From Candidatus Rokuibacteriota bacterium (lineage in GTDB: Bacteria > Methylomirabilota > Methylomirabilia > Rokubacteriales > CSP1-6), in contig JACPDG010000047.1 in assembly GCA_016184125.1 (NCBI GenBank), forward strand, positions 1 to 64,000: a DNA stretch of 64,000 nt, written 5' to 3'. Made by a program: the position numbers and the translations under genes. The notes under the pieces are model-generated. The model worked only from the letters and a program-made list of their open reading frames with translations, did no database searches and was not told the origin of the DNA. Of this stretch, positions 1 to 64,000 are shown piece by piece. The stretch's first letter is position 1; the number at the start of each line of letters is the position of its first letter.

Positions 1-1182
1 CAGATCCACGCGGTCCGCGGCGCGCTCGCGGTCGGGCTCGCGTGCTGGCGCAAGGGCATCGCGACCATCCTCGTGCCGCGCGAGAACCGTGCGGAAGCCG
101 CGGCCATCGGCGGCCTGCGCGTGCTGGCCGCCTCGACGCTCCGCGAGGCGGTCAGCTTGCTGAACGGCGAAACCACGCCGGACGATCGGGACGACCCGGC
201 CATCGCCGTGTCGGGCGCCGCCGACGATCTCGACTTCGCCGACGTGCGCGGTCAGGCGCACGCCAAGCGCGCGCTCGAGATCGCCGCCGCCGGCGGTCAC
301 AACGTGGTCCTCGTCGGCCCGCCCGGCGGTGGCAAGACCATGCTGGCGAGGCGCCTCACGACGATCCTGCCTCCGCTCGGCACCGACGAGGTGATCGAGG
401 TCTCCGCGATCTGGAGCGTCGCGGGGCTGCTGACGCCGCACGGGCAACTCGTGGGCACGCGGCCCTTCCGCGCGCCGCACCACACCATCTCGGTCTCCGG
501 ATTGATCGGCGGCGGCAGCCCGCCGCACCCGGGCGAGGTGACGCTCGCGCATCGCGGCGTCTTGTTCCTCGACGAGCTGCCCGAGTTCCAGCAGCACGTC
601 CTCGAGTCGCTCCGCCAGCCGCTCGAGGACGGCCGCGTGAGGATCTCGCGAGCGACGGGCGTCGGCGACTTCCCCGCGCGCTTCCAGCTCGTTGCCGCCG
701 CGAACCCGTGCCGCCGCGGCTGCCCTTCGCTCGACCGCTGCCTCTGCACGCCCGGGGAGCGCGACCGCTACCTCGGCCGCCTGTCAGGGCCGCTGCTGGA
801 CCGGATCGACCTCCACGTCGAGCTGCCCGCCGTCGCGCATGCCGACCTCGCGCCCGACCTCCCGGTCGAGCGCTCGGAGACGATCCGCGCGCGCGTGCTC
901 GCCGCCCGCGACCGGCAGCGCCACCGCTATCGCGCCGCGGGGGTCCGCGTGAACGCCGACCTCTCCGGCCGCCTGCTGCGTCGCGCGTGCGCGGTCCCCG
1001 CGGACGCCGACCGCCTGCTGGCCGCCGCGATGAACCGGCTCGGGCTCTCGGCGCGCGGGCACGACCGTGTGCTGAAGGTCGCGCGGACGATCGCGGATCT
1101 CGACGGTCGAGAGACGATCAGCGCGGACGACTGCGCGGAAGCGATCCAGTACCGCGGTCTCGACCGCCGCTGGCACGGATAG
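1..1182 (+). CDS. ComM/YifB-like Mg-chelatase-family AAA+ ATPase (5' truncated by window edge)
   Basis: Reading frame 1 is open from the first base, so the gene begins outside the window; 393 residues are visible of a family usually near 500. Walker A GPPGGGKT lies at visible residues 106-113, followed by the Walker B stretch GVLFLDELPEF, a Cys-containing segment (NPCRRGCPSLDRCLC) and a C-terminal Mg-chelatase lid domain ending shortly after ISADDCAEAIQYR. ComM relatives are hexameric helicases that extend branch migration during natural transformation. Nothing nearby is a competence operon, although a type IV pilus locus lies 10 kb downstream. Family assignment is firm; the transformation role is inferred from the family. 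Confidence 0.88.
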   Translation, partial: QIHAVRGALAVGLACWRKGIATILVPRENRAEAAAIGGLRVLAASTLREAVSLLNGETTPDDRDDPAIAVSGAADDLDFADVRGQAHAKRALEIAAAGGHNVVLVGPPGGGKTMLARRLTTILPPLGTDEVIEVSAIWSVAGLLTPHGQLVGTRPFRAPHHTISVSGLIGGGSPPHPGEVTLAHRGVLFLDELPEFQQHVLESLRQPLEDGRVRISRATGVGDFPARFQLVAAANPCRRGCPSLDRCLCTPGERDRYLGRLSGPLLDRIDLHVELPAVAHADLAPDLPVERSETIRARVLAARDRQRHRYRAAGVRVNADLSGRLLRRACAVPADADRLLAAAMNRLGLSARGHDRVLKVARTIADLDGRETISADDCAEAIQYRGLDRRWHG

Positions 1183-1259
1183 CGCCTCCGGGAGGCCCTC
1201 GCCTGCCGTGAGACAATGGCGGCGATTACGCGCCATGCGCGCGCACGACGGGAGGCGAC

Positions 1260-1796
1260 ATGCCGGCTGCGATCCTCCTCATCGTCGACGTGCAGGAGCG
1301 GCTGTTCAACGCGATGGACGCCGACCGCCGCGACGAGATGATCAAGAACATCAAGATCCTGGCGCAAACCGCGACCCGGCTCGGCCTGCCGATCGTCGTC
1401 ACCGAGCAGTACCCGAAGGGGCTCGGCGGCACGCTGCCGGAGCTGCGGGAGCTGCTGCGGGACGTGCGGCCGTTCGAGAAGACGGCGTTCTCGTGCTGCG
1501 GTGCCGACGGGTTCGTCGAGCGGCTGCGCGCGACGGGTGCCGAGCACGTCGTCGTCGCCGGCATGGAGGCGCACGTCTGCGTGCTCCTCACGACGCTGGA
1601 CCTGCTGCGTGGCGGCTACCGCGTGACGGTGGCTGCCGACGCGGTGTGCTCGCGCACGCGGGCGAACGCCGACGTCGGGCTCGCGGAGGCGCGCCAGGCG
1701 GGCGCGGTCGTGTCGTCGACCGAGACGATCGTCTTCCGGTGGCTGGGGCGCGCGGACACCGACGTCTTCCGGGAGATCTCGAAGCTGCTGCGGTGA
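1260..1796 (+). CDS. Isochorismatase-family cysteine hydrolase
   Basis: A 178-residue protein of the isochorismatase/nicotinamidase fold. The family's catalytic triad is visible: D10 in LLIVDVQERLF, K74 in FEKTAFS and C107 in GMEAHVCVLLT, with the cis-peptide region just before the Cys. Length matches small single-domain members, which hydrolyse amides or vinyl ethers; the substrate cannot be read from sequence. The ATG was chosen because GGGAGGCG lies just upstream. Its stop overlaps the start of the next gene (TGATG), so the two are probably co-translated. Confidence 0.88.
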   Translation: MPAAILLIVDVQERLFNAMDADRRDEMIKNIKILAQTATRLGLPIVVTEQYPKGLGGTLPELRELLRDVRPFEKTAFSCCGADGFVERLRATGAEHVVVAGMEAHVCVLLTTLDLLRGGYRVTVAADAVCSRTRANADVGLAEARQAGAVVSSTETIVFRWLGRADTDVFREISKLLR

Positions 1797-2221
1797 TGGG
1801 GCGCTACTTCGACCTGCGCACGACGGTGCTCATCGTCGTCGGTCACGGCATCCTGCCCGAGGAGGAGGATCGACCGATCGCTTACGATCTCAAGCGCGCC
1901 GTCAACGCCCGGGGCGCCGGTGCCGAGGGGCGCGCGGGCGTCGTGGTGACCGACGTCTGGATCATGAACCACGAGCTTCAGGAGTTCTTTCCCGCCATCG
2001 CGATCGGCGGCCCGGGAGTGAACGCGTTCACCGCGCAGCTCTACGAGGAGCTTCCCGTGACGTACACCTGCGACCAGCAGCTCTTCATCCAGGTCGCGAC
2101 CGACGGCAAGCGCGCGGCGCTGTGGGGCATGGACCAGACGGGCACGCGGGCCGCCGTGGAGATCTTCGTCAAGGAAGGGTTCCTCGAGCGCTTCCTCGAC
2201 CTCTGCTGGCGGAAAGACTAG
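1796..2221 (+). CDS. Conserved-looking hypothetical protein, 141 aa
   Basis: I do not recognise this protein. The frame stays open far upstream inside the isochorismatase gene, but the ATG overlapping that gene's stop codon is the natural start. The product opens with a hydrophobic beta-strand and Gly-rich turn (TTVLIVVGHGIL), followed by an acidic EEED segment and a second strand-like segment AGVVVTDVWIMN, which suggests a small alpha/beta fold. It has no signal peptide or membrane helix and its composition matches its neighbours. Translational coupling to the isochorismatase-family hydrolase suggests a shared pathway. It runs to 1 bp from the convergent transglycosylase gene. Confidence 0.7.
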   Translation: MGRYFDLRTTVLIVVGHGILPEEEDRPIAYDLKRAVNARGAGAEGRAGVVVTDVWIMNHELQEFFPAIAIGGPGVNAFTAQLYEELPVTYTCDQQLFIQVATDGKRAALWGMDQTGTRAAVEIFVKEGFLERFLDLCWRKD

Positions 2222-2222
2222 C

Positions 2223-2945
2223 TCAGCGGGTGCGGGAGCCCGGCGGCCGGACGTTCGTGTAGACGACGGTCCCGTCGTCGCGCTCGACCCGATACGTGAC
2301 GTCGAGCGGTGGGGCGCCAGCCGGCGCAGGGCTCGCAGTGTCGTCGCCGCGGTACTGCGCCAGGACCTTCTGCACGTAGCCCTGCGTCTCGGCGTACGGC
2401 GGGACGCCACCGTACTGGGCAACGACCTGCTCGCCGGCGTTGTAGGCGGCGAGCGCCAGACGGAGGTCGTTGCCGTACCGATCGATCAGCCGGCGCAGAT
2501 GTCGGATCCCGCCGTCGATGTTCTCTTCAGGATCGAACGAGTCGCGGACGCCGAGGAGCGAGGCGGTCTGGGGCATGAGCTGCATGAGGCCGCGTGCGCC
2601 CTTCGGGGACACCGCCCAGGGATTCCCGCGCGACTCCGCGTGGATCACGGCGAGCACGAGCTTCTCCGGAACGCCGTACCGCTGCGCGGCGGCGCGCACG
2701 AAGTCGACGAACGTCGTGCGGCGGCTGAGGGCCGCCGGCAGGGGTGACGGCGCGGGGCGGCGCCGTGTGAGCCCCATCCGCAAGTACGCGGGATCGGTGG
2801 GCGCGTTCGTGTAGTGGACGGTGCCATCGGGCGCGACCAGGCGGAACGTCTCGGCACTCGCCATCGCCGGCATCGCGACGATCGCGAGGCAGGCCACCAG
2901 CGGCTTGATGAGCATCGAGCGGCGGGCGAGCCGGACCAACATCAT
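2223..2945 (-). CDS. Exported lytic murein transglycosylase (SLT domain) flanked by DUF4124-like modules
   Basis: Predicted to cleave peptidoglycan in the periplasm. The protein begins with a signal peptide (basic n-region, hydrophobic core, likely cut after AMASA). A DUF4124-like module follows (VAPDGTVHYTNAP), then the SLT lysozyme-like domain with the catalytic Glu in AVIHAESRGNPWAVS, the GLMQLMPQT motif and LALAAYNAGE. A second module of the first type (VERDDGTVVYTN) closes the C-terminus, an unusual duplicated bracket. The frame stays open upstream through the intergenic repeat. I start at the ATG that the repeat supplies (codon 2943-2945); ATGs at 2942 and 2915 are alternatives, and no good ribosome site favours any of them. 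Confidence 0.85.
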   Translation of the reverse strand: MMLVRLARRSMLIKPLVACLAIVAMPAMASAETFRLVAPDGTVHYTNAPTDPAYLRMGLTRRRPAPSPLPAALSRRTTFVDFVRAAAQRYGVPEKLVLAVIHAESRGNPWAVSPKGARGLMQLMPQTASLLGVRDSFDPEENIDGGIRHLRRLIDRYGNDLRLALAAYNAGEQVVAQYGGVPPYAETQGYVQKVLAQYRGDDTASPAPAGAPPLDVTYRVERDDGTVVYTNVRPPGSRTR

Positions 2946-3043
2946 GGGGGGCCCCGAAATGGCCCCCCATACCCCCCACCGCTCGGAGCCGTCCCGGGAA
3001 ACCCGGGACGGCCCTCGACGGCGCGATTCGTTCACGGGCTCTG
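2943..3043 (+). repeat. Two-hairpin intergenic repeat, copy 1
   Basis: It begins CATGGGGGG, whose G-run pairs with two later C6 runs. The long hairpin CCGTCCCGGG/CCCGGGACGG follows, then the conserved tail GATTCGTTCACGGGCTCTGA. It lies between the transglycosylase gene and its probable promoter, so it would be transcribed in the leader of that mRNA. The reverse complement of its first bases (CCCCCCATG) supplies the gene's likely start codon. Same family as nine other loci in this window. Confidence 0.85.
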
Positions 3044-3101
3044 ACGCGGCGCTGCGAGCCACGTCGCAGACAGCCGAGGAAGGGAGCGCGGTCACCCCGC
3101 T

Positions 3102-3132
3102 ATGATAGCGGGGTGAGCCGCGCGTTTGTCAA
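3102..3132 (-). promoter_or_regulatory. Probable sigma-70 promoter of the transglycosylase gene
   Basis: Reading the minus strand, TTGACA (3127-3132) is followed after 19 bp by TATCAT (3102-3107). The -10 lies inside a 23-bp near-perfect palindrome (CACCCCGCTAT/ATAGCGGGGTG, 3093-3115), which could be an operator or a 5'-end mRNA hairpin. The spacer is 2 bp longer than ideal. Confidence 0.5.
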
Positions 3133-3177
3133 CGGTCCATCGGGCCAAATGGCTCCGTGGCCCGTGTTGTAGCGACG

Positions 3178-5559
3178 TTACACCGCGGCCGGCTCGACGG
3201 CTTCGCGCGGGACGGGTGCCTCCAGGGCAAGCCCGAGCACCTCGTCGACGGCGTCGACCAGGTGAAACGTCATCGCGTCACGGACCGTCACCGGCACGTC
3301 CTCGACCAGGTTGTTCTCGTTGCGCCGCGGCAGGATGACGGTCGATACGCCAGCACGATGCGCGGCCAGCACCTTCTCCTTGATCCCGCCGACCGGCATG
3401 ACGCGTCCCGAGAGCGTGATCTCTCCGGTCATCGCGAGGGCCGGCCGCACGGGCCGGTTCCCGAGCAACGACGCCAGCGCGGTCACCATCGTCACACCGG
3501 CGGACGGTCCGTCCTTGGGGATCGCGCCGGCGGGCACGTGGATGTGGACGTCGCTCTTCTCCCAGAAGTCGCCGGGCACGCCGATCGCCGCCGCGTGCGA
3601 CCGGACCCAGGACAGGGCCGCCTGCGCCGACTCCTTCATGACATCGCCGAGCTGGCCGGTGAGCGTCAGCGTCCGCGCCCCCGGCATCCGCGTGGCCTCG
3701 ACGAACAGGACGTCGCCGCCAGCCGGTGTCCACGCGAGCCCCACCGCCACGCCCGGGACACGCGTGCGCGTCTCGAGCTCCTCGAACTCGAAGCGCGGCG
3801 CGCCGAGGAGCGTCACGATGAGGTCGGGCGTCACCCCGACCGGCTCGGTCACGCCCTCGGCGTGGCGCCGCGTGACCTTGCGGCACACGCTCGCGATCTC
3901 GCGCTCGAGATTCCGCACGCCGGCCTCGCGCGTGTAGCGCCGCGCGAGAAAGCGCAACGCCTCCGGCAGGAACGTGATGTCCTTGCCCGCCTCGAGCCCG
4001 TGCTCGCGCGCCTGCTTGGGGACCAGGTGCAGGGTCGCGATCGCAACCTTCTCCTCCTCCGTGTACCCGGCGAGATGGATCACTTCCATGCGGTCTCTGA
4101 GCGGCGCCGGTACCGTGTCGATCACGTTCGCCGTGGTGATGAACAGGACGCGCGAGAGGTCGAACGGCACGTCGAGGTAGTGATCCCGGAACGTGCTGTT
4201 CTGCTCCGGGTCGAGCACCTCGAGCAACGCCGACGCCGGGTCCCCGCGGAAGTCCATCCCGAGCTTGTCGACCTCGTCCAGCATGAGCACGGGGTTCCGC
4301 GTTCCCGCGCGGCGAACGCCCTGGATGATCTGGCCGGGGAGCGCGCCGATGTACGTCCGCCGGTGTCCGCGAATCTCCGCCTCGTCCCGCATGCCGCCGA
4401 GCGACATGCGGTGGAACTTCCGGCCGAGCGCGCGTGCGATCGAGCGCCCGAGCGACGTCTTGCCGACGCCCGGCGGGCCGACGAAGCAGAGGATCGGGTC
4501 CTTGCCGTCCGGCTTGATCTTCTTCACGGCGAGGTACTCGAGGATCCGCTCCTTGATCTTCTCGAGCCCCTCGTGGTCCGCGTCGAGGACGGCCCGGGCC
4601 GCGGCGAGATCGATCGCGTCCGTCGTCTCGGCCTTCCACGGCATCGCGACGAGCCAGTCGATGTACGTGCGCGCCACGGTGTACTCCGCCGCCTGGGGCG
4701 GCATCTTGGCGAGCCGATCCAGCTCGCGCAGCGCCTCGCGCCGCGCCTCGTCCGGCATCCCGGCCTCCTCGATCTTCTGCCGGAGCGTCTCGATCTCCTG
4801 CGTCCGCTCGTCGGCGTCGCCCAGCTCCTTCTGGATCGCCTTCAGCTGCTCGCGCAGGTAGTACTCCCGCTGCGTCTTCGACATCTCCGACTGGATCTCG
4901 GACTGGATCTTCGAGCCGAGCTCGAGGACCTCGGCTTCCTTGCCGAGCGCGGTGACGAGCTTCTGGAGCCGCTGCTTGACGTCCACCGTCTCCAGCAGCT
5001 CCTGGCGGAGCGGGAGCGAGAGCGTCGGCAGCGCGGCGGCGACGAGGTCGCCGAGCGTGCCCGCCGTTTCGCTCCCCGCGACGATCGTCGCGAGCTCGTC
5101 GGACAGCGTGGGCGACAGCGACACGACCTTCTGGAAGAGCGAGGTCGCGCTGCGCTTGAGCGCCTCGAGCTCGACGTCGCCGGACGCCTCGGGCTCCGTG
5201 ATCACCTCGATCCGGGCCCGCAGGTACGGCGCCTCCTCGACGATCTCCACGAGGCGGAAGCGCTGGACCCCCTGCGTGACGAGCCGCATCGTGCCGTCCT
5301 GCTGCTTGAGCACGCGGTGGATGACGGCCAGCGTGCCGACGTCGTGGAGCCCCTCGCGCTTCGGCGCGTCCTCCGCGGGATCCTTCTGGGTGATCGCCCC
5401 GATGATCCGGCCGCCCTGCACGGCATCTTCGATCAGCCGGACGGACGAGGGGCGTCCCGCCGCGAGCGGCACCACCGCATGCGGGAACAGCACGGTGCCG
5501 CGCAGCGGCAGGATCCCGAGCACGTCGGGGACGGGTCGGTCCACGAGTTCGTCGGACAT
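3178..5559 (-). CDS. lon: ATP-dependent protease Lon
   Basis: A full-length 793-residue Lon. An N-terminal substrate-binding domain ([16 protein letters not shown]) and central coiled coil lead to the AAA+ module, with Walker A GPPGVGKT at 361-368 and Walker B LMLDEVDK near 425-432. The C-terminal serine protease domain has the catalytic pair S686 (PKDGPSAGV) and K729 (GGIKEKV), spaced 43 residues apart as in E. coli Lon. It degrades misfolded and short-lived regulatory proteins in the cytoplasm. A purine-rich GGAAAGGAAG lies upstream of the ATG. It is downstream of hspR in the same orientation, separated by an intergenic repeat; HspR controls lon in Streptomyces, so shared heat-shock control is plausible but no operator was identified. 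Confidence 0.97.
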
Positions 5560-5592
5560 GACGGGTGACTTCCTTTCCAGACCGGTCGTCGC

Positions 5593-5694
5593 TCAGGAGC
5601 CCGTGAATGCATCGGGTGCCCGAGCCGTGCCCCGGGTCCCCCGGGGCGCGTGCGAGCGCCGGGGGGTTTGGGGGGCTTCGGTAGTCCCCCCATG
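5593..5694 (-). repeat. Two-hairpin intergenic repeat, copy 2
   Basis: Read on the minus strand (the direction of transcription) it begins ATGGGGGGACTACCGAAGC, with the G6 run facing two C6 runs. A GC-only hairpin follows and then a tail matching GCATTCACGGGCTCCTGA. It starts a few bases after the hspR stop codon and ends about 35 bp before the lon start, so it could act as a partial terminator or mRNA-processing site between them. Confidence 0.85.
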
Positions 5695-5699
5695 ATGAT

Positions 5700-6086
5700 T
5701 CAGAAGACGTCGACGGGTCGTAGCTGGCCGGAGGCGGCACGGACGAGCGCCTCGCGGGGCTCGCGTCGAGCCGCATCGGGCGGCGTCCCGCCGTCCTCCC
5801 TGAGATAGGCGAGCAGATCCTCGATCTGCTTCTGCATTTCGAGCATGCGGCGCCGCATCTTGACGATGATCTCGACGCCGGCGAGGTTCACGCCGAGGTC
5901 GCGGGTGAGCCGCAGCAGCCTCGCGAGCTCCTCGACATCCTCCTCGGAGTACATCCTGGTCCGTCCCACGGTCCGGCTCGGACGCACGAGTCCCTTCTTC
6001 TCGTAGAACCGCAGCGTCTGCGGATGCACGTCGAGCATCTCGGCGACGACGCCGATCATGTAGAGCGGCTTGCCCCGGTCGCTCAT
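5700..6086 (-). CDS. hspR: HspR-like MerR-family heat-shock repressor
   Basis: A 128-residue MerR-type regulator. Its N-terminal winged helix-turn-helix reads MIGVVAEMLDVHPQTLRFYE, with the HspR-typical HPQTLR recognition helix and wing (GRTRMYSEEDVEEL). A coiled coil with RMLEMQKQIEDLL follows. HspR represses dnaK-type operons and uses DnaK as co-repressor in actinobacteria. The start codon overlaps the J-protein stop by 4 bp (ATGA), making it the last gene of dnaK - J-protein - hspR. That operon position, rather than the domain alone, supports HspR over other MerR proteins. Confidence 0.88.
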   Translation of the reverse strand: MSDRGKPLYMIGVVAEMLDVHPQTLRFYEKKGLVRPSRTVGRTRMYSEEDVEELARLLRLTRDLGVNLAGVEIIVKMRRRMLEMQKQIEDLLAYLREDGGTPPDAARREPREALVRAASGQLRPVDVF

Positions 6087-6958
6087 GCGACTCCGCCGCA
6101 GTACCGGTCGAGGTCGGCCCGCGGCGCCAGCGGCAGCAGGCGCTCGAGCTCGCGCACGAGCTCGTGCGTCCTGGCGTCGATCTCGCCCGGGACCTCGATC
6201 CGGAGGGTGACGTGGAGATCGCCCCGGCCCTGGCCCGACAGCCGCGGCATCCCCTGACCGCGAAGCCGGACGACGATGCCATCGCGGAGCCCCGGCGGAA
6301 TCACGAGCACGGTGTCACCCGTCGGGGTCGGGATCCGGATCCGCGCGCCCGTCAACGCCTCCCAGACGCTGATCGGCACCTCGCACTGCACGGCGTCGCC
6401 CTGGCGCCGGAAGAACGGATGCTCGGCGACCCGCGTCGAGACGATGAGGTCGCCTCGCGGACCGCCGAACGGTCCGGCATCACCCTCCCCCGCCACGCGG
6501 ATCTGCGCGCCGGAGTCGACGCCCGGCGGGATGGTGACCGACACGGCGTCCGCCGCGCGCCGGACGCCGCGCCCGCCGCAGTGCCGGCACGGGTCGCCGT
6601 CCGTGAACGCCACTGCGCCGCAGGCGCGGCACGGCGAGTCGCGCGGAACGTCCATCGCCAGCGTCGCGCCGCGCGCGGCGTCGGCGAACGAGAGCTCGAC
6701 CGCGACGTGCACGTCCTCGCCGCGCCGGCCGTGGCCGAGCGCGACGCTGCCACCGTACCGGTCGTAGGCGGCACGCCGCATCGGGTCGCTCAGGACCCGG
6801 TACGCCTCCTCGATCTCCTGGAACAGCGTCCGGGCGTCGTGATCCCAGAAGTTGACGTCCGGCGAGTACTGCCGCGCGAGCCGCCGGTAGGCCTGACGGA
6901 TCTCGCGCGGCCCCGCCGAGATGCTGACGCCCAGGACCGCGTAGTAGTCGCGCCGCAT
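6083..6958 (-). CDS. DnaJ/CbpA-type co-chaperone with altered HPD motif and reduced zinc finger
   Basis: A 291-residue J-domain protein directly downstream of dnaK. The J domain covers residues 4-70 (DYYAVLGVS, then [12 protein letters not shown]), but the invariant HPD tripeptide reads SPD at 32-34, losing the His that classical DnaJ needs to stimulate DnaK ATPase. The Cys-rich region holds only two CxxC pairs (C110/C113 and C124/C127) instead of four CxxCxGxG motifs, so at most one zinc site remains. Two C-terminal beta-sandwich substrate-binding domains follow ([36 protein letters not shown]). It resembles a CbpA/DnaJ intermediate. It either works with DnaK through a modified interface or has lost that activity. 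Confidence 0.9.
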
Positions 6959-6964
6959 CAGCCT

Positions 6965-8881
6965 CTACTTCTTCTCGCCCAGGTCCTCGAACTCGGCGTC
7001 CACGACCTCGCCCTCCTTGGCGCCGCCGCCCGCCGTCGTGCCGCGCCCGTCGCCCGGCCGCGCCTCGCCCGGCGCCTGGGCCTGCGCCTCGCGGTACATG
7101 ATCTCGGCGAGCTTGTGCGACGCCCGGGTGAGCGACTCCTGGGCGCGCTTCATTCGCTCGACGTCGTCGCTCTTGAGCGCCTCGCGCGCCTCCGTGAGCG
7201 CGTCCTCCACCGCCTTGCGGTCGGCCTCCGGCAGCTTCGAGCCGTGCTCGTTCAGGGTGCGCTCCGTGCCGTACACGAGCGAGTCGGTCTGGTTGCGGAC
7301 CTCGATCTCCTGCTTGCGCTTCTCGTCCTCGGACGCGTGCGCCTCGGCGTCCTTCACCATCCGGTCGATCTCGTCCTTCGTGAGCGTCGACGACGCCGTG
7401 ATGGTGATGTTCTGCTGCTTGCCGGTCGCCTTGTCGCGCGCCGACACGCTGAGGATGCTGTTCGCGTCGATGTCGAAGGTCACCTCGACCTGCGGCACGC
7501 CGCGCGGCGCGGGCGGGATGCCGTCGAGGTGGAAGCGCCCGAGCGTACGGTTGTCCCGCGCCATCGGGCGCTCGCCCTGGAGCACGTGGACCTCGACCGA
7601 CTGCTGATTGTCCGCCGCGGTCGTGAAGACCTCGCTCTTCTTGGTCGGGATCGTCGTGTTGCGCGGGATGAGCACGGTCATGACGCCGCCGAGCGTCTCG
7701 ATGCCGAGCGACAGCGGGGTCACGTCCAGCAGGACGACGTCCTTGACCTCGCCCGCCAGCACGGCCGCCTGCACCGCGGCGCCGACCGCGACGACCTCGT
7801 CGGGATTGACGCCCATGTGGGGCTCCTTCCCGAAGAGCTGCTTCACGGCCTCGCGCACCTTCGGCATCCGCGTCTGGCCGCCGACGAGGATGACCTCGTT
7901 GATGTCCTTCGAGCCGGCGCCCGCATCCTGCATCGCCTGGCGGCAGGGACCGAGGGTGCGGTCGACGAGGTCGGCCACGAGCGCCTCGAGCTTGGCGCGC
8001 GTGAGCGTCGTCACCAGATGCTTCGGCCCGCTCGCGTCCGCCGTGATGAACGGCAGGTTGATCTCCGTCTGGAGCGTCGTCGAGAGCTCGCACTTCGCCT
8101 TCTCCGCCGCTTCCTTGAGGCGCTGGAGCGCCATCCGGTCCTTGCGGAGATCGATGCCGTGCTCCTTCTTGAACTCCTCGGCGATCCAGTCCATCACCCG
8201 CTGGTCGAAGTCATCGCCGCCGAGGTGCGTGTCACCGTTCGTCGCCTTGACCTCGAACACCCCTTCGCCGATCTCGAGGATCGAGATGTCGAACGTCCCG
8301 CCGCCGAGGTCGTACACGGCGATGCGCTCGTCCTTCTTCTTGTCGAGGCCGTAGGCGAGCGCTGCGGCCGTCGGCTCGTTGATGATCCGGAGCACCTCGA
8401 GGCCGGCGATCTTCCCGGCGTCCTTGGTCGCCTGCCGCTGGCTGTCGTTGAAGTATGCCGGCGTGGTGATGACCGCCTGGGTGACCTTCTCGCCCAGGTA
8501 GGCCTCGGCGGCCTCCTTCAGCTTCCGCAGGACCATGGCGGAGATCTCGGGCGGCGCGTACTGCTTGCCGCGGATCTCCACGCGCGCGTCGCCGTTCTGC
8601 GCCTTGATCACCTTGTACGGGACGAGCTTGATCTCGCCGAGGACCTCGTCGTAGCGGCGTCCCATGAACCGCTTGATCGAGAACACGGTGTTCTCCGGGT
8701 TCGTGATGGCCTGCCGCTTCGCGACCTGCCCGACCGGAGTCTCGCCGTCCTTCGTGAACCCGACGACCGAGGGCGTCAGGCGGCTGCCCTCCTGGTTCGG
8801 GATGACGACGGGGTTCCCGCCTTCCATCACGGCAACCACCGAGTTCGTCGTCCCGAGGTCGATGCCGATCACCTTCGCCAT
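6965..8881 (-). CDS. dnaK: Chaperone DnaK (Hsp70)
   Basis: A full-length 638-residue Hsp70 starting [20 protein letters not shown] (phosphate-1 loop). It has the ATPase signatures [14 protein letters not shown] and [13 protein letters not shown], linker [18 protein letters not shown], substrate-binding beta domain and helical lid. It ends [13 protein letters not shown], the usual bacterial C-terminal acidic motif. It folds and protects cytosolic proteins together with a J-protein and GrpE. No grpE lies here; the order is dnaK - J-protein - hspR. The ATG is preceded by a GGAGAGG ribosome site. The 5' leader would contain an intergenic repeat and an hsp20 remnant. Confidence 0.98.
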
Positions 8882-8910
8882 GTCTGCCTCTCCTTACGCT
8901 GATCTCGCTC

Positions 8911-9012
8911 GGAGGATCCGAACGAATCGGGCCCCCGAGGAGCGGCCCGGGTTTCCCGGGCCGCTTCCGAGCCGCCAATAGGGGGGTTTGGGGGGCTTCG
9001 TTAGTCCCCCCA
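8911..9012 (-). repeat. Two-hairpin intergenic repeat, copy 3
   Basis: On the minus strand it begins GGGGGGACTAACGAAGCCCC and continues with C6 runs, the hairpin GCGGCCCGGG/CCCGGGCCGC and a shortened tail (CGATTCGTTCGGATCC). It sits between the hsp20 remnant and dnaK, so a transcript from the promoter at 9155-9183 carries it in the dnaK leader. Confidence 0.82.
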
Positions 9013-9013
9013 A

Positions 9014-9157
9014 CTACAGAAGATCGATCTTGATCTCCTTGGGCTTCACTTCCTCGGACTTCGGCAGCGTCACGGTCAGCAGACCGTCCCGGTACGTGGC
9101 CTTCACCTTGTCGGCCTGCACGGGCATCGGCAGCTGGTTCCTGAGTACACACTTCAT
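9014..9157 (-). pseudogene. Truncated Hsp20/alpha-crystallin small heat-shock protein (C-terminal remnant)
   Basis: A 47-codon minus-strand frame ends in TAG at 9014. Its last 40 codons read like the end of an alpha-crystallin domain: LPMPVQADKVKATYRDGLLT followed by VTLPKSEEVKPKEIKIDLL, the Hsp20 motif in which the GVLT strand leads to the LPK segment. Upstream, the reading turns into unrelated MKCVLRNQ and the rest of the gene (about 100 residues) is missing. Similarity breaks near 9135-9145, exactly where the dnaK-directed promoter begins. This looks like a decayed hsp20 once upstream of dnaK; a short expressed peptide is not excluded. Confidence 0.75.
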
Positions 9158-9183
9158 ATATCAGCTGAGTCCATATCTGTCAA
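9155..9183 (-). promoter_or_regulatory. Consensus sigma-70 promoter for the hsp20 remnant-dnaK operon
   Basis: On the minus strand a perfect TTGACA (9178-9183) and TATATG (9155-9160) are separated by 17 bp, in the most AT-rich stretch of the region. It points at dnaK. On the plus strand two CTGAGT half-sites (9141-9146 and 9165-9170) flank the -10. They resemble half of the HspR operator (CTTGAGT) but are direct, not inverted, so the operator assignment is weak. Confidence 0.75.
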
Positions 9184-9228
9184 ATCGTTCAACGTTGTTC
9201 TTCTTCACGGCTTGGTGCTCGTGCTAGC

Positions 9229-9876
9229 GTGGGGCGCGTGCGTGTCGGTTGCGGATGTCTGCTCTTGACTCTCCTCCTCGTCGGCGCAATCGCCGCCGCC
9301 GGCTGGGCGGGGCTCCAGATGCTCCGGCAGCCGGACGACGCTGTGGCGCCGGCGGCGACCAAAGAAGACGCGGCGCGCGCCCAGGAGAAGCTCTACGCGA
9401 TCCTGACCGGGACGGGACGTACGTCGGGCGGCGGCAACGTGATCATCACGCAGGCCGAGCTCAATGCCTTCCTCGCGCGGAACCTCGTGGAGATCGGCGA
9501 CCTGCCTGTATCCGACACCTCGGTGAGCCTGGCGCCGGAGGGTATCGCGGAGATCCGCGGGCGATTACCGCTGTCGTATCTGGTCCGCGAGGTCCACGGC
9601 GACGCCCTCGGCGGCACCCTGCCGAGCTCCTGGCTCGAGCGCCGCGTGTGGATCGGACTCGTCGCTAACGTGCGCGTCGAAGCCGGCCCGGGTACCCGGC
9701 GCTACCTGCGACTGGACGTCCGACGATTCTCGATCGGCCGGCAGCCCTTGCCGTCGATGACGCCGCGGCTGGTGCTGTCCCCCTCGGCGCTTCGCTGGTT
9801 CCGGTGGTCGCTGCCAGGGACGGTTGAGGACGTCAGGGTCGAGAAGGGCCGGGTCGTGGTCCGGACGGCCGGGTAG
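9229..9876 (+). CDS. Membrane-anchored hypothetical protein, 215 aa
   Basis: I cannot name this protein. It opens with a Gly/Cys-containing start and one strong membrane helix (LLLTLLLVGAIAAAGWAGLQ). A charged helix follows, then a beta-rich extracytoplasmic domain containing ITQAELNAFLARNL and alternating strands (WIGLVANVRVEAG; LRLDVRRFSIG), reminiscent of lipid-binding or lipoprotein-like beta folds. The start is GTG at 9229; GTG 9238, 8 bases after an extended -10-like TGCTAGCGT, is an alternative. It is divergent from the dnaK operon and its last 44 bp overlap the convergent DUF1844 gene. Confidence 0.65.
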   Translation: MGRVRVGCGCLLLTLLLVGAIAAAGWAGLQMLRQPDDAVAPAATKEDAARAQEKLYAILTGTGRTSGGGNVIITQAELNAFLARNLVEIGDLPVSDTSVSLAPEGIAEIRGRLPLSYLVREVHGDALGGTLPSSWLERRVWIGLVANVRVEAGPGTRRYLRLDVRRFSIGRQPLPSMTPRLVLSPSALRWFRWSLPGTVEDVRVEKGRVVVRTAG

Positions 9877-10294
9877 CCGCGACGTACCGCATCTGCAGGT
9901 CGTAAATGACCTCCTCGATGACCTCCGTCTCCTCCGGCGTTCGCCGCCCCTCGGTCTTCTCCCTCAGCAGGACGAGCAGATCGATCAGTTCCGCGGCCTG
10001 GCCCAGATCACGGTGGACCTCGCCCGTCATCGGATCGGGCGCCTCACCGAGCGCCATCGCCGCAGAGCTCGCGAGCATCACGAACAGTCCCGTGAGATCG
10101 CGACCCGGCCCGGAGCCCACGATCGGTTCCGCCACCGTCCGGGATTGCACGTCGCGCTCGGCGGCGGTGAACTCGGAGGGACGCGCCTCGGACCCCGCCG
10201 CCTCGGGCGCCGGGCTCGCCGCCGCCTCATCGTCCTCGTGGCGGCGCCGCCGGTCGGTGACCTTGAATCCCTCGTCCGGCTCTGCGGGCACCAT
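9833..10294 (-). CDS. DUF1844 family protein
   Basis: A 153-residue protein whose C-terminal half carries the DUF1844 pattern: LFVMLASSAAMALGEAPDP, DLGQAAELIDLLVLLREKT and EEVIYDLQMRYV. The N-terminal 60 residues are charged and low complexity (RRRRHEDDEAAAS). Function is unknown; the domain is common as a small helical protein in high-GC didermic bacteria. The ATG at 10292-10294 was chosen because the further upstream frame is only antisense to mazG. It shares a 72-bp divergent region with mazG. Confidence 0.75.
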   Translation of the reverse strand: MVPAEPDEGFKVTDRRRRHEDDEAAASPAPEAAGSEARPSEFTAAERDVQSRTVAEPIVGSGPGRDLTGLFVMLASSAAMALGEAPDPMTGEVHRDLGQAAELIDLLVLLREKTEGRRTPEETEVIEEVIYDLQMRYVAATRPSGPRPGPSRP

Positions 10295-10366
10295 ACTAAG
10301 CGAGCGTAACATATACGGAAACGATCGTCGCCGCGCTATACTTGTCGTCATCCTCGAGGACCGGAC

Positions 10367-11188
10367 ATGACCGACTCTGCGGGACCGCTCTTCTCGGAGC
10401 TCCTGGACATCATGCGCCGCCTGCGTGGTCCCGACGGCTGCCCCTGGGACCGCGAGCAGACGCGCGCCTCCCTCAAGGCCTACCTGATCGAAGAAGCCTA
10501 CGAAGTCCTGCAGGCGCTCGACGGCGACGATCCCCGCGCGCTCGCGGAAGAGCTCGGCGACCTGCTGCTGCAGGTCGTCTTTCACGTCCAGGTCGCCGTG
10601 GAGCTCGGGGAATTCGCGATGCCTGATGTGCTCCGGCGTCTCGTCGACAAGCTCGTGACGCGTCACCCGCATGTCTTCGGCGACACGCGCGTCGGCACGC
10701 CGGGTGAAGCCCTGGCACAGTGGGAAGCGATCAAGAGCCGCCAGGCCGCGGCCGCCGGCAGTGCGCGTTCCGTGCTCGACGGCGTGCCGCGCGCGCTGCC
10801 GGCGCTGCTTCGGGCGCAGCGACTCGCGTCGAAGGCCGCGCGCGTACAGTTCGACTGGCCGGACGCGAACGCCGCGTGGGGGAAAGTCGAGGAGGAGATG
10901 CGGGAGACAGCGGACACGCTGGCGTCGGGGGATCGGACGCGACTACGGGAGGAGCTCGGCGACGTGCTGTTCTCGCTCGTCAACGTGGCGCGCCTGGCCG
11001 GCCTGGACGCCGAGGATGCGCTCCAGGCGGCGAACGAGAAGTTCCGCCGGCGCTTCACCGCGATGGAGGCCGAGCTCGCCGCACGCGGCGCCTCCGTGCA
11101 CGACGCGTCGCGGGAGGAGCTCGAACGGTCCTGGGAGGCCACGAAGGCCCGCGAGCGGGACTCCGTGGCGGGCGAGCGCGCGCGATGA
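10367..11188 (+). CDS. mazG: Nucleoside triphosphate pyrophosphohydrolase MazG
   Basis: A 273-residue two-domain MazG that hydrolyses (d)NTPs to monophosphates and pyrophosphate, a house-cleaning activity also linked to ppGpp levels. The first domain has GCPWDREQT and metal-binding acidic helices (EEAYEVLQAL; EELGDLLLQVVFHV). The second repeats the pattern (KVEEEMRE; EELGDVLFSLVN). Length matches E. coli MazG. TATACT at 10337-10342 is a likely -10 and AGGA lies 8 bases before the ATG. The stop overlaps the next start (ATGA). Confidence 0.95.
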   Translation: MTDSAGPLFSELLDIMRRLRGPDGCPWDREQTRASLKAYLIEEAYEVLQALDGDDPRALAEELGDLLLQVVFHVQVAVELGEFAMPDVLRRLVDKLVTRHPHVFGDTRVGTPGEALAQWEAIKSRQAAAAGSARSVLDGVPRALPALLRAQRLASKAARVQFDWPDANAAWGKVEEEMRETADTLASGDRTRLREELGDVLFSLVNVARLAGLDAEDALQAANEKFRRRFTAMEAELAARGASVHDASREELERSWEATKARERDSVAGERAR

Positions 11189-11718
11189 GGCTCCGGCTCG
11201 GCCCCGCGGCGATCGCGATCGAGCGCGGCGACATCACGGACTGGGAGGTCGACGCCATCGTCAACGCCGCCAACTCGGCGCTCACGATGACCACCGGTGT
11301 CGCGAGCGCCATCAAGCGCAAGGGCGGCGTGATCATCGAGGAGGAGGCGATGCGCCAGGGCCCCGCGGAGGTGGGCGACGTCCTCCTCACCACCGGCGGG
11401 AACCTCAATGCGACGCACGTGATCCACGCGGTCCTGATGGGACCGGATCTGAAGACGGACGGCGACGCGATCGCGCGGACGACGCGGGCGATCCTGACGC
11501 TCGCCGACAAGCACCGCATCACGTCGCTCGCGATGCCGGCCCTCGGGACGGGCGTGGGCCACGTCCCGCCCCCGGTCTCGGCCGACGCGATGCTGAACGC
11601 CGTGGTCGCCCACCTCAAGGGCGGCGGATCGACCCTCCGGAAGGTCGTGTTCGTCCTGTACCAGGACGACGCGTACCGCGCCTTCACGGACACGTTGAAG
11701 CGCCTGGGCGGAGCGTAG
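11185..11718 (+). CDS. Macro-domain protein (ADP-ribose-binding/hydrolase-like)
   Basis: A 177-residue single macro domain starting at the ATG that overlaps the mazG stop. The ligand-binding loop reads DAIVNAANSAL. The usual Gly triad before VA is altered to TMTTGVASAIKRKGG, so phosphate contacts may differ from Af1521-type proteins. The second loop is PALGTGVGHVPP, in place of the common GTG(I/V)-(F/Y)G. Macro domains bind ADP-ribose or its derivatives and some remove ADP-ribose from proteins or nucleic acids. Coupling to mazG suggests nucleotide-metabolite clean-up; the substrate is inferred. Confidence 0.85.
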   Translation: MRLRLGPAAIAIERGDITDWEVDAIVNAANSALTMTTGVASAIKRKGGVIIEEEAMRQGPAEVGDVLLTTGGNLNATHVIHAVLMGPDLKTDGDAIARTTRAILTLADKHRITSLAMPALGTGVGHVPPPVSADAMLNAVVAHLKGGGSTLRKVVFVLYQDDAYRAFTDTLKRLGGA

Positions 11719-11731
11719 CGCGGCGGCCGTC

Positions 11732-13459
11732 ATGGCCCAGGTGAAGCTCGGGCAGAAGCGCCGGCTCGGCGATCTCCTCGTCGCCGAGGGGCTCATCTCC
11801 GACGAACAGCTCGCCCGTGCCCTCGGGGAACAGAAGGGCTCGAACGAGAAGCTCGGCTCCATCCTGGTCCGCCTCAACGTCATCACGGAAGAGCAGCTGA
11901 TCGGCTTCCTCTCTCGCCAGTACCGCATCCCATCCATCACGCTGTCGCAGCTCGAGCTCGATCCCGAGGTCCTGCGGCTGGTCCCGCTGCACATCGCGCA
12001 GAAGTACGAGGTCGTGCCCGTCCGGCGGCTCGGCGGGTCGCTGACGCTCGCGATGGCCGACCCGACGAACGTCTTCGCGCTCGACGACGTCGCCTTCCTC
12101 ACGAACCTGCAGATCCTCCCGGTCGTCGCGTCGCAGGCCTCGATCCGCAAGGCGATCGAGCGTTACTACCAGGCGGAGAAGCCGCCCGAGGACGTGCTGA
12201 GCGAGCTCGCGAACGCCCCCGAGATGGAGGTGCTCGAGAGCGAGCAGGAGGACGCGCCCTCCAAGGTCGACGTCTTCGACCTCACGCAGTCCGCCGAAGA
12301 GGCGCCGGTCGTCAAGCTGGTCAACATGGTCCTGGCGGAGGCCATCAACAAGGGCGCCTCCGACATCCACTTCGAGCCGTACGAGAAGACGTTCCGCGTG
12401 CGGTTCCGCGTCGACGGCGTGCTCCACGAGATGCTGTCGCCGCCCAAGCGGCTCGAGGCCGCGCTCCTGTCGCGCCTCAAGATCATGTCGAACCTCGACA
12501 TCTCCGAGCGCCGCCTGCCGCAGGACGGCCGCATCAAGCTGCGCTACGGGCCGCGCGAGATCGACTTCCGGGTCTCCACGCTGCCGACGATGTTCGGCGA
12601 GAAGGCCGTGCTCCGGATCCTCGACAGGGACGCGCTGAAGCTCGACCTGACCCAGCTCGGCTTCGATCAGTGGAGCCTCGATCAATTCAACCGCGCGATC
12701 CACGAGCCGTACGGGATGGTGCTCATCACCGGCCCGACGGGCTCGGGCAAGACGACGACGCTCTACTCGGCGATTCACACGATCAACTCGCCCGAGGTCA
12801 ACATCATGACCGCCGAGGACCCGGTCGAGTACAACCTCAAGGGCGTCAACCAGGTGCAGGTCAACGAGGGCGTCGGACGCACGTTCGCCGCCGTCCTTCG
12901 CTCCTTCCTCCGCCAGGACCCCGACGTGATCCTCGTCGGTGAGACGCGCGACCTCGAGACCGCGCAGATCTCGATCCGCGCCGCGCTCACCGGCCACCTG
13001 GTGTTCTCGACGCTCCACACGAACGACTGCCCCGCGACGGTCGCCCGCCTGCTCGACATGGGCGTGCAGCCGTTCCTGATCTCGTCCTCCCTGCTCCTCA
13101 TCCTGGCCCAGCGGCTCGGCCGCCGCGTCTGCAAGAGCTGCAAGGAGCCCTACGAGATCGACGAGGAGACGCTCGTCCCGTACGGCTACGAGCCGACCGG
13201 GCGCGGCCGCATCCCCGTGTATCGCGGCAAGGGCTGCCAGGTCTGCAGCTTCACCGGCATGAAGGGCCGGGTCGCGATCTACGAGATCATGCCGATCGGC
13301 GAGGGGCTGCGCGATCTGATCCTCAAGAACGCGGGGACCGCGGAGCTCCGCGCCATGGCGAAGGCGCAGGGCATGAAGACGCTCCGCGAGGCCGGCATCC
13401 AGAAGGTGGTCGAAGGCGTCACCACCGTGGACGAGGTCCTCCGCGTCACGCTGTCGTAG
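11732..13459 (+). CDS. pilB: Type IV pilus extension ATPase PilB
   Basis: A cytoplasmic hexameric motor that polymerises pilin at the inner membrane. The 575-residue protein has an N-terminal MshEN/GspE-N domain (c-di-GMP-binding in some relatives), N2 domain (SDIHFEPYEKTFRVRFRVDG), Walker A GPTGSGKT at 334-341, Asp box (AEDPVEY), Walker B (DVILVGETRD) and His box (GHLVFSTLHTND). A zinc tetracysteine is present: C467/C470 and C502/C505. All key residues are intact. It is first in pilB-pilC-pilS-pilR, with a 13-bp gap after the macro-domain gene and only a weak ribosome site. Confidence 0.97.
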   Translation: MAQVKLGQKRRLGDLLVAEGLISDEQLARALGEQKGSNEKLGSILVRLNVITEEQLIGFLSRQYRIPSITLSQLELDPEVLRLVPLHIAQKYEVVPVRRLGGSLTLAMADPTNVFALDDVAFLTNLQILPVVASQASIRKAIERYYQAEKPPEDVLSELANAPEMEVLESEQEDAPSKVDVFDLTQSAEEAPVVKLVNMVLAEAINKGASDIHFEPYEKTFRVRFRVDGVLHEMLSPPKRLEAALLSRLKIMSNLDISERRLPQDGRIKLRYGPREIDFRVSTLPTMFGEKAVLRILDRDALKLDLTQLGFDQWSLDQFNRAIHEPYGMVLITGPTGSGKTTTLYSAIHTINSPEVNIMTAEDPVEYNLKGVNQVQVNEGVGRTFAAVLRSFLRQDPDVILVGETRDLETAQISIRAALTGHLVFSTLHTNDCPATVARLLDMGVQPFLISSSLLLILAQRLGRRVCKSCKEPYEIDEETLVPYGYEPTGRGRIPVYRGKGCQVCSFTGMKGRVAIYEIMPIGEGLRDLILKNAGTAELRAMAKAQGMKTLREAGIQKVVEGVTTVDEVLRVTLS

Positions 13460-13586
13460 GGCTCTGGACACGACGATTGGTGAGCGATCGGCGCTCTGAA
13501 ATGATTGGCCCGCGCCGTCTGCGAGGTGTCGCGCCGCCGCCCCGGCGGCGGGCCCCGGCTCGGCCCCAGGCGCAAGGAGGTTCGTG

Positions 13587-14789
13587 ATGGCGGTCTTCCT
13601 CTACAAGGGACGCGCGTCGAGCGGTGCCGTCACCGGCGAGATCGAGGCCGACAACCGCCCGGCCGCACAGGCCGTCCTCCGCGCCAAGGGCATCCTGGCG
13701 ACGCAGATCCAGGAAAAGAAGGTCAAGGCGCCGGCGCCGAAGAAGATCGGCGGCAAGGTCAAGGACAAGGAGCTCGCCATCTTCACCCGCCAGTTCTCGG
13801 TCATGATCGATTCCGGCCTGCCGATCGCCCAGGCCCTCAACATCCTCGCCGAGCAGAGCGAGTCGAAGGCGCTGCGGGACAGCACCGGCATGATCGCCAA
13901 GGAGATCGAGAGCGGAGCGACCCTTGCGGAGTCGTTCCGCAAGTTCCCCAAGATCTTCACCGACCTGTTCACGAACCTGATCGAGGCGGGCGAGTCGGGC
14001 GGCGTGCTGGACGTCGTGCTGCAGCGCCTCGCCGTCTACATCGAGAAGGCGGCCGCGCTCAAGAGCAAGGTCAAGAGCGCGATGGTCTACCCGATCACCA
14101 TCATCAGCGTCGCGACGCTCGTCGTGTTCTTCATGATGATCTTCATCATCCCGACCTTCGCGAAGATGTTCAAGGACCTCGGCCAGGACCTGCCGCTGCC
14201 GACCAAGATCGTCATCGCCCTCTCCGACTTCGTCATCGGCTACTGGTGGCTGATGGGCGCCGGGGGGTTCGGCTTCATCATGGCGTTCAAGAAGTACTAC
14301 GCCACCAACCAGGGCAGCATGATCATCGACACGTGGGCCCTCAAGGTCCCGATCGTCGGCATGCTGATCCGGAAGGTCGCCGTCGCGCGGTTCACGCGCA
14401 CGCTCGGCACGCTCATCTCGTCCGGCGTCGCCATCCTCGAGGCGCTCCGCATCACCGCGCGCTCGGCTGGCAACCGTGTCGTGGAGAAGGCGGTCATGAA
14501 CGCCCGGAACGCGGTCGCGGGCGGGCGGAACCTCGCGGACCCGCTCCGGCAGGCGCCCGTGTTCCCGCCGATGGTCGTGCACATGATCTCGGTCGGTGAG
14601 ACGACCGGCGCGCTCGACGCCATGCTGTCGAAGATCGCGGACTTCTACGAGCAGGAGGTTGACGACGCCGTCGGTGCGCTCACCTCGCTGCTCGAGCCCC
14701 TGATGATCGTCTTCCTCGGCGTGTGCGTCGGCGGCATCGTCGTCGCCATGTACATGCCGATCTTCAAGCTCGTCACGCTGGTCAAGTAG
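13587..14789 (+). CDS. pilC: Type IV pilus inner-membrane platform protein PilC
   Basis: A 400-residue GspF/PilC protein with two GspF domains (FTRQFSVMIDSGLPIAQAL and FTRTLGTLISSGVAILEAL, about 200 residues apart) and three membrane segments (near residues 175, 220 and 375). It forms the rotating platform between PilB and the growing pilus. An AAGGAGG ribosome site 6 bases before the ATG decides this start over an in-frame GTG 3 bases upstream. A 127-bp gap after pilB contains a GC hairpin (GCCGCCG/CGGCGGC) but no terminator. The TAG stop shares one base with the GTG start of pilS. Confidence 0.96.
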   Translation: MAVFLYKGRASSGAVTGEIEADNRPAAQAVLRAKGILATQIQEKKVKAPAPKKIGGKVKDKELAIFTRQFSVMIDSGLPIAQALNILAEQSESKALRDSTGMIAKEIESGATLAESFRKFPKIFTDLFTNLIEAGESGGVLDVVLQRLAVYIEKAAALKSKVKSAMVYPITIISVATLVVFFMMIFIIPTFAKMFKDLGQDLPLPTKIVIALSDFVIGYWWLMGAGGFGFIMAFKKYYATNQGSMIIDTWALKVPIVGMLIRKVAVARFTRTLGTLISSGVAILEALRITARSAGNRVVEKAVMNARNAVAGGRNLADPLRQAPVFPPMVVHMISVGETTGALDAMLSKIADFYEQEVDDAVGALTSLLEPLMIVFLGVCVGGIVVAMYMPIFKLVTLVK

Positions 14790-16423
14790 TGACGGCGGCA
14801 GACGCCAAGCGCCTCCGCGTCTTCTCGGCGGCGCGGCTCGGGCTCGCCGGCCTGCTCCTCGCGCTCGTCCCCTTCCTGCCCGCCGACCTCGTTCCCGGCC
14901 TGCACGGCGGCATGCTCGCGCTCGCGTTGCTCGCCGCGCTCGCGTCCGCGGCCACGGTCCTGCTGATGCCGCCGCTCTCCGCGCCCCGCCGGATGGCCTG
15001 GCTGATCCTCCTGCTCGACACCGTGCTCGTGACGGCGTTCGTCGCCGGGACCGGCGGTCCGCGCTCGATCTTCGCGTTCCTCTACGTGCTGTCGGTGATC
15101 GCGGCGTGCGTCCTGCTCTCCCGTGCCGGGGGGCTCGTCGTGGCCGGCGCCGCGAGCGCGCTGTACGCGGCTCTGGTCTTCGGTCGCACCGTGTTCCCGG
15201 TCACCGCGCTCTTCGAGCCGCCGGCCGAGACCACCGCGCTCGAGGTCCTGACGATGTTCCTCAACACGGGGACGTTCCTCACGGTCGCGATCGTCGCCGG
15301 CGGCCTCGCCGAGCGCTTCCGCGAGACGAGTCGCGAGCTCGAGACGCAGCGGCGCGACCTCCGCGATCTCCAGGCGTTCAAGGACGTCATCTTCCAGTCG
15401 GTCTCCACGGGGCTCATCGCGCTCGACGACGAGCACCGCGTGACCGCGTTCAATCGCGCGGCCGAGGAGATCACGGGGATGCGGACCGCGGACGCCGTCG
15501 GGCGTCCCGCCGGGACGGTGTTCGGCCCCTCCGTCCCGCTCGCCGCGATCGACGCCGCGCTGGTGCGGAACCCGCGAGGCTCGGCCCGACACGAGACGGC
15601 GCTGACGCGTCCCGACGGCTCGACGGTGCCGGTCCGCATGGCGTTCTCCCTGCTCAGGTCGGGTGACGGCGAGCGTCTCGGGCTCATCGCAGCGTGCGAC
15701 GACCTCTCGCGGATCCGCCAGATGGAGGCGCGGATGCGCCAGGCGGACCGGCTCGCGACCCTGGGCCGCATGGCAGCGAACATCGCGCACGAGATCCGTA
15801 ACCCGCTGGCCTCGCTGACCGGCGCCATCGAGGCCCTCACGGCGAGCGGCGGTGGAGGCGACGCCGAGCGCCTGGACGACGACCGCGAGCGGCTCGGCCG
15901 GATCGTGCTGCGCGAGTCGGACCGGCTGAACGAGATCATCCGCAGCTTCCTCGAGTACGCGCGTCCGGCGCCGCTCGCCGCGGAGCGCGTCAACGTCTCC
16001 GAGATCCTGGACGAGGTGCTCGTGCTGCTCGAGCATCGCTCGCTGCCGTCCGGCGTGAAGCTCGGGCGCGAGTTCCCCCCCGAGCTGACCTGGCGTGTCG
16101 ATGCGCAGCAGTTCCGGCAGGCGATCTGGAACCTCTGCCTGAACGCGATCGAGGCCGTGTCCGAGGGCGGGGAGGTGCTCGCCGGCGGCGCACGGCACGC
16201 GGACCGGCTCGAGGTCTGGGTCACCGATACCGGCGACGGCATCCCCGCGGCCGACCTCCCGCAGATCTTCGAGCCCTTCTTCTCGACCAAGCCCGGTGGC
16301 AGCGGGCTCGGTCTCGCGCTCGTCCACCGGGTCGTCGTCGAGCACGGCGGACAGGTCGACGTCCGGAGCACGCCAGGCCTCGGCACGACGTTCACGGTCA
16401 CGCTCCCGGGCGGCGATGGCTGA
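14789..16423 (+). CDS. pilS: Membrane sensor histidine kinase PilS
   Basis: A 544-residue PilS-type kinase. The GTG start overlaps the pilC stop by one base. About six membrane helices fill residues 15-175, then a PAS domain (FQSVSTGLIALDDEHRVTAF), HisKA with the phosphorylated H334 in NIAHEIRNPLASL, and HATPase with N (NLCLNAIEAV), G1 (DTGDGIP) and G2 (GGSGLGLALVHRVV) boxes. In Pseudomonas, PilS senses pilin in the membrane and phosphorylates PilR; the neighbouring pilR gene and pilA promoter support the same role here. Confidence 0.93.
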   Translation: MTAADAKRLRVFSAARLGLAGLLLALVPFLPADLVPGLHGGMLALALLAALASAATVLLMPPLSAPRRMAWLILLLDTVLVTAFVAGTGGPRSIFAFLYVLSVIAACVLLSRAGGLVVAGAASALYAALVFGRTVFPVTALFEPPAETTALEVLTMFLNTGTFLTVAIVAGGLAERFRETSRELETQRRDLRDLQAFKDVIFQSVSTGLIALDDEHRVTAFNRAAEEITGMRTADAVGRPAGTVFGPSVPLAAIDAALVRNPRGSARHETALTRPDGSTVPVRMAFSLLRSGDGERLGLIAACDDLSRIRQMEARMRQADRLATLGRMAANIAHEIRNPLASLTGAIEALTASGGGGDAERLDDDRERLGRIVLRESDRLNEIIRSFLEYARPAPLAAERVNVSEILDEVLVLLEHRSLPSGVKLGREFPPELTWRVDAQQFRQAIWNLCLNAIEAVSEGGEVLAGGARHADRLEVWVTDTGDGIPAADLPQIFEPFFSTKPGGSGLGLALVHRVVVEHGGQVDVRSTPGLGTTFTVTLPGGDG

Positions 16424-17798
16424 CGCGCGCGTCCTCGTCGTCGACGACGAGCCGTCGATGCGCGAGCTGCTCGGCGTCGTGCTCCGCAAGGACGCGTACG
16501 ACGTCGTGCTGGTCGACGGCGGCGAGGCGGCGATCGAGGCGATCCGGGCGGAGGTGTTCGACCTCGTCATCACCGATCTGCGCATGCGCAAGGTCGACGG
16601 GCTCGCGGTCCTGCGCGCGGCCAAGGAGCACTCGCCCCAGACGGTCGTGCTGGTCGTGACGGCGTACGCCTCCACCGAGACGGCGGTCGAGGCGATGAAG
16701 GCGGGCGCCTACGACTACATCACCAAGCCGTTCAAGCTCGACGAGATCCGGCTGACCATTGCGAACGCGCTCGAGCGCAAGCGTCTGGTCGACGAGAACC
16801 AGGCGCTGCGCCGGCAGCTCCGCCAGGAGCGGTCGCTCGAGGCCTTCGTCGGAAAGAGCCGCACGATGCTCGACGTGCTCGACACGATCCGCAAGATCGC
16901 GGACAGCGCATCGACCGTCATGATCACGGGCGAGAGCGGCACGGGCAAGGAGCTCGTCGCCCGCGCGATCCACCAGGAAAGCCCGCGCCGCAAGCGCCCC
17001 TTCGTGTCCGTCAACTGCGGCGCCGTGCCCGAGAGCCTGATGGAGTCCGAGCTGTTCGGCCACGTGAAGGGCGCCTTCACCGGGGCCGTCGCGAGCACCA
17101 TCGGTCTCTTCGCGGCGGCCGACGGCGGCACGCTGTTCCTCGACGAGATGACCGAGATCCCGCCGTCCGTCCAGGTGAAGCTCCTGCGAGCGATCCAGGA
17201 GCGGGAGATCCGGCGGGTCGGTGACACGCGCGACATCAAGGTGGACGCGCGGCTCATTGCCGCCTCGAACCGCGACCTGGCGAAGGCCGTCGCGGACGGG
17301 ACGCTCCGGGAGGACCTGTTCTACCGGCTCAACGTCATCCCGATCCACCTGCCGCCGCTGCGCGACCGCGTCGAGGACATCCCGCTCCTGGTCGCCCACT
17401 TCATCGAGAAGATCGCGCGCGAGGTGGGCAAGACGGTCCGCGGGATCTCGCCGGAGGCGCTCGCGATCCTCGAGCGGTACCGCTGGCCCGGCAACATCCG
17501 GGAGCTGGAGAACGTCATCGAGCGTGCGATCGTCCTGGGCAGCGGCGAGACGCTGACGCCGGACGAGCTCCCGCCGGACCTGTGCCGCCCCCAGGGTGTC
17601 CCGACCGTCCCCGTCCATGTCCCAACGGCCGGGATCGACCTCGAGGGCACGCTCGACCAGATCGAGCGCCAGTACATCGAGCTCGCGCTGCAACGCACCG
17701 GAGGTGTCCAGACGCGGGCGGCCGAGCTGCTGAAGCTGTCGTTCCGTCAGTTCCGATACAAGCTGCAGAAACACGCGCAGCGGCTGTCGAAAGAGTAG
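16416..17798 (+). CDS. pilR: Sigma-54-dependent response regulator PilR
   Basis: A 460-residue NtrC-family activator. The receiver domain has the phospho-acceptor D54 (LVITDLRMRK). The AAA+ domain has Walker A GESGTGKE at 172-179 and the sigma-54-contacting GAFTGA loop at 219-224. A Fis-type helix-turn-helix closes the protein (QTRAAELLKLSFRQFRYKLQ). It starts at an ATG 8 bp inside the end of pilS. Phosphorylated PilR should activate a -24/-12 promoter; a matching element with upstream dyads lies before pilA at 20799-20927. Confidence 0.95.
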   Translation: MADARVLVVDDEPSMRELLGVVLRKDAYDVVLVDGGEAAIEAIRAEVFDLVITDLRMRKVDGLAVLRAAKEHSPQTVVLVVTAYASTETAVEAMKAGAYDYITKPFKLDEIRLTIANALERKRLVDENQALRRQLRQERSLEAFVGKSRTMLDVLDTIRKIADSASTVMITGESGTGKELVARAIHQESPRRKRPFVSVNCGAVPESLMESELFGHVKGAFTGAVASTIGLFAAADGGTLFLDEMTEIPPSVQVKLLRAIQEREIRRVGDTRDIKVDARLIAASNRDLAKAVADGTLREDLFYRLNVIPIHLPPLRDRVEDIPLLVAHFIEKIAREVGKTVRGISPEALAILERYRWPGNIRELENVIERAIVLGSGETLTPDELPPDLCRPQGVPTVPVHVPTAGIDLEGTLDQIERQYIELALQRTGGVQTRAAELLKLSFRQFRYKLQKHAQRLSKE

Positions 17799-17799
17799 A

Positions 17800-18270
17800 C
17801 TACCGCTTGCCGGCCTCCTGCAGCACCTGACGCAACACCCGGTAGAACTGGTCGTTGTCGGCGATGCCGCGCTGGAGGATCGGCTTGATCTGCGCGACGT
17901 CGTTGTAGTTCACGACGAGGTTCACGCTCCGCGAGAACGCCGTCATGTTGTCGTACGTCTTGAGCTCTGGACCGAGGAGCGCCACGAACACGTAGCGGCG
18001 GAGCGTCATCGGCATCCACTGCAGATGCTTCAGGACCGGGTGATCCTGCGGACTCGAGCCCTGGAACGCCTCGTCGACCACGACGACCTCATAGCTGTTC
18101 TTGCGGATGCGGTCGAGGACGTGGGCCGGATTCTCTCCGAACTGCGGCCGGTACCCCAGCTCCTGGACGGCCGCGCTGACCTCGGCCTTGCGGTCGGCGT
18201 CGTCGATGCAGACCAGCGCCAGGCGCTGGTTGATGTCGTACGCTTCCTGGTCGGCTCCCTGGGCGCTCAC
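17800..18270 (-). CDS. Receiver-like (CheY-fold) protein adjacent to pilT genes
   Basis: A 156-residue protein with a receiver-like pattern: strand LALVCIDDADRKAEV with paired acids, then VVVVDEAFQGSSP where the phospho-acceptor strand would be (the Asp is followed by Glu), and FVALLGPELKTYDN. The classical Lys/Thr pair is not evident, so it may be a pseudo-receiver. The GTG start is favoured by GGAGGAGG just upstream. It is the last gene of the minus-strand set pilT - pilT-like - this gene and ends 1 bp from pilR on the opposite strand. A role in controlling the retraction motors is inferred from position only. Confidence 0.65.
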   Translation of the reverse strand: MSAQGADQEAYDINQRLALVCIDDADRKAEVSAAVQELGYRPQFGENPAHVLDRIRKNSYEVVVVDEAFQGSSPQDHPVLKHLQWMPMTLRRYVFVALLGPELKTYDNMTAFSRSVNLVVNYNDVAQIKPILQRGIADNDQFYRVLRQVLQEAGKR

Positions 18271-18286
18271 GCGATCCTCCTCCGAC

Positions 18287-19459
18287 CTACTTCTTGAGCT
18301 TCCGGTCGTACTGGATGTCGAGCTTGAGGCCTTCGATGTCGGTCGTCTTCTCGCCGCGCTTCTGCTTCGTCCGGTCGATGCCCCGCTGCACGACCGCCTT
18401 CCGCGTGGCATAGACCACGGCGGTCTCCTCGGTGATCAGCCCGGCGTCGTACGCGCGCACGATGGCCTGATCGAACGTCTGCAGGCCGTACGTCTCGCCG
18501 GCCTCCTGGATCTCGTAGAACGTCTTGCCTTCCGCCTCGCCGTTCAGGATCGACTCGCGGCTGCGAATCGTGTTCGCGAGGATGTCGTGGACGGCGACAC
18601 GACCGCCGCCGACCTTGGGCAGCAGCCGCTGGCCCACGACCCAGCGGATCGTGTCCGCGAGGCGCTGGCGAATCTGCTTCTCCTCTTCCTGGTCGAACAT
18701 GCCGACGATGCGATTCACCGTCGATCCGGCGCTGATCGTGTGGAGGGTCGACAGCACGAGGTGCCCGGTCTCCGCCGCCTTCATGCCGAGCTCGACGGTC
18801 TCGCGGTCGCGCATCTCGCCCACGAGGATGATCTTCGGGGCCTGGCGGAGGGCGGCGCGCAGCCCGTTCGCGAACGAGTCGTAGTCCGTCCCGAGCTCGC
18901 GCTGGTTGAAGGTCGCCTTCCGGTTCGGGTGCACGAACTCGACGGGATCCTCGAGCGTGACGATGTGCACCGCGCGCGTGACGTTGAACTCGTTGAGCAG
19001 CGCGGCGAGCGAGGTCGACTTGCCGCTGCCGGTCGCGCCGGTCACGAGGATCAATCCCGTCTTCTCGTCGAGCATCTTCCGGAACGCGTCCGGCAGCTTG
19101 AGCTCGTCGATGGTCGGGATCTTCGTCTCGAGCTTCCGCAGCACGATCGAGAGGTTGCCCCGCTGCTGGAAGACGTTGACGCGGAACCGCGCCCGCGACC
19201 CGAGCGAGTAGGAGAGATCGCACGAGCCCTGGGTCGCCAGGATGTGGCTGAGCCGCCGATCGTTGTTGATGAGGTTGAGCGCGAACGTCTCCGTCTGGAA
19301 CGGCGTCAGGCTCTCCACGGGTGGCTCGATCGGCACGGGCGCGAGCTGCCCCGACGCCTCGACCTGGAGCGGCCGGTCGACGGTCAGGTTGAGGTCCGAG
19401 ACGTTGTCGTGCGAGTCGAGCATCGTGTTCAGGAGGTCGTCGATCTCGGGCTTCCGCAT
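18287..19459 (-). CDS. PilT/PilU-family retraction ATPase
   Basis: A 390-residue second PilT-type motor. An N-terminal PAS-like domain (DLNLTVDRPLQVEASGQLAP) leads to Walker A GATGSGKST, Asp box (TLEDPVEFVH), Walker B (KIILVGEMRDRETVELG) and His box (GHLVLSTLHT). It diverges clearly from the adjacent PilT (about 30 residues longer, with a different C-terminal tail), as PilU does in other bacteria. It probably modulates or assists pilus retraction. It lies 30 bp downstream of pilT in the same direction. Confidence 0.88.
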   Translation of the reverse strand: MRKPEIDDLLNTMLDSHDNVSDLNLTVDRPLQVEASGQLAPVPIEPPVESLTPFQTETFALNLINNDRRLSHILATQGSCDLSYSLGSRARFRVNVFQQRGNLSIVLRKLETKIPTIDELKLPDAFRKMLDEKTGLILVTGATGSGKSTSLAALLNEFNVTRAVHIVTLEDPVEFVHPNRKATFNQRELGTDYDSFANGLRAALRQAPKIILVGEMRDRETVELGMKAAETGHLVLSTLHTISAGSTVNRIVGMFDQEEEKQIRQRLADTIRWVVGQRLLPKVGGGRVAVHDILANTIRSRESILNGEAEGKTFYEIQEAGETYGLQTFDQAIVRAYDAGLITEETAVVYATRKAVVQRGIDRTKQKRGEKTTDIEGLKLDIQYDRKLKK

Positions 19460-19489
19460 GCGGTCTCCTCCTCCGTCCCGGCAGCCGGC

Positions 19490-20566
19490 CTACGAGAACT
19501 CGTCCGGCGGGGTCTTCAGGAACGGCAGGAACTTCTGCTTGTCGATCGACTTGTCGTAGGCGTCCTCGGGACCGATCCGCTTGGCGTTGAGATGCTCCAT
19601 GATCGCGTCGTCGAGCGTCTGCATCCCGAACTTCTTGCCCGTCTGGATCGCCGACGGGATCTGGTGCGTCTTGCCCTCGCGAACGAGGTTCGAGACGGCG
19701 GGCGTGCACACGAGGATCTCGAGCCCGGCGACCCGGCCCCGCTTGTCGATGCGCTTGAAGAGGTTCTGCGCGACGACGACCTTGAGGCCGGTCGAGAGGC
19801 TGTTGCGGATCTGCGCCTGCTCCTCCGCCGGGAACACCTCGATCACACGGTCGACGGTCTTGGCCGCGCTCGTCGTGTGCAGGGTGCCGAACACGAGGTG
19901 CCCGGTATTCGACGCCTCGATGGCGAGCCGGATGGTCTCGAGGTCCCGCATCTCGCCGACGAGGATGATGTCCGGGTCCTCCCGGAGCGCGCCCTTGAGC
20001 GCCGCCGCGAAGGACCGCGTGTGCGTGCCGACCTCCCGGTGGTTCACGAGGCAGCCCTGACTCTGGTGCACGAACTCGATCGGGTCCTCGACCGTGATGA
20101 TGTGGTCCTTCCGGTTCTTGTTCGCGTGATCGATGATCGCCGCGAGCGTCGTCGACTTGCCGGAGCCCGTCGGACCGGTCACGAGGACGAGGCCCTTGTT
20201 GAGCATGCCCGACTTCTTGAGCACGGGCGGCAGGTTGAGCTCGTCGGCGGTCAGCACCTTCGTCGGGATCTGGCGGAACACCGCGCCGACGCCGTTCTTC
20301 TGCATGAAGAAGTTCGCGCGGAACCGGGCGACGCCGGGGATCTCGTACCCGAAGTCGACGTCACCCGTCTCCTCGAAGATCTTGATCTTGTGCTCGGGCG
20401 CGATCTCGTACAGCATCGCGCGCAGGTCGTCGTTCTCGAGCGGGTCGTACTTGATCCGCTCGAGATCGCCCTGCAGCCGGACGATCGGCTGCTGCCCGGC
20501 CACGAGGTGCAGGTCGGAGGCACCCTGGTCGAACATGAGCTTGAAGAAGGCGTCGATCCTCGCCAT
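19490..20566 (-). CDS. pilT: Type IV pilus retraction ATPase PilT
   Basis: A 358-residue PilT that depolymerises the pilus for twitching and DNA uptake. It has the N-terminal domain (GASDLHLVAGQQPIVRLQGD), Walker A GPTGSGKST, Asp box (TVEDPIEFVH), Walker B (DIILVGEMRDLETI), His box (GHLVFGTLHTTSA), and the PilT-typical AIRNL-like region as AVSNLVREGKTHQIPSAIQT. All motifs are intact. A probable promoter lies at 20658-20687. It is divergent from pilA. Confidence 0.95.
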   Translation of the reverse strand: MARIDAFFKLMFDQGASDLHLVAGQQPIVRLQGDLERIKYDPLENDDLRAMLYEIAPEHKIKIFEETGDVDFGYEIPGVARFRANFFMQKNGVGAVFRQIPTKVLTADELNLPPVLKKSGMLNKGLVLVTGPTGSGKSTTLAAIIDHANKNRKDHIITVEDPIEFVHQSQGCLVNHREVGTHTRSFAAALKGALREDPDIILVGEMRDLETIRLAIEASNTGHLVFGTLHTTSAAKTVDRVIEVFPAEEQAQIRNSLSTGLKVVVAQNLFKRIDKRGRVAGLEILVCTPAVSNLVREGKTHQIPSAIQTGKKFGMQTLDDAIMEHLNAKRIGPEDAYDKSIDKQKFLPFLKTPPDEFS

Positions 20567-20657
20567 GCACGGCTCCTCTCAGCGGGGGTTGTCCGGAGGC
20601 ATCAACGGTCGCGCTCGGAGTGCACGCTGCGCGGATGAATCATCGGAAGGCCCGACG

Positions 20658-20687
20658 AGCGTAAGCCGTGCGCTCGGGCCAAGTCAA
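20658..20687 (-). promoter_or_regulatory. Candidate promoter of pilT
   Basis: On the minus strand TTGACT (20682-20687) and TACGCT (20658-20663) are separated by 18 bp, about 90 bp before the pilT start. The surrounding GGCCCGA/TCGGGCC arms make an imperfect inverted repeat. Moderate matches only. Confidence 0.45.
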
Positions 20688-20798
20688 GAACGACGGCACC
20701 GGTGAGTGGCCCGCCAGGCACATCAAATCGATGCAACATTCGGCGGGTAACGAACGTCGGGTTCGCGTGGCTTCCATCCTCGCTCGACTGTTCTGGCT

Positions 20799-20835
20799 CT
20801 GACAAATTTCGTCACCGCCGCTGACAAACGTTGTC
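20799..20835. promoter_or_regulatory. Tandem upstream activator dyads, probable PilR binding sites
   Basis: Two copies of CTGACAAAnnnnGTC start at 20799 and 20821, exactly 22 bp (two helical turns) apart. Each is also a dyad, GAC-N7-GTC. They lie 77-113 bp upstream of the sigma-54 element of pilA, the usual distance for NtrC-family enhancer sites. Assignment to PilR is inferred from position and symmetry. Confidence 0.6.
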
Positions 20836-20911
20836 GGCGTCGGGCGTCAGTCACGTCGGGAGGAGGCGGCAAGTGCCGTAAATCGCAACGGATCGACCGG
20901 AACAGGCGGTG

Positions 20912-20927
20912 TGGCATCACACCTGCA
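20912..20927 (+). promoter_or_regulatory. Sigma-54 (-24/-12) promoter of pilA
   Basis: TGGCATCACACCTGCA fits TGGCAC-N5-TTGCA with the invariant GG and GC at the correct 10-bp separation. Transcription would start near 20938, leaving a leader of about 55 bases that ends in a strong AGGAGG. The PilR GAFTGA loop in this window is the matching activator. Confidence 0.75.
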
Positions 20928-20991
20928 GCCGGAACGGCGCGCGGCACACGACGCAGGCAGGGGCCGGCGTCACATCACAAAGGAGGATCGT

Positions 20992-21396
20992 ATGACCGCA
21001 TTCAGGAAGGGGCGGGGGCTCGGCGGGGAGCGAGGCTTCACGCTGATCGAGCTCCTCATCGTGGTGGCCATCATCGGGATCCTGGCGGCGATCGCCGTCC
21101 CGCTCTACAACAACATCCAGCAGCGCGCCCGCATCGCGAAGGGCGCCGCCGACGTCCGCGCCCTCGCCGGCGCGGTCTCGATGTATTCGGCGCACATGGG
21201 CAACCTGCCCAGCACGATGAACCTGCTGACCGCATCCAGCTCGAACTCCGGCGGCCAGACGGCGGGCGCCTTCATGGGCGCGATCCCGGCGCAGCCGTCG
21301 GGCGGCGGCTGGGTCACCTACGTCTACGCGAGCTCCGCGGACGGCACGTTCACCGTCTCCTCGACCGGCGACAGCACGACGGCCAAGGCGCCCTGA
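20992..21396 (+). CDS. pilA: Major type IV pilin PilA
   Basis: A 134-residue prepilin. A 15-residue basic leader ends in Gly (GLGGERG) and is followed by the type-IV N-helix [20 protein letters not shown], with Glu5 of the mature protein present for assembly. The mature pilin is short (119 residues), has no cysteines and a Ser/Thr/Gly-rich C-terminal half, similar to small geopilin- or GspG-like pilins. AAAGGAGG lies 6 bases before the ATG. It is expressed from the sigma-54 promoter just upstream and followed by a hairpin terminator. Ser/Thr-rich surface loops could be glycosylation targets (inference). Confidence 0.93.
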
Positions 21397-21420
21397 GCGC
21401 CTGCCGCTTCCGAGTGGTAC

Positions 21421-21454
21421 GAGGCCAAGGGCGAGCCCGTCTCCCCTTGGCCTC
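21421..21454 (+). terminator. Hairpin terminator downstream of pilA
   Basis: An 11-bp perfect stem (GAGGCCAAGGG, 21421-21431, pairing with CCCTTGGCCTC, 21444-21454) with a 12-base loop is followed by the pyrimidine-rich GCTCTTCCT. It lies 24 bp after the pilA stop and 9 bp before the next gene, and would make pilA more abundant than the downstream genes. Confidence 0.65.
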
Positions 21455-21463
21455 GCTCTTCCT

Positions 21464-23365
21464 GTGAGCATCCTCGGGTTTCCGCGCACGCGAGCGACCG
21501 GCCTTGCCGTGGTCGCCGCCGTCACGCTCCTCGTCTTCGCGCCGTCCCTCGAGAACGACTTCGTCGGCTGGGACGATCCGGTCCTGTTCACGCAGAACGA
21601 GCAGTACCGGGGACTCGGCCCCGCGCAGCTCGCATGGATGTTCAGCACGACGCTGATGGGACACTACGTGCCGGTCACCTGGCTCACGCACGGGCTGGAC
21701 TACGTCCTGTGGCAGATGAGGCCCGCCGGCTATCACCTCACGAACGTCCTGCTCCATGTGGCCACCACCGCGCTCTTCTACCTCGCCGTCCTCCGCCTGC
21801 TCCCGCGAACGATGCCGGTGTCCCGCGAGACCGCCCCGCTCGCCGCGGCCGCCAGCGCGCTCTTCTTCGCGCTCCATCCGCTCCGCGTCGAGTCGGTCGC
21901 ATGGATCACCGAGCGCCGTGGTGTGCTGTCCGGTTTCCTCTTCATGCTCACGCTGTTCCTCTACGTGCTCGCCGTCGACGGCCAGCCACGTGCCACCGAT
22001 CGTGGATCGCCGCCGGAAGACGCCGGCCGACGCCGGACGCGGCTGCTGCACGCGGCGGCGTGTCTCTCGTACGGGCTCGCGATCTTCTCGAAGTCCATCG
22101 TGATGACACTGCCCGCGATCCTCGTCCTGCTGGACGTCTATCCATTCCGCCGGCTGAACGGCGACTGGCGCGCGTGGGCCCGCCCGCCCGCGTGGCTCGT
22201 CTGGCGCGAGAAGATTCCTTACGCCGCGCTCGGCGGCCTCGCGGCGATCGTCGCCGTCTGGGCGCAGGCGACAGGAGCCGCGTTCACGTCCCCCGAGAGT
22301 CTCGGCGTGACGACGCGCCCGGTTGTCGTGGCGCACAGCCTCTGGTTCTATCTCGTGAAGACGCTCATGCCGTTCGGTCTGTCGCCGCTCTACGAGCCGC
22401 CGGCCCGCATCGACCCGCTGGCGCCGCAGTTCCTCGTGCCGGCGATCGCCGCCGGCGGGGTCGTCACGGTCCTGCTCGCCGTGCGGCGGCGCTGGCCCGC
22501 GGGTCTCGCCGTCCTGCTCGGCTACGCGATCCTGCTCGCTCCGGTCAGCGGGCTCGTCCACGCCGGCAACCAGCTCACGCACGATCGCTACAGCTATCTC
22601 GCCGGCCTGCCCATCTCGCTCCTCGCCGGCGCGGGCGTGGGACTGCTGCTCGGGGACGGCTGCCGCGCGCGGCTGCGCCCTGGACTGCGTGCGGCCATGC
22701 TCGCTTCGGTGGCCGGCTGGCTGCTGGCGCTCGGCGCAACGTCGGCGCTTCACGTGCAGACGTGGAAAAACGACGAGAGCCTGTGGAGACAGGCGGTGGA
22801 TTCCCGGCCCGACTGCTCCATCTGCGAGGTCAACCTGGGCGCCGCGCTCCTTCGCGACGGCCTCGCGCGCCCGGCGATCGCACGCTTCGAGCGCGCCCTC
22901 GCCCTTCGTCCCGATCGGGTGAACGCGCACCTGAACCTCGGCCTCGCCCTCGCGGACGTCGGTGAGCTCGGCCGCGCGGTCGAGGAGCTCCGGTGGGTGC
23001 TGGCGCACCACCCCGATCACCTCGAAGCGCTCGGCCCCCTCGGCAGCGTCCTCGCGCGTCAAGGGCGGCACGCGGAGGGTCTGGCGCTTCTGAGAGTCGC
23101 AGAACGCCATCAACCGCACGATCCACGCGTGCTCTCCTCTCTGGGTCTCGTGCTCCTGGACGCCGGGCATGCTGCAGAGGCGATTGCCGTGCTCGAGCGG
23201 GCAGTCCAGGCCGATCCGCGGTCGGCGGCGAGCCTCGCGGGGCTCGCGGCCGCGCACAGGGCGGCCGGTGACGAAGCCCGCGCGCATGCCCTGCAGCAGA
23301 CGCTCGCCGGGCTGGACTCCGGCCTGGCGGCGCGGACCGCGCCCGCCACGGTCCCGACGTGGTGA
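21464..23365 (+). CDS. TMTC-like polytopic membrane protein with C-terminal TPRs, paralogue 1
   Basis: A 633-residue protein with about 10-11 membrane helices (residues 12-440) followed by four or so TPRs (residues 450-620). The first periplasmic loop carries the acidic WDD motif (NDFVGWDDPVLFTQNE) of GT-C enzymes. HYVPVTWLTHGLDYVLWQ, GYHLTNVLLH and FFALHPLRVESVAWITERR match the signature blocks of metazoan TMTC protein O-mannosyltransferases. Such enzymes use lipid-linked sugar to modify exported proteins; the substrate here is unknown. It starts at GTG directly after the pilA terminator and is the first of three paralogues, so pilin or envelope protein O-glycosylation is an attractive inference. 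Confidence 0.82.
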   Translation: MSILGFPRTRATGLAVVAAVTLLVFAPSLENDFVGWDDPVLFTQNEQYRGLGPAQLAWMFSTTLMGHYVPVTWLTHGLDYVLWQMRPAGYHLTNVLLHVATTALFYLAVLRLLPRTMPVSRETAPLAAAASALFFALHPLRVESVAWITERRGVLSGFLFMLTLFLYVLAVDGQPRATDRGSPPEDAGRRRTRLLHAAACLSYGLAIFSKSIVMTLPAILVLLDVYPFRRLNGDWRAWARPPAWLVWREKIPYAALGGLAAIVAVWAQATGAAFTSPESLGVTTRPVVVAHSLWFYLVKTLMPFGLSPLYEPPARIDPLAPQFLVPAIAAGGVVTVLLAVRRRWPAGLAVLLGYAILLAPVSGLVHAGNQLTHDRYSYLAGLPISLLAGAGVGLLLGDGCRARLRPGLRAAMLASVAGWLLALGATSALHVQTWKNDESLWRQAVDSRPDCSICEVNLGAALLRDGLARPAIARFERALALRPDRVNAHLNLGLALADVGELGRAVEELRWVLAHHPDHLEALGPLGSVLARQGRHAEGLALLRVAERHQPHDPRVLSSLGLVLLDAGHAAEAIAVLERAVQADPRSAASLAGLAAAHRAAGDEARAHALQQTLAGLDSGLAARTAPATVPTW

Positions 23366-23393
23366 CCCCGCTGGGCGGCCCCACCTCGGAAAT

Positions 23394-23513
23394 CATGGGG
23401 GGACTATCGAAGCCCCCCAAGCCCCCCGCGCTCGGAGCGCCCCGGGGGGTGCGCGGACGCACCCGCCAAAGCCGTGGCGCTCCTCGATCACCCGATTCGC
23501 TCACGGGCGCTGA
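23394..23513 (+). repeat. Two-hairpin intergenic repeat, copy 4
   Basis: CATGGGGGGACTATCGAAGC with two C6 runs is followed by CTCGGAGCGCCCCGGGG, an extra GTGCGCGGACGCAC hairpin, and the tail CCCGATTCGCTCACGGGCGC ending TGA. It separates paralogues 1 and 2, begins 29 bp after the first gene's stop, and stays open in the frame of the downstream gene. Confidence 0.85.
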
Positions 23514-23586
23514 GACGATCGAGCCGGCGCTGGTTGCGAGCACCGCCGCGCGCGACAGGGAGCCCGGGGCGACGGCTTCACGCTGC

Positions 23587-25461
23587 GTGTGCGCGACGGC
23601 GCGCGACGCCGGGCGCGCGCACTGGCTCGACCGCCTGATGCCCGTCAGCGTCGGCGTCGTGACGTTCATCGCGCTGTCGGCCACCCTGAGGAACGGGTTC
23701 GTGGAGTGGGACGATCCGGTCCTCATCACCGGCAACGAAGCGTACCGCGGCCTCGGGTGGCGGCAGATCTCGTGGATGTTCGGCAACATCCTCATGGGCC
23801 ACTACGTCCCGATCACGTGGCTCACGCTCGGCCTCGACTACGTGCTCTGGGGCATGCGTCCGGCGGGCTATCACCTCACGAATCTGCTCCTGCACGCGGC
23901 GAACGCCGCGATGTTCTGGCTCGTGGCCCTCCGGCTCCTCACCGCGGCCACGCGCCTGTCGTCGCACGCGCTGCACGTCGCCGCGACCGCGACCGCGCTC
24001 TTCTTCGCGCTGCATCCGCTGCGCGCCGAGTCGGTCGCGTGGATCACCGAGCGTCGCGACGTCCTGTCCGGCTTCTTCTTCTTCCTGACGATCCTCCTGT
24101 ATCTCCACAGCGCTCGGCAGCGCGGCCACACGTACTGGGTGTGGCAGGGGCTCGCGTGGCTCACCTATCTCCTCGCGATCCTCTCGAAGTCGATCGTCAT
24201 GACCTTGCCCGTGGTGCTCATCGTCCTCGACTTCTATCCGCTCCGTCGTCTCGGCCCGGACTGGCGGAGCTGGTTGCGCCGTCCGGCCTGGCTCGTGTGG
24301 CGCGAGAAGATCCCGTTCGTCGCGCTCGGGCTGCTCGCCGCGCTGCTCGGCTACTACGGGCAAGCGGCCAACCGGTACCTCACGTCGCTCGACCAGGTGC
24401 ACTGGACGGACCGCCCGGCGCTGGTCTTCTACAGCGTCTGGTTCTACGTCGCGAAGACCTTCCTGCCACTCGGCCTCGCGCCGCTCTACGAGCTGCCGGC
24501 CCGCGTCGACCCGCTCGCGTGGACGTTCCTCGGGCCGGCGCTCGGCGTCGTCGCCATCACCGTGACGGTGCTCGCGCTGCGCCGGCGGTGGCCGGCAGGG
24601 CTCGCGGTGTGGATCTCGTACGGCGTCATGATCGCCCCCGTGAGCGGAGCGGTCCACGCCGGGCACCAGCTCGCCCACGACCGGTACAGCTATCTCTCGT
24701 GCCTCGGCTGGGCGCTCCTCGTCGGCGCCGCGGTGGGCGCGTTCGTGCAGCTCGTGCAGCGCCGCGCGCTGACGCGCGTCGTGGCCCACGCCGGCACGGT
24801 CGCGCTCGCCGCCGCGTTCCTGGGGCTCGCGGTGCTCGGCTCTCAGCAGGTCGAGGCGTGGCGCGACACCGAGACCCTCTGGCGCACGGCGATCGACGCG
24901 AGGCCGGACTGCGCGATCTGCGAGCAGAACCTCGGCGTGCACCTGTTCAAGCAGAATCTGCTCGACGCGGCGCGCGGACACTACGAGCGCGCGCTGGCGC
25001 TCCGTCCGGACCGGATCAAGTTCCACTACAACCTCGGGCTCGTGTTCGCGCAGGTCAACGACCTGCCGCGCGCCACCGTGCAATTCGCTCGCGTCGTGAA
25101 GGAGCGCCCGGATGACGTCCAGGCCCTCATGAACCTCGGCGTTGCCCTGATGAAGCAGCGCCGCGCCGCGGAGGGCCTCGTTCACCTCCGCCGCGCCATG
25201 ATGCTGAAGCCTGACGACTCCCTGGTGCTGTCGAACCTCGGGCTCGCCCTCACCGAGACCGGCAACGCCGCTGCCGCCGTCGGCGTGCTGCAGCGCGCGG
25301 TGGCCTCGACGCCCGACGCCGCCGGCGGCTACCATGCGCTCATGCGGGCGCACCTCGCGCTCGGCAATGTCGAGGCGGCGCGGACCGCGCACGACGCGCT
25401 GGGCCGCATCGACCCGGCGCGCGCCCGGGCGCTCGCACCGCTGCTCGCCGTGGAATGGTGA
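23587..25461 (+). CDS. TMTC-like polytopic membrane protein with C-terminal TPRs, paralogue 2
   Basis: A 624-residue paralogue with the same architecture: GNGFVEWDDPVL-like acidic loop (seen as RNGFVEWDDPVLITGNE), HYVPITWLTLGLDYVLWG, FFALHPLRAESVAWITERRD, a multi-helix core and four or five TPRs (YERALALRPDRIKFHYNLGL is typical). The frame is open back to 23359 through the intergenic repeat, which gives an implausible proline/arginine-rich leader. I therefore use GTG 23587, which leaves a short basic tail before the first helix; ATG 23638 is the alternative. The stop is 4 bp from the next paralogue's start. Confidence 0.82.
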   Translation: MCATARDAGRAHWLDRLMPVSVGVVTFIALSATLRNGFVEWDDPVLITGNEAYRGLGWRQISWMFGNILMGHYVPITWLTLGLDYVLWGMRPAGYHLTNLLLHAANAAMFWLVALRLLTAATRLSSHALHVAATATALFFALHPLRAESVAWITERRDVLSGFFFFLTILLYLHSARQRGHTYWVWQGLAWLTYLLAILSKSIVMTLPVVLIVLDFYPLRRLGPDWRSWLRRPAWLVWREKIPFVALGLLAALLGYYGQAANRYLTSLDQVHWTDRPALVFYSVWFYVAKTFLPLGLAPLYELPARVDPLAWTFLGPALGVVAITVTVLALRRRWPAGLAVWISYGVMIAPVSGAVHAGHQLAHDRYSYLSCLGWALLVGAAVGAFVQLVQRRALTRVVAHAGTVALAAAFLGLAVLGSQQVEAWRDTETLWRTAIDARPDCAICEQNLGVHLFKQNLLDAARGHYERALALRPDRIKFHYNLGLVFAQVNDLPRATVQFARVVKERPDDVQALMNLGVALMKQRRAAEGLVHLRRAMMLKPDDSLVLSNLGLALTETGNAAAAVGVLQRAVASTPDAAGGYHALMRAHLALGNVEAARTAHDALGRIDPARARALAPLLAVEW

Positions 25462-25465
25462 GGCG

Positions 25466-27466
25466 ATGGAACAGGGCTCCGGCGAGGTGACGGTCACACC
25501 ACTGGCGCGCGGGCCGGTCGCCGCGCCGGTCGAGCACGCGATCCGCGCCCGGCTCGTCGACGTCGTCGTGCACCCCGCGGTCGTGCCCCTCGTCGTCGCC
25601 GCGCTGACGGCCGCGACCTTCGCCGGCACGCTGTGGAACGGCTTTGTCGACTGGGACGACACCAAGCTCCTGGTGAAGAACGAGGCCTATCGCGGGCTCG
25701 GATGGACGCAGATCTCGTGGATGTTCAGCAACGTGATGATGGGGCACTACGTGCCGATCACCTGGCTGACGCACGGCCTCGACTACGTCCTCTGGGGCAT
25801 GCGCCCCGCGGGGTACCACCTCACGAACCTCCTGCTGCACGCCACGAATGCCGCGCTCTTCGCTCTCGTCGCGCTGCGGCTCCTTGACGCCGCCGCGCGC
25901 TTCACGGCACCCGTACGCCGCCTCGCCGCCGCAGCCGCCGCCCTGTTCTTCGCGCTGCATCCGCTGCGCACCGAGTCCGTCGCGTGGGTCACCGAGCGGC
26001 GTGACGTGCTGTCGGGTGCCTTCTTGCTCGTGACGCTCCTGCTGTACCTGCGCAGCCACGGCGAGCCGGGCGCGCCGGGAGGTGCCTTCCCCGACGCGGT
26101 CGCTCCGCGAGTCGATCGACTCAGCTCGAGCGCCCGCTACTGGACGTATCAGGCGCTCGCCTGGGTCGCCTACCTGCTCGCGATCCTGTCGAAGTCGATC
26201 GTGATGACGCTGCCGGTGATCCTCGTGCTGCTCGACTTCTATCCGCTGCGGCGGCTCGGTCCGGACTGGCGCGCGTGGGGTCGCCCGCCCGCCTGGCTCG
26301 TGTGGCGGGAGAAGATCCCGTACACCGCCCTCGCCGCGCTCGCCGCGATGCTCGGCTACTACGCGCAGGAAGCGAACGGCTTCTTCACGTCGCCGGACAT
26401 CGTTCCGTGGACCGCGCGGCCCTCGCTCGTGCTCTACAGCTTCTGGTTCTACGTCGAGAAGACCGTCCTGCCGCTCCGGCTCGCCCCGCTCTACGAGCTG
26501 CCGGCGTCGATCGATCCGCTGGCGTTCCGATTCCTCGTGCCGGCCGCGGTGATCGTGCTCGCGACCACGATCCTCGTCGCCTTCCGGCGCCGCTGGCCGG
26601 CCGGGCTCGCCACGTGGCTCTCGTACACGATCCTCCTCGCCCCCGTCGCCGGGCTCACGCACTCCGGCTACCAGCTGGCGCACGACCGGTACAGCTACCT
26701 GTCGTGCCTGCCGTGGGCCCTGCTCCTCGGCGCAGGCGTTGGAGCGCTCCTCCGCGCCGGAACCGGGGGCGCGCTGCGCCCGATCATCGTCAAGGCCGGT
26801 GTCCTCGCCTTCGCGGCGTGGCTGGCCGGGCTCTCGGTCCTGACCTGGCAGCAGGTCGAGACGTGGCGCGACACGGACAGCCTCTGGCTCAACGCCGCGG
26901 AGGCAGAGCCGGCATGCGCCCTCTGTCGCTACAACGTCGGCGCTCGGGCGTTCAACTCGGGCCTCCATTCGATTGCCCGCGACCAGTTCCAGCGCCTCCT
27001 GCAGTTCCGCCCGGACCGCGTGCAGATCCATGGGCATCTCGGCCTGGCCCACGTGGCGCTCGGGGAGATCGAGCAGGCGATTGCCGCGTACCGCCGGGTC
27101 CTCGCGCGCGACCCGAACGACGCCGAGACGCACAACAACCTCGGCGTGGCCCTCCAGATCCTCGGCCGGCGGCGTGAGGCGCTCGCCGAGATGGAGTACG
27201 CGCTCCGCCTCGCGCCGGACAACGAGATGGTGCGGACGAACATCGCCATCCTCTACGCGCAGCTCGGCCAGCCAGCGCAGGCGATGCCGCACCTGACACG
27301 CGCGCTCGAGCTCAAGCCCGATCTCGCGCGGGCGCGGTTCGAGCTCGCGTCCCTGCTCCTCGCGGCCGGGCGCGTGGAGGCGGCACGGGACCACTACGAG
27401 CGGCTGCAGCAGGACGACGGAGCGCTCGCGAGCATCCTCGGGCCGGCCTTCCTCGCCACCTGGTGA
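25466..27466 (+). CDS. TMTC-like polytopic membrane protein with C-terminal TPRs, paralogue 3
   Basis: A 666-residue third copy, with a longer cytoplasmic N-terminus (about 45 residues) and a Pro/Gly-rich insert near residue 200 in the loop after the ERRDVL motif. WNGFVDWDDTKLLVKNE, HYVPITWLTHGLDYVLWG and FFALHPLRTESVAWVTERRD repeat the TMTC-type blocks, and the C-terminal TPRs include LGVALQILGRRREALAEMEY. It is separated by 4 bp from paralogue 2 and by 6 bp from pilD, so these genes probably form one transcript with the pilin-processing enzyme. That strengthens the link to pilus biogenesis. Confidence 0.82.
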   Translation: MEQGSGEVTVTPLARGPVAAPVEHAIRARLVDVVVHPAVVPLVVAALTAATFAGTLWNGFVDWDDTKLLVKNEAYRGLGWTQISWMFSNVMMGHYVPITWLTHGLDYVLWGMRPAGYHLTNLLLHATNAALFALVALRLLDAAARFTAPVRRLAAAAAALFFALHPLRTESVAWVTERRDVLSGAFLLVTLLLYLRSHGEPGAPGGAFPDAVAPRVDRLSSSARYWTYQALAWVAYLLAILSKSIVMTLPVILVLLDFYPLRRLGPDWRAWGRPPAWLVWREKIPYTALAALAAMLGYYAQEANGFFTSPDIVPWTARPSLVLYSFWFYVEKTVLPLRLAPLYELPASIDPLAFRFLVPAAVIVLATTILVAFRRRWPAGLATWLSYTILLAPVAGLTHSGYQLAHDRYSYLSCLPWALLLGAGVGALLRAGTGGALRPIIVKAGVLAFAAWLAGLSVLTWQQVETWRDTDSLWLNAAEAEPACALCRYNVGARAFNSGLHSIARDQFQRLLQFRPDRVQIHGHLGLAHVALGEIEQAIAAYRRVLARDPNDAETHNNLGVALQILGRRREALAEMEYALRLAPDNEMVRTNIAILYAQLGQPAQAMPHLTRALELKPDLARARFELASLLLAAGRVEAARDHYERLQQDDGALASILGPAFLATW

Positions 27467-27472
27467 TGCGGA

Positions 27473-28222
27473 ATGGACGTCGTCGCGGTCGCCCTGTTCG
27501 GACTCGTCGCCGGCAGCTTCCTCAACGTCGTGATCGTGCGCGTGCCCGAGCGCCGAAGCCTGTGGAGCCCGCCGTCCTCGTGCCCGGGATGCGGCGTCGC
27601 GATCCGATGGCGTGACAACGTCCCGGTGCTGTCGTTCCTGCTCCTGCGCGGGCGATGTCGCGCGTGCGGGATGGCCATCGCCTGGCGTTACCCTGCCGTC
27701 GAAACCGCGACGGCGGCCCTGTGGGTCGTCGCGTATCTGACGTTCGGGCCCTCGCCCGATTTCGGCGTGGCGTTGGTATTCCTCAGCGCGCTGATCGCCG
27801 TCACGGGGATCGACCTCGCGCACCAGATCATTCCGGACGTGATCACGCTCCCGGGCATCGTGGCAGGCCTCGTTGCCAATGTGGCCACGCGGCGCGTGAG
27901 CATCGTCGATGCGCTCGTCGGAATCGCGATGGGTGGCGGCATCTTTTTGGTTATCATCGTCGCGAGCGGTGGCGGAATGGGTGGCGGCGACATGAAGCTC
28001 GGAGCGATGTTCGGCGCCTTTCTCGGATGGAAGGTCGCGCTCGTCGCGCTGTTCATCGCCGTGCTTCTCGGCGGAACGGTCGCCGCAGTGCTGCTCGTCA
28101 CGGGGCGCGTGCGCCGCAAGGACCCGGTCCCGTTTGGCCCTTTCCTTGCAGCCGGCGGCGCTGCGGGTTTGCTATGGGGCGAGAACCTCGTCGGATGGTA
28201 CGCGAGCGGATTCGGCGGCTAG
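27473..28222 (+). CDS. pilD: Prepilin peptidase / N-methyltransferase PilD
   Basis: A 249-residue inner-membrane aspartyl protease that cleaves prepilin leaders and methylates the new N-terminus. The cytoplasmic zinc-type loop has C37/C40 (CPGCG) and C62/C65 (CRACG). The two aspartate sites of the family are TGIDLAHQIIPD (D114/D122) and GGGMGGGDMKLGAMFGAFLG (D173). About eight membrane helices are present. Its substrates in this window are PilA and three minor pilins. Its last 28 bp overlap the following FimT/GspH-like gene. Confidence 0.95.
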   Translation: MDVVAVALFGLVAGSFLNVVIVRVPERRSLWSPPSSCPGCGVAIRWRDNVPVLSFLLLRGRCRACGMAIAWRYPAVETATAALWVVAYLTFGPSPDFGVALVFLSALIAVTGIDLAHQIIPDVITLPGIVAGLVANVATRRVSIVDALVGIAMGGGIFLVIIVASGGGMGGGDMKLGAMFGAFLGWKVALVALFIAVLLGGTVAAVLLVTGRVRRKDPVPFGPFLAAGGAAGLLWGENLVGWYASGFGG

Positions 28223-28764
28223 GCGCGCGGCGCATCGACAGCGACGGCTTCAGTCTCGCCGAGCTGATCGTCGTGATCGCCGTCATCGGCGCGCTCGCCG
28301 TGCTCGGCATGCCCACCTTCCTCACCTACTGGAGAACGTCGACCCTGCGCGCCGGCGCGCAGGAGGCCGTGACGGTCCTGAACTCGGGCCGGCAGCTCGC
28401 GATCAGGGAAAACCAGTGGCTGTGCATCCTGGGCGACGTGACCGCCGGGACCTATGGCGCGAAGCTGCGCTACATCGTCGCGACCGGTGCGTCGTGCTCG
28501 GGGACGCAGAAGTGCGCGGACAACGGCAACACCGCGCCGTGCATCTGGACGGGTCCGGGAACCGACGGGAGCGGGTACATGACGCTCGCGAATCGGATGC
28601 AGGTGAAGGCGCCCGAGACGACCGTGAAGTTCTCCTATCTGGGCGCTGCGAACCCGGCCGGCAGCTTCTTCGTTCGCGACCCCGACAACACGGGCGCGTG
28701 CGCCAGGCTGGCCGTCGCCGCGTCGGGGCGGATCACCACGACGTACCTCGGCTCGGGATGCTGA
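28195..28764 (+). CDS. FimT/GspH-type minor pilin
   Basis: A 189-residue prepilin beginning inside the end of pilD. The Arg-rich 18-residue leader ends in Gly (RRIDSDG) before FSLAELIVVIAVIGALAVLG, retaining Glu5. The middle part has the GspH/FimT pattern (EAVTVLNSGRQLAIRENQWL) and the mature protein has six cysteines, probably disulphide-bonded in the periplasm. Minor pilins of this class prime pilus assembly, and FimT can bind DNA in naturally competent bacteria; that function is not demonstrated here. Confidence 0.85.
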   Translation: MVRERIRRLGARRIDSDGFSLAELIVVIAVIGALAVLGMPTFLTYWRTSTLRAGAQEAVTVLNSGRQLAIRENQWLCILGDVTAGTYGAKLRYIVATGASCSGTQKCADNGNTAPCIWTGPGTDGSGYMTLANRMQVKAPETTVKFSYLGAANPAGSFFVRDPDNTGACARLAVAASGRITTTYLGSGC

Positions 28765-28779
28765 CCCGTCACTCGAGTT

Positions 28780-28898
28780 CATGGGGGGCCTCGAAGGGCC
28801 CCCCAATCCCCCCCGGCGCTCGGAGCGCCCCGGGGGGTGCGCGGACGCACCCGCCAACGCCGTGGCGCTCCTCGACCACCCGATCGGCTCACAGGCTC
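28780..28898 (+). repeat. Two-hairpin intergenic repeat, copy 5
   Basis: It begins CATGGGGGGCCTCGAAGGGC 15 bp after the FimT/GspH-like stop codon, has the CGGAGCGCCCCGGGG arm and the GTGCGCGGACGCAC hairpin shared with copy 4, and ends CCCGATCGGCTCACAGGCTC. It splits the minor-pilin operon 12 bp before the next start. Copies 4 and 5 are nearly identical in their second halves, indicating recent relatedness. Confidence 0.85.
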
Positions 28899-28910
28899 GC
28901 GGTCCTCGCT

Positions 28911-29468
28911 ATGGCTGGCGACGAGCGCGGCGTGACGCTCGCCGAGGTCCTCGTCGCCACGATCGTGATCAGCATCGGGCTCGTCGGGCTCGCGATGGTG
29001 ATCCCGCTGTCGACCTACGGCGTGCACGAGGGCAACGCGCTGTCCACGGCGACGTTTCTCGCCGAGCAGCGGCTCGAGGAAGTGCGGAACGCCACGTGGG
29101 CGTGTCCGGGGAGCAGCGCGAGCCCGTGCCCGGTCGCGGCGCCTCCGGCGAATGACTGCCTCGGGCTCGGCTCGGCGAGCGCGCCCACGTCGACGACGTG
29201 CGAGCGCGAGCTGCCAACGGATTGCGATTCCGGCACGTCGTGCACCACGTGGGCGGACGAGGAACCGGTCACCGGCTCTCCCGCCTACCGCCGGAACGTC
29301 CGTGTGATCGACTGCGGGAGCGGCAGCGGCTGCGCGGGCGTCGTCGACGGCGCGATGCGGCTCGTGCGGGTCACGGTGACCTACACGCCGATGAGCGGCG
29401 TCGGCGGGCAGGGCACGGGCACCGGGAAGTCGGCGGTGCTCGAGATGATCATCGCCAGGCGCCAGTGA
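28911..29468 (+). CDS. PilV/GspI-type minor pilin
   Basis: A 185-residue prepilin. The very short leader MAGDERG is followed by VTLAEVLVATIVISIGLVGL, with Glu5 retained and Val instead of Phe at +1. The downstream ALSTATFLAEQRLEEVRNAT segment is typical of PilV/GspI. The mature part is unusually rich in cysteine (about eight) and Ser/Thr. The ATG lies 12 bp after the end of the intergenic repeat and no clear ribosome site is seen. The stop overlaps the next gene's GTG by 4 bp. Confidence 0.83.
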   Translation: MAGDERGVTLAEVLVATIVISIGLVGLAMVIPLSTYGVHEGNALSTATFLAEQRLEEVRNATWACPGSSASPCPVAAPPANDCLGLGSASAPTSTTCERELPTDCDSGTSCTTWADEEPVTGSPAYRRNVRVIDCGSGSGCAGVVDGAMRLVRVTVTYTPMSGVGGQGTGTGKSAVLEMIIARRQ

Positions 29469-29995
29469 ACGAGCGCGGCTTCACGCTGGCGGAGCTGCTC
29501 GTCTCGGTCGCGGTGCTCGGCCTGGTGATGGCGGGCGTCTTCGTCCTGCAGCAGCAGGGCCAGATCGCGTATCTCTGGGGCTCGGCGCGCGTGGAGGTGC
29601 AGCAGAACGCCCGGTTCGCGCTGGACCTCATGACGCGCGAGCTGCGCTCCGCACTCTCCATCACGAGCGTCGGCGCCAACTGCAACAACACCACCGGCGC
29701 CGACACGATCACGTTCACGGACGCCTCCAACGCGATCGTCATCTACGCGCTCAGCGGCTCGGTGCTGCAGCGGAGCTACGCCGGCACCAACACGGACATC
29801 ATCGGCGGCGTCGCATCCTTCAAGGTCTTCTGCTACAACGCCGACGGGTACACGCCGGTGGCGGCGGGCAGCGAGGCGAACATCCACTCGCTCAGGATCG
29901 TCGTCGAGACCCAGGCGGAGTCGACGACCGCGAGCGGTGCCGCAGGCGCGCAGCGGGCGATCGTCGAATCCCGCGTCAAGCTGAGGAACCTGTGA
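29465..29995 (+). CDS. PilW/GspJ-type minor pilin
   Basis: A 176-residue prepilin starting at a GTG that overlaps the previous stop. Minimal leader VNERG, then FTLAELLVSVAVLGLVMAGV, and the PilW/GspJ-like NARFALDLMTRELRSAL helix followed by a beta-rich domain. Two cysteines (C in GANCNNTT and FKVFCYN) may pair. It probably forms part of the initiating minor-pilin complex with the two upstream pilins. Its stop overlaps the GTG of the downstream lipoprotein gene (GTGA). Confidence 0.83.
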   Translation: MNERGFTLAELLVSVAVLGLVMAGVFVLQQQGQIAYLWGSARVEVQQNARFALDLMTRELRSALSITSVGANCNNTTGADTITFTDASNAIVIYALSGSVLQRSYAGTNTDIIGGVASFKVFCYNADGYTPVAAGSEANIHSLRIVVETQAESTTASGAAGAQRAIVESRVKLRNL

Positions 29996-30738
29996 GGCCA
30001 CGGCTCGCGGCGGCCCTCCTGCTGGCGCTCGCGCTCGCCGCCTGTCAGGGGGCGCCGACCGAGCCGCCGCGCCCGGCGAGCCAGGCGAAGGGCGACGCCG
30101 CCGCGCGCGCCCGCGAGGCGATGGCCCGGCGGGACTGGAACATGGCAGCGCCCTTGCTCCGTGAAGCGGTCGCTGCGCGGCCGGCCGATGTCTCGCTCCA
30201 CTACGATCTCGCCGTGGCAGCCTCGTATCTCGATCTTCGCGATGAGGCGATCCGGGAGTTCCGGTGGGTCGTCGCCAACGCGCAGCCCGACTCCCAGGAG
30301 TACAAGGCGGCGAAGAGCTGGCTGGCCGAGGCGGAAGGCACGGGCGGCACCCGGTCGACCGCAGCCCCGCCCGCCCGGCCCGCCGACAAGTCGACCACGC
30401 TCCACGTCGAGCGCGTGGGGGATGCGGGCCTCTATGGCCGCGTCACGTGGTCTTCCGAGCCCGGAGGGCCGCAGTCCACCAAGCGGATGCAGATCCACCT
30501 GACCGGCCTCCCCGGCACGTCGGCCAAGGAACAGCGCTACACCGTCCGGACGGACGACGAGGGCCGCTACGAGTTCAAGCGGATCGTGGCCGGCCCGTAC
30601 AAGCTCTCGGATCGGGTCGCCGGCCAGCCGGTCTGGCGCCTGAAGGTCCAGGTGGAAGCGGGCCGCGAGACCGCGGTCGATCTCCAACCCGGTAACAGCG
30701 TGACGCTGCGCGACGACTTCCCCGACGAGGGTCGGTGA
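29992..30738 (+). CDS. TPR-containing lipoprotein downstream of the minor pilins
   Basis: A 248-residue exported protein with a lipobox (LALALAAC) at the end of an 18-residue signal peptide. Residues 30-110 hold about two TPR-like helix pairs (AREAMARRDWNMAAPLLREA), then a Pro/Ala linker. The C-terminal beta domain resembles a carboxypeptidase-regulatory/Cna-B-like fold (RTDDEGRYEFKRIVAGPYKL). It is translationally coupled to the PilW-like gene. It may be an outer-membrane accessory protein in the position where PilF/PilW pilotins are found, but it is not a classical pilotin and this is only inference. Confidence 0.7.
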   Translation: MRPRLAAALLLALALAACQGAPTEPPRPASQAKGDAAARAREAMARRDWNMAAPLLREAVAARPADVSLHYDLAVAASYLDLRDEAIREFRWVVANAQPDSQEYKAAKSWLAEAEGTGGTRSTAAPPARPADKSTTLHVERVGDAGLYGRVTWSSEPGGPQSTKRMQIHLTGLPGTSAKEQRYTVRTDDEGRYEFKRIVAGPYKLSDRVAGQPVWRLKVQVEAGRETAVDLQPGNSVTLRDDFPDEGR

Positions 30739-30740
30739 CC

Positions 30741-31017
30741 CTGAACGAATCTGGTAGTCGAGGAGCGCGGGGGCCGGCGGGAGGTGTCGAAGCGAGGGTG
30801 GGCGAGGAGCGCCACGGCTTTGCCGGGGCGCTCCGAGGGGCGGTGGCCGGAAGTGATGCATCTGCGGCTCGGGGGCGAGGAGCGCCACGGCTTTGCCGGG
30901 GCGCTCCGAGGGGCGGTGGCCGGAAGTGGTGCATCTGCGGCTCGGGGGCGAGGAGCGCCACGGCTTTGCCGGGGCGCTCCGAGGGGGGGCTTGGGGGGCT
31001 TCGATAGTCCCCCCATG
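30741..31017 (+). repeat. Two-hairpin intergenic repeat, copy 6, expanded with exact 73-bp units
   Basis: Reverse orientation relative to copy 1: it starts TGAACGAATC and ends GGGGGGCTTCGATAGTCCCC then CCATG. Inside, GAGGAGCGCCACGGCTTTGC recurs at 30804, 30877 and 30950, exactly 73 bp apart. Each of the first two units carries a segment that reads, on the minus strand, CCGAGCCGCAGATGCAYCAC, which is also found inside the glycosyltransferase gene at 52116-52152. The 396-bp gap between the lipoprotein gene and pilM holds this element plus the pilM promoter and no other gene. Confidence 0.85.
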
Positions 31018-31084
31018 ATCATAGACGGCCGAGTCGTAGTGGTCGCCGACAGTGCGGGCCCCAAGCCTAGTGTGACGGAAAACG

Positions 31085-31114
31085 TTGGGGGCGCGTGGGG
31101 CGGCCACCTATACT
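31085..31114 (+). promoter_or_regulatory. Candidate promoter of pilMNOPQ
   Basis: TATACT (31109-31114) is a good -10, with TTGGGG (31085-31090) 18 bp upstream as a weak -35. Transcription would start near 31121, 14 bases before the pilM ATG, leaving the ribosome site AGGTGA (31123-31128) in the leader. It lies just outside the intergenic repeat. Confidence 0.5.
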
Positions 31115-31134
31115 ACGCGGACAGGTGAAAATGC

Positions 31135-32208
31135 ATGTTTAAGCCGAAGTTAGACCTGAAGTTCCTGCGCCGGAAGCCGGCGGAGATCTTCGGGCTGGAC
31201 GTGGGCTCGAGCGCCATCAAGGCCGTCCAGATCCGCGAGGCGGAGGGCGAGCACACACTCGGCGCCCTCGGCATCGTCACGCTGCCGCCCGACACCATCG
31301 CGGAGGGCTCCATCAAGGACCCGGTCACGGTCAGCGGCGCGATCAAGGAAGCCGTGCAGAGGGCCGGGCTGACGACGCCGAACGCGGTGATCTCGATCTG
31401 CGGCCGCGAGCTGATCATCAAGAAGGTGCAGATTCCCGCCATGCCTGCCAAGGAGCTGCACGACGCCGTGCACCTCGAGGCCGAGCACCACATCCCCTTC
31501 GCGATCGACGAGGTGTTCATCGACTACCACCCGGTCGCCGAGAGTGGCGGCACGCTCGATCTCATCCTGGTCGCCGTGAAGAAGTCCAAGGTGATGGAAT
31601 ACATCACCGTGGTCGAGGACGCGGGGCTGAACGCGCTGATCGTGGACGTCGACAGCTTCGCGCTCTCCAACCAGTTCGAGCTGAACGCGCCCGACACTTC
31701 CGAGGAGGCCGTCGCGCTCATCGACATCGGCGCGTCGATCATGAAGACGAACGTGATGCGCGCCGGTGCGTCGATCTTCGCCCGCGACATCCCGTTCGGC
31801 GGCAACCAGTACACGCAGGCGATCGCGCAGCGGCTCGGCGTGCCGTTCGAGCAAGCCGAGGCGGCCAAGCTCGGCCGCGACCCCGACGTCGAGTGGGAGT
31901 CGCTGCTGCCCGCGGTCGAGGAGGTCTCGCACGAGCTGTCGCTGGAGGTCCAGCGCACCTTCGACTACTTCGCCTCCACGGCCGAGTCGGAGCGGATCGG
32001 CAAGATCCTGCTGTCGGGAGGGTGCTGCCAGGTGCCCGGTCTCAACGAGTACCTGGCGTCGAACTGGGGGATCCCCGTCGAGCTGGCGCGGCCGTTCGAG
32101 CGGATCGCCGTGCCGGACGAGCACGTGGAGACGGTCACCGCCGCCGGCCCGTCGCTCGCGGTCGCCGTCGGCCTCGGGCTCAGGAGGCCGGGAGACAAGG
32201 CATCATGA
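31135..32208 (+). CDS. pilM: Type IV pilus assembly protein PilM (actin-like)
   Basis: A 357-residue cytoplasmic actin-fold protein with nucleotide-binding motifs IFGLDVGSSAIKAVQI and ALIDIGASIMKTNVM and a C-terminal ILLSGGCCQVPGLNEYL. It binds the PilN N-terminal tail and links the motor to the alignment complex. The second of two nearby ATGs (31135) is favoured by AGGTGA 6 bases upstream. Its stop overlaps the pilN start (ATGA). Confidence 0.96.
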   Translation: MFKPKLDLKFLRRKPAEIFGLDVGSSAIKAVQIREAEGEHTLGALGIVTLPPDTIAEGSIKDPVTVSGAIKEAVQRAGLTTPNAVISICGRELIIKKVQIPAMPAKELHDAVHLEAEHHIPFAIDEVFIDYHPVAESGGTLDLILVAVKKSKVMEYITVVEDAGLNALIVDVDSFALSNQFELNAPDTSEEAVALIDIGASIMKTNVMRAGASIFARDIPFGGNQYTQAIAQRLGVPFEQAEAAKLGRDPDVEWESLLPAVEEVSHELSLEVQRTFDYFASTAESERIGKILLSGGCCQVPGLNEYLASNWGIPVELARPFERIAVPDEHVETVTAAGPSLAVAVGLGLRRPGDKAS

Positions 32209-32771
32209 TCCGGATCAACCTCGCGCCGCCCGAGGGACGGCCCCGCCGCGGCGCCGGCGGACGTTTCCAGCTCAAGATCCCGGAGATCAACCTCGCCGTC
32301 GCGTTCGCGGTCGCGTACGCGATCGCGCTCATCGTCGTCGGCGCCTGGTGGTGGCAACTCTCGAGCGAGGAGGCCGACCTGACGCAGCGGACCGTGCAGG
32401 CGGCCAGCGAGCTCGAACAGCTGAAAGTGCGCGTCGGCCAGGTCGGCAAGGTGCGCGACCAGGTCGCCGACCTCAAGAAGCGGGTCGACGCGATCCAGGA
32501 GCTCACGAAGAACCAGGTGCGTCCCGTCGTGCTGTTCGACGCTCTCGCCGATGTCGTACCGCGCGAGCTGTGGCTGACCGGGCTGGAAGAGCGCGGCACG
32601 ACGCTCAGGATCACGGGCACGGCGTTCTCCGCCACCGCCGTCGCCGACTTCATGGCGAACCTCCGCTCGTCCGGCCGGTTCAAGGAGGTGGACATCGTCC
32701 TCTCCCGGCAGGACCTGACGAAGACGCCGCGGCAAGTCACGTTCGAGGTCACCTGCCGCTTCGAGAGCTGA
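32205..32771 (+). CDS. pilN: Type IV pilus alignment protein PilN
   Basis: A 188-residue bitopic protein. The conserved PilM-binding tail MIRINLAPPEG opens the protein, a single membrane helix covers about residues 29-48 (AVAFAVAYAIALIVVGAWWW), then a coiled coil and a ferredoxin-like periplasmic domain (LWLTGLEERGTTLRITGTAF). It forms the inner-membrane alignment complex with PilO and PilP. It is coupled to pilM by a 4-bp overlap and has 1 bp before pilO. Confidence 0.94.
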   Translation: MIRINLAPPEGRPRRGAGGRFQLKIPEINLAVAFAVAYAIALIVVGAWWWQLSSEEADLTQRTVQAASELEQLKVRVGQVGKVRDQVADLKKRVDAIQELTKNQVRPVVLFDALADVVPRELWLTGLEERGTTLRITGTAFSATAVADFMANLRSSGRFKEVDIVLSRQDLTKTPRQVTFEVTCRFES

Positions 32772-32772
32772 C

Positions 32773-33378
32773 ATGGAGCTGCCTCCCTTCTTCGATCCGA
32801 TCGTCGACCTCGACCGCAAGTACAAGCTGGTCATCGGCATCGTCGGGCTCATCGTGGTCGTCGCGGTGCCGTGGTATTTCGCCATCGCGCCGGCGCAGGA
32901 GCGCGTCGCCAAGCTCGACGCCCAGCTCCAGCAGACCCAGGCTGAGATCGCGCAGCAGCGCGCGATCCTGGCGCAGCTCGAGACGTTCAAGCGGCAGCTC
33001 GCCGAGCTCGAGAAGCAGCTCTCCGGGCTGACGCAGAAGCTCCCCACGGAGCGCGAGATGCCGCCGCTCTACCGGACGCTCTCCGATTCCGCCTTCCAGA
33101 CCGGGCTGGCCGTCATGCTGTTCCAGCCTCGCGAGGCACGCGTCCGTGACTACTACGCCGAGATTCCGATCACGCTGACGGCCGAGGGCGGCTATCACGA
33201 CCTGGCGCAGTTTCTCGATCGACTGGCCGGCCTGCCGCGCGTGGTCACCGTGGGCAACTGGAAGCTGACCGGGCTCGGCCGGGCCAAGTCGCCGATGCGC
33301 GCCGACCTGACGCTCGCGACGTACCAGTACCGGCCCGTCGGGTCGCCGCCGGCGCCGAAGCCGGGAGCGAAGAAATGA
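32773..33378 (+). CDS. pilO: Type IV pilus alignment protein PilO
   Basis: A 201-residue bitopic protein with one membrane helix (LVIGIVGLIVVVAVPWYFAI), a periplasmic coiled coil (residues 45-95) and a C-terminal ferredoxin-like domain (YYAEIPITLTAEGGYHDLAQ, typical PilO). It heterodimerises with PilN. The stop overlaps the pilP start by 4 bp (ATGA). Confidence 0.94.
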   Translation: MELPPFFDPIVDLDRKYKLVIGIVGLIVVVAVPWYFAIAPAQERVAKLDAQLQQTQAEIAQQRAILAQLETFKRQLAELEKQLSGLTQKLPTEREMPPLYRTLSDSAFQTGLAVMLFQPREARVRDYYAEIPITLTAEGGYHDLAQFLDRLAGLPRVVTVGNWKLTGLGRAKSPMRADLTLATYQYRPVGSPPAPKPGAKK

Positions 33379-33890
33379 CGCCGTCGCGGATCCTCGTCGG
33401 CGTCGTGAGCATCGCGGCGGTGGTGGCCGCATGTGGCGGCGCGCCGCCGCCACCGCCGCCGCCCGCTCCCCCCGCGCCCGCTGCCGCAGCACCACCCGCA
33501 GCCCCGGCACCCGCGGCGTCAACCGTGACGAAGGACACGGCCGCCACCGCGAAGGCGGCCGCGGACGTGCTGGCGCCGAGCCGCCTGCGCTACGAAATCA
33601 AGGGCCGGCGTGATCCGTTCCAGAACCTCGAGGTCGCGGTGAAGGAGCGGGAGACGGCGCCGGCGGCGTCCGTGGTGACGTCGTCGAAGCTGACCGGAAT
33701 CGTGCGGAGCGCCAGCACACGGCTGGCGCTCGTGGAGACGGCTCAGGGCATGGGGTACATCCTCAAGCCCGGAGACACGCTCGGCGAGGGACGTGTGGTC
33801 GAGATCGGAACGGAGGAGATCGTCTTCTCCGTCCCACCCAAGCCGGGCTCAACGACCAACCGCGTGGTGCTCAAGATCGTGAAGGACTGA
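33375..33890 (+). CDS. pilP: Type IV pilus lipoprotein PilP
   Basis: A 171-residue inner-membrane lipoprotein that connects PilN/PilO to the secretin. The signal peptide ends in lipobox VVAAC (Cys20), followed by an unusually long Pro/Ala linker (residues 24-48). The beta-sandwich domain follows, with YEIKGRRDPFQNL, SKLTGIVRSASTRLALVE and GYILKPGDTLGEGRVVEIG. It is adjacent to pilQ with no gap. Confidence 0.93.
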   Translation: MTPSRILVGVVSIAAVVAACGGAPPPPPPPAPPAPAAAAPPAAPAPAASTVTKDTAATAKAAADVLAPSRLRYEIKGRRDPFQNLEVAVKERETAPAASVVTSSKLTGIVRSASTRLALVETAQGMGYILKPGDTLGEGRVVEIGTEEIVFSVPPKPGSTTNRVVLKIVKD

Positions 33891-36218
33891 ATGAGCCAGC
33901 CAGGACACGGGAGATTGCTCGGCTTCGCCCGACGTTTGTTGCTGGTGACCCTGATTCCGGCCGTGGCGGCGGCCGGAGAAGTGGGCGTCCCCACCGCCGG
34001 CACCCGCCTCGACGACGTGGTGGTCGTCACACGACCTGACGCGACGACGATCCGTCTCGAGACGTCGAGTCACCCGCGCTACCAGGTCGAGCTCATCGAC
34101 GGCCCGGCGCGGCTGATCCTCGACCTCGAGGACACGACGTTCGCCTGGAAGTCCGGACCGCTGGACATCGACCGCGCACCGCTCAAGCAGGTCCGCGGCA
34201 GCCAGTTCCGGAAGGGCATCGCGCGCGTCGTGGTCGAGTTCACCCGCCGGGCTCCGTACACCATCGACGAGAACGCTCAGGGCCTCGTGATCGCCGTGCC
34301 GAACGTGTCGGGACGCGACGAGCGGGCCCCCGTCCCGACGTCGCGGCCGCGGTTGCGTGACCTGGTCGACGCGGCACCGGCCGCGCCCGTCCTGGTCCTC
34401 CCGGCCCAGTCGCGCGAACTGCCCACGCTGGTCCGGGTCCCGGCCGGTCAGTGGACCGACATGCAGCCCACCGTCGTTCCGCGTGGTCCCATCGTCGTCG
34501 GGCAGGCGGCGCAGGCGCCTCAGGCGCCCCCGCGGCCGGCGGCGCCGCCCGCCCCGCCGGCCGGCGGCAACGGCCGCCTCATCTCGCTCGATTTCAAGGA
34601 CGCCGACGTCGTGAACCTGCTCCGCATCCTCGCCGCGGAGAGCGGCAAGAACATCGTCATCGCGGACGACGTCAAGGGGAAGATGTCCATCACCCTGAAG
34701 AACGTCCCGTGGGAGCAGGCGCTCGACATCATCCTGGAGTCCCGCGGGCTGGAGAAGCTCGAGAAGGGCAACGTCATCAGGATCGTGACGCGGGACCAGC
34801 TGGCGCGTGACCGCGAGGCCATCGCCAAGATCGAGGAAGCGCGCGCCAAGGCCGAGTCGGCGAAGGCCCAGGCCGAGGCCGAGATCCGAACGAAGGTCGC
34901 GGAAGCCGCGCTGAAGGAGCAGCAGGCGCAACAGGCCAAGCTCGTGGCCGAGGCGGCCATCCGGGAACAGGAAGCGCGGGGCCCGCTCGTCGAGGAGACC
35001 ATCCGTCTCGCGTACGCCGATCCGGACGACATCGCGAAGACGCTCATCGGCCTGCTCGGCATCCCGGAGGGCGGGGCACCGGCCGAGCCGAGCGCCGCGG
35101 TCGTGCCCCCGGCCGGACCGCCGTTCTCGTCGCTCTATGGCGCCCAGGCGGCCCCGGGGCCGCCGCCGACGCCGTCCGCCGACGTGCTGGCGAAGGGCAT
35201 CACGATCAAGGCCCACAAGCCGACGAACTCGATCTTCATCCGTCACTACCGCGCCGATGTCGAGCGCATCAAGAAGCTCGTCCGCGAGACGCTCGACGTC
35301 CAGCTCCCGCAGATCAAGATCGAGGCGCGGCTCAACGAGCTGACCCGCACGGATCTCTTCGAGATCGGCGTGCAGTGGGGCGGCGCCGGCTTCCGGCGTG
35401 ACGGCTCGAACGTGCTCGTCACGCGCGGCGTGCAGACGGTCCAGAACGGCTTCCAGGTCGCCGGTGTGCCGTTCAACGCGTCGGAGGTCAACCCGGCCGC
35501 GAACGCCCTGGTCGGGCCAGGCGGTGCCTTGCCGCTGCCGACGATCCTGCCGGCGCTCGAGCCCGGCGCGAACCCGCTGCCGTTCGCCGGCAACGTCGTC
35601 AACATCCCGCCGTCCTCGTCGGTCGCGGGCATCGGCTTCGGCATCATCGGCACCCGTTTCAGCCTGAACCTGGCCCTCCAGGCGCTCGAGTCCCAGGGCA
35701 AGACGCGGTCGCTCTCGCGTCCCGAGATCGTCACCGTCGAGAATGCCAAGGCGTCGATTGCGCTCGGCACCGAGATCCCGTTCGCCACGGTGAGCTCCGC
35801 GGGCACCCAGATCCAGTTCAAGGAAGCCGCGCTGCGACTGGAGGTCACGCCGACGGTCATCCGGGAGCCGGGCGTGACGAAGGTCAAGATGAAGGTGATC
35901 GTCGAGAACAACGAGCCGGGGACCCCGGTCCCGGTCGGCACCGGAGGCACCGCGCTCCCGATCACGAAGCGGCGAGCGGAGACCGAGGTGGTCGTCCGCG
36001 AGGGCGAATGGCTCGTGCTCGGCGGCGTCCATCAGCGCTCCGACGTCGAGACCATCCGCAAGGTTCCGCTCTTCGGCGACATCCCGATCCTCGGCTGGCT
36101 CTTCAAGGCCAAGGCACGCCGGATCGACCCGGACCGCGAGCTGGTCATCTTCATCACCCCGACCGTGCTGAAGGATCCCCCGCGCGGGACCGGCCCCACG
36201 TCGCCTCCCGTTCGCTGA
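33891..36218 (+). CDS. pilQ: Type IV pilus secretin PilQ
   Basis: A 775-residue outer-membrane secretin. A signal peptide precedes one AMIN domain (residues about 45-135) and a Pro/Ala-rich linker. Then come an STN/N0 domain (ISLDFKDADVVNLLRILAAE), an inserted coiled coil of about 55 residues rich in Ala/Lys/Glu (residues 308-362), N1 (ITIKAHKPTNSIFIRHYRAD) and the secretin core with VEVTPTVI-type strands and the closing VPLFGDIPILGWLFKAK. The gene ends in a short repeat shared with 39947-39982. Downstream are shikimate genes, as in many pil loci. Confidence 0.95.
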   Translation: MSQPGHGRLLGFARRLLLVTLIPAVAAAGEVGVPTAGTRLDDVVVVTRPDATTIRLETSSHPRYQVELIDGPARLILDLEDTTFAWKSGPLDIDRAPLKQVRGSQFRKGIARVVVEFTRRAPYTIDENAQGLVIAVPNVSGRDERAPVPTSRPRLRDLVDAAPAAPVLVLPAQSRELPTLVRVPAGQWTDMQPTVVPRGPIVVGQAAQAPQAPPRPAAPPAPPAGGNGRLISLDFKDADVVNLLRILAAESGKNIVIADDVKGKMSITLKNVPWEQALDIILESRGLEKLEKGNVIRIVTRDQLARDREAIAKIEEARAKAESAKAQAEAEIRTKVAEAALKEQQAQQAKLVAEAAIREQEARGPLVEETIRLAYADPDDIAKTLIGLLGIPEGGAPAEPSAAVVPPAGPPFSSLYGAQAAPGPPPTPSADVLAKGITIKAHKPTNSIFIRHYRADVERIKKLVRETLDVQLPQIKIEARLNELTRTDLFEIGVQWGGAGFRRDGSNVLVTRGVQTVQNGFQVAGVPFNASEVNPAANALVGPGGALPLPTILPALEPGANPLPFAGNVVNIPPSSSVAGIGFGIIGTRFSLNLALQALESQGKTRSLSRPEIVTVENAKASIALGTEIPFATVSSAGTQIQFKEAALRLEVTPTVIREPGVTKVKMKVIVENNEPGTPVPVGTGGTALPITKRRAETEVVVREGEWLVLGGVHQRSDVETIRKVPLFGDIPILGWLFKAKARRIDPDRELVIFITPTVLKDPPRGTGPTSPPVR

Positions 36219-36253
36219 GAGTTCGCGCAACAACCGACCACCGCGGTGGACGG
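36214..36253. repeat. Short repeat shared with 39947-39982 (copy 1), palindromic core
   Basis: GCTGAGAGTTCGCGCAACAA followed by CCGACCACCGCGGTGGACGG covers the pilQ stop codon and the next 35 bp. The core CCACCGCGGTGG is a perfect palindrome. The other copy (39947-39982) matches GCTGAGAGYTCGMGCAACAA and a diverged palindrome. It might be a small mobile or terminator-like element. Confidence 0.5.
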
Positions 36254-36292
36254 CGGCCCCGGCCGCGACAGTGGTAAGCTGACCCGTATCCC

Positions 36293-36367
36293 ATGCGCGA
36301 GACCTTCCGATTCCTCGTGGCTGGCGAATCCCACGGCGAGGCCCTGGGGCCTCCGTCGAGAGCCTGA
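36293..36367 (+). pseudogene. Chorismate synthase (aroC) 5' remnant
   Basis: A 24-codon frame reads MRETFRFLVAGESHGEAL and then falls into PPSRA and a TGA. FRFLxAGESHG is the N-terminal signature of chorismate synthase, carrying the conserved active-site His region. The remaining 350 or so codons are missing, and aroB starts 43 bp later. The typical order pilQ - aro genes survives here with aroC (and any aroK) deleted, so a complete aroC must lie elsewhere if the pathway is intact. Confidence 0.75.
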
Positions 36368-36409
36368 AAGAGTGGTCGTGCCGGCTGCCAGGCCGGCGGG
36401 ACGGCGCGG

Positions 36410-37483
36410 ATGCTGATCCCGGTCGACCTCGGATCTCGCTCGTACACGATTGCCGTCGAGTGCGGCGCGCTCGCGATGGTCGGCGATCACCTCCGCCCCC
36501 TCGGCCTCGGAGGCAAGGCGGTGCTGGTCAGCGACGCCGCCATCCGCCGGCTCTACGGCACCCGCGTGGCGGAGAGCCTCACGACGGCCGGATTCAGCGT
36601 CACCGAGCTCGACGTGCCGGAGGGCGAGCCGGCGAAGTCGCTCGCCGTCGCCGAGCGCTGCTGGGACGCCCTGCTCTCGGCGGGGATCGACCGCACGTCG
36701 ACGGTGCTCGCCCTCGGTGGAGGTGCCGTCGGCGACCTCGCCGGGTTCGTCGCCGCCACCTACATGCGAGGGGTGAACTTCGTGCAGCTGCCGACGACCG
36801 TGCTCGCGCAGGTGGACGCGTCCATCGGCGGGAAGACCGCGATCGACCATCCCCGCGCGAAGAACCTGATCGGCAGCTTCCACCAGCCGCGGCTCGTCGT
36901 CGTCGACCCGGCGACCATCGGTTCGCTGCCCGAACGTGAGTATCGCTCGGGGCTCGCCGAGATGGTGAAGCATGGCTGCGTGCTCGACGCCGGCTACTTC
37001 GACGACATGGAGCGGTCCGCCGCAGCGTTGCTGGGTCGTGACCTCGGACACGTCGAGCGACTCATCGCCGGCTCGTGCCGGCTCAAGGCCCGCGTGGTGG
37101 AGCAGGACGAGCGCGACGCCGAGCTCCGGAACGTGCTGAACTACGGCCACACGATCGGCCACGCGCTCGAGGCGGCGTCGGAGTATCAGCGGTGGACGCA
37201 CGGCGAAGCGGTCGCGCTCGGCATCGTGGCGGAGGCGCGGCTCGCGCACCGGCTCGGCGAGGCGACGGCAGACACGGTCGCCAGGCAGCGCGCGCTGCTC
37301 GAGGCGCTCGGCCTCCCAACCCGGATCGAGGGCGTCGATCCTGCGGTCGTGCTCGCGGCGATCAAGCGCGACAAGAAGGCCCGCGACGGACGGATCCCGT
37401 TCGTGCTGGCGCCGGAGATCGGCCGGTTCCGGCTCGTGACCGACGTCAAGGACGACGACGTGCTGGCGGCGCTCGGAGCGTGA
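36410..37483 (+). CDS. aroB: 3-dehydroquinate synthase
   Basis: A 357-residue AroB that converts DAHP to 3-dehydroquinate, the second step of the shikimate pathway, using NAD+ and a divalent metal. NAD-binding GGGAVGDLAGFVAATYMRG, the PTTVLAQVDASIGGKTAID block, EMVKHG and metal ligands in NYGHTIGHALE and HGEAVALG are all present. Length is normal. The ATG follows a GC-rich 43-bp spacer after the aroC remnant. Confidence 0.96.
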   Translation: MLIPVDLGSRSYTIAVECGALAMVGDHLRPLGLGGKAVLVSDAAIRRLYGTRVAESLTTAGFSVTELDVPEGEPAKSLAVAERCWDALLSAGIDRTSTVLALGGGAVGDLAGFVAATYMRGVNFVQLPTTVLAQVDASIGGKTAIDHPRAKNLIGSFHQPRLVVVDPATIGSLPEREYRSGLAEMVKHGCVLDAGYFDDMERSAAALLGRDLGHVERLIAGSCRLKARVVEQDERDAELRNVLNYGHTIGHALEAASEYQRWTHGEAVALGIVAEARLAHRLGEATADTVARQRALLEALGLPTRIEGVDPAVVLAAIKRDKKARDGRIPFVLAPEIGRFRLVTDVKDDDVLAALGA

Positions 37484-37493
37484 GCCGTGTGGG

Positions 37494-37758
37494 AGGCCCT
37501 CCAGTTCGCCGCGGCAGATCGAGGAGCCCCGGGTCCCGGACACTACCGAGCGCCGGAAGGCGTGGAGCGCAGGGCAGGCCCTCCAGCTCGCCCCGGCAGA
37601 TCGAGGAGCGCCCCGGGTCCCGGACACTACCGAGCGCCGGGGGCTGGAGCGCAGCGCAGGCCCTCCAGTTCGCCCCGGCAGATCGAGGAGCGCCCCGGGT
37701 CCCCCGGGGCGCTGCCGAGCGCGGGGGGGTATGGGGGGCCATTTCGGGGCCCCCCATG
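37494..37758 (+). repeat. Two-hairpin intergenic repeat, copy 7, expanded with exact 82-bp units
   Basis: Reverse orientation: three units beginning AGGCCCTCCAG at 37494, 37576 and 37658 (period exactly 82 bp), each with AGATCGAGGAGCGCCCCGGG or near. The last unit continues into the hairpin CGCCCCGGG/CCCGGGGCG, then GGGGGGCCATTTCGGGGCCC and CCCCATG. It fills most of the 317-bp aroB-TPR gene gap; the rest is a promoter. The AACTGGAGGGC motif of each unit (minus strand) also occurs in copy 9. Confidence 0.85.
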
Positions 37759-37761
37759 CAA

Positions 37762-37791
37762 TTGACAACAGAAACCGCGGGTCCGTATAAC
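37762..37791 (+). promoter_or_regulatory. Sigma-70 promoter for a leaderless TPR-protein mRNA
   Basis: TTGACA (37762-37767) and TATAAC (37786-37791) with 18 bp between lie immediately after the intergenic repeat. The expected start of transcription (37798-37801) coincides with the GTG at 37801, predicting a leaderless mRNA. Confidence 0.7.
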
Positions 37792-37800
37792 AGACGCGCC

Positions 37801-38421
37801 GTGCCGTCCGACGATCTCGCCGCCCAGATCCGACGTGCCGAGGAGCGCATCGCGCGCGATCCCAAGTCCCTGGCGTTCGCGCAGCTCGCCGACCTGTACC
37901 GCAAGGCGGGACGCACGGCCGACGCGATCGCCGCGTGCCGCCAGGGACTCGCGCGCTATCCGCAGTACGCGACCGCCCGCCTGATTCTCGCGAAGGCGCT
38001 CGCCGCTGACGGCGCGGTCGCCGAGGCCCTGTCCGAGGTCGAGACGATCCTCGCGGCGACTCCGGCCGAGGCCGGCGCGCACCGGCTCGCCGCCGATCTC
38101 GAGCGCCAGCGCGGGCGCATCGACGCGGCGGCACGGCACCTCGAGGCGGTCGTCAAGGTGGACCCCGGGGATCGGGACGCCCGCTCGCTCCTCGGGCTGC
38201 TGCGCGCCGACCCGGCGGCCTCGGACGCGAGCGCGCTCCTGCGCGTGCTCCGCGACGACACGTTCGTCACCGCCAGCTTCGGCGCCGTGTGCCTCGACCA
38301 GGGAGCCACGGAGGAAGCCGCGGTGCTCTTCACCCGCCTCTTGAGAACCGACCCGGAGCACCGCGGCGCACGCGAAGGGCTCGAGGCAGCCATGCGTGGC
38401 CGCTCTCGACGGAAAGGCTGA
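37801..38421 (+). CDS. TPR-repeat protein, 206 aa
   Basis: A soluble helical-repeat protein without signal peptide. About four TPR units are recognisable ([40 protein letters not shown]), with a closing [20 protein letters not shown]. It probably acts as a protein-interaction scaffold; the partner is unknown. GTG 37801 is chosen because a consensus promoter sits just upstream and would place the mRNA 5' end at this codon. The ATG at 37756 would lie upstream of transcription. It is 7 bp before efp. Confidence 0.75.
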
Positions 38422-38428
38422 ATACCGG

Positions 38429-38998
38429 ATGCAGGTCTCGACCGCCGAATTCCGCAAGGGGCTCCGCATCGTCTTCGACGGCGAGCCGTACAACATCGTC
38501 GACTTCCAGCACGTGAAGCCCGGCAAGGGCGGCGCGTTCGTCCGCACCAAGCTCAAGCACATGAAGAGCGGGCGCGTGATCGACAACACGTTCCGGTCGG
38601 GCGAGAAGGTGGGGCTCGTCGAGTTCGAGGAAAAGCACATGCAGTTCCTCTATCGCGACGACCGCTACAACTTCATGGACACGGAGACGTACGAGCAGGT
38701 CTCGCTCTCCGAGAACGAGGTCGGCGACGCCCGCTTCTATCTCAAGGAGGACACCGAGGTCGAGGTGCTGTACATCGCCGGCTCGCCCACGAGCGTCGAG
38801 CTGCCGAACTTCGTCGAGCTCTCGATCGTCCGCACTGATCCGGGCGTGCGCGGCGACACCGCGCAGGGCGGCTCGAAGCCCGCGACGCTCGAGACCGGGG
38901 CTGTCGTGCAGGTGCCGCTCTTCCTGAGCGAGGGCGACGTCGTCAAGGTCGACACGCGCACGGGCGAGTATCTGGGCCGCGTCGCGGCCGCGGGATGA
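38429..38998 (+). CDS. efp: Translation elongation factor P
   Basis: A 189-residue EF-P that relieves ribosome stalling at polyproline. Three beta domains are present: the KOW-like N domain with the modification loop [13 protein letters not shown] (K33, equivalent to E. coli K34), then [18 protein letters not shown] and the C domain ending [19 protein letters not shown]. Length is standard. The frame is open upstream, but [14 protein letters not shown] is the family N-terminus. The stop overlaps the accB start. Confidence 0.96.
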
Positions 38999-39522
38999 TG
39001 GCGAGACCGCACCGTCGCCGGTCCTCGACGAGGGCGACGCGGGCGCCGGGCGCTCAGCGCGCGGGCACGGGCGGTGAGACGGACGTCGTGGATCTCGCCC
39101 GCCGGCTCGGCGCCGTCATCGCCGAGCTCGCCCTGTGCGAGGTCGAGATCGAGCACGGCGATCTCCGCATTCGCGTGCAGCGCGCGCCCCTCGGCTTTGC
39201 AGCCGACGTCTCAGCTCCCGGCAGCCCGCCGGCGCCCGTCGGTGCATCATCACTCCCGGCTGGAGAAGCTGGCGCCGGCGCCCTCGTCACGGTCGAGGCG
39301 CCGATGGTCGGCACCTTCTACCGTGCGTCGTCGCCCACCGCCGACCCGTACGTGCGCGAGGGCGACCTCGTGAAGCACGGCCAGATCCTCTGCATCATCG
39401 AAGCGATGAAGCTGATGAACGAGATCGAGTCGAAGGTGAGCGGCCGCATCGTGAAGATCCTGGTCGAGAACGGGCAACCCGTCGAGTACGGCCAGCCGCT
39501 CTTCCTCATCGATCCACGGTAA
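38995..39522 (+). CDS. accB: Biotin carboxyl carrier protein of acetyl-CoA carboxylase
   Basis: Carries biotin between the carboxylase and transferase steps of malonyl-CoA synthesis. The C-terminal biotinyl domain is complete ([20 protein letters not shown], then [17 protein letters not shown] with biotin-accepting K139). The N-terminal helix [20 protein letters not shown] matches typical AccB starts, so the 30-residue Arg-rich extension before it is suspicious. GTG 39088 would give the usual length of about 145 residues, while ATG 38995 is the coupled start overlapping the efp stop. A peptidase gene and repeats separate it from accC. Confidence 0.93.
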
Positions 39523-39760
39523 TGGGGGGCCCCGATATGGCCCCCCATACCCCCCATCGCTCGGAAGCGCCCCGGGACACCCGGGGCGCTCCTCGATCAC
39601 CGGCCCCGTCCTCGGGGGCCCCGATATGGCCGAGCGTTCATGATGGGGGCCCCGACATGGCCCCCGACCATCGCACGAAGGGGGCTGACGCCCCCCTCGG
39701 GCTCCCCCGGCCCCGACGCTCGGCAGCGCCCCGGGAAGCCCGGGGCGCTCCTCGATGACC
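39522..39760 (+). repeat. Two-hairpin intergenic repeat, copy 8 (duplicated, partly degenerate)
   Basis: It starts on the last base of the accB TAA stop: ATGGGGGGCCCCGATATGGC with C6 runs, then CTCGGAAGCGCCCCGGG/CCCGGGGCGCTCCTCGA. A second, degenerate copy begins near 39640 (ATGATGGGGGCCCCGACATG) with an additional GGGGGCTGACGCCCCC hairpin and ends CTCCTCGATGACC. The downstream peptidase ATG (39755) is formed by its final bases. The whole 232-bp accB-peptidase gap is this element. Confidence 0.82.
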
Positions 39761-41128
39761 GGCCGCGTCCCCGGAGGCGCCGAGCACTTGGCTCCTGACG
39801 TGCCGCGCCGCTCGAGCCGCCGGCTCGTCTGGTCGCTGGTGGCCCTGGCCCTCGGTGTCGCAGGCTTCCTCATCGCCGAGGGCGCACGCCCCGCGCCAGG
39901 GACATCGCCGGTGCCGGCGCGTGTCGCCGTGCCCGGGCGCTCACCGGCTGAGAGCTCGAGCAACAATGGACCGCCGCAGCGGTCGATTGTTACTCGAACC
40001 GACGCGATGACCCGCGAAGGGCTCGCGCTCCACGCGGGGGAGGAGTTCGCGGCGACCTGCGACCGGTTGACCGAAGCCGCGCACGACGAGCCGAGCCCCT
40101 CGCGCCGGGAAGACGTCGGCTGGTGCTTCGAGAGCTGGGGATGGCAGGCCCTCCGGGAAGGACGTGCCGAGGAGGCGATGGCGCTGTTCCAGCACGGATT
40201 GCGCGAGCTCCCCGCCTCGCCCGGCCTGCTGCGCGGGCTGGGCCTGTCCGCGGTGCACGCGGGCCGCGTCGACGAGGCCCTGGCCCCGCTCGAACAGGTC
40301 GCGCGTGCCGGCAGCGACGCGGAGGTCCGTCTTCTCCTCGCCCACCTCTGGGACCGGCAGGACGACGCCGGCCGCGCGAGGGCTCACGTACGTGCGGCGC
40401 TCGCGCGCGATCCCGGGCATGACAGGGCGCGGCGCCTCCTCGCGAAGCTCGACCGCGAGGCGCGCGTCGAAACCGCGTTCGTGCGGATCGACCGCCCGCA
40501 CTTCGTCGTGAAGGCGCCGCCGGACATGGACCCGGCCCTTCGTGAGCGCGTCCTGCGGCAGCTCGACGCCGCCCGCGAGCACGTGGGCCGCACGCTCGGG
40601 CACGTCCTGCCCGACCGCGCGACCGTCGTGCTGTACGGCGCCGGCGAGTGGGAGCGCGTGACGGGGCTGCACGGCTGGGCCAACGGCGCGTTCGACGGCA
40701 AGATCCGCCTGCCGCTCGCGACCGCGCTGCCACCGGCAGGCGAGCTCACGCGGCTCATCGTCCACGAGTACGCGCACGCGGTCATCCACCAGCGTTCGCA
40801 CGGCCGGGCTCCGCGCTGGCTTCAGGAGGGGCTCGCGCAGGTGCTCGAGGGCTCGACGGCGGACCCGATGCTCCGCGTGCCGGCGCAGCCGACTCTCGCG
40901 GGGATCGAGGCGCTCATCACCGACGCGGATCCGGCGCGCGCCCGGACCGGATACGACCTGGCGTTGTGGGTCGTCACGGACCTCGTCGATCGCGGCGGCA
41001 TGGACGCGATGAGCGCGCTGCTGCTCCGGCTGCGGGACGGTGAGCCGCTCGGCGAGGCGATGGGCCGGGTCTGGGGGCTGCGGGCGTCGGAGCTGGAGCA
41101 CCACTGGCGCCGCCTCCTGGGTGGGTAG
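39755..41128 (+). CDS. Membrane-anchored TPR metallopeptidase (HEXXH, peptidase-MA-like)
   Basis: A 457-residue protein: short cytoplasmic tail, one membrane helix (VWSLVALALGVAGFLIAEGA), a low-complexity linker, two or three TPRs (residues 120-235) and a C-terminal gluzincin-like domain. That domain has LIVHEYAHAVIHQ (H337, E338, H341) and the downstream ligand Glu in WLQEGLAQ (E358). It is probably an extracytoplasmic zinc peptidase of unknown substrate. A short palindromic repeat is embedded in the linker (residues about 65-80). It is inserted between accB and accC, which are normally adjacent. The start codon is created by the flanking repeat. Confidence 0.8.
   Translation: MTGRVPGGAEHLAPDVPRRSSRRLVWSLVALALGVAGFLIAEGARPAPGTSPVPARVAVPGRSPAESSSNNGPPQRSIVTRTDAMTREGLALHAGEEFAATCDRLTEAAHDEPSPSRREDVGWCFESWGWQALREGRAEEAMALFQHGLRELPASPGLLRGLGLSAVHAGRVDEALAPLEQVARAGSDAEVRLLLAHLWDRQDDAGRARAHVRAALARDPGHDRARRLLAKLDREARVETAFVRIDRPHFVVKAPPDMDPALRERVLRQLDAAREHVGRTLGHVLPDRATVVLYGAGEWERVTGLHGWANGAFDGKIRLPLATALPPAGELTRLIVHEYAHAVIHQRSHGRAPRWLQEGLAQVLEGSTADPMLRVPAQPTLAGIEALITDADPARARTGYDLALWVVTDLVDRGGMDAMSALLLRLRDGEPLGEAMGRVWGLRASELEHHWRRLLGG
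39947..39996. repeat. Short repeat shared with 36214-36253 (copy 2) forming an 18-bp inverted repeat inside a CDS
   Basis: GCTGAGAGCTCGAGCAACAA matches the pilQ-end copy at all but a few positions. Here arms 39957-39974 and 39979-39996 pair at 16 of 18 positions around the 4-base loop CGCA. It falls in frame in the linker of the peptidase between membrane helix and TPRs, so it looks like an in-frame insertion tolerated in a disordered region. Confidence 0.55.
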
Positions 41129-41135
41129 CCGCCGG

Positions 41136-42470
41136 ATGTTCCACAAGATCCTGATCGCGAACCGCGGCGAGATCGCGCTCCGCATCATCCGCACGTGCCG
41201 GGAGCTCGGCATCCGCACGGTCGTGGCGCACTCGAAGGCCGACGCCCACTCGCTGCCGGTGCGGCTGGCGGACGAGTCGATCTGCATCGGGCCGGACGAT
41301 CCGCGCGGCAGCTATCTCAACGTGCCCGCGATCGTGTCGGCCGCCGCCATCACCGACAGCGAGGCGATCCACCCCGGCTACGGTTTCCTCGCGGAGAACG
41401 CCGCGTTCGCCGACATCTGCCGCGCCTGCTCCATCACGTTCATCGGCCCGTCGCCCGAGGCGATCCGACTCATGGGCGACAAGGCCCAGGCCCGCCAGAT
41501 CGCGAAGCAGGCCGGCGTCCCGATCGTGCCCGGCAGCGAGCGCCCGTTGCGTGACGGTGACGAAGCGGTCGAGGTCGCGGACCGCGTGGGCTATCCGGTG
41601 ATGCTCAAGGCGGCCGCCGGCGGCGGTGGCCGCGGCATGCGCATCGGGCGCGACCGGGAGGCGTTGCCGAACGCGTTCGCGGCGTGCCAGTCGGAGGCTG
41701 GCGCCGCGTTCGGCTCGACGGAGATCTACTGCGAGAAGCTCGTGGAAGGGGCGCGGCACATCGAGGTGCAGGTCCTCGGCGACAGGAGCGGCATGCGCGT
41801 GCACCTCGGCGAGCGCGACTGCTCGGTGCAGCGGCGGCACCAGAAGCTGCTCGAGGAGTCCCCGGCGCCGAGACTGCGGCCCGAGACGCGCGCCGCGCTC
41901 CACCGCGCGGCGCTGCAGGTGGCGGCGGCCGTCAACTACGTCAGCGCGGGGACCGTGGAGTTCCTCGTCGATCCCGAGCAGCGCTTCTACTTCATCGAGA
42001 CGAACACGCGCATCCAGGTCGAGCACCCGGTGACCGAGATGCTGACGGGCATCGACCTCGTCCGCGAGCAGATCCGCGTCGCGGCCGGCGAGCCGCTGGG
42101 CTACCGGCAAGACGCGATCGCGCTCACCGGACACGCCATCGAGTGCCGCATCAATGCCGAGGACCCCGAGACGTTCACGCCGAGCGCCGGCCGCGTGACG
42201 GCGTGGATCCCGCCGGGCGGCTTCGGCGTCCGGGTCGACAGCCACCTGATGGCCGGGTACAGCGTGCCGCCGTTCTACGACTCACTCCTCGCCAAGGTGA
42301 TCGTCCACGGGCGTGACCGCGCCGAGGCGATCGAGCGCATGCGGCGGGCGCTCTCGGAGACGGTCGTGGACGGTGTGAAGACCACGATCCCGTTCCACCT
42401 CAAGGTCCTCGGCGATCCGGAGTTCATCGCCGGCCGGTTCGGCAGCGCCGACGGCGCGCGGCGGCTGTGA
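41136..42470 (+). CDS. accC: Biotin carboxylase of acetyl-CoA carboxylase
   Basis: A 444-residue ATP-grasp enzyme that carboxylates AccB-biotin. N-terminus MFHKILIANRGEIALRIIRT, ATP-grasp KAAAGGGGRGMRIGRD, the HQKLLEESPAP block, and the active-site loop NTRIQVEHPVTEMLTGIDLV are intact. The length is standard. The ATG lies 7 bp after the peptidase stop, so it is probably in the same transcript as accB. Its stop overlaps the GTG of thiE. Confidence 0.96.
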   Translation: MFHKILIANRGEIALRIIRTCRELGIRTVVAHSKADAHSLPVRLADESICIGPDDPRGSYLNVPAIVSAAAITDSEAIHPGYGFLAENAAFADICRACSITFIGPSPEAIRLMGDKAQARQIAKQAGVPIVPGSERPLRDGDEAVEVADRVGYPVMLKAAAGGGGRGMRIGRDREALPNAFAACQSEAGAAFGSTEIYCEKLVEGARHIEVQVLGDRSGMRVHLGERDCSVQRRHQKLLEESPAPRLRPETRAALHRAALQVAAAVNYVSAGTVEFLVDPEQRFYFIETNTRIQVEHPVTEMLTGIDLVREQIRVAAGEPLGYRQDAIALTGHAIECRINAEDPETFTPSAGRVTAWIPPGGFGVRVDSHLMAGYSVPPFYDSLLAKVIVHGRDRAEAIERMRRALSETVVDGVKTTIPFHLKVLGDPEFIAGRFGSADGARRL

Positions 42471-43099
42471 CGGCGTTCGATCCGGCGCTCTACGTGGTGC
42501 TCGACCGCACGGCGTGCCGCGGGCGCGACCTCGTCGACGTCCTCGACGCCGTCATCGCCGGTGGCTGCCGCATGGTCCAGCTCCGGGAGAAGGTCCTCCC
42601 GTCCGGCGTGCTTCTCCCGGCGGCCGAGCAGCTGCGCGAGCGTTGCCGCGCGGCCGGGGTGACGTTCATCGTCAACGACCGCGTCGATCTCGCGCTCGCC
42701 GTGGAGGCAGACGGCGTCCACCTGGGGCAGGACGACCTGCCGCCGCGGGCGGCGCGGCCGCTCCTGCGCCGCGGCATGATCCTCGGCCGGAGCACGCACA
42801 GCGTGGCCCAGGCGCGGGCGGCCCAGGGCGACGGCGCCGACTACGTCGCCGTCGGCTCGATGTTCCCGACCGTGACGAAGCCCGATTCCCAGCTCGTCGG
42901 GCCCGAGCTGATCCGCGCCCTCCGGCCGGAGATCCGGGTCCCCCTGGTCGGGATCGGGGGCATCACCGCCGACAACGTCGCCGAGGTGATCCGCGCCGGC
43001 GCCGACGGCGTCGCCGTCATCTCGGCGGTCTGCGGCGCCGACGATCCGACCGCCGCCGCGCGCCGGTTCATCGACGCCATCCGCGGCGCACGCGCGTGA
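42467..43099 (+). CDS. thiE: Thiamine-phosphate synthase
   Basis: A 210-residue TIM-barrel enzyme that joins HMP-PP and thiazole phosphate to make thiamine phosphate. The family blocks are present: MVQLREK, FIVNDRVDLALAVEADGVHL then GQDDLP, GRSTHS (usual GxSxH), DYVAVGSMFPTVTKPD and GIGGITADN. It starts at a GTG overlapping the accC stop (GTGA). No thiamine riboswitch is visible upstream; it appears to be expressed with the acc genes. Confidence 0.93.
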   Translation: MTAFDPALYVVLDRTACRGRDLVDVLDAVIAGGCRMVQLREKVLPSGVLLPAAEQLRERCRAAGVTFIVNDRVDLALAVEADGVHLGQDDLPPRAARPLLRRGMILGRSTHSVAQARAAQGDGADYVAVGSMFPTVTKPDSQLVGPELIRALRPEIRVPLVGIGGITADNVAEVIRAGADGVAVISAVCGADDPTAAARRFIDAIRGARA

Positions 43100-43116
43100 G
43101 GGACCGGCCGCGCGGC

Positions 43117-43144
43117 TTGACCGACCGGCGCCGCCCGCTATAAT
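43117..43144 (+). promoter_or_regulatory. Consensus sigma-70 promoter of the liv operon
   Basis: TTGACC (43117-43122), 16 bp, then a perfect TATAAT (43139-43144). Transcription would begin near 43151, leaving a leader of about 170 bases before livK whose function is unknown; no riboswitch or leader peptide was recognised in it. Confidence 0.8.
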
Positions 43145-43322
43145 GCGGGACCATATCCCGGCTCGCGCGAGTGCGACGTTCACCGAATCGCGTTCCCGAT
43201 GGCCGCCTCTGCCAGCGTGCCGCGCCCACCCGTCTTCTGGAAGGCGAACGGGAACGGAAGCGAACGGCGCTCGGGGCGAGTTGTCCATCGTGGGACGCCG
43301 CAAGACACAAGGAGGCGGAGCG

Positions 43323-44555
43323 ATGAGACGCCTGCAGAGCTCGCTGATCTTGATGACGGCCCTGTTCGCGCTGGTCGTCTGGGCGTTCGCGCCCACGACA
43401 GCCGCCGGCCAGGCAACGGGCATGGTGAAGATCGCGAAGGCCCAGCCCATCACGATCGCGTACTGGCTCGTCGTCGCCGGACCCGACGCCAGCCTCGGCA
43501 TCGACATCCGTCGCGGGATCGAGCTCGCGATCGCGGACAAGGGCAAGGTCGCCGGGCATCCGATCAGGCTGATCGGCGAAGACTCCGGCTGCAACGCCGA
43601 GGGGGGCGTGACCGCCGCGACGAAGCTCGCTGCGAACCCGGCGATCGTCGCGGCGATCGGCTCGAGTTGCTCCAGCGAGGCAGTGCCGGGCGCCCCGATC
43701 CTCTGGAAGGCGGGGATCGTGACCGTCTCTCCCTCCAACACGGCGCCCTCGCTCACGGCTCCCGACCGCGGTCCCGGCTTCGACGGATACCTGCGCACCG
43801 CGCACAACGACAAGGTGCAGGGGCGCGTCGCGGCCGAGTTCGCGCGCAAGGCGCTCAAGATCGAGCGGGCCGCCACGATCCACGACGGCAGCCCGTACGC
43901 CGAAGGGCTGGCGAACGTGTTCGCCGAGACGCTCAAGAAGATGGGCGGAACGATCACGTCGCAGGAGGCGATCGCCCCGACCGACACGGACATGCGTCCC
44001 GTCCTGACGAAGATCGCCGCGGGAAAGCCGCAGGTGATCTACTACCCGATCTTCACGGCCGCCGGAGGGCACGTGACCCGGCAGGCCAAGGAAGTGCCGG
44101 GGCTCGCGCAAGCCAAGCTCATGGGTGCTGATGGGATGTTTTCAGCCGACTTCCTGCGGGCCGCCGGCGCGGCCGCGGTGGGCATGTACCACTCGAGCCC
44201 CGACCTCTCGGCCGAGGCGCTCGGCCCGCGGTACAAGGAGTTCCTGGGCAAGCACCAGAAGAAGTACGGGGAGAAGCCGCTGTCGGCGTTCCACGCTCAC
44301 GGTTACGACGCGGCGATGATCATCTTTGCCGCGATCGAGAAGGTCGCCAAGACGGACGGGACGGGCATCCAGATCGGGCGGAAGGCGCTCCGGGACGCGC
44401 TCTTCGCGACCAAGGGCCACAAGGGCCTGACCGGCACGATCACCTGCGACAAGCACGGCGACTGCGCGGACCCGAAGATCGCCGTCTACCAGACGGAGTC
44501 GGCCGACGCGAGCAAGTGGGATCCCGGGAAGAACCCGCGCAAGATCTATCCGTAG
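43323..44555 (+). CDS. livK: Branched-chain amino acid/amide ABC transporter, periplasmic binding protein
   Basis: A 410-residue LivK-like binding protein with a signal peptide (LILMTALFALVVWAFAPTTAAG). Two type-1 periplasmic-binding lobes follow, starting ITIAYWLVVAGPDASLGIDI with the family's RRGIELAIADKG helix, GEDSGCNAEGG, and VAAIGSSCSSEAVPGAPIL. Ligand is not determinable; such proteins bind Leu/Ile/Val, amides, urea or aromatic acids. GGAGG 7 bases upstream sets the ATG. It is followed by a hairpin terminator and then livH, as expected for an abundant first gene. Confidence 0.92.
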   Translation: MRRLQSSLILMTALFALVVWAFAPTTAAGQATGMVKIAKAQPITIAYWLVVAGPDASLGIDIRRGIELAIADKGKVAGHPIRLIGEDSGCNAEGGVTAATKLAANPAIVAAIGSSCSSEAVPGAPILWKAGIVTVSPSNTAPSLTAPDRGPGFDGYLRTAHNDKVQGRVAAEFARKALKIERAATIHDGSPYAEGLANVFAETLKKMGGTITSQEAIAPTDTDMRPVLTKIAAGKPQVIYYPIFTAAGGHVTRQAKEVPGLAQAKLMGADGMFSADFLRAAGAAAVGMYHSSPDLSAEALGPRYKEFLGKHQKKYGEKPLSAFHAHGYDAAMIIFAAIEKVAKTDGTGIQIGRKALRDALFATKGHKGLTGTITCDKHGDCADPKIAVYQTESADASKWDPGKNPRKIYP

Positions 44556-44578
44556 GTCGGCACTGCTCGGACGCGAGC

Positions 44579-44622
44579 GGGGGATGAGCCGCGGGACAGC
44601 CCGGGGCTCGTCCCCCTTTTCT
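44579..44622 (+). terminator. Intercistronic terminator/attenuator between livK and livH
   Basis: GGGGGATGAGCC (44579-44590) pairs with GGCTCGTCCCCC (44605-44616) through one G-U pair, followed by TTTTCTT. It has the form of a real intrinsic terminator and probably allows partial read-through, so the binding protein is made in excess over the permease. Confidence 0.75.
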
Positions 44623-44634
44623 TGCAGGTAGCCC

Positions 44635-45696
44635 GTGCGCGGGGGCTGGCCCGACAAGCTGTCGCCGGTCGACGCGGTCCTCTGGGGCTTCCGTCTGGTC
44701 GTGCTCGTGCTCGTCGTCTGGGGCACGATCGGCACGGTCCTCGCCGCGAAGTACTCCGGCGAGGTGTGGCTCGACTTCCTCGTCTTCGGCCTGTCTCAGG
44801 GAAGCATCTACGCGCTGATCGCGCTCGGATACACCATGGTCTACGGCATCCTCCGCATGATCAACTTCGCGCACGGCGAGGTGTTCATGGCGGGCGCGTA
44901 CACGGCGTACTTCGTGGCCGACGCGCTGGCCAGGTCCGGGCATCTCGATCGCTATCCGCTCCCGAGCCTGCTGCTGGTCCTCGCCGTGTCGATGACGACC
45001 TCGACCCTGGTCGGCGTGCTTCTCGAGCGCGTCGCGTACCGGCCGCTGCGCCACGCGCCGCGCCTGGTCCCGCTCATCGCCGCCATCGGCGCGTCGTTCT
45101 TCCTCCAGTACGCGTTCCGCGGGCTCTACGGCTCCGGCTTCAAGGCCTATCCGGAACCGGACATTCTCAAGGGAGTCTGGACGTTCGCCGGCGTCAGGAT
45201 CCTGAAGACGCAGGCGGTGGTGCTGGTGGCCGCCGTGATCATGATGCTCGGCCTCTACGCCTTCGTCATGAAGACCAAGACCGGGACGGCCATGCGCGCG
45301 GTCGCCGAGGATCTGGAGGCGGCCGCGTTGATGGGAATCAACGTCGACCGCATCATCGTGACGACGTTCGCGGTCGGCGCCGCCATGGCGGGGGCGGCCG
45401 GCCTCCTGTACGCGCTCGTCTTCAAGCAGGTCCATTTCTTCATGGGCTTCGTGCCCGGCATCAAGGCCTTCACGGCCGCGGTGCTCGGCGGGATCGGCAA
45501 CATTCCCGGCGCGATGCTGGGCGGCCTGTTCCTCGGGCTCGTGGAGTCGGTCGGGCCGATCCTCTTCCTCGACGGGCTCGGGATCGTCGCGCCGTACCAG
45601 CTCAAGGACGTGATCGCCTTCACGATGCTGGTCATGGTCCTGATCTTCCGGCCCTCGGGGCTCCTCGGCGAGCGCCTTGCCGTCAAGAAGGCGTAG
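44635..45696 (+). CDS. livH: Branched-chain amino acid ABC transporter permease LivH
   Basis: A 353-residue inner-membrane permease with about nine helices. It has the LivH signatures FGLSQGSIYALIALGYTMVY, GILRMINFAHGEVFMAGAY, the EAA-like cytoplasmic loop (TKTGTAMRAVAEDLEAAALM) that contacts the ATPases, and AFTAAVLGGIGNIPGAMLGG. GTG start after a GCAGGTAG spacer, 13 bp past the terminator hairpin. The N-terminus is about 40 residues longer than the E. coli protein, with one additional helix. Confidence 0.93.
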   Translation: MRGGWPDKLSPVDAVLWGFRLVVLVLVVWGTIGTVLAAKYSGEVWLDFLVFGLSQGSIYALIALGYTMVYGILRMINFAHGEVFMAGAYTAYFVADALARSGHLDRYPLPSLLLVLAVSMTTSTLVGVLLERVAYRPLRHAPRLVPLIAAIGASFFLQYAFRGLYGSGFKAYPEPDILKGVWTFAGVRILKTQAVVLVAAVIMMLGLYAFVMKTKTGTAMRAVAEDLEAAALMGINVDRIIVTTFAVGAAMAGAAGLLYALVFKQVHFFMGFVPGIKAFTAAVLGGIGNIPGAMLGGLFLGLVESVGPILFLDGLGIVAPYQLKDVIAFTMLVMVLIFRPSGLLGERLAVKKA

Positions 45697-45717
45697 CGGC
45701 CGCCGCGGCACCCGACG

Positions 45718-47391
45718 ATGAGCACGGGCCCACGCCGGTGGACCGAGGCGCTGCGCTCCGGACTGATCTGGGGCGCGGTCGCGGTCTTCCTCGCGCTCGC
45801 GGGCATGGTCGAAGCGCTGGCGGGACGCCAGGTCGTTGCGGGACTGCCGTCACTGGGCGTCTTGCTGCCTCCCCTCTCCGCGCTCGCTGCCGGCTGCCAC
45901 GCGGCTCGTCGAGCCGCGGGCACGGCGGCGGCCCTCGTTCATGGGGTCGTCGCCGGCACGACGACGGGGACGCTCGTGGCCGCGCTGGTCCTGACCGGCT
46001 CGCTCCTCGACCTCCGTCGCGTCTTCGTCAACGCCTCTCCGGCGCTCTTCCGGTTGCTCTTGTTCGATCGCGATCTCGAGGGCGCCTGGACGCCGGTCGC
46101 GGCCGCCGCCGTCGCGGGCGTCGCGGGGGCGGTGGGAACGTTGTTGCCTCCCCGTTTCACCCGGGCCGTGGTCACGGGCCTCGCCTGGGTTCTCGCGCTC
46201 GGGCTGTTCCAGGAACTGGTGCAACTCCTCCTCGTCGACGGGACCGTCCGGACGGCGATCAGGGATGTCCTCTATACCACCGAGGCGCTGTCCCCCGGCG
46301 GCTCGGCGCTCGTCTTCATCGTCGCCGCGGCCGGCACCTGGGCCTGGGCGACCCATCGCAGCCGGCTGCACCAGTGGGCCGCGGAGCTCCCGCCCCGTCC
46401 AGCCCGGCTGCTCCGCGGTCTGGGCTTCGTAGCCATCGCGGCCGCGATGCTCGCGCTGCCCCTGGTGGCTGGACCATTTCTCTCCCACGTGCTCGTCCTC
46501 GTCGGTCTCTACGTTCTGATGGGGCTCGGGCTGAACCTCGAGGTCGGCTTCGCCGGACTCCTGGACCTCGGCTTCGTCGCCTTCTTCGCCATCGGCGCCT
46601 ATACGGTCGGGCTGCTGACGAGCGCGGGAGGCCTCGCCGTCACCCACCTCTCGTTCTGGGCTGCCGTGCCGGTCGCCGTGGCCGTCTCGCTGATCGCCGG
46701 TGTCGTCCTCGGCCTGCCGGTCCTGCGGATCCGCGGAGACTACCTGGCCATCGCCACCCTCGGCTTCGGCGAGATCATCCGGATCCTCGTGCTCTCCGAC
46801 TTCTTGCGGCCCTGGCTCGGCGGCTCGCAGGGGGTGTTGTCGATTCCCAAGCCGGAGATCTTCGGTCTCGAGCTGGCCGGCCCGCAGCACCTCTTCTACC
46901 TGACACTGGCCGCCAGCGCGCTCGTCGCGTTGGTGGCCGCTCGACTGCGCGACTCACGCCTCGGGCGGGCGTGGATGGCCCTCCGAGAGGACGAAGACGT
47001 CGCCGAGGCGATGGGCATCAACCTGGTCAACATCAAGCTCCTCGCGTACGGCCTCGGCGCGGCCTTCGCCGGCGTCAGCGGAGCCCTCTTCGCGGTGCTG
47101 GTCGGCTCGGTGTTCCCTCACAGCTTCCAGCTGCTGATCTCCATCAACGTGCTCGCGCTCATCATCGTCGGCGGGATGGGCAGCATGCCGGGAGTCGTCG
47201 TGGGCGCCCTGTTCCTGGTCGGGCTGCCGGAGCTGCTCCGCGAGTTCTCCGACTTCCGGTTCCTGATCTACGGCGCCGCCCTGGTGATCATGATGCAGCT
47301 CAGGCCCGAAGGCCTGTGGCCGGCGGCGGCGGTGAGGCGAGAGCTGCACGCGGGCGAAGAGATGAAGAACGTCCGCGGCCCGGCCGGGTGA
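45718..47391 (+). CDS. livM: Branched-chain amino acid ABC transporter permease LivM with long N-terminal membrane extension
   Basis: The C-terminal 320 residues are a standard LivM: LMGLGLNLEVGFAGLLDLGF, LRIRGDYLAIATLGFGEIIR, the loop SRLGRAWMALREDEDVAEAM, then INVLALIIVGGMGSMPGVVV. The first 235 residues are additional, with about six membrane segments and no clear family. Total 557 residues against the usual 320-430. Start ATG 21 bp after livH. The extension could be a fused regulatory or glutamine-rich-free membrane domain; function unknown. Confidence 0.92.
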   Translation: MSTGPRRWTEALRSGLIWGAVAVFLALAGMVEALAGRQVVAGLPSLGVLLPPLSALAAGCHAARRAAGTAAALVHGVVAGTTTGTLVAALVLTGSLLDLRRVFVNASPALFRLLLFDRDLEGAWTPVAAAAVAGVAGAVGTLLPPRFTRAVVTGLAWVLALGLFQELVQLLLVDGTVRTAIRDVLYTTEALSPGGSALVFIVAAAGTWAWATHRSRLHQWAAELPPRPARLLRGLGFVAIAAAMLALPLVAGPFLSHVLVLVGLYVLMGLGLNLEVGFAGLLDLGFVAFFAIGAYTVGLLTSAGGLAVTHLSFWAAVPVAVAVSLIAGVVLGLPVLRIRGDYLAIATLGFGEIIRILVLSDFLRPWLGGSQGVLSIPKPEIFGLELAGPQHLFYLTLAASALVALVAARLRDSRLGRAWMALREDEDVAEAMGINLVNIKLLAYGLGAAFAGVSGALFAVLVGSVFPHSFQLLISINVLALIIVGGMGSMPGVVVGALFLVGLPELLREFSDFRFLIYGAALVIMMQLRPEGLWPAAAVRRELHAGEEMKNVRGPAG

Positions 47392-48179
47392 TGGCGATCC
47401 TCACCTCCCGTCGCCTCACGAAGCGGTTCGGCGGCCTCATCGCCGTGAACCGGCTCGACCTCGACCTCGAGACCAAGGCGATCCACAGCGTCATCGGACC
47501 GAACGGAGCCGGGAAGACGACCGCCTTCAACCTGATCACGGGCTTCTCCCAGCCGGACGAGGGAGCGATCGTCTTCCGGGACACGCGCATCGACGGGCTC
47601 CGGCCCGACCTCATCACCCAGCTCGGCATCGCGCGGACGTACCAGAACATCCGCCTCTTCGCGAACATGACGGCGCTCGAGAACATCCTCGTGGGGATGC
47701 ACGCCCATCTCCGATCCACCTGGCTGGGAGCCATCCTCGGCAGTCCGGCGACGCGGCGGGAGGAAGCGGAGGCGAACCGGGCAGGGCGCGACCTCCTCCA
47801 CTTCGTCGGGCTCCGCGGTCGCGGGGACTTCCTCGCCAAGCAGCTGTCCTACGGAGAGCAGCGGCGCCTGGAGATCGCGCGCGCCTGCGCCGCACGGCCC
47901 AGCCTCCTGCTGCTCGACGAGCCGACCGCCGGCATGAACCCCCGCGAGACGCTCGAGATGATGGCCTTCATCCGTCGCCTCCGCGACGAGCGGGCGCTCA
48001 CGATCCTGCTCATCGAGCACCAGATGCGCGTCGTCATGGGCATCTCCGACCGGGTCACCGTGCTCGATTACGGGGAGAAGATCGCCGAGGGGGCCCCCTC
48101 CGACGTGCAGCGCGATCCGCGCGTCATCGAGGCCTACCTCGGGCGCGGTCGTGCGGGCCGGAGCACGACCGCGCCCTGA
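47391..48179 (+). CDS. livG: Branched-chain amino acid ABC transporter ATP-binding protein LivG
   Basis: A 262-residue ABC ATPase with Walker A GPNGAGKT, Q-loop (ARTYQNIRLF), signature LSYGEQRRLEIARA, Walker B LLLLDEPTAGMNP and switch His (IEHQM). The typical LivG insertion near AHLRSTWLGAILGSP is present. ATG overlaps the livM stop (GTGATGG context). It pairs with LivF to power import through LivHM. Confidence 0.95.
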   Translation: MAILTSRRLTKRFGGLIAVNRLDLDLETKAIHSVIGPNGAGKTTAFNLITGFSQPDEGAIVFRDTRIDGLRPDLITQLGIARTYQNIRLFANMTALENILVGMHAHLRSTWLGAILGSPATRREEAEANRAGRDLLHFVGLRGRGDFLAKQLSYGEQRRLEIARACAARPSLLLLDEPTAGMNPRETLEMMAFIRRLRDERALTILLIEHQMRVVMGISDRVTVLDYGEKIAEGAPSDVQRDPRVIEAYLGRGRAGRSTTAP

Positions 48180-48186
48180 TGAACGC

Positions 48187-48888
48187 ATGCTGACCGTCTC
48201 GGACCTCCACGTCTACTATGCCGAGATCCACGCGCTGAAGGGGATCTCGCTGGAGGTGGCGAAGGGCGAGATCGTCGCCCTCCTCGGCCCCAATGGAGCG
48301 GGGAAGACGACGACCGTGAAGAGCCTCTCAGGCCTCCTCCATCCCCGCGCCGGAGTCATCGAGCTCGAGGGAGAGAGCCTGCTCGGGCTCCCGCCGCACG
48401 CGATCGTCACCCGCGGTGTCGCGCACGTGCCCGAAGGGCGCCGGATCTTCAACCGGCTCACGGTGCTCGAGAATCTCGAGATGGGCGCCTACATCCGCTC
48501 CGACGCGGGGATCGCGCAGGACCTCCAGCGCGTCTTCGCGCTGTTCCCCCGGCTCGAGGAGCGGCAGACGCAGGTCGCAGGCACGCTGTCGGGCGGCGAG
48601 CAGCAGATGCTCGCGATCGGGCGCGCGCTGATGGCGCGGCCGCGCGTGCTCCTGCTCGACGAGCCCTCGATGGGCCTCGCGCCGGTCCTCGTCGAGCAGA
48701 TCTTCGAGACCATCGTCGACATCAACCGCCAGGGAACGACGATCCTCCTCGTGGAACAGAACGCGGCGATGGCGCTGGACATCGCGCACCGCGGGTACGT
48801 GCTCGAGACGGGCATCGTCGTGCTCGCCGGCACCGCCGCCGAGCTCGTGGCGAACGCGGACGTTCGCCGGGCGTACCTCGGTGAATGA
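48187..48888 (+). CDS. livF: Branched-chain amino acid ABC transporter ATP-binding protein LivF
   Basis: A 233-residue ABC ATPase with Walker A GPNGAGKTT, LivF-typical HVPEGRRIFNRLTVLENLEM, signature LSGGEQQMLAIGRA, Walker B VLLLDEPSMGLAP and switch segment VEQNAAMALDIAHRGYVLET. ATG 7 bp after the livG stop. Its end overlaps the GTG of the following cyclodeaminase-family gene by 8 bp, tying that gene to the transporter operon. Confidence 0.95.
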   Translation: MLTVSDLHVYYAEIHALKGISLEVAKGEIVALLGPNGAGKTTTVKSLSGLLHPRAGVIELEGESLLGLPPHAIVTRGVAHVPEGRRIFNRLTVLENLEMGAYIRSDAGIAQDLQRVFALFPRLEERQTQVAGTLSGGEQQMLAIGRALMARPRVLLLDEPSMGLAPVLVEQIFETIVDINRQGTTILLVEQNAAMALDIAHRGYVLETGIVVLAGTAAELVANADVRRAYLGE

Positions 48889-49891
48889 CGGGCGCGTGAG
48901 CTCGCTGCTCGTGCTGTCGCGCACCGACCTCGAGACGCTGCTCTCACCGGTCGACGTCGTCGAGACGCTCGCCGACGCGTTCCGCCGGTACGCCGCCGGC
49001 CTCACCACGGTCCCGTCGCGCGGCGTCACGCCGGTCACGGACGACGCCGTGCTGTTCGTCATGCCGGCGGTGGTCCGGCCCGGGCACGAGGCGGACGGCG
49101 CCGTCGGCGTCAAGCTCGTCAGCGTCTACCCGGGGAACCGCGCTCGGGGCCATCCGACCATCCAGGCGGCCTACGTGCTGATGGAGGTCGAGACCGGCGC
49201 TCCGCTCGCGCTGCTGGAGGGCACGTACGTCACCGCGCTGCGGACGGGAGCGACGTCAGCGCTCGCGGCGCGGTACCTCGCCCGGCCCGATGCGGGACGC
49301 ATCGCCTGCTTCGGCGCGGGCGTGCAGGCGGCGTTCCAGCTTCGCTGCCTCGCCGCCGTGCTGCCCATCACGCGCGTGGACCTCGTGGCGCGGGACCCCG
49401 AGCGCGCGGACCGCTTCGCGCGCCTCACGGCCCACGACCTCGGCGTCCCGGTGACCCTCAGGGCCGACGCCCGGGCCGCCGTCCGTGACGCGGATGTCAT
49501 CACCTGCGCGACAACGTCAGTCTCGCCCGTGGTCTTCGGATCCGATGTCCGTGCCGGCGCGCACGTGGACGCCGTCGGCGCCTTCCGCCCGGACGCCCGC
49601 GAGGTCGACACCGCGCTGGTGCGGCGTGCGCGCGTCGTCGTGGACACCTACGCGGGCGCGGGCGAGGAGGCCGGCGACATCCTGATCCCGTTGCGCGAGG
49701 GAGCGATCGACCACGCGCACGTGGCCGCCGAGCTCGCGGAGCTCGTGACCGGCGCGAAGCCGGGACGCCGGTCGCCCGACGAGGTGACGCTGTTCAAGTC
49801 GGTCGGCTTCGCGCTCGAAGACCTCGCGACGGCGCGCCTGGCGTACCACCGCGCGCGCCAGCGCGGAATCGGCACGGAGGTGAGCCTGTGA
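48881..49891 (+). CDS. Ornithine cyclodeaminase / mu-crystallin family protein
   Basis: A 336-residue NAD(P)-dependent enzyme of the OCD/mu-crystallin family. Substrate-side motif AVGVKLVSVYPGNRARGHPT, ATSALAARYLARPDAG, Rossmann nucleotide loop IACFGAGVQAAFQLRCLAAV, DVITCATTSVSPVV and AVGAFRPDAREVD. Members include ornithine cyclodeaminase, alanine dehydrogenases, lysine and ketimine reductases, so the reaction cannot be fixed. Coupling to livF suggests its amino-acid substrate may be imported by this LivKHMGF system. Confidence 0.88.
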   Translation: MNDGRVSSLLVLSRTDLETLLSPVDVVETLADAFRRYAAGLTTVPSRGVTPVTDDAVLFVMPAVVRPGHEADGAVGVKLVSVYPGNRARGHPTIQAAYVLMEVETGAPLALLEGTYVTALRTGATSALAARYLARPDAGRIACFGAGVQAAFQLRCLAAVLPITRVDLVARDPERADRFARLTAHDLGVPVTLRADARAAVRDADVITCATTSVSPVVFGSDVRAGAHVDAVGAFRPDAREVDTALVRRARVVVDTYAGAGEEAGDILIPLREGAIDHAHVAAELAELVTGAKPGRRSPDEVTLFKSVGFALEDLATARLAYHRARQRGIGTEVSL

Positions 49892-50364
49892 GCGCAGGAC
49901 GGATCGCGCAGCTCAGCATCTCGCCCGGCGGCGTGCCGAAGCTGCCGGTGCCATCGGCGCATGTGACGGCACTCGGCCTCGCCGGTGACGGCCATCGCGA
50001 CCGGGAGCACCACGGGGGCCCCGACCGCGCCGTCTGCCTGTTCTCGATGGAGCAGATCGAGGCGCTCCGAGCCGAGGGGCATCGGATCGTCGCGGGCGCG
50101 CTCGGCGAGAACGTCACCGTCGCGGGACTCGACTGGAGCCTGGTGCTGCCCGGCACGCGCCTCGGCCTCGGCGACGAGGCGATCGTGGAGGTGACGCGCT
50201 ACACGAGCCCGTGCGTGAACATCCGCGGCGTCTTCCACGACGGCGACTACTCGCGCGTCAGCCAGAAGCGCCATCCGGGCTGGAGCCGCGTCTACGCGCG
50301 AGTCCTGCGCGAGGGCCACGTCGCGACCGGTGATCCGGTCCGCATCGTCCCGGTGGCGTCGTGA
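49888..50364 (+). CDS. MOSC-domain protein
   Basis: A 158-residue single MOSC domain, the sulphur-carrier fold also found at the molybdenum cofactor sulphurase C-terminus. RIAQLSISPGGVPKLPV opens the domain, GDGHRDREHHGGPDRAVCLF follows, and the conserved Cys is in YTSPCVNIRG. Such YiiM-like proteins are linked to molybdenum-cofactor chemistry or detoxification; substrate unknown. GTG start overlaps the previous stop. Confidence 0.88.
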   Translation: MSAGRIAQLSISPGGVPKLPVPSAHVTALGLAGDGHRDREHHGGPDRAVCLFSMEQIEALRAEGHRIVAGALGENVTVAGLDWSLVLPGTRLGLGDEAIVEVTRYTSPCVNIRGVFHDGDYSRVSQKRHPGWSRVYARVLREGHVATGDPVRIVPVAS

Positions 50365-50365
50365 C

Positions 50366-50487
50366 ACGAACGGCGGACGCCGCCGATCACGGGCTCCCCG
50401 GCTCCGGTGAGCGCCGAGCCGTTCCGCCTCGACCGCTTCGCGCGGGCCGCGCCGGCCGGCACGTTCGTCGCCTCGTATCTCGGCTGA
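50366..50487 (+). pseudogene. Possible C-terminal fragment of an FAD-dependent oxidoreductase
   Basis: Downstream of the MOSC gene a short frame ends in TGA at 50487 and reads SAEPFRLDRFARAAPAGTFV then ASYLG. The PFRLDRF ending resembles the C-terminus of DadA/glycine-oxidase-type FAD enzymes, which close with a similar PF-(x)-RF segment. There is no upstream body. It may be a relic or a chance frame; the match is short. A C-rich stretch (50491-50508) resembling part of the intergenic repeat follows. Confidence 0.25.
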
Positions 50488-50514
50488 CCTGGCCCCCCCG
50501 GCCCCCCGAGAACA

Positions 50515-50544
50515 TTGACGGGCGGTGAACCGCTCTGCTACGGT
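50515..50544 (+). promoter_or_regulatory. Promoter for a leaderless GT-C glycosyltransferase mRNA
   Basis: TTGACG (50515-50520), 18 bp, TACGGT (50539-50544). The expected transcription start falls on the GTG at 50551, so the mRNA is predicted to be leaderless, as at 37801 and 56228. Confidence 0.55.
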
Positions 50545-50550
50545 GCGGAC

Positions 50551-52218
50551 GTGCAGCGCTCGTCACCGCCGGCGCCAGCGCCATCGGGGCCGGCGCGAAG
50601 GTTTCTGTCTCGCGCGCTCGATCCACGGTTCGCCCTCCCGGCCCTGCTCCTCGTCGCCGCGGTCCTGCTGTTCACGGGGCTCGACGACCGCTACCTCTGG
50701 GACGACGAGGCCGAGACCGCGCTCCTCGCTCGCCGGATCCAGGCGATCGGGCTGCCGATCGCGCACGACGGCCGCGACCTGATCTCGCAGGGATGCGGCC
50801 TGGACGCGGACCGGAATTACCTGTGGGCGTTTCACCCCTGGCTCCCGATGTATCTCACGGCAGGCTCGTTCGCGCTGCTGGGCGAGTCGACCTTCACGGC
50901 GCGTCTGCCCTTTGCGCTCCTGGGCTTCGCCTCGGTGCTATCGCTCTACTTCGTCGCGCAGCGCGTGTCAGGCGATCGCCGGGTCGCCCTGCTCGCCTGC
51001 GCGTTCCTCACCGCGTCGGTGCCGTTCCTCCTGCACGCGCGGCAGAGCCGCTACTACGCGATCAGCGTCTTCGCCGCGGTCTGGATGCTGCACTGCTTCG
51101 TGACCACCATCGAAGGCCGGCGCTCGGGCGTCGTCGGTCTCGTGCTGGCCTCGACGGCGATGTTCCACGCGAACCACGGGCTGTTCCTCGGGACGTTCGG
51201 CGCGCTGACCGTCGCGTACATGCTCGTCTTCCGGCCCCCCCTCGCGGCGATCGCGCGGATCGCCGTCGCCGGCGCCGCCACCCTCGCCCTCAACGCGACC
51301 TGGCTCGTGATCTATGGCGGCGCGTGGATAGTGTCGTTCGGGGCCGGGCCACCAAAGACGATCGGGTACGTCGCGTGGAAGTACTGGCAGCGCAACGTCG
51401 CGCACTTCCAGAGCGTGGACTTCTTCTTCATCGGCTCCGCGATCGTCGCGGTCTTCCTCGTGTGGCTCGCCGTCGAGGGACGCCGCCTCGTCGCCGACTC
51501 GCGCGCGCTGCGTCTTCCGCTGTTCCTGACGGTCTTCATGGCGGCGTATGTCATGCACGTGGCCGTGTTCCCATTCACGTTCATCCGGTACCTGCTGGGC
51601 CTGCTCCCTGCCGTCGCGATCCTCCAGGCGTGGATCGTGACGACGCTCGGCCGGCGCCGTCCCGTGCTCGGCGCCATCCTGCTGGTGCTGGCCCTCGGCA
51701 CGGACGTCTTCTACGGGTGGCCGAGCGAGCCGCGCGTCAAGCTGAGACGGGGATTCTGGTCGCCGCTGCTCGCGTACGTCGAAGAGATCGCGACCGACTA
51801 CGACGGCCCCATCGAGACGATGGTGCGGTACCTGCAGGCGAACGCGCGGGCGGGCGAGACGGTCTACATCACCTACGGCGACCTCCCCCTCCGCTTCTAC
51901 ACGGACCTCGAGGTGCGCGGCGGCAACACGTGCGAGCGCCCGTTCGCCGTGCCGCCGGACTGGATCGTTATCCGGCACTTCTTCCGTTTCAAGACGCCGA
52001 CGCCCGGCGTCAACGAGGACGCCGTGCGCACGCGCGAGTACGTCGATCGCGAGATTCCCTGGGCGGAGTACGAGCGCATCGAGCTTCCGGTGAGGGACAT
52101 CGTCTGGGACAGCATCCCCGAGCCGCAGATGCACCACTTCCGGCCACCGCCCGACAATGCCCCGGTCCCGCGGCTCGTCCTCTATCACCGGGTGAAGGGC
52201 CGCGCGCCCGCGGGGTGA
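50551..52218 (+). CDS. GT39/ArnT-like GT-C glycosyltransferase
   Basis: A 555-residue polytopic membrane protein of the Dol-P-Man/ArnT type. The acidic catalytic motif is in the first periplasmic loop (YLWDDEAETALLARRI), followed by YLTAGSFALLGESTFTARLP, the GT39-like RLPFALLGFASVLSLYFVAQ and LHARQSRYYAISVFAAVWML. About 11 helices (residues 30-400) precede a soluble C-terminal domain. It would transfer a polyprenyl-phosphate sugar to a periplasmic acceptor. The frame is open from TTG 50515, but that codon is the -35; GTG 50551 is preferred. Near the end, DNA 52116-52152 is identical to part of the repeat at 30741-31017. Confidence 0.8.
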   Translation: MQRSSPPAPAPSGPARRFLSRALDPRFALPALLLVAAVLLFTGLDDRYLWDDEAETALLARRIQAIGLPIAHDGRDLISQGCGLDADRNYLWAFHPWLPMYLTAGSFALLGESTFTARLPFALLGFASVLSLYFVAQRVSGDRRVALLACAFLTASVPFLLHARQSRYYAISVFAAVWMLHCFVTTIEGRRSGVVGLVLASTAMFHANHGLFLGTFGALTVAYMLVFRPPLAAIARIAVAGAATLALNATWLVIYGGAWIVSFGAGPPKTIGYVAWKYWQRNVAHFQSVDFFFIGSAIVAVFLVWLAVEGRRLVADSRALRLPLFLTVFMAAYVMHVAVFPFTFIRYLLGLLPAVAILQAWIVTTLGRRRPVLGAILLVLALGTDVFYGWPSEPRVKLRRGFWSPLLAYVEEIATDYDGPIETMVRYLQANARAGETVYITYGDLPLRFYTDLEVRGGNTCERPFAVPPDWIVIRHFFRFKTPTPGVNEDAVRTREYVDREIPWAEYERIELPVRDIVWDSIPEPQMHHFRPPPDNAPVPRLVLYHRVKGRAPAG

Positions 52219-52275
52219 CGGCCGTACGCGCCGCGGTCGGGGCCTGATGCCGCGTGCCCCGCCGGGGCGCCGCGC

Positions 52276-53061
52276 TCACGCGCCCGGCGCAGCCAGCTCG
52301 CGCACCACGCGCGCGGGGACCCCCATCACCAGCGCGCGCGGCGGCACGTCGCGCGTGACGACAGCATTCGCCCCGACGATGGCGTGCTCGCCGATCTCGA
52401 CGCCCGGCAGCAGGCACGAGCCCTGGCCGACGCGCGCGAACCGCCGCACCACCGGGCCGCGCTCGAGCCAGTCTCCCGTCCCGTGCCCGACACGCCCCAT
52501 CGTGTTGTCGTTCGCGCTGGTCACCAGCATCCCGATGAACACGTCGTCCTCGATGACCATGTTCCCGGTGAGGTGCGTGTTGTCCATGACCTTGACGCGC
52601 TCGCCGATGCGCGTGTTGTAGTTGACCGTCACGCCCATCGCGAGGAGCGAGTAGTTGCCGATCTCGCACCCCTCACGGACGCACGCCGTGTCGCACACCA
52701 TCGCGTGGTGACCGATCGTGACGCCCATGTAGATCACGGCGTTCGAGCCGATGACGCAGCGGTCGCCGATCTCGACCGGCGCCAGACGGTCGCTCGACAC
52801 CTGGCGGATCGTCGCGCCGCTCGACATCGGCGGTCGGCCGATGACGGCGCCCGGGAAGATGACGACGTCCCGGCCGAGCCGTACGTTCGGGTAGAGGATC
52901 GCGCCGTTGTGCAGCCGCCAGCCGCCCTCGGGCGCTCCCGGTGGCCGCGGCTCGGCCGCCGGTCTTCGGCGCCGGGCTCGCGCGGCAGCGGCGGCGGTCC
53001 GCCGGCTCGTCACCGACCGGGACTCCGATCCACGCCGCCTGTCTCTCGCGCTCTTCGCCAT
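52276..53061 (-). CDS. Left-handed beta-helix (hexapeptide) acyltransferase
   Basis: A 261-residue WbbJ/WcaF-type protein. After a basic low-complexity N-terminal tail of about 45 residues, hexapeptide repeats form a beta-helix (VRLGRDVVIFPGAVIG, VEIGDRCVIGSNAVIYMGVT, IGHHAMVCDTACVREGCEIG). The C-terminal GVEIGEHAIVGANAVVTRDV then PPRALVMGVPARVV is typical of sugar O- or N-acetyltransferases. An extended turn with NDNTMGRVGHG may shape the acceptor site. It probably acetylates a nucleotide sugar or glycan. It is convergent with the GT-C gene and downstream of the GT2 gene. Confidence 0.85.
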   Translation of the reverse strand: MAKSARDRRRGSESRSVTSRRTAAAAARARRRRPAAEPRPPGAPEGGWRLHNGAILYPNVRLGRDVVIFPGAVIGRPPMSSGATIRQVSSDRLAPVEIGDRCVIGSNAVIYMGVTIGHHAMVCDTACVREGCEIGNYSLLAMGVTVNYNTRIGERVKVMDNTHLTGNMVIEDDVFIGMLVTSANDNTMGRVGHGTGDWLERGPVVRRFARVGQGSCLLPGVEIGEHAIVGANAVVTRDVPPRALVMGVPARVVRELAAPGA

Positions 53062-53105
53062 CACGTCTTCTTCCCTCCTCGTGGGTGGCCCGCGCCGTCG
53101 CGGAG

Positions 53106-53813
53106 TCACCGCCGGAGCCCGAGCCGGAGGTACACGAGCGGCCGCAGGATGCTCCACCAGTCGGTGACAGGGCGCATCTTCGTGTACCCGAGCTCGCGGC
53201 GCGGGTAGACCTTCGTCACCGGCGCCTCGCGGTACCGATAGCCGAGCGTGATCGCCTTGTACAGCAGGTACGGCTCGAGCTCGTACCGCGACAGCCACGG
53301 CTGCGTCCAGTCGATCCGCGGATCGCGCAGCACGGTGGTCCGGATGGCCCGGAAGCCGTTCGTGGTGTCGGTGACGCGGCGGCCCGTCACGAGGGAGAAC
53401 AGCCACGGATGCGCGAAGCGAGTCGCGACCATCCGGTACGCCGGCATGTTGCCGTGGGCGCCGCCCTCGAGGTATCTGGAGCCCTGGACGACGTCCGCCT
53501 CGCCGGCCAGGATCGGCGCGAGCAGGCGTGGGATCTCGCGCGGGTCGTCCTTGTCGTTGCCGGCCTGGATCACGATGACGTCGTACCCGCCCTCGAGGCA
53601 GAAGGCGAAGACGCGCTTCATCGAGTCGCCGACGCCCCGGTTCGTCGCGTTCCGCAGGACGATGACGTCCGATGGGGTGTCGGCGAGGGCGCCGTCGGTG
53701 GACCCGTCGTCCATCACGAGCAGGTCGTACGAGCGGTCGCCGGGGTGGCGCGTGATCGTGCGCTGGATCTTCTCGCCCTCGTTGTACGCGAAGCACGCCA
53801 CCACGACCTTCAC
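53106..53813 (-). CDS. GT2-family glycosyltransferase (polyprenyl-phosphate glycosyltransferase-like)
   Basis: A 235-residue GT-A enzyme. VVVACFAYNEGEKIQRTI is the N-terminal nucleotide-binding block, LLVMDDGSTDGALAD the first Asp motif, and GNDKDDPREIPRLL replaces the usual DxD region. QGSRYLEGG and TDTTNGFRAIRTTVL resemble dolichyl-phosphate mannose synthases. Without a membrane anchor, it probably charges polyprenyl phosphate for GT-C enzymes in the region (inference). GTG 53813 was chosen because the upstream frame runs into the aminotransferase gene and lacks the fold's first strand. Confidence 0.85.
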   Translation of the reverse strand: MKVVVACFAYNEGEKIQRTITRHPGDRSYDLLVMDDGSTDGALADTPSDVIVLRNATNRGVGDSMKRVFAFCLEGGYDVIVIQAGNDKDDPREIPRLLAPILAGEADVVQGSRYLEGGAHGNMPAYRMVATRFAHPWLFSLVTGRRVTDTTNGFRAIRTTVLRDPRIDWTQPWLSRYELEPYLLYKAITLGYRYREAPVTKVYPRRELGYTKMRPVTDWWSILRPLVYLRLGLRR

Positions 53814-53835
53814 GGCCGCGTGCCCCGGACGGCCG

Positions 53836-54954
53836 TCACCGCCAGCGGAGCGCGTCGCGAAGCCGGCGGGCGACAGCCGCAACGCGATCCTCACCGATGT
53901 ACGGGCAGAGGGGGAGCGAAAGCACCTCGCGCGCCAGCCGCTCGGCGGACGGGAAGGATCCGGGCCCCTTCCCGAGCGATCGGTAGGCGTCCTGGAGATG
54001 GATCGGGATCGGGTAGTGGACTTGTGCGCCGACGCCCGACGCGCGGAGGCGCGCCACGACCGCGTCCCGTTCCTGCCGGAGCACGCGGACGACCAGCAGG
54101 TGGTACGCGTGGCGCGTCGTCCACGGCGCGACGTCGACCATCTCGACCTCGTCGACGAGGTCCGCGAGCCCGTCGCGATAGCGGGCGGCGAGCTTCGCCC
54201 GTGTCTCGTTCCAGCCGTCGAGGTGGCCGAGCTTCACGCCGAGCACGGCGGCCTGCAGCGTGTCCAGCCGTGAGTTGTACCCGACCGTCCGGTGGACATA
54301 CTGCTCGCCCGACCCGAGGTTGCGGAGGACGCGGACCTCCGCCGCCACGCGGTCGTCGCTCGTGACCACGGCCCCGCCGTCGCCGTTGGCGCCGAGGTTC
54401 TTGCCCGGATAGAAGCTGAACCCGGCGGCGACGCCGAGCGAGCCGCATGGCCGCCCGCGATACCGGGCACCGTGCGCTTGCGCTGCGTCCTCGACCACGT
54501 GGATGCCGCGCGGTGCGGCCCACCGGAGGATCGCGTCCACGTCGGCCGGCTGCCCGTACAGGTGGACGGGGACCACTGCGCGCGTCCGCGGCGTAACCGC
54601 CGCCTCTGCGGCCGACGCGTCGATCAGCGCCGTTCCCAGATCGCAGTCCACCAGCACGGGGGTCGCGCCGCAGTACGTGACCGCGAGCGCCGTCGCGATG
54701 AACGTGTTCGCCGGCACGATGACCTCGTCGCCCGGTCCGACGCCGAGGGCCCGCAGGGCCAGGTGGAGCGCATCCGTCCCGCTCGCCACGCCGACGACGT
54801 GCCGGACGCCGAGGTAGGCGGCGAATGCCTGCTCGAACTCCTGGACGGCCGCGCCGAGGATGAAGTCCGCGCGCGCACAGACTGCGCGCAGCGCCGCCTC
54901 GATCCGGGGCGCGAGGTCCGCCTGCTGCCGCTGGAGGTCGACGAGCGGGATCAT
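53836..54954 (-). CDS. DegT/DnrJ/EryC1/StrS sugar aminotransferase
   Basis: A 372-residue PLP enzyme making an amino sugar on a nucleotide carrier. Opening MIPLVDLQRQQADLAPRIEA is family typical. PLP contacts are in GVASGTDALHLALRALG, VVEDAAQAHGARYRGRPCGS and the Schiff-base Lys in SFYPGKNLGANGDGG. NSRLDTLQAAVLGVKLGHLD completes the signature. ATG overlaps the stop of the upstream dehydrogenase (ATGA), forming a dehydrogenase-aminotransferase pair as in WbpB/WbpE-type 3-amino sugar synthesis, with an acyltransferase two genes on. Confidence 0.92.
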   Translation of the reverse strand: MIPLVDLQRQQADLAPRIEAALRAVCARADFILGAAVQEFEQAFAAYLGVRHVVGVASGTDALHLALRALGVGPGDEVIVPANTFIATALAVTYCGATPVLVDCDLGTALIDASAAEAAVTPRTRAVVPVHLYGQPADVDAILRWAAPRGIHVVEDAAQAHGARYRGRPCGSLGVAAGFSFYPGKNLGANGDGGAVVTSDDRVAAEVRVLRNLGSGEQYVHRTVGYNSRLDTLQAAVLGVKLGHLDGWNETRAKLAARYRDGLADLVDEVEMVDVAPWTTRHAYHLLVVRVLRQERDAVVARLRASGVGAQVHYPIPIHLQDAYRSLGKGPGSFPSAERLAREVLSLPLCPYIGEDRVAAVARRLRDALRWR

Positions 54955-55973
54955 CGCGGCACCGGGCAGCGACGCCCGTCGCTCACGAGCGACGTCTCGA
55001 TGGCGTCGAGGCACCGCATGACCCGCAGTCCGGACTCCGCTTCGCTGCGCGTCGGCGTCCCTTCCACCACGCGCTTGACGAACGCCTCCGCCTGGCGCCG
55101 CAGCGGTTCCCGCAGTTCGATCTTCGGGATCAGCACGTCGGCGTCGCGAAGCGCGAACTTGAATTCGCCGAAGGAGTCGTAGTAGGGCTCCTCCTTGACG
55201 CCCTTGTCGTAGAGGCGGACGGGCTCGCTCGGGTCGACGTCGTTCCAGACGACCATGCGGCGGTCACCGACGAGCGTGAGCCTGCGGGTCTTCTGCGGAT
55301 CCAGCCAGCTGACGTGCACGTGCGCGAGGATGCCCGAGCCGTACTCGAGCGCGACGAACGCGACGTCCTCGCGCGCCGTACCGAGCACGCGGCTGCCGTT
55401 TGCGGCGACCCACGTGGGCAGCTCGCCGAAGAGGTAGTCGAAGATCGCGAGCTCGTGCGTCGCGAGGTCCTGCACGACGTCGACGTCGTACCGGATCGGC
55501 CCGAGGTTCGTGCGCGTCGCATAGACGTACTGGATGGCCCCGAACTCGCCCCGGACTGCGTGCTCGCGCACGAATTCGATGCCGCAGTTGTAAACGAAGA
55601 CGTGGCCGTGCACGAGCGCCCGGTCCGTGGTCCGGGCAAGGTTCACCAGTTCCTCCGCCTCCTCGACGGTCGAGCACATCGGCTTCTCGAGGAGCACGTG
55701 CTTGCCCGCCTCGAGGGCGGCCTTCGCGAGCGCATGGTGCGTCCGCGTCGGGGTGGCGATCACGACCGCGTCGACGTCCGGCCGCTCCAGCGCGTGCTCC
55801 GCCTCGGAGACGACTTCGAGGTCGCTGGACTGCGCCAGCACCCAGTTCCTGCGGCGCTCATCCGGATCGGCGCCGACGACCACGCGCGACCCCCGGCACT
55901 GGTTGAACACGCGGACGTGATTCGGACCCCAGTGGCCCAGACCAATGACGGCAATCCTCAGCTCGTCAGCCAT
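54951..55973 (-). CDS. Gfo/Idh/MocA-family sugar dehydrogenase
   Basis: A 340-residue NAD-dependent oxidoreductase with Rossmann loop IAVIGLGHWGPNHVRVFNQC, VIATPTRTHHALAKAALEAG, the catalytic EKP motif (HVLLEKPMCST) and the alpha/beta substrate domain ending near VMRCLDAIETS. Together with the DegT aminotransferase directly downstream (4-bp overlap) it could oxidise a nucleotide sugar at C3 before amination; the substrate is inferred. ATG 55973 begins MADELRIAVIG; the upstream frame is not domain-like. It is divergent from a GT-C gene across a 254-bp region with no other gene. Confidence 0.9.
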   Translation of the reverse strand: MADELRIAVIGLGHWGPNHVRVFNQCRGSRVVVGADPDERRRNWVLAQSSDLEVVSEAEHALERPDVDAVVIATPTRTHHALAKAALEAGKHVLLEKPMCSTVEEAEELVNLARTTDRALVHGHVFVYNCGIEFVREHAVRGEFGAIQYVYATRTNLGPIRYDVDVVQDLATHELAIFDYLFGELPTWVAANGSRVLGTAREDVAFVALEYGSGILAHVHVSWLDPQKTRRLTLVGDRRMVVWNDVDPSEPVRLYDKGVKEEPYYDSFGEFKFALRDADVLIPKIELREPLRRQAEAFVKRVVEGTPTRSEAESGLRVMRCLDAIETSLVSDGRRCPVPR

Positions 55974-56190
55974 CGCTTGCCTCGTGCGAGCTCGCCATGA
56001 CGGCGAGGCGTGCAGCATCGGGCGATGGGCCCGGAGAGGACGCGCAGACCCGGTCGGCAATCACCATATCGACCTCGTCAAATGACAGAGCAACCGGATG
56101 CGTCATTTTAGCCGATTACGGCGGTTTCCGGGACGGGTTCCATGAGCCGATGAGCCCCTCCGGAGCGATCGTGCGGCGTGATGCGGGGGC

Positions 56191-56219
56191 GGACTCTGCG
56201 GCGCGCCTCGGCATATACT
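56191..56219 (+). promoter_or_regulatory. Candidate promoter for a leaderless membrane-protein mRNA
   Basis: TATACT (56214-56219) is a strong -10; the -35 position (56191-56196, GGACTC) is poor. The GTG at 56228 lies 9 bases after the -10, the expected start of transcription, so this gene also appears leaderless. Confidence 0.45.
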
Positions 56220-56227
56220 CGTTGCCG

Positions 56228-58006
56228 GTGCTGTCCCGTCTTTCCACGGCGCTGCGCGCGGGCGCGCGATGGCCTCGCCTCCTGGCATTTCTCTTCGCGG
56301 CGGTGCCGCCCGGGCTCGTCGTGCTCGAGATCCTCGGCGCCGGAACGCGGGTCCCGATGGAAGACCACTGGGACATGGTCCCGCTCCTCGACCGCGATGC
56401 CGCGGGCACCCTGGCGTTCCGCGACCTCTGGGCGCAGCACAACGAGCACCGTTACCTGCTCCCGTGGCTCGTCATGCTCGGGCTGGCCCGCCTCACGCGG
56501 TGGAACATCCTCACGGAGCTCTTGCTCAACGTCGCGGTCTCGCTCCTCGCGCTCGCTCTGCTCGCCGGGCTCGTCCATCGCGCGTGTCGCGAGCGCGCAC
56601 CGGCGCTCGCACCCTGGCTCGTCCTCGCCGCCTCGCTCATGACCTTCTCCCTCGTCAAGTGGGAGAACTGGCTCTGGGGCCTGTCGCAGCCGGCATTCAT
56701 GAGCGCCCTGGCCGCGTGCGCCACCGTCTCGGCGCTCGCGTGGCGGGGCCCGACGATCACCGGCGCCGCGCTCTCGACGCTCGCCGCCGCGGCCGGCGCG
56801 CTGTCGTTCGCGAACGGGCTGGTGCTCCTTGCGGTCGTCCCGGTCGGGCTCGCGCTCGATCCGCGAGGCCCGTGGCGCCAGCGGAGTCGTCTCGTCGTCG
56901 CCACGGTCGTGGCCAGCGGGGCGATCGCGGCCCTCTACCTCGCCGGACTCCGGCATCCCGCGAAACACCCGAGCCCCTGGCTCGTCGCCGGCGACCCGCT
57001 CGGGTTCGCCGCGTATGTGCTGACCTATCTGGGCGCGCCTCTCGGATGGCCATCGGCGGCGCGAAGCCTCGCGTGGGGCGCCATTGGCGCGGCCGCGCTC
57101 GTCGCTGCCACCGCGTGGCTGTGGTCACGGGTGCCCGCTGCCCGCCCGGCGGTGCTCCCCTTCATGCTGCTGGCCCTCTACGTCGCCGGAAGCGCCTCGA
57201 TGGTGGGCGTCGGGCGGCTCGGGATGGGCGTCGCGCAGGCCGTGTCGTCGCGCTACACGACGATCTCGTCCCTGCTGTGGGTCAGCGTGGCGGTCGCCGT
57301 GGCGCTCGCCGTGGCCGCCGCGCTCGATGCCGGGCGCGCCTCGCGGCGCGTCCTGCTCGCCGTGCTGGCGCCGGTCGTCCTCGTCCTGCTCGCCGCCGCC
57401 GCCAGCTACGCATCGGCCTGGAACCGTGCAGGGCGCATGACGCTCGCGCTCGAGACGTCGCACCGGGTGGCTCTCGAATGCGTCCGGTTCTACCGGGTGG
57501 CGCCGGACGACTGTCTGCGGATGTCGTATCACGATCCCGGCGTGCTGAGGCAGCGCGCGGAGCGACTCGAAGCTCTCGGGCTCGGGCCCTTCCGTTCTCC
57601 GGCACCCCTACCGCTCGGCGCCTACGTGCCGGCGGAACGAGCCACACCCGCGGGAGCGATCACGCATGCGTCGGCGTATCCGGTCGTCGTCCGCTACGTC
57701 CTCGGGACGCTCCGAACCTATCGGAGCACCGAGATCGTGCTGGCCGGCTGGGCGATCGATCCGGCCACCGGAGGGCCGCCGCGTGGCGTGCTCGTCGCGA
57801 CCAGCGGCACCGTGCTCGGCGAGGCGCCGGTCGCCGACGAACGGACAGGCGGCCGGACAGGCGGCCAGCCTCGGTGGTCGTTCCGGTTCGGCGCCTTCCG
57901 CCTGCCGCCCGGCGCGCGCGTGCTCGAGGCCTACGCGGTGCTCGATGGACCGCGCATCGTGCCGCTCTTGGGCTCACCCACCCTCGACGCCGTGCCGCGG
58001 GACTGA
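56228..58006 (+). CDS. Polytopic membrane protein, probable GT-C-type glycosyltransferase
   Basis: A 592-residue protein with about 11 membrane helices (residues 15-400) and a soluble beta-rich C-terminal part. The first periplasmic loop has paired acids (TRVPMEDHWDMVPLLDRDAA) followed by LWAQHNEHRYLLPWLVMLGL, and later WENWLWGLSQPAFMSALAA, a pattern I associate with unassigned GT-C-like families rather than a named enzyme. The long open frame starts at 55997, but the first 75 residues are not membrane-protein-like. GTG 56228 sits 9 bases after TATACT and gives a clean N-terminus. Its stop is followed 3 bp later by an intergenic repeat. Confidence 0.7.
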   Translation: MLSRLSTALRAGARWPRLLAFLFAAVPPGLVVLEILGAGTRVPMEDHWDMVPLLDRDAAGTLAFRDLWAQHNEHRYLLPWLVMLGLARLTRWNILTELLLNVAVSLLALALLAGLVHRACRERAPALAPWLVLAASLMTFSLVKWENWLWGLSQPAFMSALAACATVSALAWRGPTITGAALSTLAAAAGALSFANGLVLLAVVPVGLALDPRGPWRQRSRLVVATVVASGAIAALYLAGLRHPAKHPSPWLVAGDPLGFAAYVLTYLGAPLGWPSAARSLAWGAIGAAALVAATAWLWSRVPAARPAVLPFMLLALYVAGSASMVGVGRLGMGVAQAVSSRYTTISSLLWVSVAVAVALAVAAALDAGRASRRVLLAVLAPVVLVLLAAAASYASAWNRAGRMTLALETSHRVALECVRFYRVAPDDCLRMSYHDPGVLRQRAERLEALGLGPFRSPAPLPLGAYVPAERATPAGAITHASAYPVVVRYVLGTLRTYRSTEIVLAGWAIDPATGGPPRGVLVATSGTVLGEAPVADERTGGRTGGQPRWSFRFGAFRLPPGARVLEAYAVLDGPRIVPLLGSPTLDAVPRD

Positions 58007-58009
58007 CTT

Positions 58010-58156
58010 CATGGGGGACCTCGACGGGTCCCCCAAGCCCCCCAACACTCGGAAGCGGCCCGGGATACCCGGGCCGCTCCTCGACTCCCGTCGGCGGACT
58101 GGAGGGCAGGCATAGCGCTGCGGCGCTCCTCGAGCACCCGAGTCGTTCACGGGCTC
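58010..58156 (+). repeat. Two-hairpin intergenic repeat, copy 9
   Basis: CATGGGGGACCTCGACGGGT with C-runs, hairpin GCGGCCCGGG/CCCGGGCCGC, CTCCTCGA, an inserted ACTGGAGGGC segment shared with copy 7, and tail CCCGAGTCGTTCACGGGCTC. It fills the gap between two convergent genes, starting 3 bp after one stop and containing the stop codon of the other (58147-58149). Here it is placed as a bidirectional terminator could be. Confidence 0.83.
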
Positions 58157-59115
58157 GGGCGCTTCCGCGCGCAGACCATCGTCATGCCCGGGCCCGGACC
58201 GAGCGGCAGCCGTTCCGCGAACGCCGCGAGCAGCGCCGGCGGGAGCAGCAGACCGGCCGCGAAGCGCCGCACGAGCGGTGCCAGCGTGGCTCCGCGTCCG
58301 TACGCCTGCGGCGTCGCCGCGCCGGGAAGCAGGGACATCACGATCACGCCGGCGTTGTCGAGGAGCGGCATCGCGCCCCATCGCACGTCGGTGAACCCGG
58401 CAGCGGCCAGCATCCGCACGAGTCCCGCGCGCGACGGCAGGGTGATGTGCCGGGGCGCCTCGGTCACCTGCGACCAGCGTGCGCCGAACAGCCTGGACTG
58501 CAGGCTGTCGATCACGGGAACCGCAGCGACCAGCCAGCCGCCCGGAGCCAGGAGCGCACAGGCGCTGCGGACCAGCTCGACGGGATCGGGGACGTGCTCC
58601 AGCACGTAGAACATCAGCACGAGGTCGTAGCGCGCGTCGAGCGACGCCGCCGTCGCGAGGTCGCCCTCGGTGACGGCGAGCCCGAGACGCTCGCGGGCGT
58701 ACGCGACGTCCTCGCGCGAGATGTCCAGGCCGCGGCCCTCGAAGCCCGCCTCCACGAGCAGCCGCAGGAAGAGCCCGCTCCCGGACCCGACCTCCAGGGC
58801 GCGGCCGGCCCCGAGCCCGGTGAGTCGGCGGATCGTCCGGAGCCGGCCGTGGTACTGCGGTCGATAGAACAGGCGCCACTCGATCGCGCGGAGCAGACGC
58901 CGGATCGCCGGCTCGCTCGTGTCGGCCGCGCGGAAGGTGTACTCGCGGGGATAGAGCGTGGCGATGCTCTCGGCGGCAGGAACGGGATCGAGGCTGAGCG
59001 ATCCGCACGCGTTGCAGCCGAGAAACCGGAACTCGCCGGGCACCACGCCGAAGTGATCGCGAACGGCCGTGTACCGCTCCTCCAGCGAGCCCGAGCCACA
59101 GATCAGGCAGCGCAC
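58147..59115 (-). CDS. Class I SAM-dependent methyltransferase with N-terminal zinc ribbon
   Basis: A 322-residue protein. Two Cys pairs (CLICGSG and CNACGSL) form a rubredoxin-like ribbon in the first 45 residues. The methyltransferase core has motif I ALEVGSGSGLFLRLLVEAGF, GLDISREDVAYAR, acidic loop VTEGDL and YDLVLMFYVLEHVPDP. This architecture is common among methyltransferases of O-antigen and sugar-modification clusters. C-terminal helices (LLPPALLAAFAERLPLG) may touch the membrane. The TGA stop lies within the intergenic repeat, and the final residues ARKRPSP are partly repeat-encoded. Confidence 0.85.
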   Translation of the reverse strand: MRCLICGSGSLEERYTAVRDHFGVVPGEFRFLGCNACGSLSLDPVPAAESIATLYPREYTFRAADTSEPAIRRLLRAIEWRLFYRPQYHGRLRTIRRLTGLGAGRALEVGSGSGLFLRLLVEAGFEGRGLDISREDVAYARERLGLAVTEGDLATAASLDARYDLVLMFYVLEHVPDPVELVRSACALLAPGGWLVAAVPVIDSLQSRLFGARWSQVTEAPRHITLPSRAGLVRMLAAAGFTDVRWGAMPLLDNAGVIVMSLLPGAATPQAYGRGATLAPLVRRFAAGLLLPPALLAAFAERLPLGPGPGMTMVCARKRPSP

Positions 59116-59122
59116 GGCCCGG

Positions 59123-60412
59123 CTACGCGAGCTCCTTCCTGAGCTGCTGCGCGCGCGCGATGCCGCGCTCGAGGCACACGTCCATGTTGATGTACTCGAA
59201 CTCGGCGACCCGGCCGCACAGCACGATGCCCTGCGCCTCGAACCAGGCCTTGGCGCGCGCGACGTTCAGCCGGTAGCCGGAGTCCTGGACGACGTACCCG
59301 TACGCGCTGCGCACCACCCGCGCGTAACAGAGCCGCGAGCGCCGGAGGAGGCCGATCGCCTCGAGGCTCGTCGCGACGTCGTCGACCAGGGCAGCGTCCG
59401 CCATCTCCCACGTTCCGTCACCGGCGTTCGTGGTGATCTCGGCCACCACCATCGAACGCCCGCGCGGCACGTTGTGCGGGCTGAACGCCGCAGGAAACGA
59501 GATCCGGTGGGTCCGGATGCGGGGGTCCGGGATGTAGACCGCGGTGTAGTCGGGCAACTCCTCGCCCTCGACGCCGAGCGCCACCGTGATCAGCGAGTTG
59601 TACCGGAGCGCCGCGACCGCCGCCCGCACCTCGGCCGGAACGCCATCGACGACGTCCGCGAGGACGTCGAGGGGAATGGTGGCCACGAGGCGCTCGAACG
59701 TGCGCTCGCGGTGGCCGTCGCTCACGACCCAGCGGTCGCGCTGGCGCCGGACGTGCCTGACGGTGAAGCCGGTGACGATGCGCGGCACACGGGGCACGAG
59801 CGCTGTCGGCAGCGACTCGATCCCCCCGCGCTCCGGGTAGTGGAAGTGGAGCTGATGCGTGTAGCCCTCGGTCTGCACCCCGACGGCCGCCTTGACCACG
59901 TCCGCGAGCGGCGGCTTCGGCACGCGGCCCTCGACCCAGTCGAGGGCGATCTGCTCGGCCCGGACCTTCCAGATCTTCTCGTTGTACGGCAGCAGGTACT
60001 TCTCGGTCAGCCCCGTGCCGAACGTGTGGTAGAGCCACTCCTTGAAGTTCGTCGGCGGCGGCGCATCGTTCACGAGGTAGTGGTAGAGGCACTCGAAGCG
60101 GTCCTCGGGATCGAGGTCGCCGAGCCCGTTCTCGAACGGGTACTTCACGTACCGGCCCTTGAAGAGGATCTTGTTCGCGCGCCGGCCCCGGCGAACGTTC
60201 GGCCCGAGGAGCCCGACCATGTACGCGAGCATCTCCTCGTTCCGCGAGAACATGATGTGAGGACCGCCCGCGTCCCACGTGAAGCCGTCCTCGACGACCG
60301 TGAGACAGTGACCGCCCGGACGCTCTTCCTGCTCGAGCACCTCGCACGGGTGCTCGAGGTGCGCGGCGACCGCGAGACCCGCGAGCCCGCCGCCGAGGAT
60401 GCCGGCGGTCAT
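59123..60412 (-). CDS. FAD-dependent UDP-galactopyranose-mutase-like / amine-oxidase-fold protein
   Basis: A 429-residue flavoprotein. N-terminal dinucleotide fold GILGGGLAGLAVAAHLEH, EQEERPGGHC, then WDAGGPHIMFSRNEEMLAYM and TEKYLLPYNEKIWKV, a segment also seen in UDP-galactopyranose mutase and related NAD(P)-binding proteins of polysaccharide loci. It probably isomerises or oxidises a sugar nucleotide, or acts on a lipid intermediate; the exact reaction is uncertain. ATG overlaps the transaldolase stop by 4 bp and the gene ends 7 bp before the methyltransferase, so all belong to one minus-strand operon. Confidence 0.82.
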   Translation of the reverse strand: MTAGILGGGLAGLAVAAHLEHPCEVLEQEERPGGHCLTVVEDGFTWDAGGPHIMFSRNEEMLAYMVGLLGPNVRRGRRANKILFKGRYVKYPFENGLGDLDPEDRFECLYHYLVNDAPPPTNFKEWLYHTFGTGLTEKYLLPYNEKIWKVRAEQIALDWVEGRVPKPPLADVVKAAVGVQTEGYTHQLHFHYPERGGIESLPTALVPRVPRIVTGFTVRHVRRQRDRWVVSDGHRERTFERLVATIPLDVLADVVDGVPAEVRAAVAALRYNSLITVALGVEGEELPDYTAVYIPDPRIRTHRISFPAAFSPHNVPRGRSMVVAEITTNAGDGTWEMADAALVDDVATSLEAIGLLRRSRLCYARVVRSAYGYVVQDSGYRLNVARAKAWFEAQGIVLCGRVAEFEYINMDVCLERGIARAQQLRKELA

Positions 60413-61137
60413 CGCGCCGGCCGGTCCTCCGGCCGCACCGGCCGGTCCTCCGGCCGCCGGCCCTCGCTCTCCGCGGCGTCACGCAGGAACTGCCGCACGG
60501 TCTCCTTGCTGTACGGGTGAACGAGCATCCCGCGGAGCAGCTCCGGAACGACCGTGACGATGTGCGCCCCCGCCTCGAGCCACTCGACGACGTTCAGCAC
60601 CTCGCGCGTCGACCCCACGATGATCTGGCCACGGAGGCCGAAGCGGTCGAGCAGCGCGCGGAGTTTCGTGATCTCGCCGCAGGCGTTGTAACCCATGTTG
60701 TTCACGCGCCCGCCGAAGATCGACACGTAGCTCGCCCCCGCCATGGCGGCCAGAAACGCCTGCTGCGCGCTCATCATCGCGGTGACGTTCACGCGAATCC
60801 CGTGGCGCGTCTCGAGCTCGTGGACGACCTCGAGCGGCGCCAGTTCACCCTCCGGGCCGTGGACGGTGACCTTCACCACCATGTTGTCCGCCCACGACGC
60901 GATCGTGCGAGCTTGGTCACGGATCATCGCGGGCTCGGCCGTGGTGACCTCGACGGACAGCGGCCAGGGCGCGATCAGCTTCGCGATCGCCCGCGCCCGC
61001 TCGGCGATCGCAGGGAGACCGCCATGGACGCCGTCGCGCAGCAGGATGGTGGGATTGGTCGTGACGCCCCGCACGAGACCCATGCGCAGGAACCGCTCGA
61101 TCTCGTCGACGTCGCCCGTGTCCAGGAAGATCGCCAT
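60409..61137 (-). CDS. Transaldolase / fructose-6-phosphate aldolase family protein
   Basis: A 242-residue TIM-barrel aldolase of the short TalC/FSA type. FLDTGDVDEIERFLRMGLVR and GVTTNPTILLRDG open the barrel, the Schiff-base Lys lies in DNMVVKVTVHGPEG, and SIFGGRVNNMGY and GSTREVLNVVEWLEAGAHIV follow. The C-terminus carries a duplicated tail RPEDRPVRPEDRPAR from a short tandem DNA repeat. Next to a SIS isomerase and GHMP kinase it could provide sedoheptulose 7-phosphate for heptose synthesis (inference). ATG and the upstream stop share one base (TGATG). Confidence 0.88.
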   Translation of the reverse strand: MAIFLDTGDVDEIERFLRMGLVRGVTTNPTILLRDGVHGGLPAIAERARAIAKLIAPWPLSVEVTTAEPAMIRDQARTIASWADNMVVKVTVHGPEGELAPLEVVHELETRHGIRVNVTAMMSAQQAFLAAMAGASYVSIFGGRVNNMGYNACGEITKLRALLDRFGLRGQIIVGSTREVLNVVEWLEAGAHIVTVVPELLRGMLVHPYSKETVRQFLRDAAESEGRRPEDRPVRPEDRPAR

Positions 61138-61820
61138 CAGTCCGTCCTCGCCGGCGTGTCGGAGACGGACGCACCCGGTCCGCCAGAGCCTTCCGCGTCC
61201 CCGTCGATCGACTCCCAGGTCATCCGGGCGCGCCGCAGCGCCGGGTGGGAGACCAGGAGGTGCCACACGAGCGGCTGGAACGACTCGGTGTGCGGCGTGA
61301 CCGTCCGCGGATCCACGACCGGGATCGTCACGCACACGTCGGCGACCTGCGCGGTGTAACCGCCGTCACGGCCGACGATCCCCGCGACCGTCGCGCCCTC
61401 GGCTCTCGCGTAGCGCAGCGCCTCCACGAGGTTGGGGCTGACATTGCGGTCGGCGTCACCGCCGCCGACGGAGAGGACCAGGACCATGTCGGCCGGCCGG
61501 AGACGGCTCGTGCGGAGCCATTCGACGAACACGGACGCCCAGCCCTCGTCGTTCACCCGCGCGGTGAGCTCGGAGACGTTGTCCACGGGGCTGTACGCCT
61601 CGATGCCCGCGAGCTTCCGGAAGTCGTTGACGGCATGCGAGGCGTTCGCCGCGCTGCCTCCCACGCCGAGGACGAAGAGCCGACCGCCGCGATCGCGGAG
61701 CGCCACGAGCCGCGCCAGCAGCGCCTCGATCGCTGCCGTGTCGAGGCGACGCACGATCGCCGAGACCTGATCGAGGTAGGTCCGGATGTACGCGGCGGGC
61801 GGCGAGGTGTCTTGGGTCAT
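61137..61820 (-). CDS. SIS-domain phosphosugar isomerase (GmhA-like)
   Basis: A 227-residue SIS protein. GGRLFVLGVGGSAANASHAV is the phosphosugar-binding loop with the GmhA-like GSAANASHAVNDF, then DMVLVLSVGGGDADRNVSPN and TVAGIVGRDGGYTAQVADVC. Sedoheptulose-7-phosphate isomerases have this layout, and neighbours match (kinase, nucleotidyltransferase, transaldolase). The extended C-terminus (Gly/Ser-rich) is not conserved. ATG overlaps the kinase stop by 3 bases (ATGA). Confidence 0.87.
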   Translation of the reverse strand: MTQDTSPPAAYIRTYLDQVSAIVRRLDTAAIEALLARLVALRDRGGRLFVLGVGGSAANASHAVNDFRKLAGIEAYSPVDNVSELTARVNDEGWASVFVEWLRTSRLRPADMVLVLSVGGGDADRNVSPNLVEALRYARAEGATVAGIVGRDGGYTAQVADVCVTIPVVDPRTVTPHTESFQPLVWHLLVSHPALRRARMTWESIDGDAEGSGGPGASVSDTPARTD

Positions 61821-62806
61821 ACGTTGGCGAGAACCTTCGAGCCCTCGAAGTCGAAGCGGAACCGCATCTCGACCAGCCCCTCCCGCGCCATCGCGTCCCG
61901 CAGCGCAGGCTTCGCCTCGTGCTCGCAGTAGAACATGAAGAACCCCCCACCCCCGGCGCCGAGCAGCTTGCCGCCGAGCGCACCGCTGTCGCGGGCGGTC
62001 GCGTACCACCGGTCGAGCTCGGTCGTCGAGACCCGCTCGGACAGTCCGCGCTTCGTGACCCAGTGCTCGTGCATGAGCTCGCCGAAGCGTCTGAGCCGCC
62101 CGGACTCGAGCGCGTCCTTCACCTCGTACCCGATCGCCTTGATTCGATGCAGGCGGTCGATGACGTCCGGCTCGCCGCGCTCGCTCGCGCTCGCCTGGCC
62201 CTCCAGGACGGCCGAGGCGCTGCGAGAGCGCCCCGTGTAGAAGAGCAGGATGTTGCGCTCGAACTCCTCGAGGACGTCCGGCGCGATCGCGGCCGGCGAC
62301 GCCATCACACCACCGTCACGGTCGATCTCGAGGCACGTGATCCCGCCGAGCGCCGTGATGTACTGGTCGTGCTTCCCGATCGGCTCCTTCAGGACGTCCA
62401 GCTCGACGTGGCACGCTTCCTCGGCGAGCTGCACCAGCGGCACCGACTCGCGCTTGAGCGTGTGGAGCGCGTGCAGGAGCCCGATCGTGAAGCTGGCCGA
62501 GCTGGCGAGCCCCGTGCCGCTCGGCACGTCGGCGATGGAGGCGATCTCGATCCCGCCGTCGACGCCCACCAGTCTGAGCGCCTCGCGAATCAGCGGGTGT
62601 TGCAGGCGGTCGAGCTCGTCCACCGTCTCGGTCTGGGAGTAGCTCGCGCGGATGAGCCGGTCGAGCTTCCGGGGGTTCACGGTGATGAACGTGTACTTGT
62701 CGATCGCCGCGCTGAGGAGAAAGCCGCCATGCCTGGACGCGTACGATGGCAGATCGGTGCCTCCGCCACCGAGCGGGATCCTGACGGGCGTCCGGGTCAC
62801 GATCAT
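61817..62806 (-). CDS. GHMP sugar kinase (HddA-like heptose-phosphate kinase family)
   Basis: A 329-residue GHMP kinase. N-terminal RTPVRIPLGGGGTDLPSYAS is typical of D-glycero-D-manno-heptose 7-phosphate kinases and their relatives, the phosphate loop is GTGLASSASFTIGLLHAL, and the C-terminal GGKLLGAGGGGFFMFY is the third GHMP motif. It would phosphorylate a sugar at C1 before nucleotidylation. The start ATG is formed by the CCCCATG end of the intergenic repeat and overlaps the upstream gene's stop (ATGA). Confidence 0.9.
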   Translation of the reverse strand: MIVTRTPVRIPLGGGGTDLPSYASRHGGFLLSAAIDKYTFITVNPRKLDRLIRASYSQTETVDELDRLQHPLIREALRLVGVDGGIEIASIADVPSGTGLASSASFTIGLLHALHTLKRESVPLVQLAEEACHVELDVLKEPIGKHDQYITALGGITCLEIDRDGGVMASPAAIAPDVLEEFERNILLFYTGRSRSASAVLEGQASASERGEPDVIDRLHRIKAIGYEVKDALESGRLRRFGELMHEHWVTKRGLSERVSTTELDRWYATARDSGALGGKLLGAGGGGFFMFYCEHEAKPALRDAMAREGLVEMRFRFDFEGSKVLANV

Positions 62807-63666
62807 GGGGCCGAGGGAAGTGGGGGCCCCGACATGGCCCCCACGCCCCCCACGCTCGGCAGCGCCCCGGGACACCCGGGGCGCTCCTCCGAGGGAAGTG
62901 GGGGCCCCGACATGGCCCCCACGCCCCCCACGCTCGGCAGCGCCCCGGGGGACCCGGGGCGCTCCTCGATATCCCGCTGTGTGGCGAGCCACTGCTCGAG
63001 GTCCGCGAGGCCGCGCGGGGAACCGATCTCGTAGTAGTGGTCGTGCACCTCGTACGCGAGGAGCTGCCGGGCCTCGATGAGCGGCCGGTAGAGCTCCTGG
63101 AGCGAGCACGCCGCTCCCCGCGCGAGCGACAGGAGCGCGCGGCGCCGGAGCGCCGAGAGCCCGTAGTTGATGTAGACCATCCGCGGCCCGCTTCGATCCC
63201 GCCCGTAGGCGGCGACGAAGCCGTCGTCCACCACGACGTCGCTCGACTCGTAGCCGTCGTCGTTCCTGCGAACGACCATGAGGCCGAGCCGATCGGATGC
63301 GAGCAGGGACGCCATCACGGCGCGGTAGTCGAGCACGAGGTACGAATCGCCGAAGAGGACGAGGAACGCGTCGTCGAGCAGGGCCTCGGCCCAGCGGAGC
63401 GCGCCGCCCGTCCCGAGCCGCCGCTCGCCCTCGTCGCTGAGGCGGACGCGGACGCCGAAGCGCGACCCGTTGCCGACGTGCTCGCGGATCTGCGCGGCGA
63501 GGTGGCCGACGCACAGGACGACGTCCGTCACGCCGTGGCTGTCGAGGAGCGCCAGCTGGTAGTCGAGGAACGGCCGCCCGAGGACCGGGACGAGCGACTT
63601 GGGACGATCGCCGGTGAGCGTCGAGAGGCGCGTGCCGAGTCCGCCGGCGAGGATCACGGCCTGCAT
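62803..63666 (-). CDS. Sugar-phosphate nucleotidyltransferase with repeat-derived C-terminal tail
   Basis: A 287-residue protein whose first 232 or so residues are a complete nucleotidyltransferase of the HddC/RmlA-like type: MQAVILAGGLGTRLSTLTGD, RPKSLVPVLGRPFLDYQLAL, VLFGDSYLVLDY and EIGSPRGLADLEQWLAT. The remaining ~55 residues are encoded by the intergenic repeat and consist of two copies of an ERPGxPGALPSVGGVGAMSG-like unit. The enzyme should activate a sugar 1-phosphate with GTP, CTP or dTTP. ATG start is 7 bp after the epimerase stop; the stop overlaps the kinase start. Whether the tail is made or trimmed is unknown. Confidence 0.88.
   Translation of the reverse strand: MQAVILAGGLGTRLSTLTGDRPKSLVPVLGRPFLDYQLALLDSHGVTDVVLCVGHLAAQIREHVGNGSRFGVRVRLSDEGERRLGTGGALRWAEALLDDAFLVLFGDSYLVLDYRAVMASLLASDRLGLMVVRRNDDGYESSDVVVDDGFVAAYGRDRSGPRMVYINYGLSALRRRALLSLARGAACSLQELYRPLIEARQLLAYEVHDHYYEIGSPRGLADLEQWLATQRDIEERPGSPGALPSVGGVGAMSGPPLPSEERPGCPGALPSVGGVGAMSGPPLPSAP
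62804..62972 (+). repeat. Two-hairpin intergenic repeat, copy 10, tandem 78-bp units, read as coding sequence
   Basis: Two near-identical units starting CCGAGGGAAGTGGGGGCCCC at 62811 and 62889 (period 78 bp), each with hairpin CAGCGCCCCGGG/CCCGGGGCGCT. On the minus strand they lie in frame at the 3' end of the nucleotidyltransferase gene and encode a duplicated SVGGVGAMSGPPLPS-type tail. The last bases give the GHMP kinase ATG. Confidence 0.85.
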
Positions 63667-63673
63667 GGGGCGG

Positions 63674-64000
63674 TCACCCGACCCCGGCGAGCCGGCCGGC
63701 GAGGAGATCCCCGCGCATCTCCTCGATCGCGCGGCGCATCGCCGCCATCGAGTCGAGCCGCGGGCGCCATCCAAGGGTGTGGATCTTCGCGACGTCGAAC
63801 CGGATGACGGGCACGTCGCCCGCCCACCCGCGCGGGCTCGAGCCGAGGCGGATGTCGACGCCGTCGAGGCCGAGGGCCTCGATCACGAGCCGCGCGATCG
63901 TCCGCACGTCGACGGCATCCTCGGTCGCCACGTTGTAGTAGTTGAAGCGATCGGGTGCGTGCGCCGCGACGTGGGTCATCGCGTCGACGACGTCGGTCAC
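63674..64000 (-). CDS. NAD-dependent sugar epimerase/dehydratase (SDR), C-terminal part, cut by window edge
   Basis: The frame is open to the last base of the window, so only the C-terminal 108 residues are visible. FNYYNVATEDAVDVRTIARL corresponds to the extended-SDR segment before the substrate loop (normally YNxGxG/..S), followed by WAGDVPVIRFDVAKIHTLGW and RPRLDSMAAMRRAIEEM, the standard ending of UDP-glucose 4-epimerase and GDP-mannose/heptose epimerase-like enzymes. It is the most upstream visible gene of the nucleotide-sugar operon, 7 bp before the nucleotidyltransferase. Confidence 0.82.
   Translation of the reverse strand: MTDVVDAMTHVAAHAPDRFNYYNVATEDAVDVRTIARLVIEALGLDGVDIRLGSSPRGWAGDVPVIRFDVAKIHTLGWRPRLDSMAAMRRAIEEMRGDLLAGRLAGVG

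Follow-up and report, generated by a model that had tools for sequence, protein, structure and literature searches.

The window analysed here is a 64,000-nucleotide stretch of contig C94 of a Rokubacterial genome (4.09 Mb in 121 contigs, ~93% complete), and it carries a complete pil cluster. This comprises pilB, pilC, pilS and pilR (11732–17798, + strand), two genes for pilT-like retraction ATPases that run in the opposite direction and separate pilR from pilA (18287–20566), pilA itself (20992–21396, +), three TMTC-like genes, pilD (27473–28222, +), a set of minor pilin genes, and pilM, pilN, pilO, pilP and pilQ (31135–36218, +). The minor pilins include a FimT/GspH-like protein (28270–28764, +), which has an uncertain start as the gene begins upstream of 28270, and PilV-like and PilW-like proteins (28959–29995, +). 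In Pfam and NCBIfam searches, PilA showed a class III leader (PF07963) and the prepilin peptidase PilD matched PF06750 and PF01478. The remaining pil genes and minor pilins were identified from their translations, and most were matched to relatives. The major pilin, the probable glycosylation acceptor discussed below, has a 15-residue leader with a terminal G and a mature part of 119 residues that lacks cysteine.

Three tandem, same-strand paralogues had been predicted between pilA and pilD, and all three are present on the + strand. Copy 1 (21464–23365, 633 aa) starts with GTG, and copy 3 (25466–27466, 666 aa) starts with ATG. The start of copy 2 (23638–25461) is uncertain, and may be the ATG at 23638 or a GTG or TTG upstream of it; a longer open reading frame, from 23359, runs through a genome-wide interspersed repeat that sits in the spacer between copies 1 and 2. 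Only 4 nt separate the copy 2 stop from the copy 3 start, and pilD begins 6 nt past the end of copy 3, spacing that suggests co-translation. A GC-rich hairpin (21420–21455), a possible attenuator with no clear T-run, lies in the spacer from the pilA stop to copy 1, which as a whole has a folding energy of −36.1 kcal/mol (z = −3.7). The three proteins share about 50–67% pairwise identity. The genome has no other full-length copy, only a fragment at C71. Common to all of them are WDD, GHYVPxTW, GYHLTN and HPLRxESVAW(I/V)TERR motifs, followed by C-terminal TPRs.

Pfam and NCBIfam recognise the TPRs alone in the window copies. Similarly, PDB sequence searches returned TPR proteins only for the full length, and no match for a profile of the membrane part. 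Structure prediction was more informative. Using input alignments of the window copies and sequences from related loci, AlphaFold2 modelled copy 3 with high scores, both at full length (pLDDT 92.5, pTM 0.90) and for the membrane part (pLDDT 93.2, pTM 0.92). The membrane part was modelled alone because Foldseek results for the full-length model are swamped by TPR proteins, including PilF (2fi7). When the membrane-part model was compared with the PDB, the top matches were ArnT (5f15, E 1.5e-4), AglB, STT3, PglB and Pmt1/Pmt4, with probabilities of 0.99–1.00 at sequence identities of 11–16%. Model and structural matches thus agree with the GT-C core that had been proposed from the sequence. The DD of the first outer loop is invariant in alignments of 51 and 60 rows and in all three copies. 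Together with the RxD, K and DRY residues, it is nearly invariant among more than 120 members from several phyla, which suggests catalysis. The window proteins are very likely GT-C glycosyltransferases. They resemble ArnT (GT83) and other GT-C enzymes (PMT, AglB, PglB), their best structural matches, also in the proposed logic of a polyprenyl-linked donor, but ArnT acts on lipid A and has no TPR domain.

The relationship to TMTC proteins is more nuanced. The animal O-mannosyltransferases TMTC1–4 (PF08409/GT105) likewise consist of a GT-C core followed by C-terminal TPRs, and their published motifs are DD, SHKSYRP, RxD, KE(T/Q)xxT, DW, PxxP and ERxxY (PMC7801869). The window type retains the DD in the first outer loop, an H/Y-x-P block (here GHYVPxTW), RxD (copy 1 excepted), the lysine of KE(T/Q)xxT, and the R and Y of ERxxY within DRYSY. 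In contrast, KE is replaced by KS, KA or KG, DW by LY(E), and ER by DR; the window copies read SKSIVMT and (S/A)PLYE(L/P)P at the first two of these positions. KE and DW, which are the proposed metal/phosphate residues of TMTC, are therefore absent. The window type also differs from TMTC1–4 in being bacterial and lying within a pilus operon. PF08409 (TMTC_DUF1736) matched neither the window copies nor any of 60 relatives; a direct genome-wide search for it was also without match, but the controls were equally silent, so that this search is uninformative.

A second, canonical bacterial type, here called KE-type, retains KE, GRxD and AER/AEHxLY. In an hhalign profile comparison, the window type aligned to the KE type over 406 columns (E 1e-62). 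Four of seven KE-type members match TMTC_DUF1736 and four of seven match PMT_2, while among window-type members the figures are 0/60 and 4/60 (best 4e-7), respectively. These comparisons indicate homology to TMTC/PMT enzymes, and the window type probably acts in their manner. The TMTC-like relationship put forward in the original prediction thus gains support, whereas strict membership of the TMTC family is not supported. The sequences are best described as a divergent, separate TMTC-like branch, whose members are putative rather than proven O-mannosyltransferases.

Conservation of the locus was surveyed in 57 genomes of the same bacterial family (the window’s own included). The interval between pilA and pilD was annotated by tblastn with the window pil proteins and with an HMM of the membrane part, reading pilD or TMTC flanks where available. 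This slot was readable in 46 loci, and contained a window-type gene in 28, a KE-type gene in six (G011, G024, G031, G075, G076 and G080), another polytopic-TPR protein in two, and nothing in ten. Window-type genes number three here, two in G001 and one in the other genomes. The unrelated polytopic-TPR protein is complete in G013 (L097:8060-10516) and partial in G014. G047 (locus L101), which belongs to a different family of the class, has pilins and an ABC transporter, then a KE-type gene, a GT2 and pilD. The predicted link to pilus genes depended on a neighbourhood conserved in relatives, and the order pilA, TMTC-like gene, pilD is indeed kept across the family, in more than a dozen genera. 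The genes might have come to lie here by chance or through some past insertion, with no functional tie to the pilus, since ten family genomes lack a gene in the slot and these genomes commonly carry related genes. However, the conserved order, the 6 nt between copy 3 and pilD, and the use of this slot by different protein families make this very improbable.

In a tree of 148 sequences, the 21 pil-slot members fall within one clade of 29 (support 0.97). Linkage to pil genes is therefore mostly inherited, while KE-type genes in the same slot show an independent recruitment. Elsewhere the association is rare. Of the 80 best loci from other genomes, surveyed as a control, only L123 and L161 lie directly at pil genes; the former is from the same genus, and the latter is from Elusimicrobia and lies divergently beside a pilin gene and pilD. 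No partner gene recurs consistently beside these 80 loci, and pil genes are nearly absent there. Consequently, pilin specificity is not a property of the whole family of proteins, as most of the branch members found in other phyla lie away from pilus genes. Nor is the slot gene essential for pili, given the ten family members in which the slot is empty.

Slot content appears to covary with the type of pilin. Where the slot is occupied by a window-type or KE-type gene, PilA is short (about 116–123 residues) and has no cysteine pair; where it is empty or holds another gene, PilA is longer and cysteine-bearing in eight of nine cases. Short pilins without a cysteine pair thus accompany 13/14 occupied slots but only 1/9 empty or other slots (Fisher 1.6e-4, uncorrected for phylogeny). 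Sister contrasts on a tree of the pil backbone point the same way: three agree with the covariation (G019 versus G017/G034; G009 versus G012; and G007/G028 versus G013/G014/G032), two are neutral and none disagree. In a second set, agreement extends to each of the eight window-type loci whose pilin could be read, to the KE-type loci (one with a single cysteine) and to G077, which combines an empty slot with a four-cysteine pilin. The exceptions are G074 and G020 (genus g19), with a cysteine-less pilin and an empty slot, and G016, with a cysteine-bearing pilin and an occupied slot. A four-cysteine PilA is common to G012, G017 and G034 although G012 is not the sister of the other two, which hints at cassette exchange. 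Hairpins similar to that upstream of copy 1 also occur in empty-slot loci. The pilin had also been described as Ser/Thr-rich, but this proved unremarkable: Ser and Thr make up 23% of the window pilin past residue 25, and mean PilA content is 0.207 in occupied-slot against 0.186 in empty-slot relatives (p = 0.18). Two positions of the mature pilin, S108 and T115, carry Ser or Thr in 94% of the pilins from occupied slots.

If the proteins are GT-C glycosyltransferases, there is a good likelihood that their acceptor is the pilin or a minor pilin. They could instead modify another envelope acceptor, such as a lipid, a polysaccharide or periplasmic proteins in general, and owe their place in the pil operon to co-expression alone. 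ArnT, the closest solved fold, modifies lipid A; elsewhere, members are mostly orphans with no pil genes nearby; and a genome can have up to about 15 matches from dispersed paralogues. This is nevertheless unlikely, as two TMTC subfamilies are found repeatedly in the pilA–pilD slot, their presence covaries with pilin type, and a TPR array suits protein acceptors.

A candidate donor enzyme adds to the case for glycosylation. Among 16 occurrences of a DPM-synthase-like GT2 in 146 TMTC-bearing loci (2.08 Mb), 7 lie within 300 nt of a TMTC-like gene, where a rough estimate for these non-randomly chosen loci would be about one. Two such genes are within pil loci, in the pilA–TMTC interval of L048 (G016) and in the TMTC–pilD interval of L101. 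The best solved relative of the L048 protein is dolichol-phosphate mannose synthase (5mlz), with an ArnC-type enzyme as a weaker match. No GT2 gene adjoins the three copies in the window, and this genome has a DPM-synthase-like GT2 at another site, G000:C72.

Accessory genes at this position have precedents in Pseudomonas, where TfpO and TfpW are pilin glycosyltransferases that are encoded just downstream of pilA and act on cognate pilins; TfpW is cited as a GT-C arabinosyltransferase (PMC11841053). TfpY occupies the same place without modifying pilins and aids assembly instead, and a terminator follows the pilin gene (PMC11841053). The loci described here resemble those of TfpW and TfpO in having a gene directly downstream of the pilin gene, a hairpin between the two, and an accessory type that appears to covary with pilin type. 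Set against these resemblances are the C-terminal TPRs of the window proteins, their three tandem copies and their lack of a Wzy_C (PF04932) match. PglL/PilO oligosaccharyltransferases share the proposed role in pilin O-glycosylation but belong to different Pfam families, and no Wzy_C or PglL-type domain was matched in the window proteins by Pfam or NCBIfam.

As TfpY in Pseudomonas illustrates, accessory proteins can be non-enzymatic, and such a role is the main rival reading. Like TfpY, the proteins would act as pilin chaperones, with a TPR array similar to those of PilF/Tgl-type proteins aiding assembly and the GT-C domain repurposed as a membrane anchor. The replaced KE and DW residues and the PilF match of the TPRs would fit such a role. 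The near-invariance of DD, RxD, K and DRY across phyla, and the DPM-synthase-like GT2 neighbours, would not, and we consider it distinctly unlikely.

The best fit, in line with the original prediction, is a pilin-accessory glycosyltransferase distinct from PglL and TfpO. On balance, we favour the view that the three genes are a pilin-dedicated, polyprenyl-phosphate-sugar-dependent glycosyltransferase cassette, triplicated here. For its activity, sugar, acceptor and periplasmic topology, we infer the following scheme. Polyprenyl phosphate would receive a sugar from a cytoplasmic DPM-synthase-like GT2, and the lipid would then flip across the membrane with its sugar. In the periplasm, the GT-C domain would pass the sugar to PilA (or a minor pilin), on the globular domain, while the pilin is held in the inner membrane; the conserved Asp-Asp in the first periplasmic loop would serve this transfer, along with the Lys/Arg phosphate-binding residues. 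The periplasmic C-terminal TPR array may hold the acceptor ahead of pilus assembly.

Full-length prokaryotic TMTC homologues have been noted before (PMC7801869), and their existence is not new. What is new here is the occupancy of the slot across the family, its covariation with pilin type, and the adjacency of GT2 genes. Bacterial TMTC-like proteins are widespread, and in the literature searched no role has been described for them and no paper was found on TMTC-like genes in pilus loci. The conserved operon link provides a concrete acceptor candidate (PilA) and a likely donor partner (GT2). More tentatively, these loci could represent a new class of pilin glycosylation, in which TMTC-type enzymes act as swappable pilA–pilD cassettes. 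Such cassettes would have been taken up on at least two occasions, from two TMTC subfamilies, and passed on together with a pilin that lacks cysteine; in this genome they would have grown to three copies, which possibly work together, one of them being non-canonical. If so, they would add an enzyme type for pilin glycosylation besides PglL/TfpO and TfpW, and TMTC-type chemistry would predate or parallel its use on cadherins in animals.

The non-canonical member would be copy 1. Loss of the acidic catalytic residues had been named as a point against the original prediction, and a full alignment gives a divided answer: the DD is kept in all three copies, but copy 1 has no RxD aspartate. This conserved residue is changed to glycine, giving ERRG where every other pil-slot copy has ERRD, a change unique among the 21 pil-slot proteins. 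Decay of copy 1 into a pseudogene was considered and rejected, as only 2 of 82 invariant positions are altered, one of them the RxD aspartate. Copy 1 is possibly a non-catalytic or altered partner subunit. Of all the features of the three copies, this D-to-G change, accompanied by little other decay, stands out as the most intriguing.

The membrane protein encoded between pilA and pilD is not TMTC-like in every relative. In the genera g12 and g13, this interval is filled by an 818-aa polytopic protein with TPRs (sequence DSDAWTHLALGRE...), which belongs to a different family and whose membrane part has no Pfam match. It is encoded at L097:8060-10516 and, at a second locus (L087), from about position 6000 to the contig end.

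TMTC-like genes are also found elsewhere around the pil loci of relatives. G001, from the same genus as the window genome, carries a third TMTC-like gene between the pilR and pilT genes (L045:16179-18095), which belongs to a different clade and has a glycosyltransferase (GT2) gene nearby. In G020, at least five TMTC-like genes are clustered on contig C54 (30085-44505; L075), approximately 10-20 kb away from the pil locus; the pilA-pilD interval of this genome is empty and its PilA is Cys-less. 

The GT2-TMTC pair of G016 is adjoined by a gene for a YfhO-family membrane protein (PF09586; L048:13531-15864), located between pilR and the two pilA genes.

Within the window, a TPR and carboxypeptidase-regulatory-like protein (29992-30738), kept in several relatives, is encoded with minor pilins on one side and pilM on the other. 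A minus-strand gene group of sugar-nucleotide type (52276-56060) comprises a hexapeptide transferase, a GT2, a DegT aminotransferase, and a Gfo/Idh/MocA oxidoreductase.

The window also contains a REP-like interspersed element with the core GGGGGGACTATCGAAGCCCCCC, which has 287 matches in the 4.09-Mb genome when up to 2 mismatches are allowed (control, 0). Copies are frequently paired, with a spacing of about 90-120 nt. They occur at 5670-5691, 8990-9011, 23392-23508 (between TMTC-like copies 1 and 2), 28780-28896, and 30796-31019, the last flanking a 73-bp tandem repeat at 30800.
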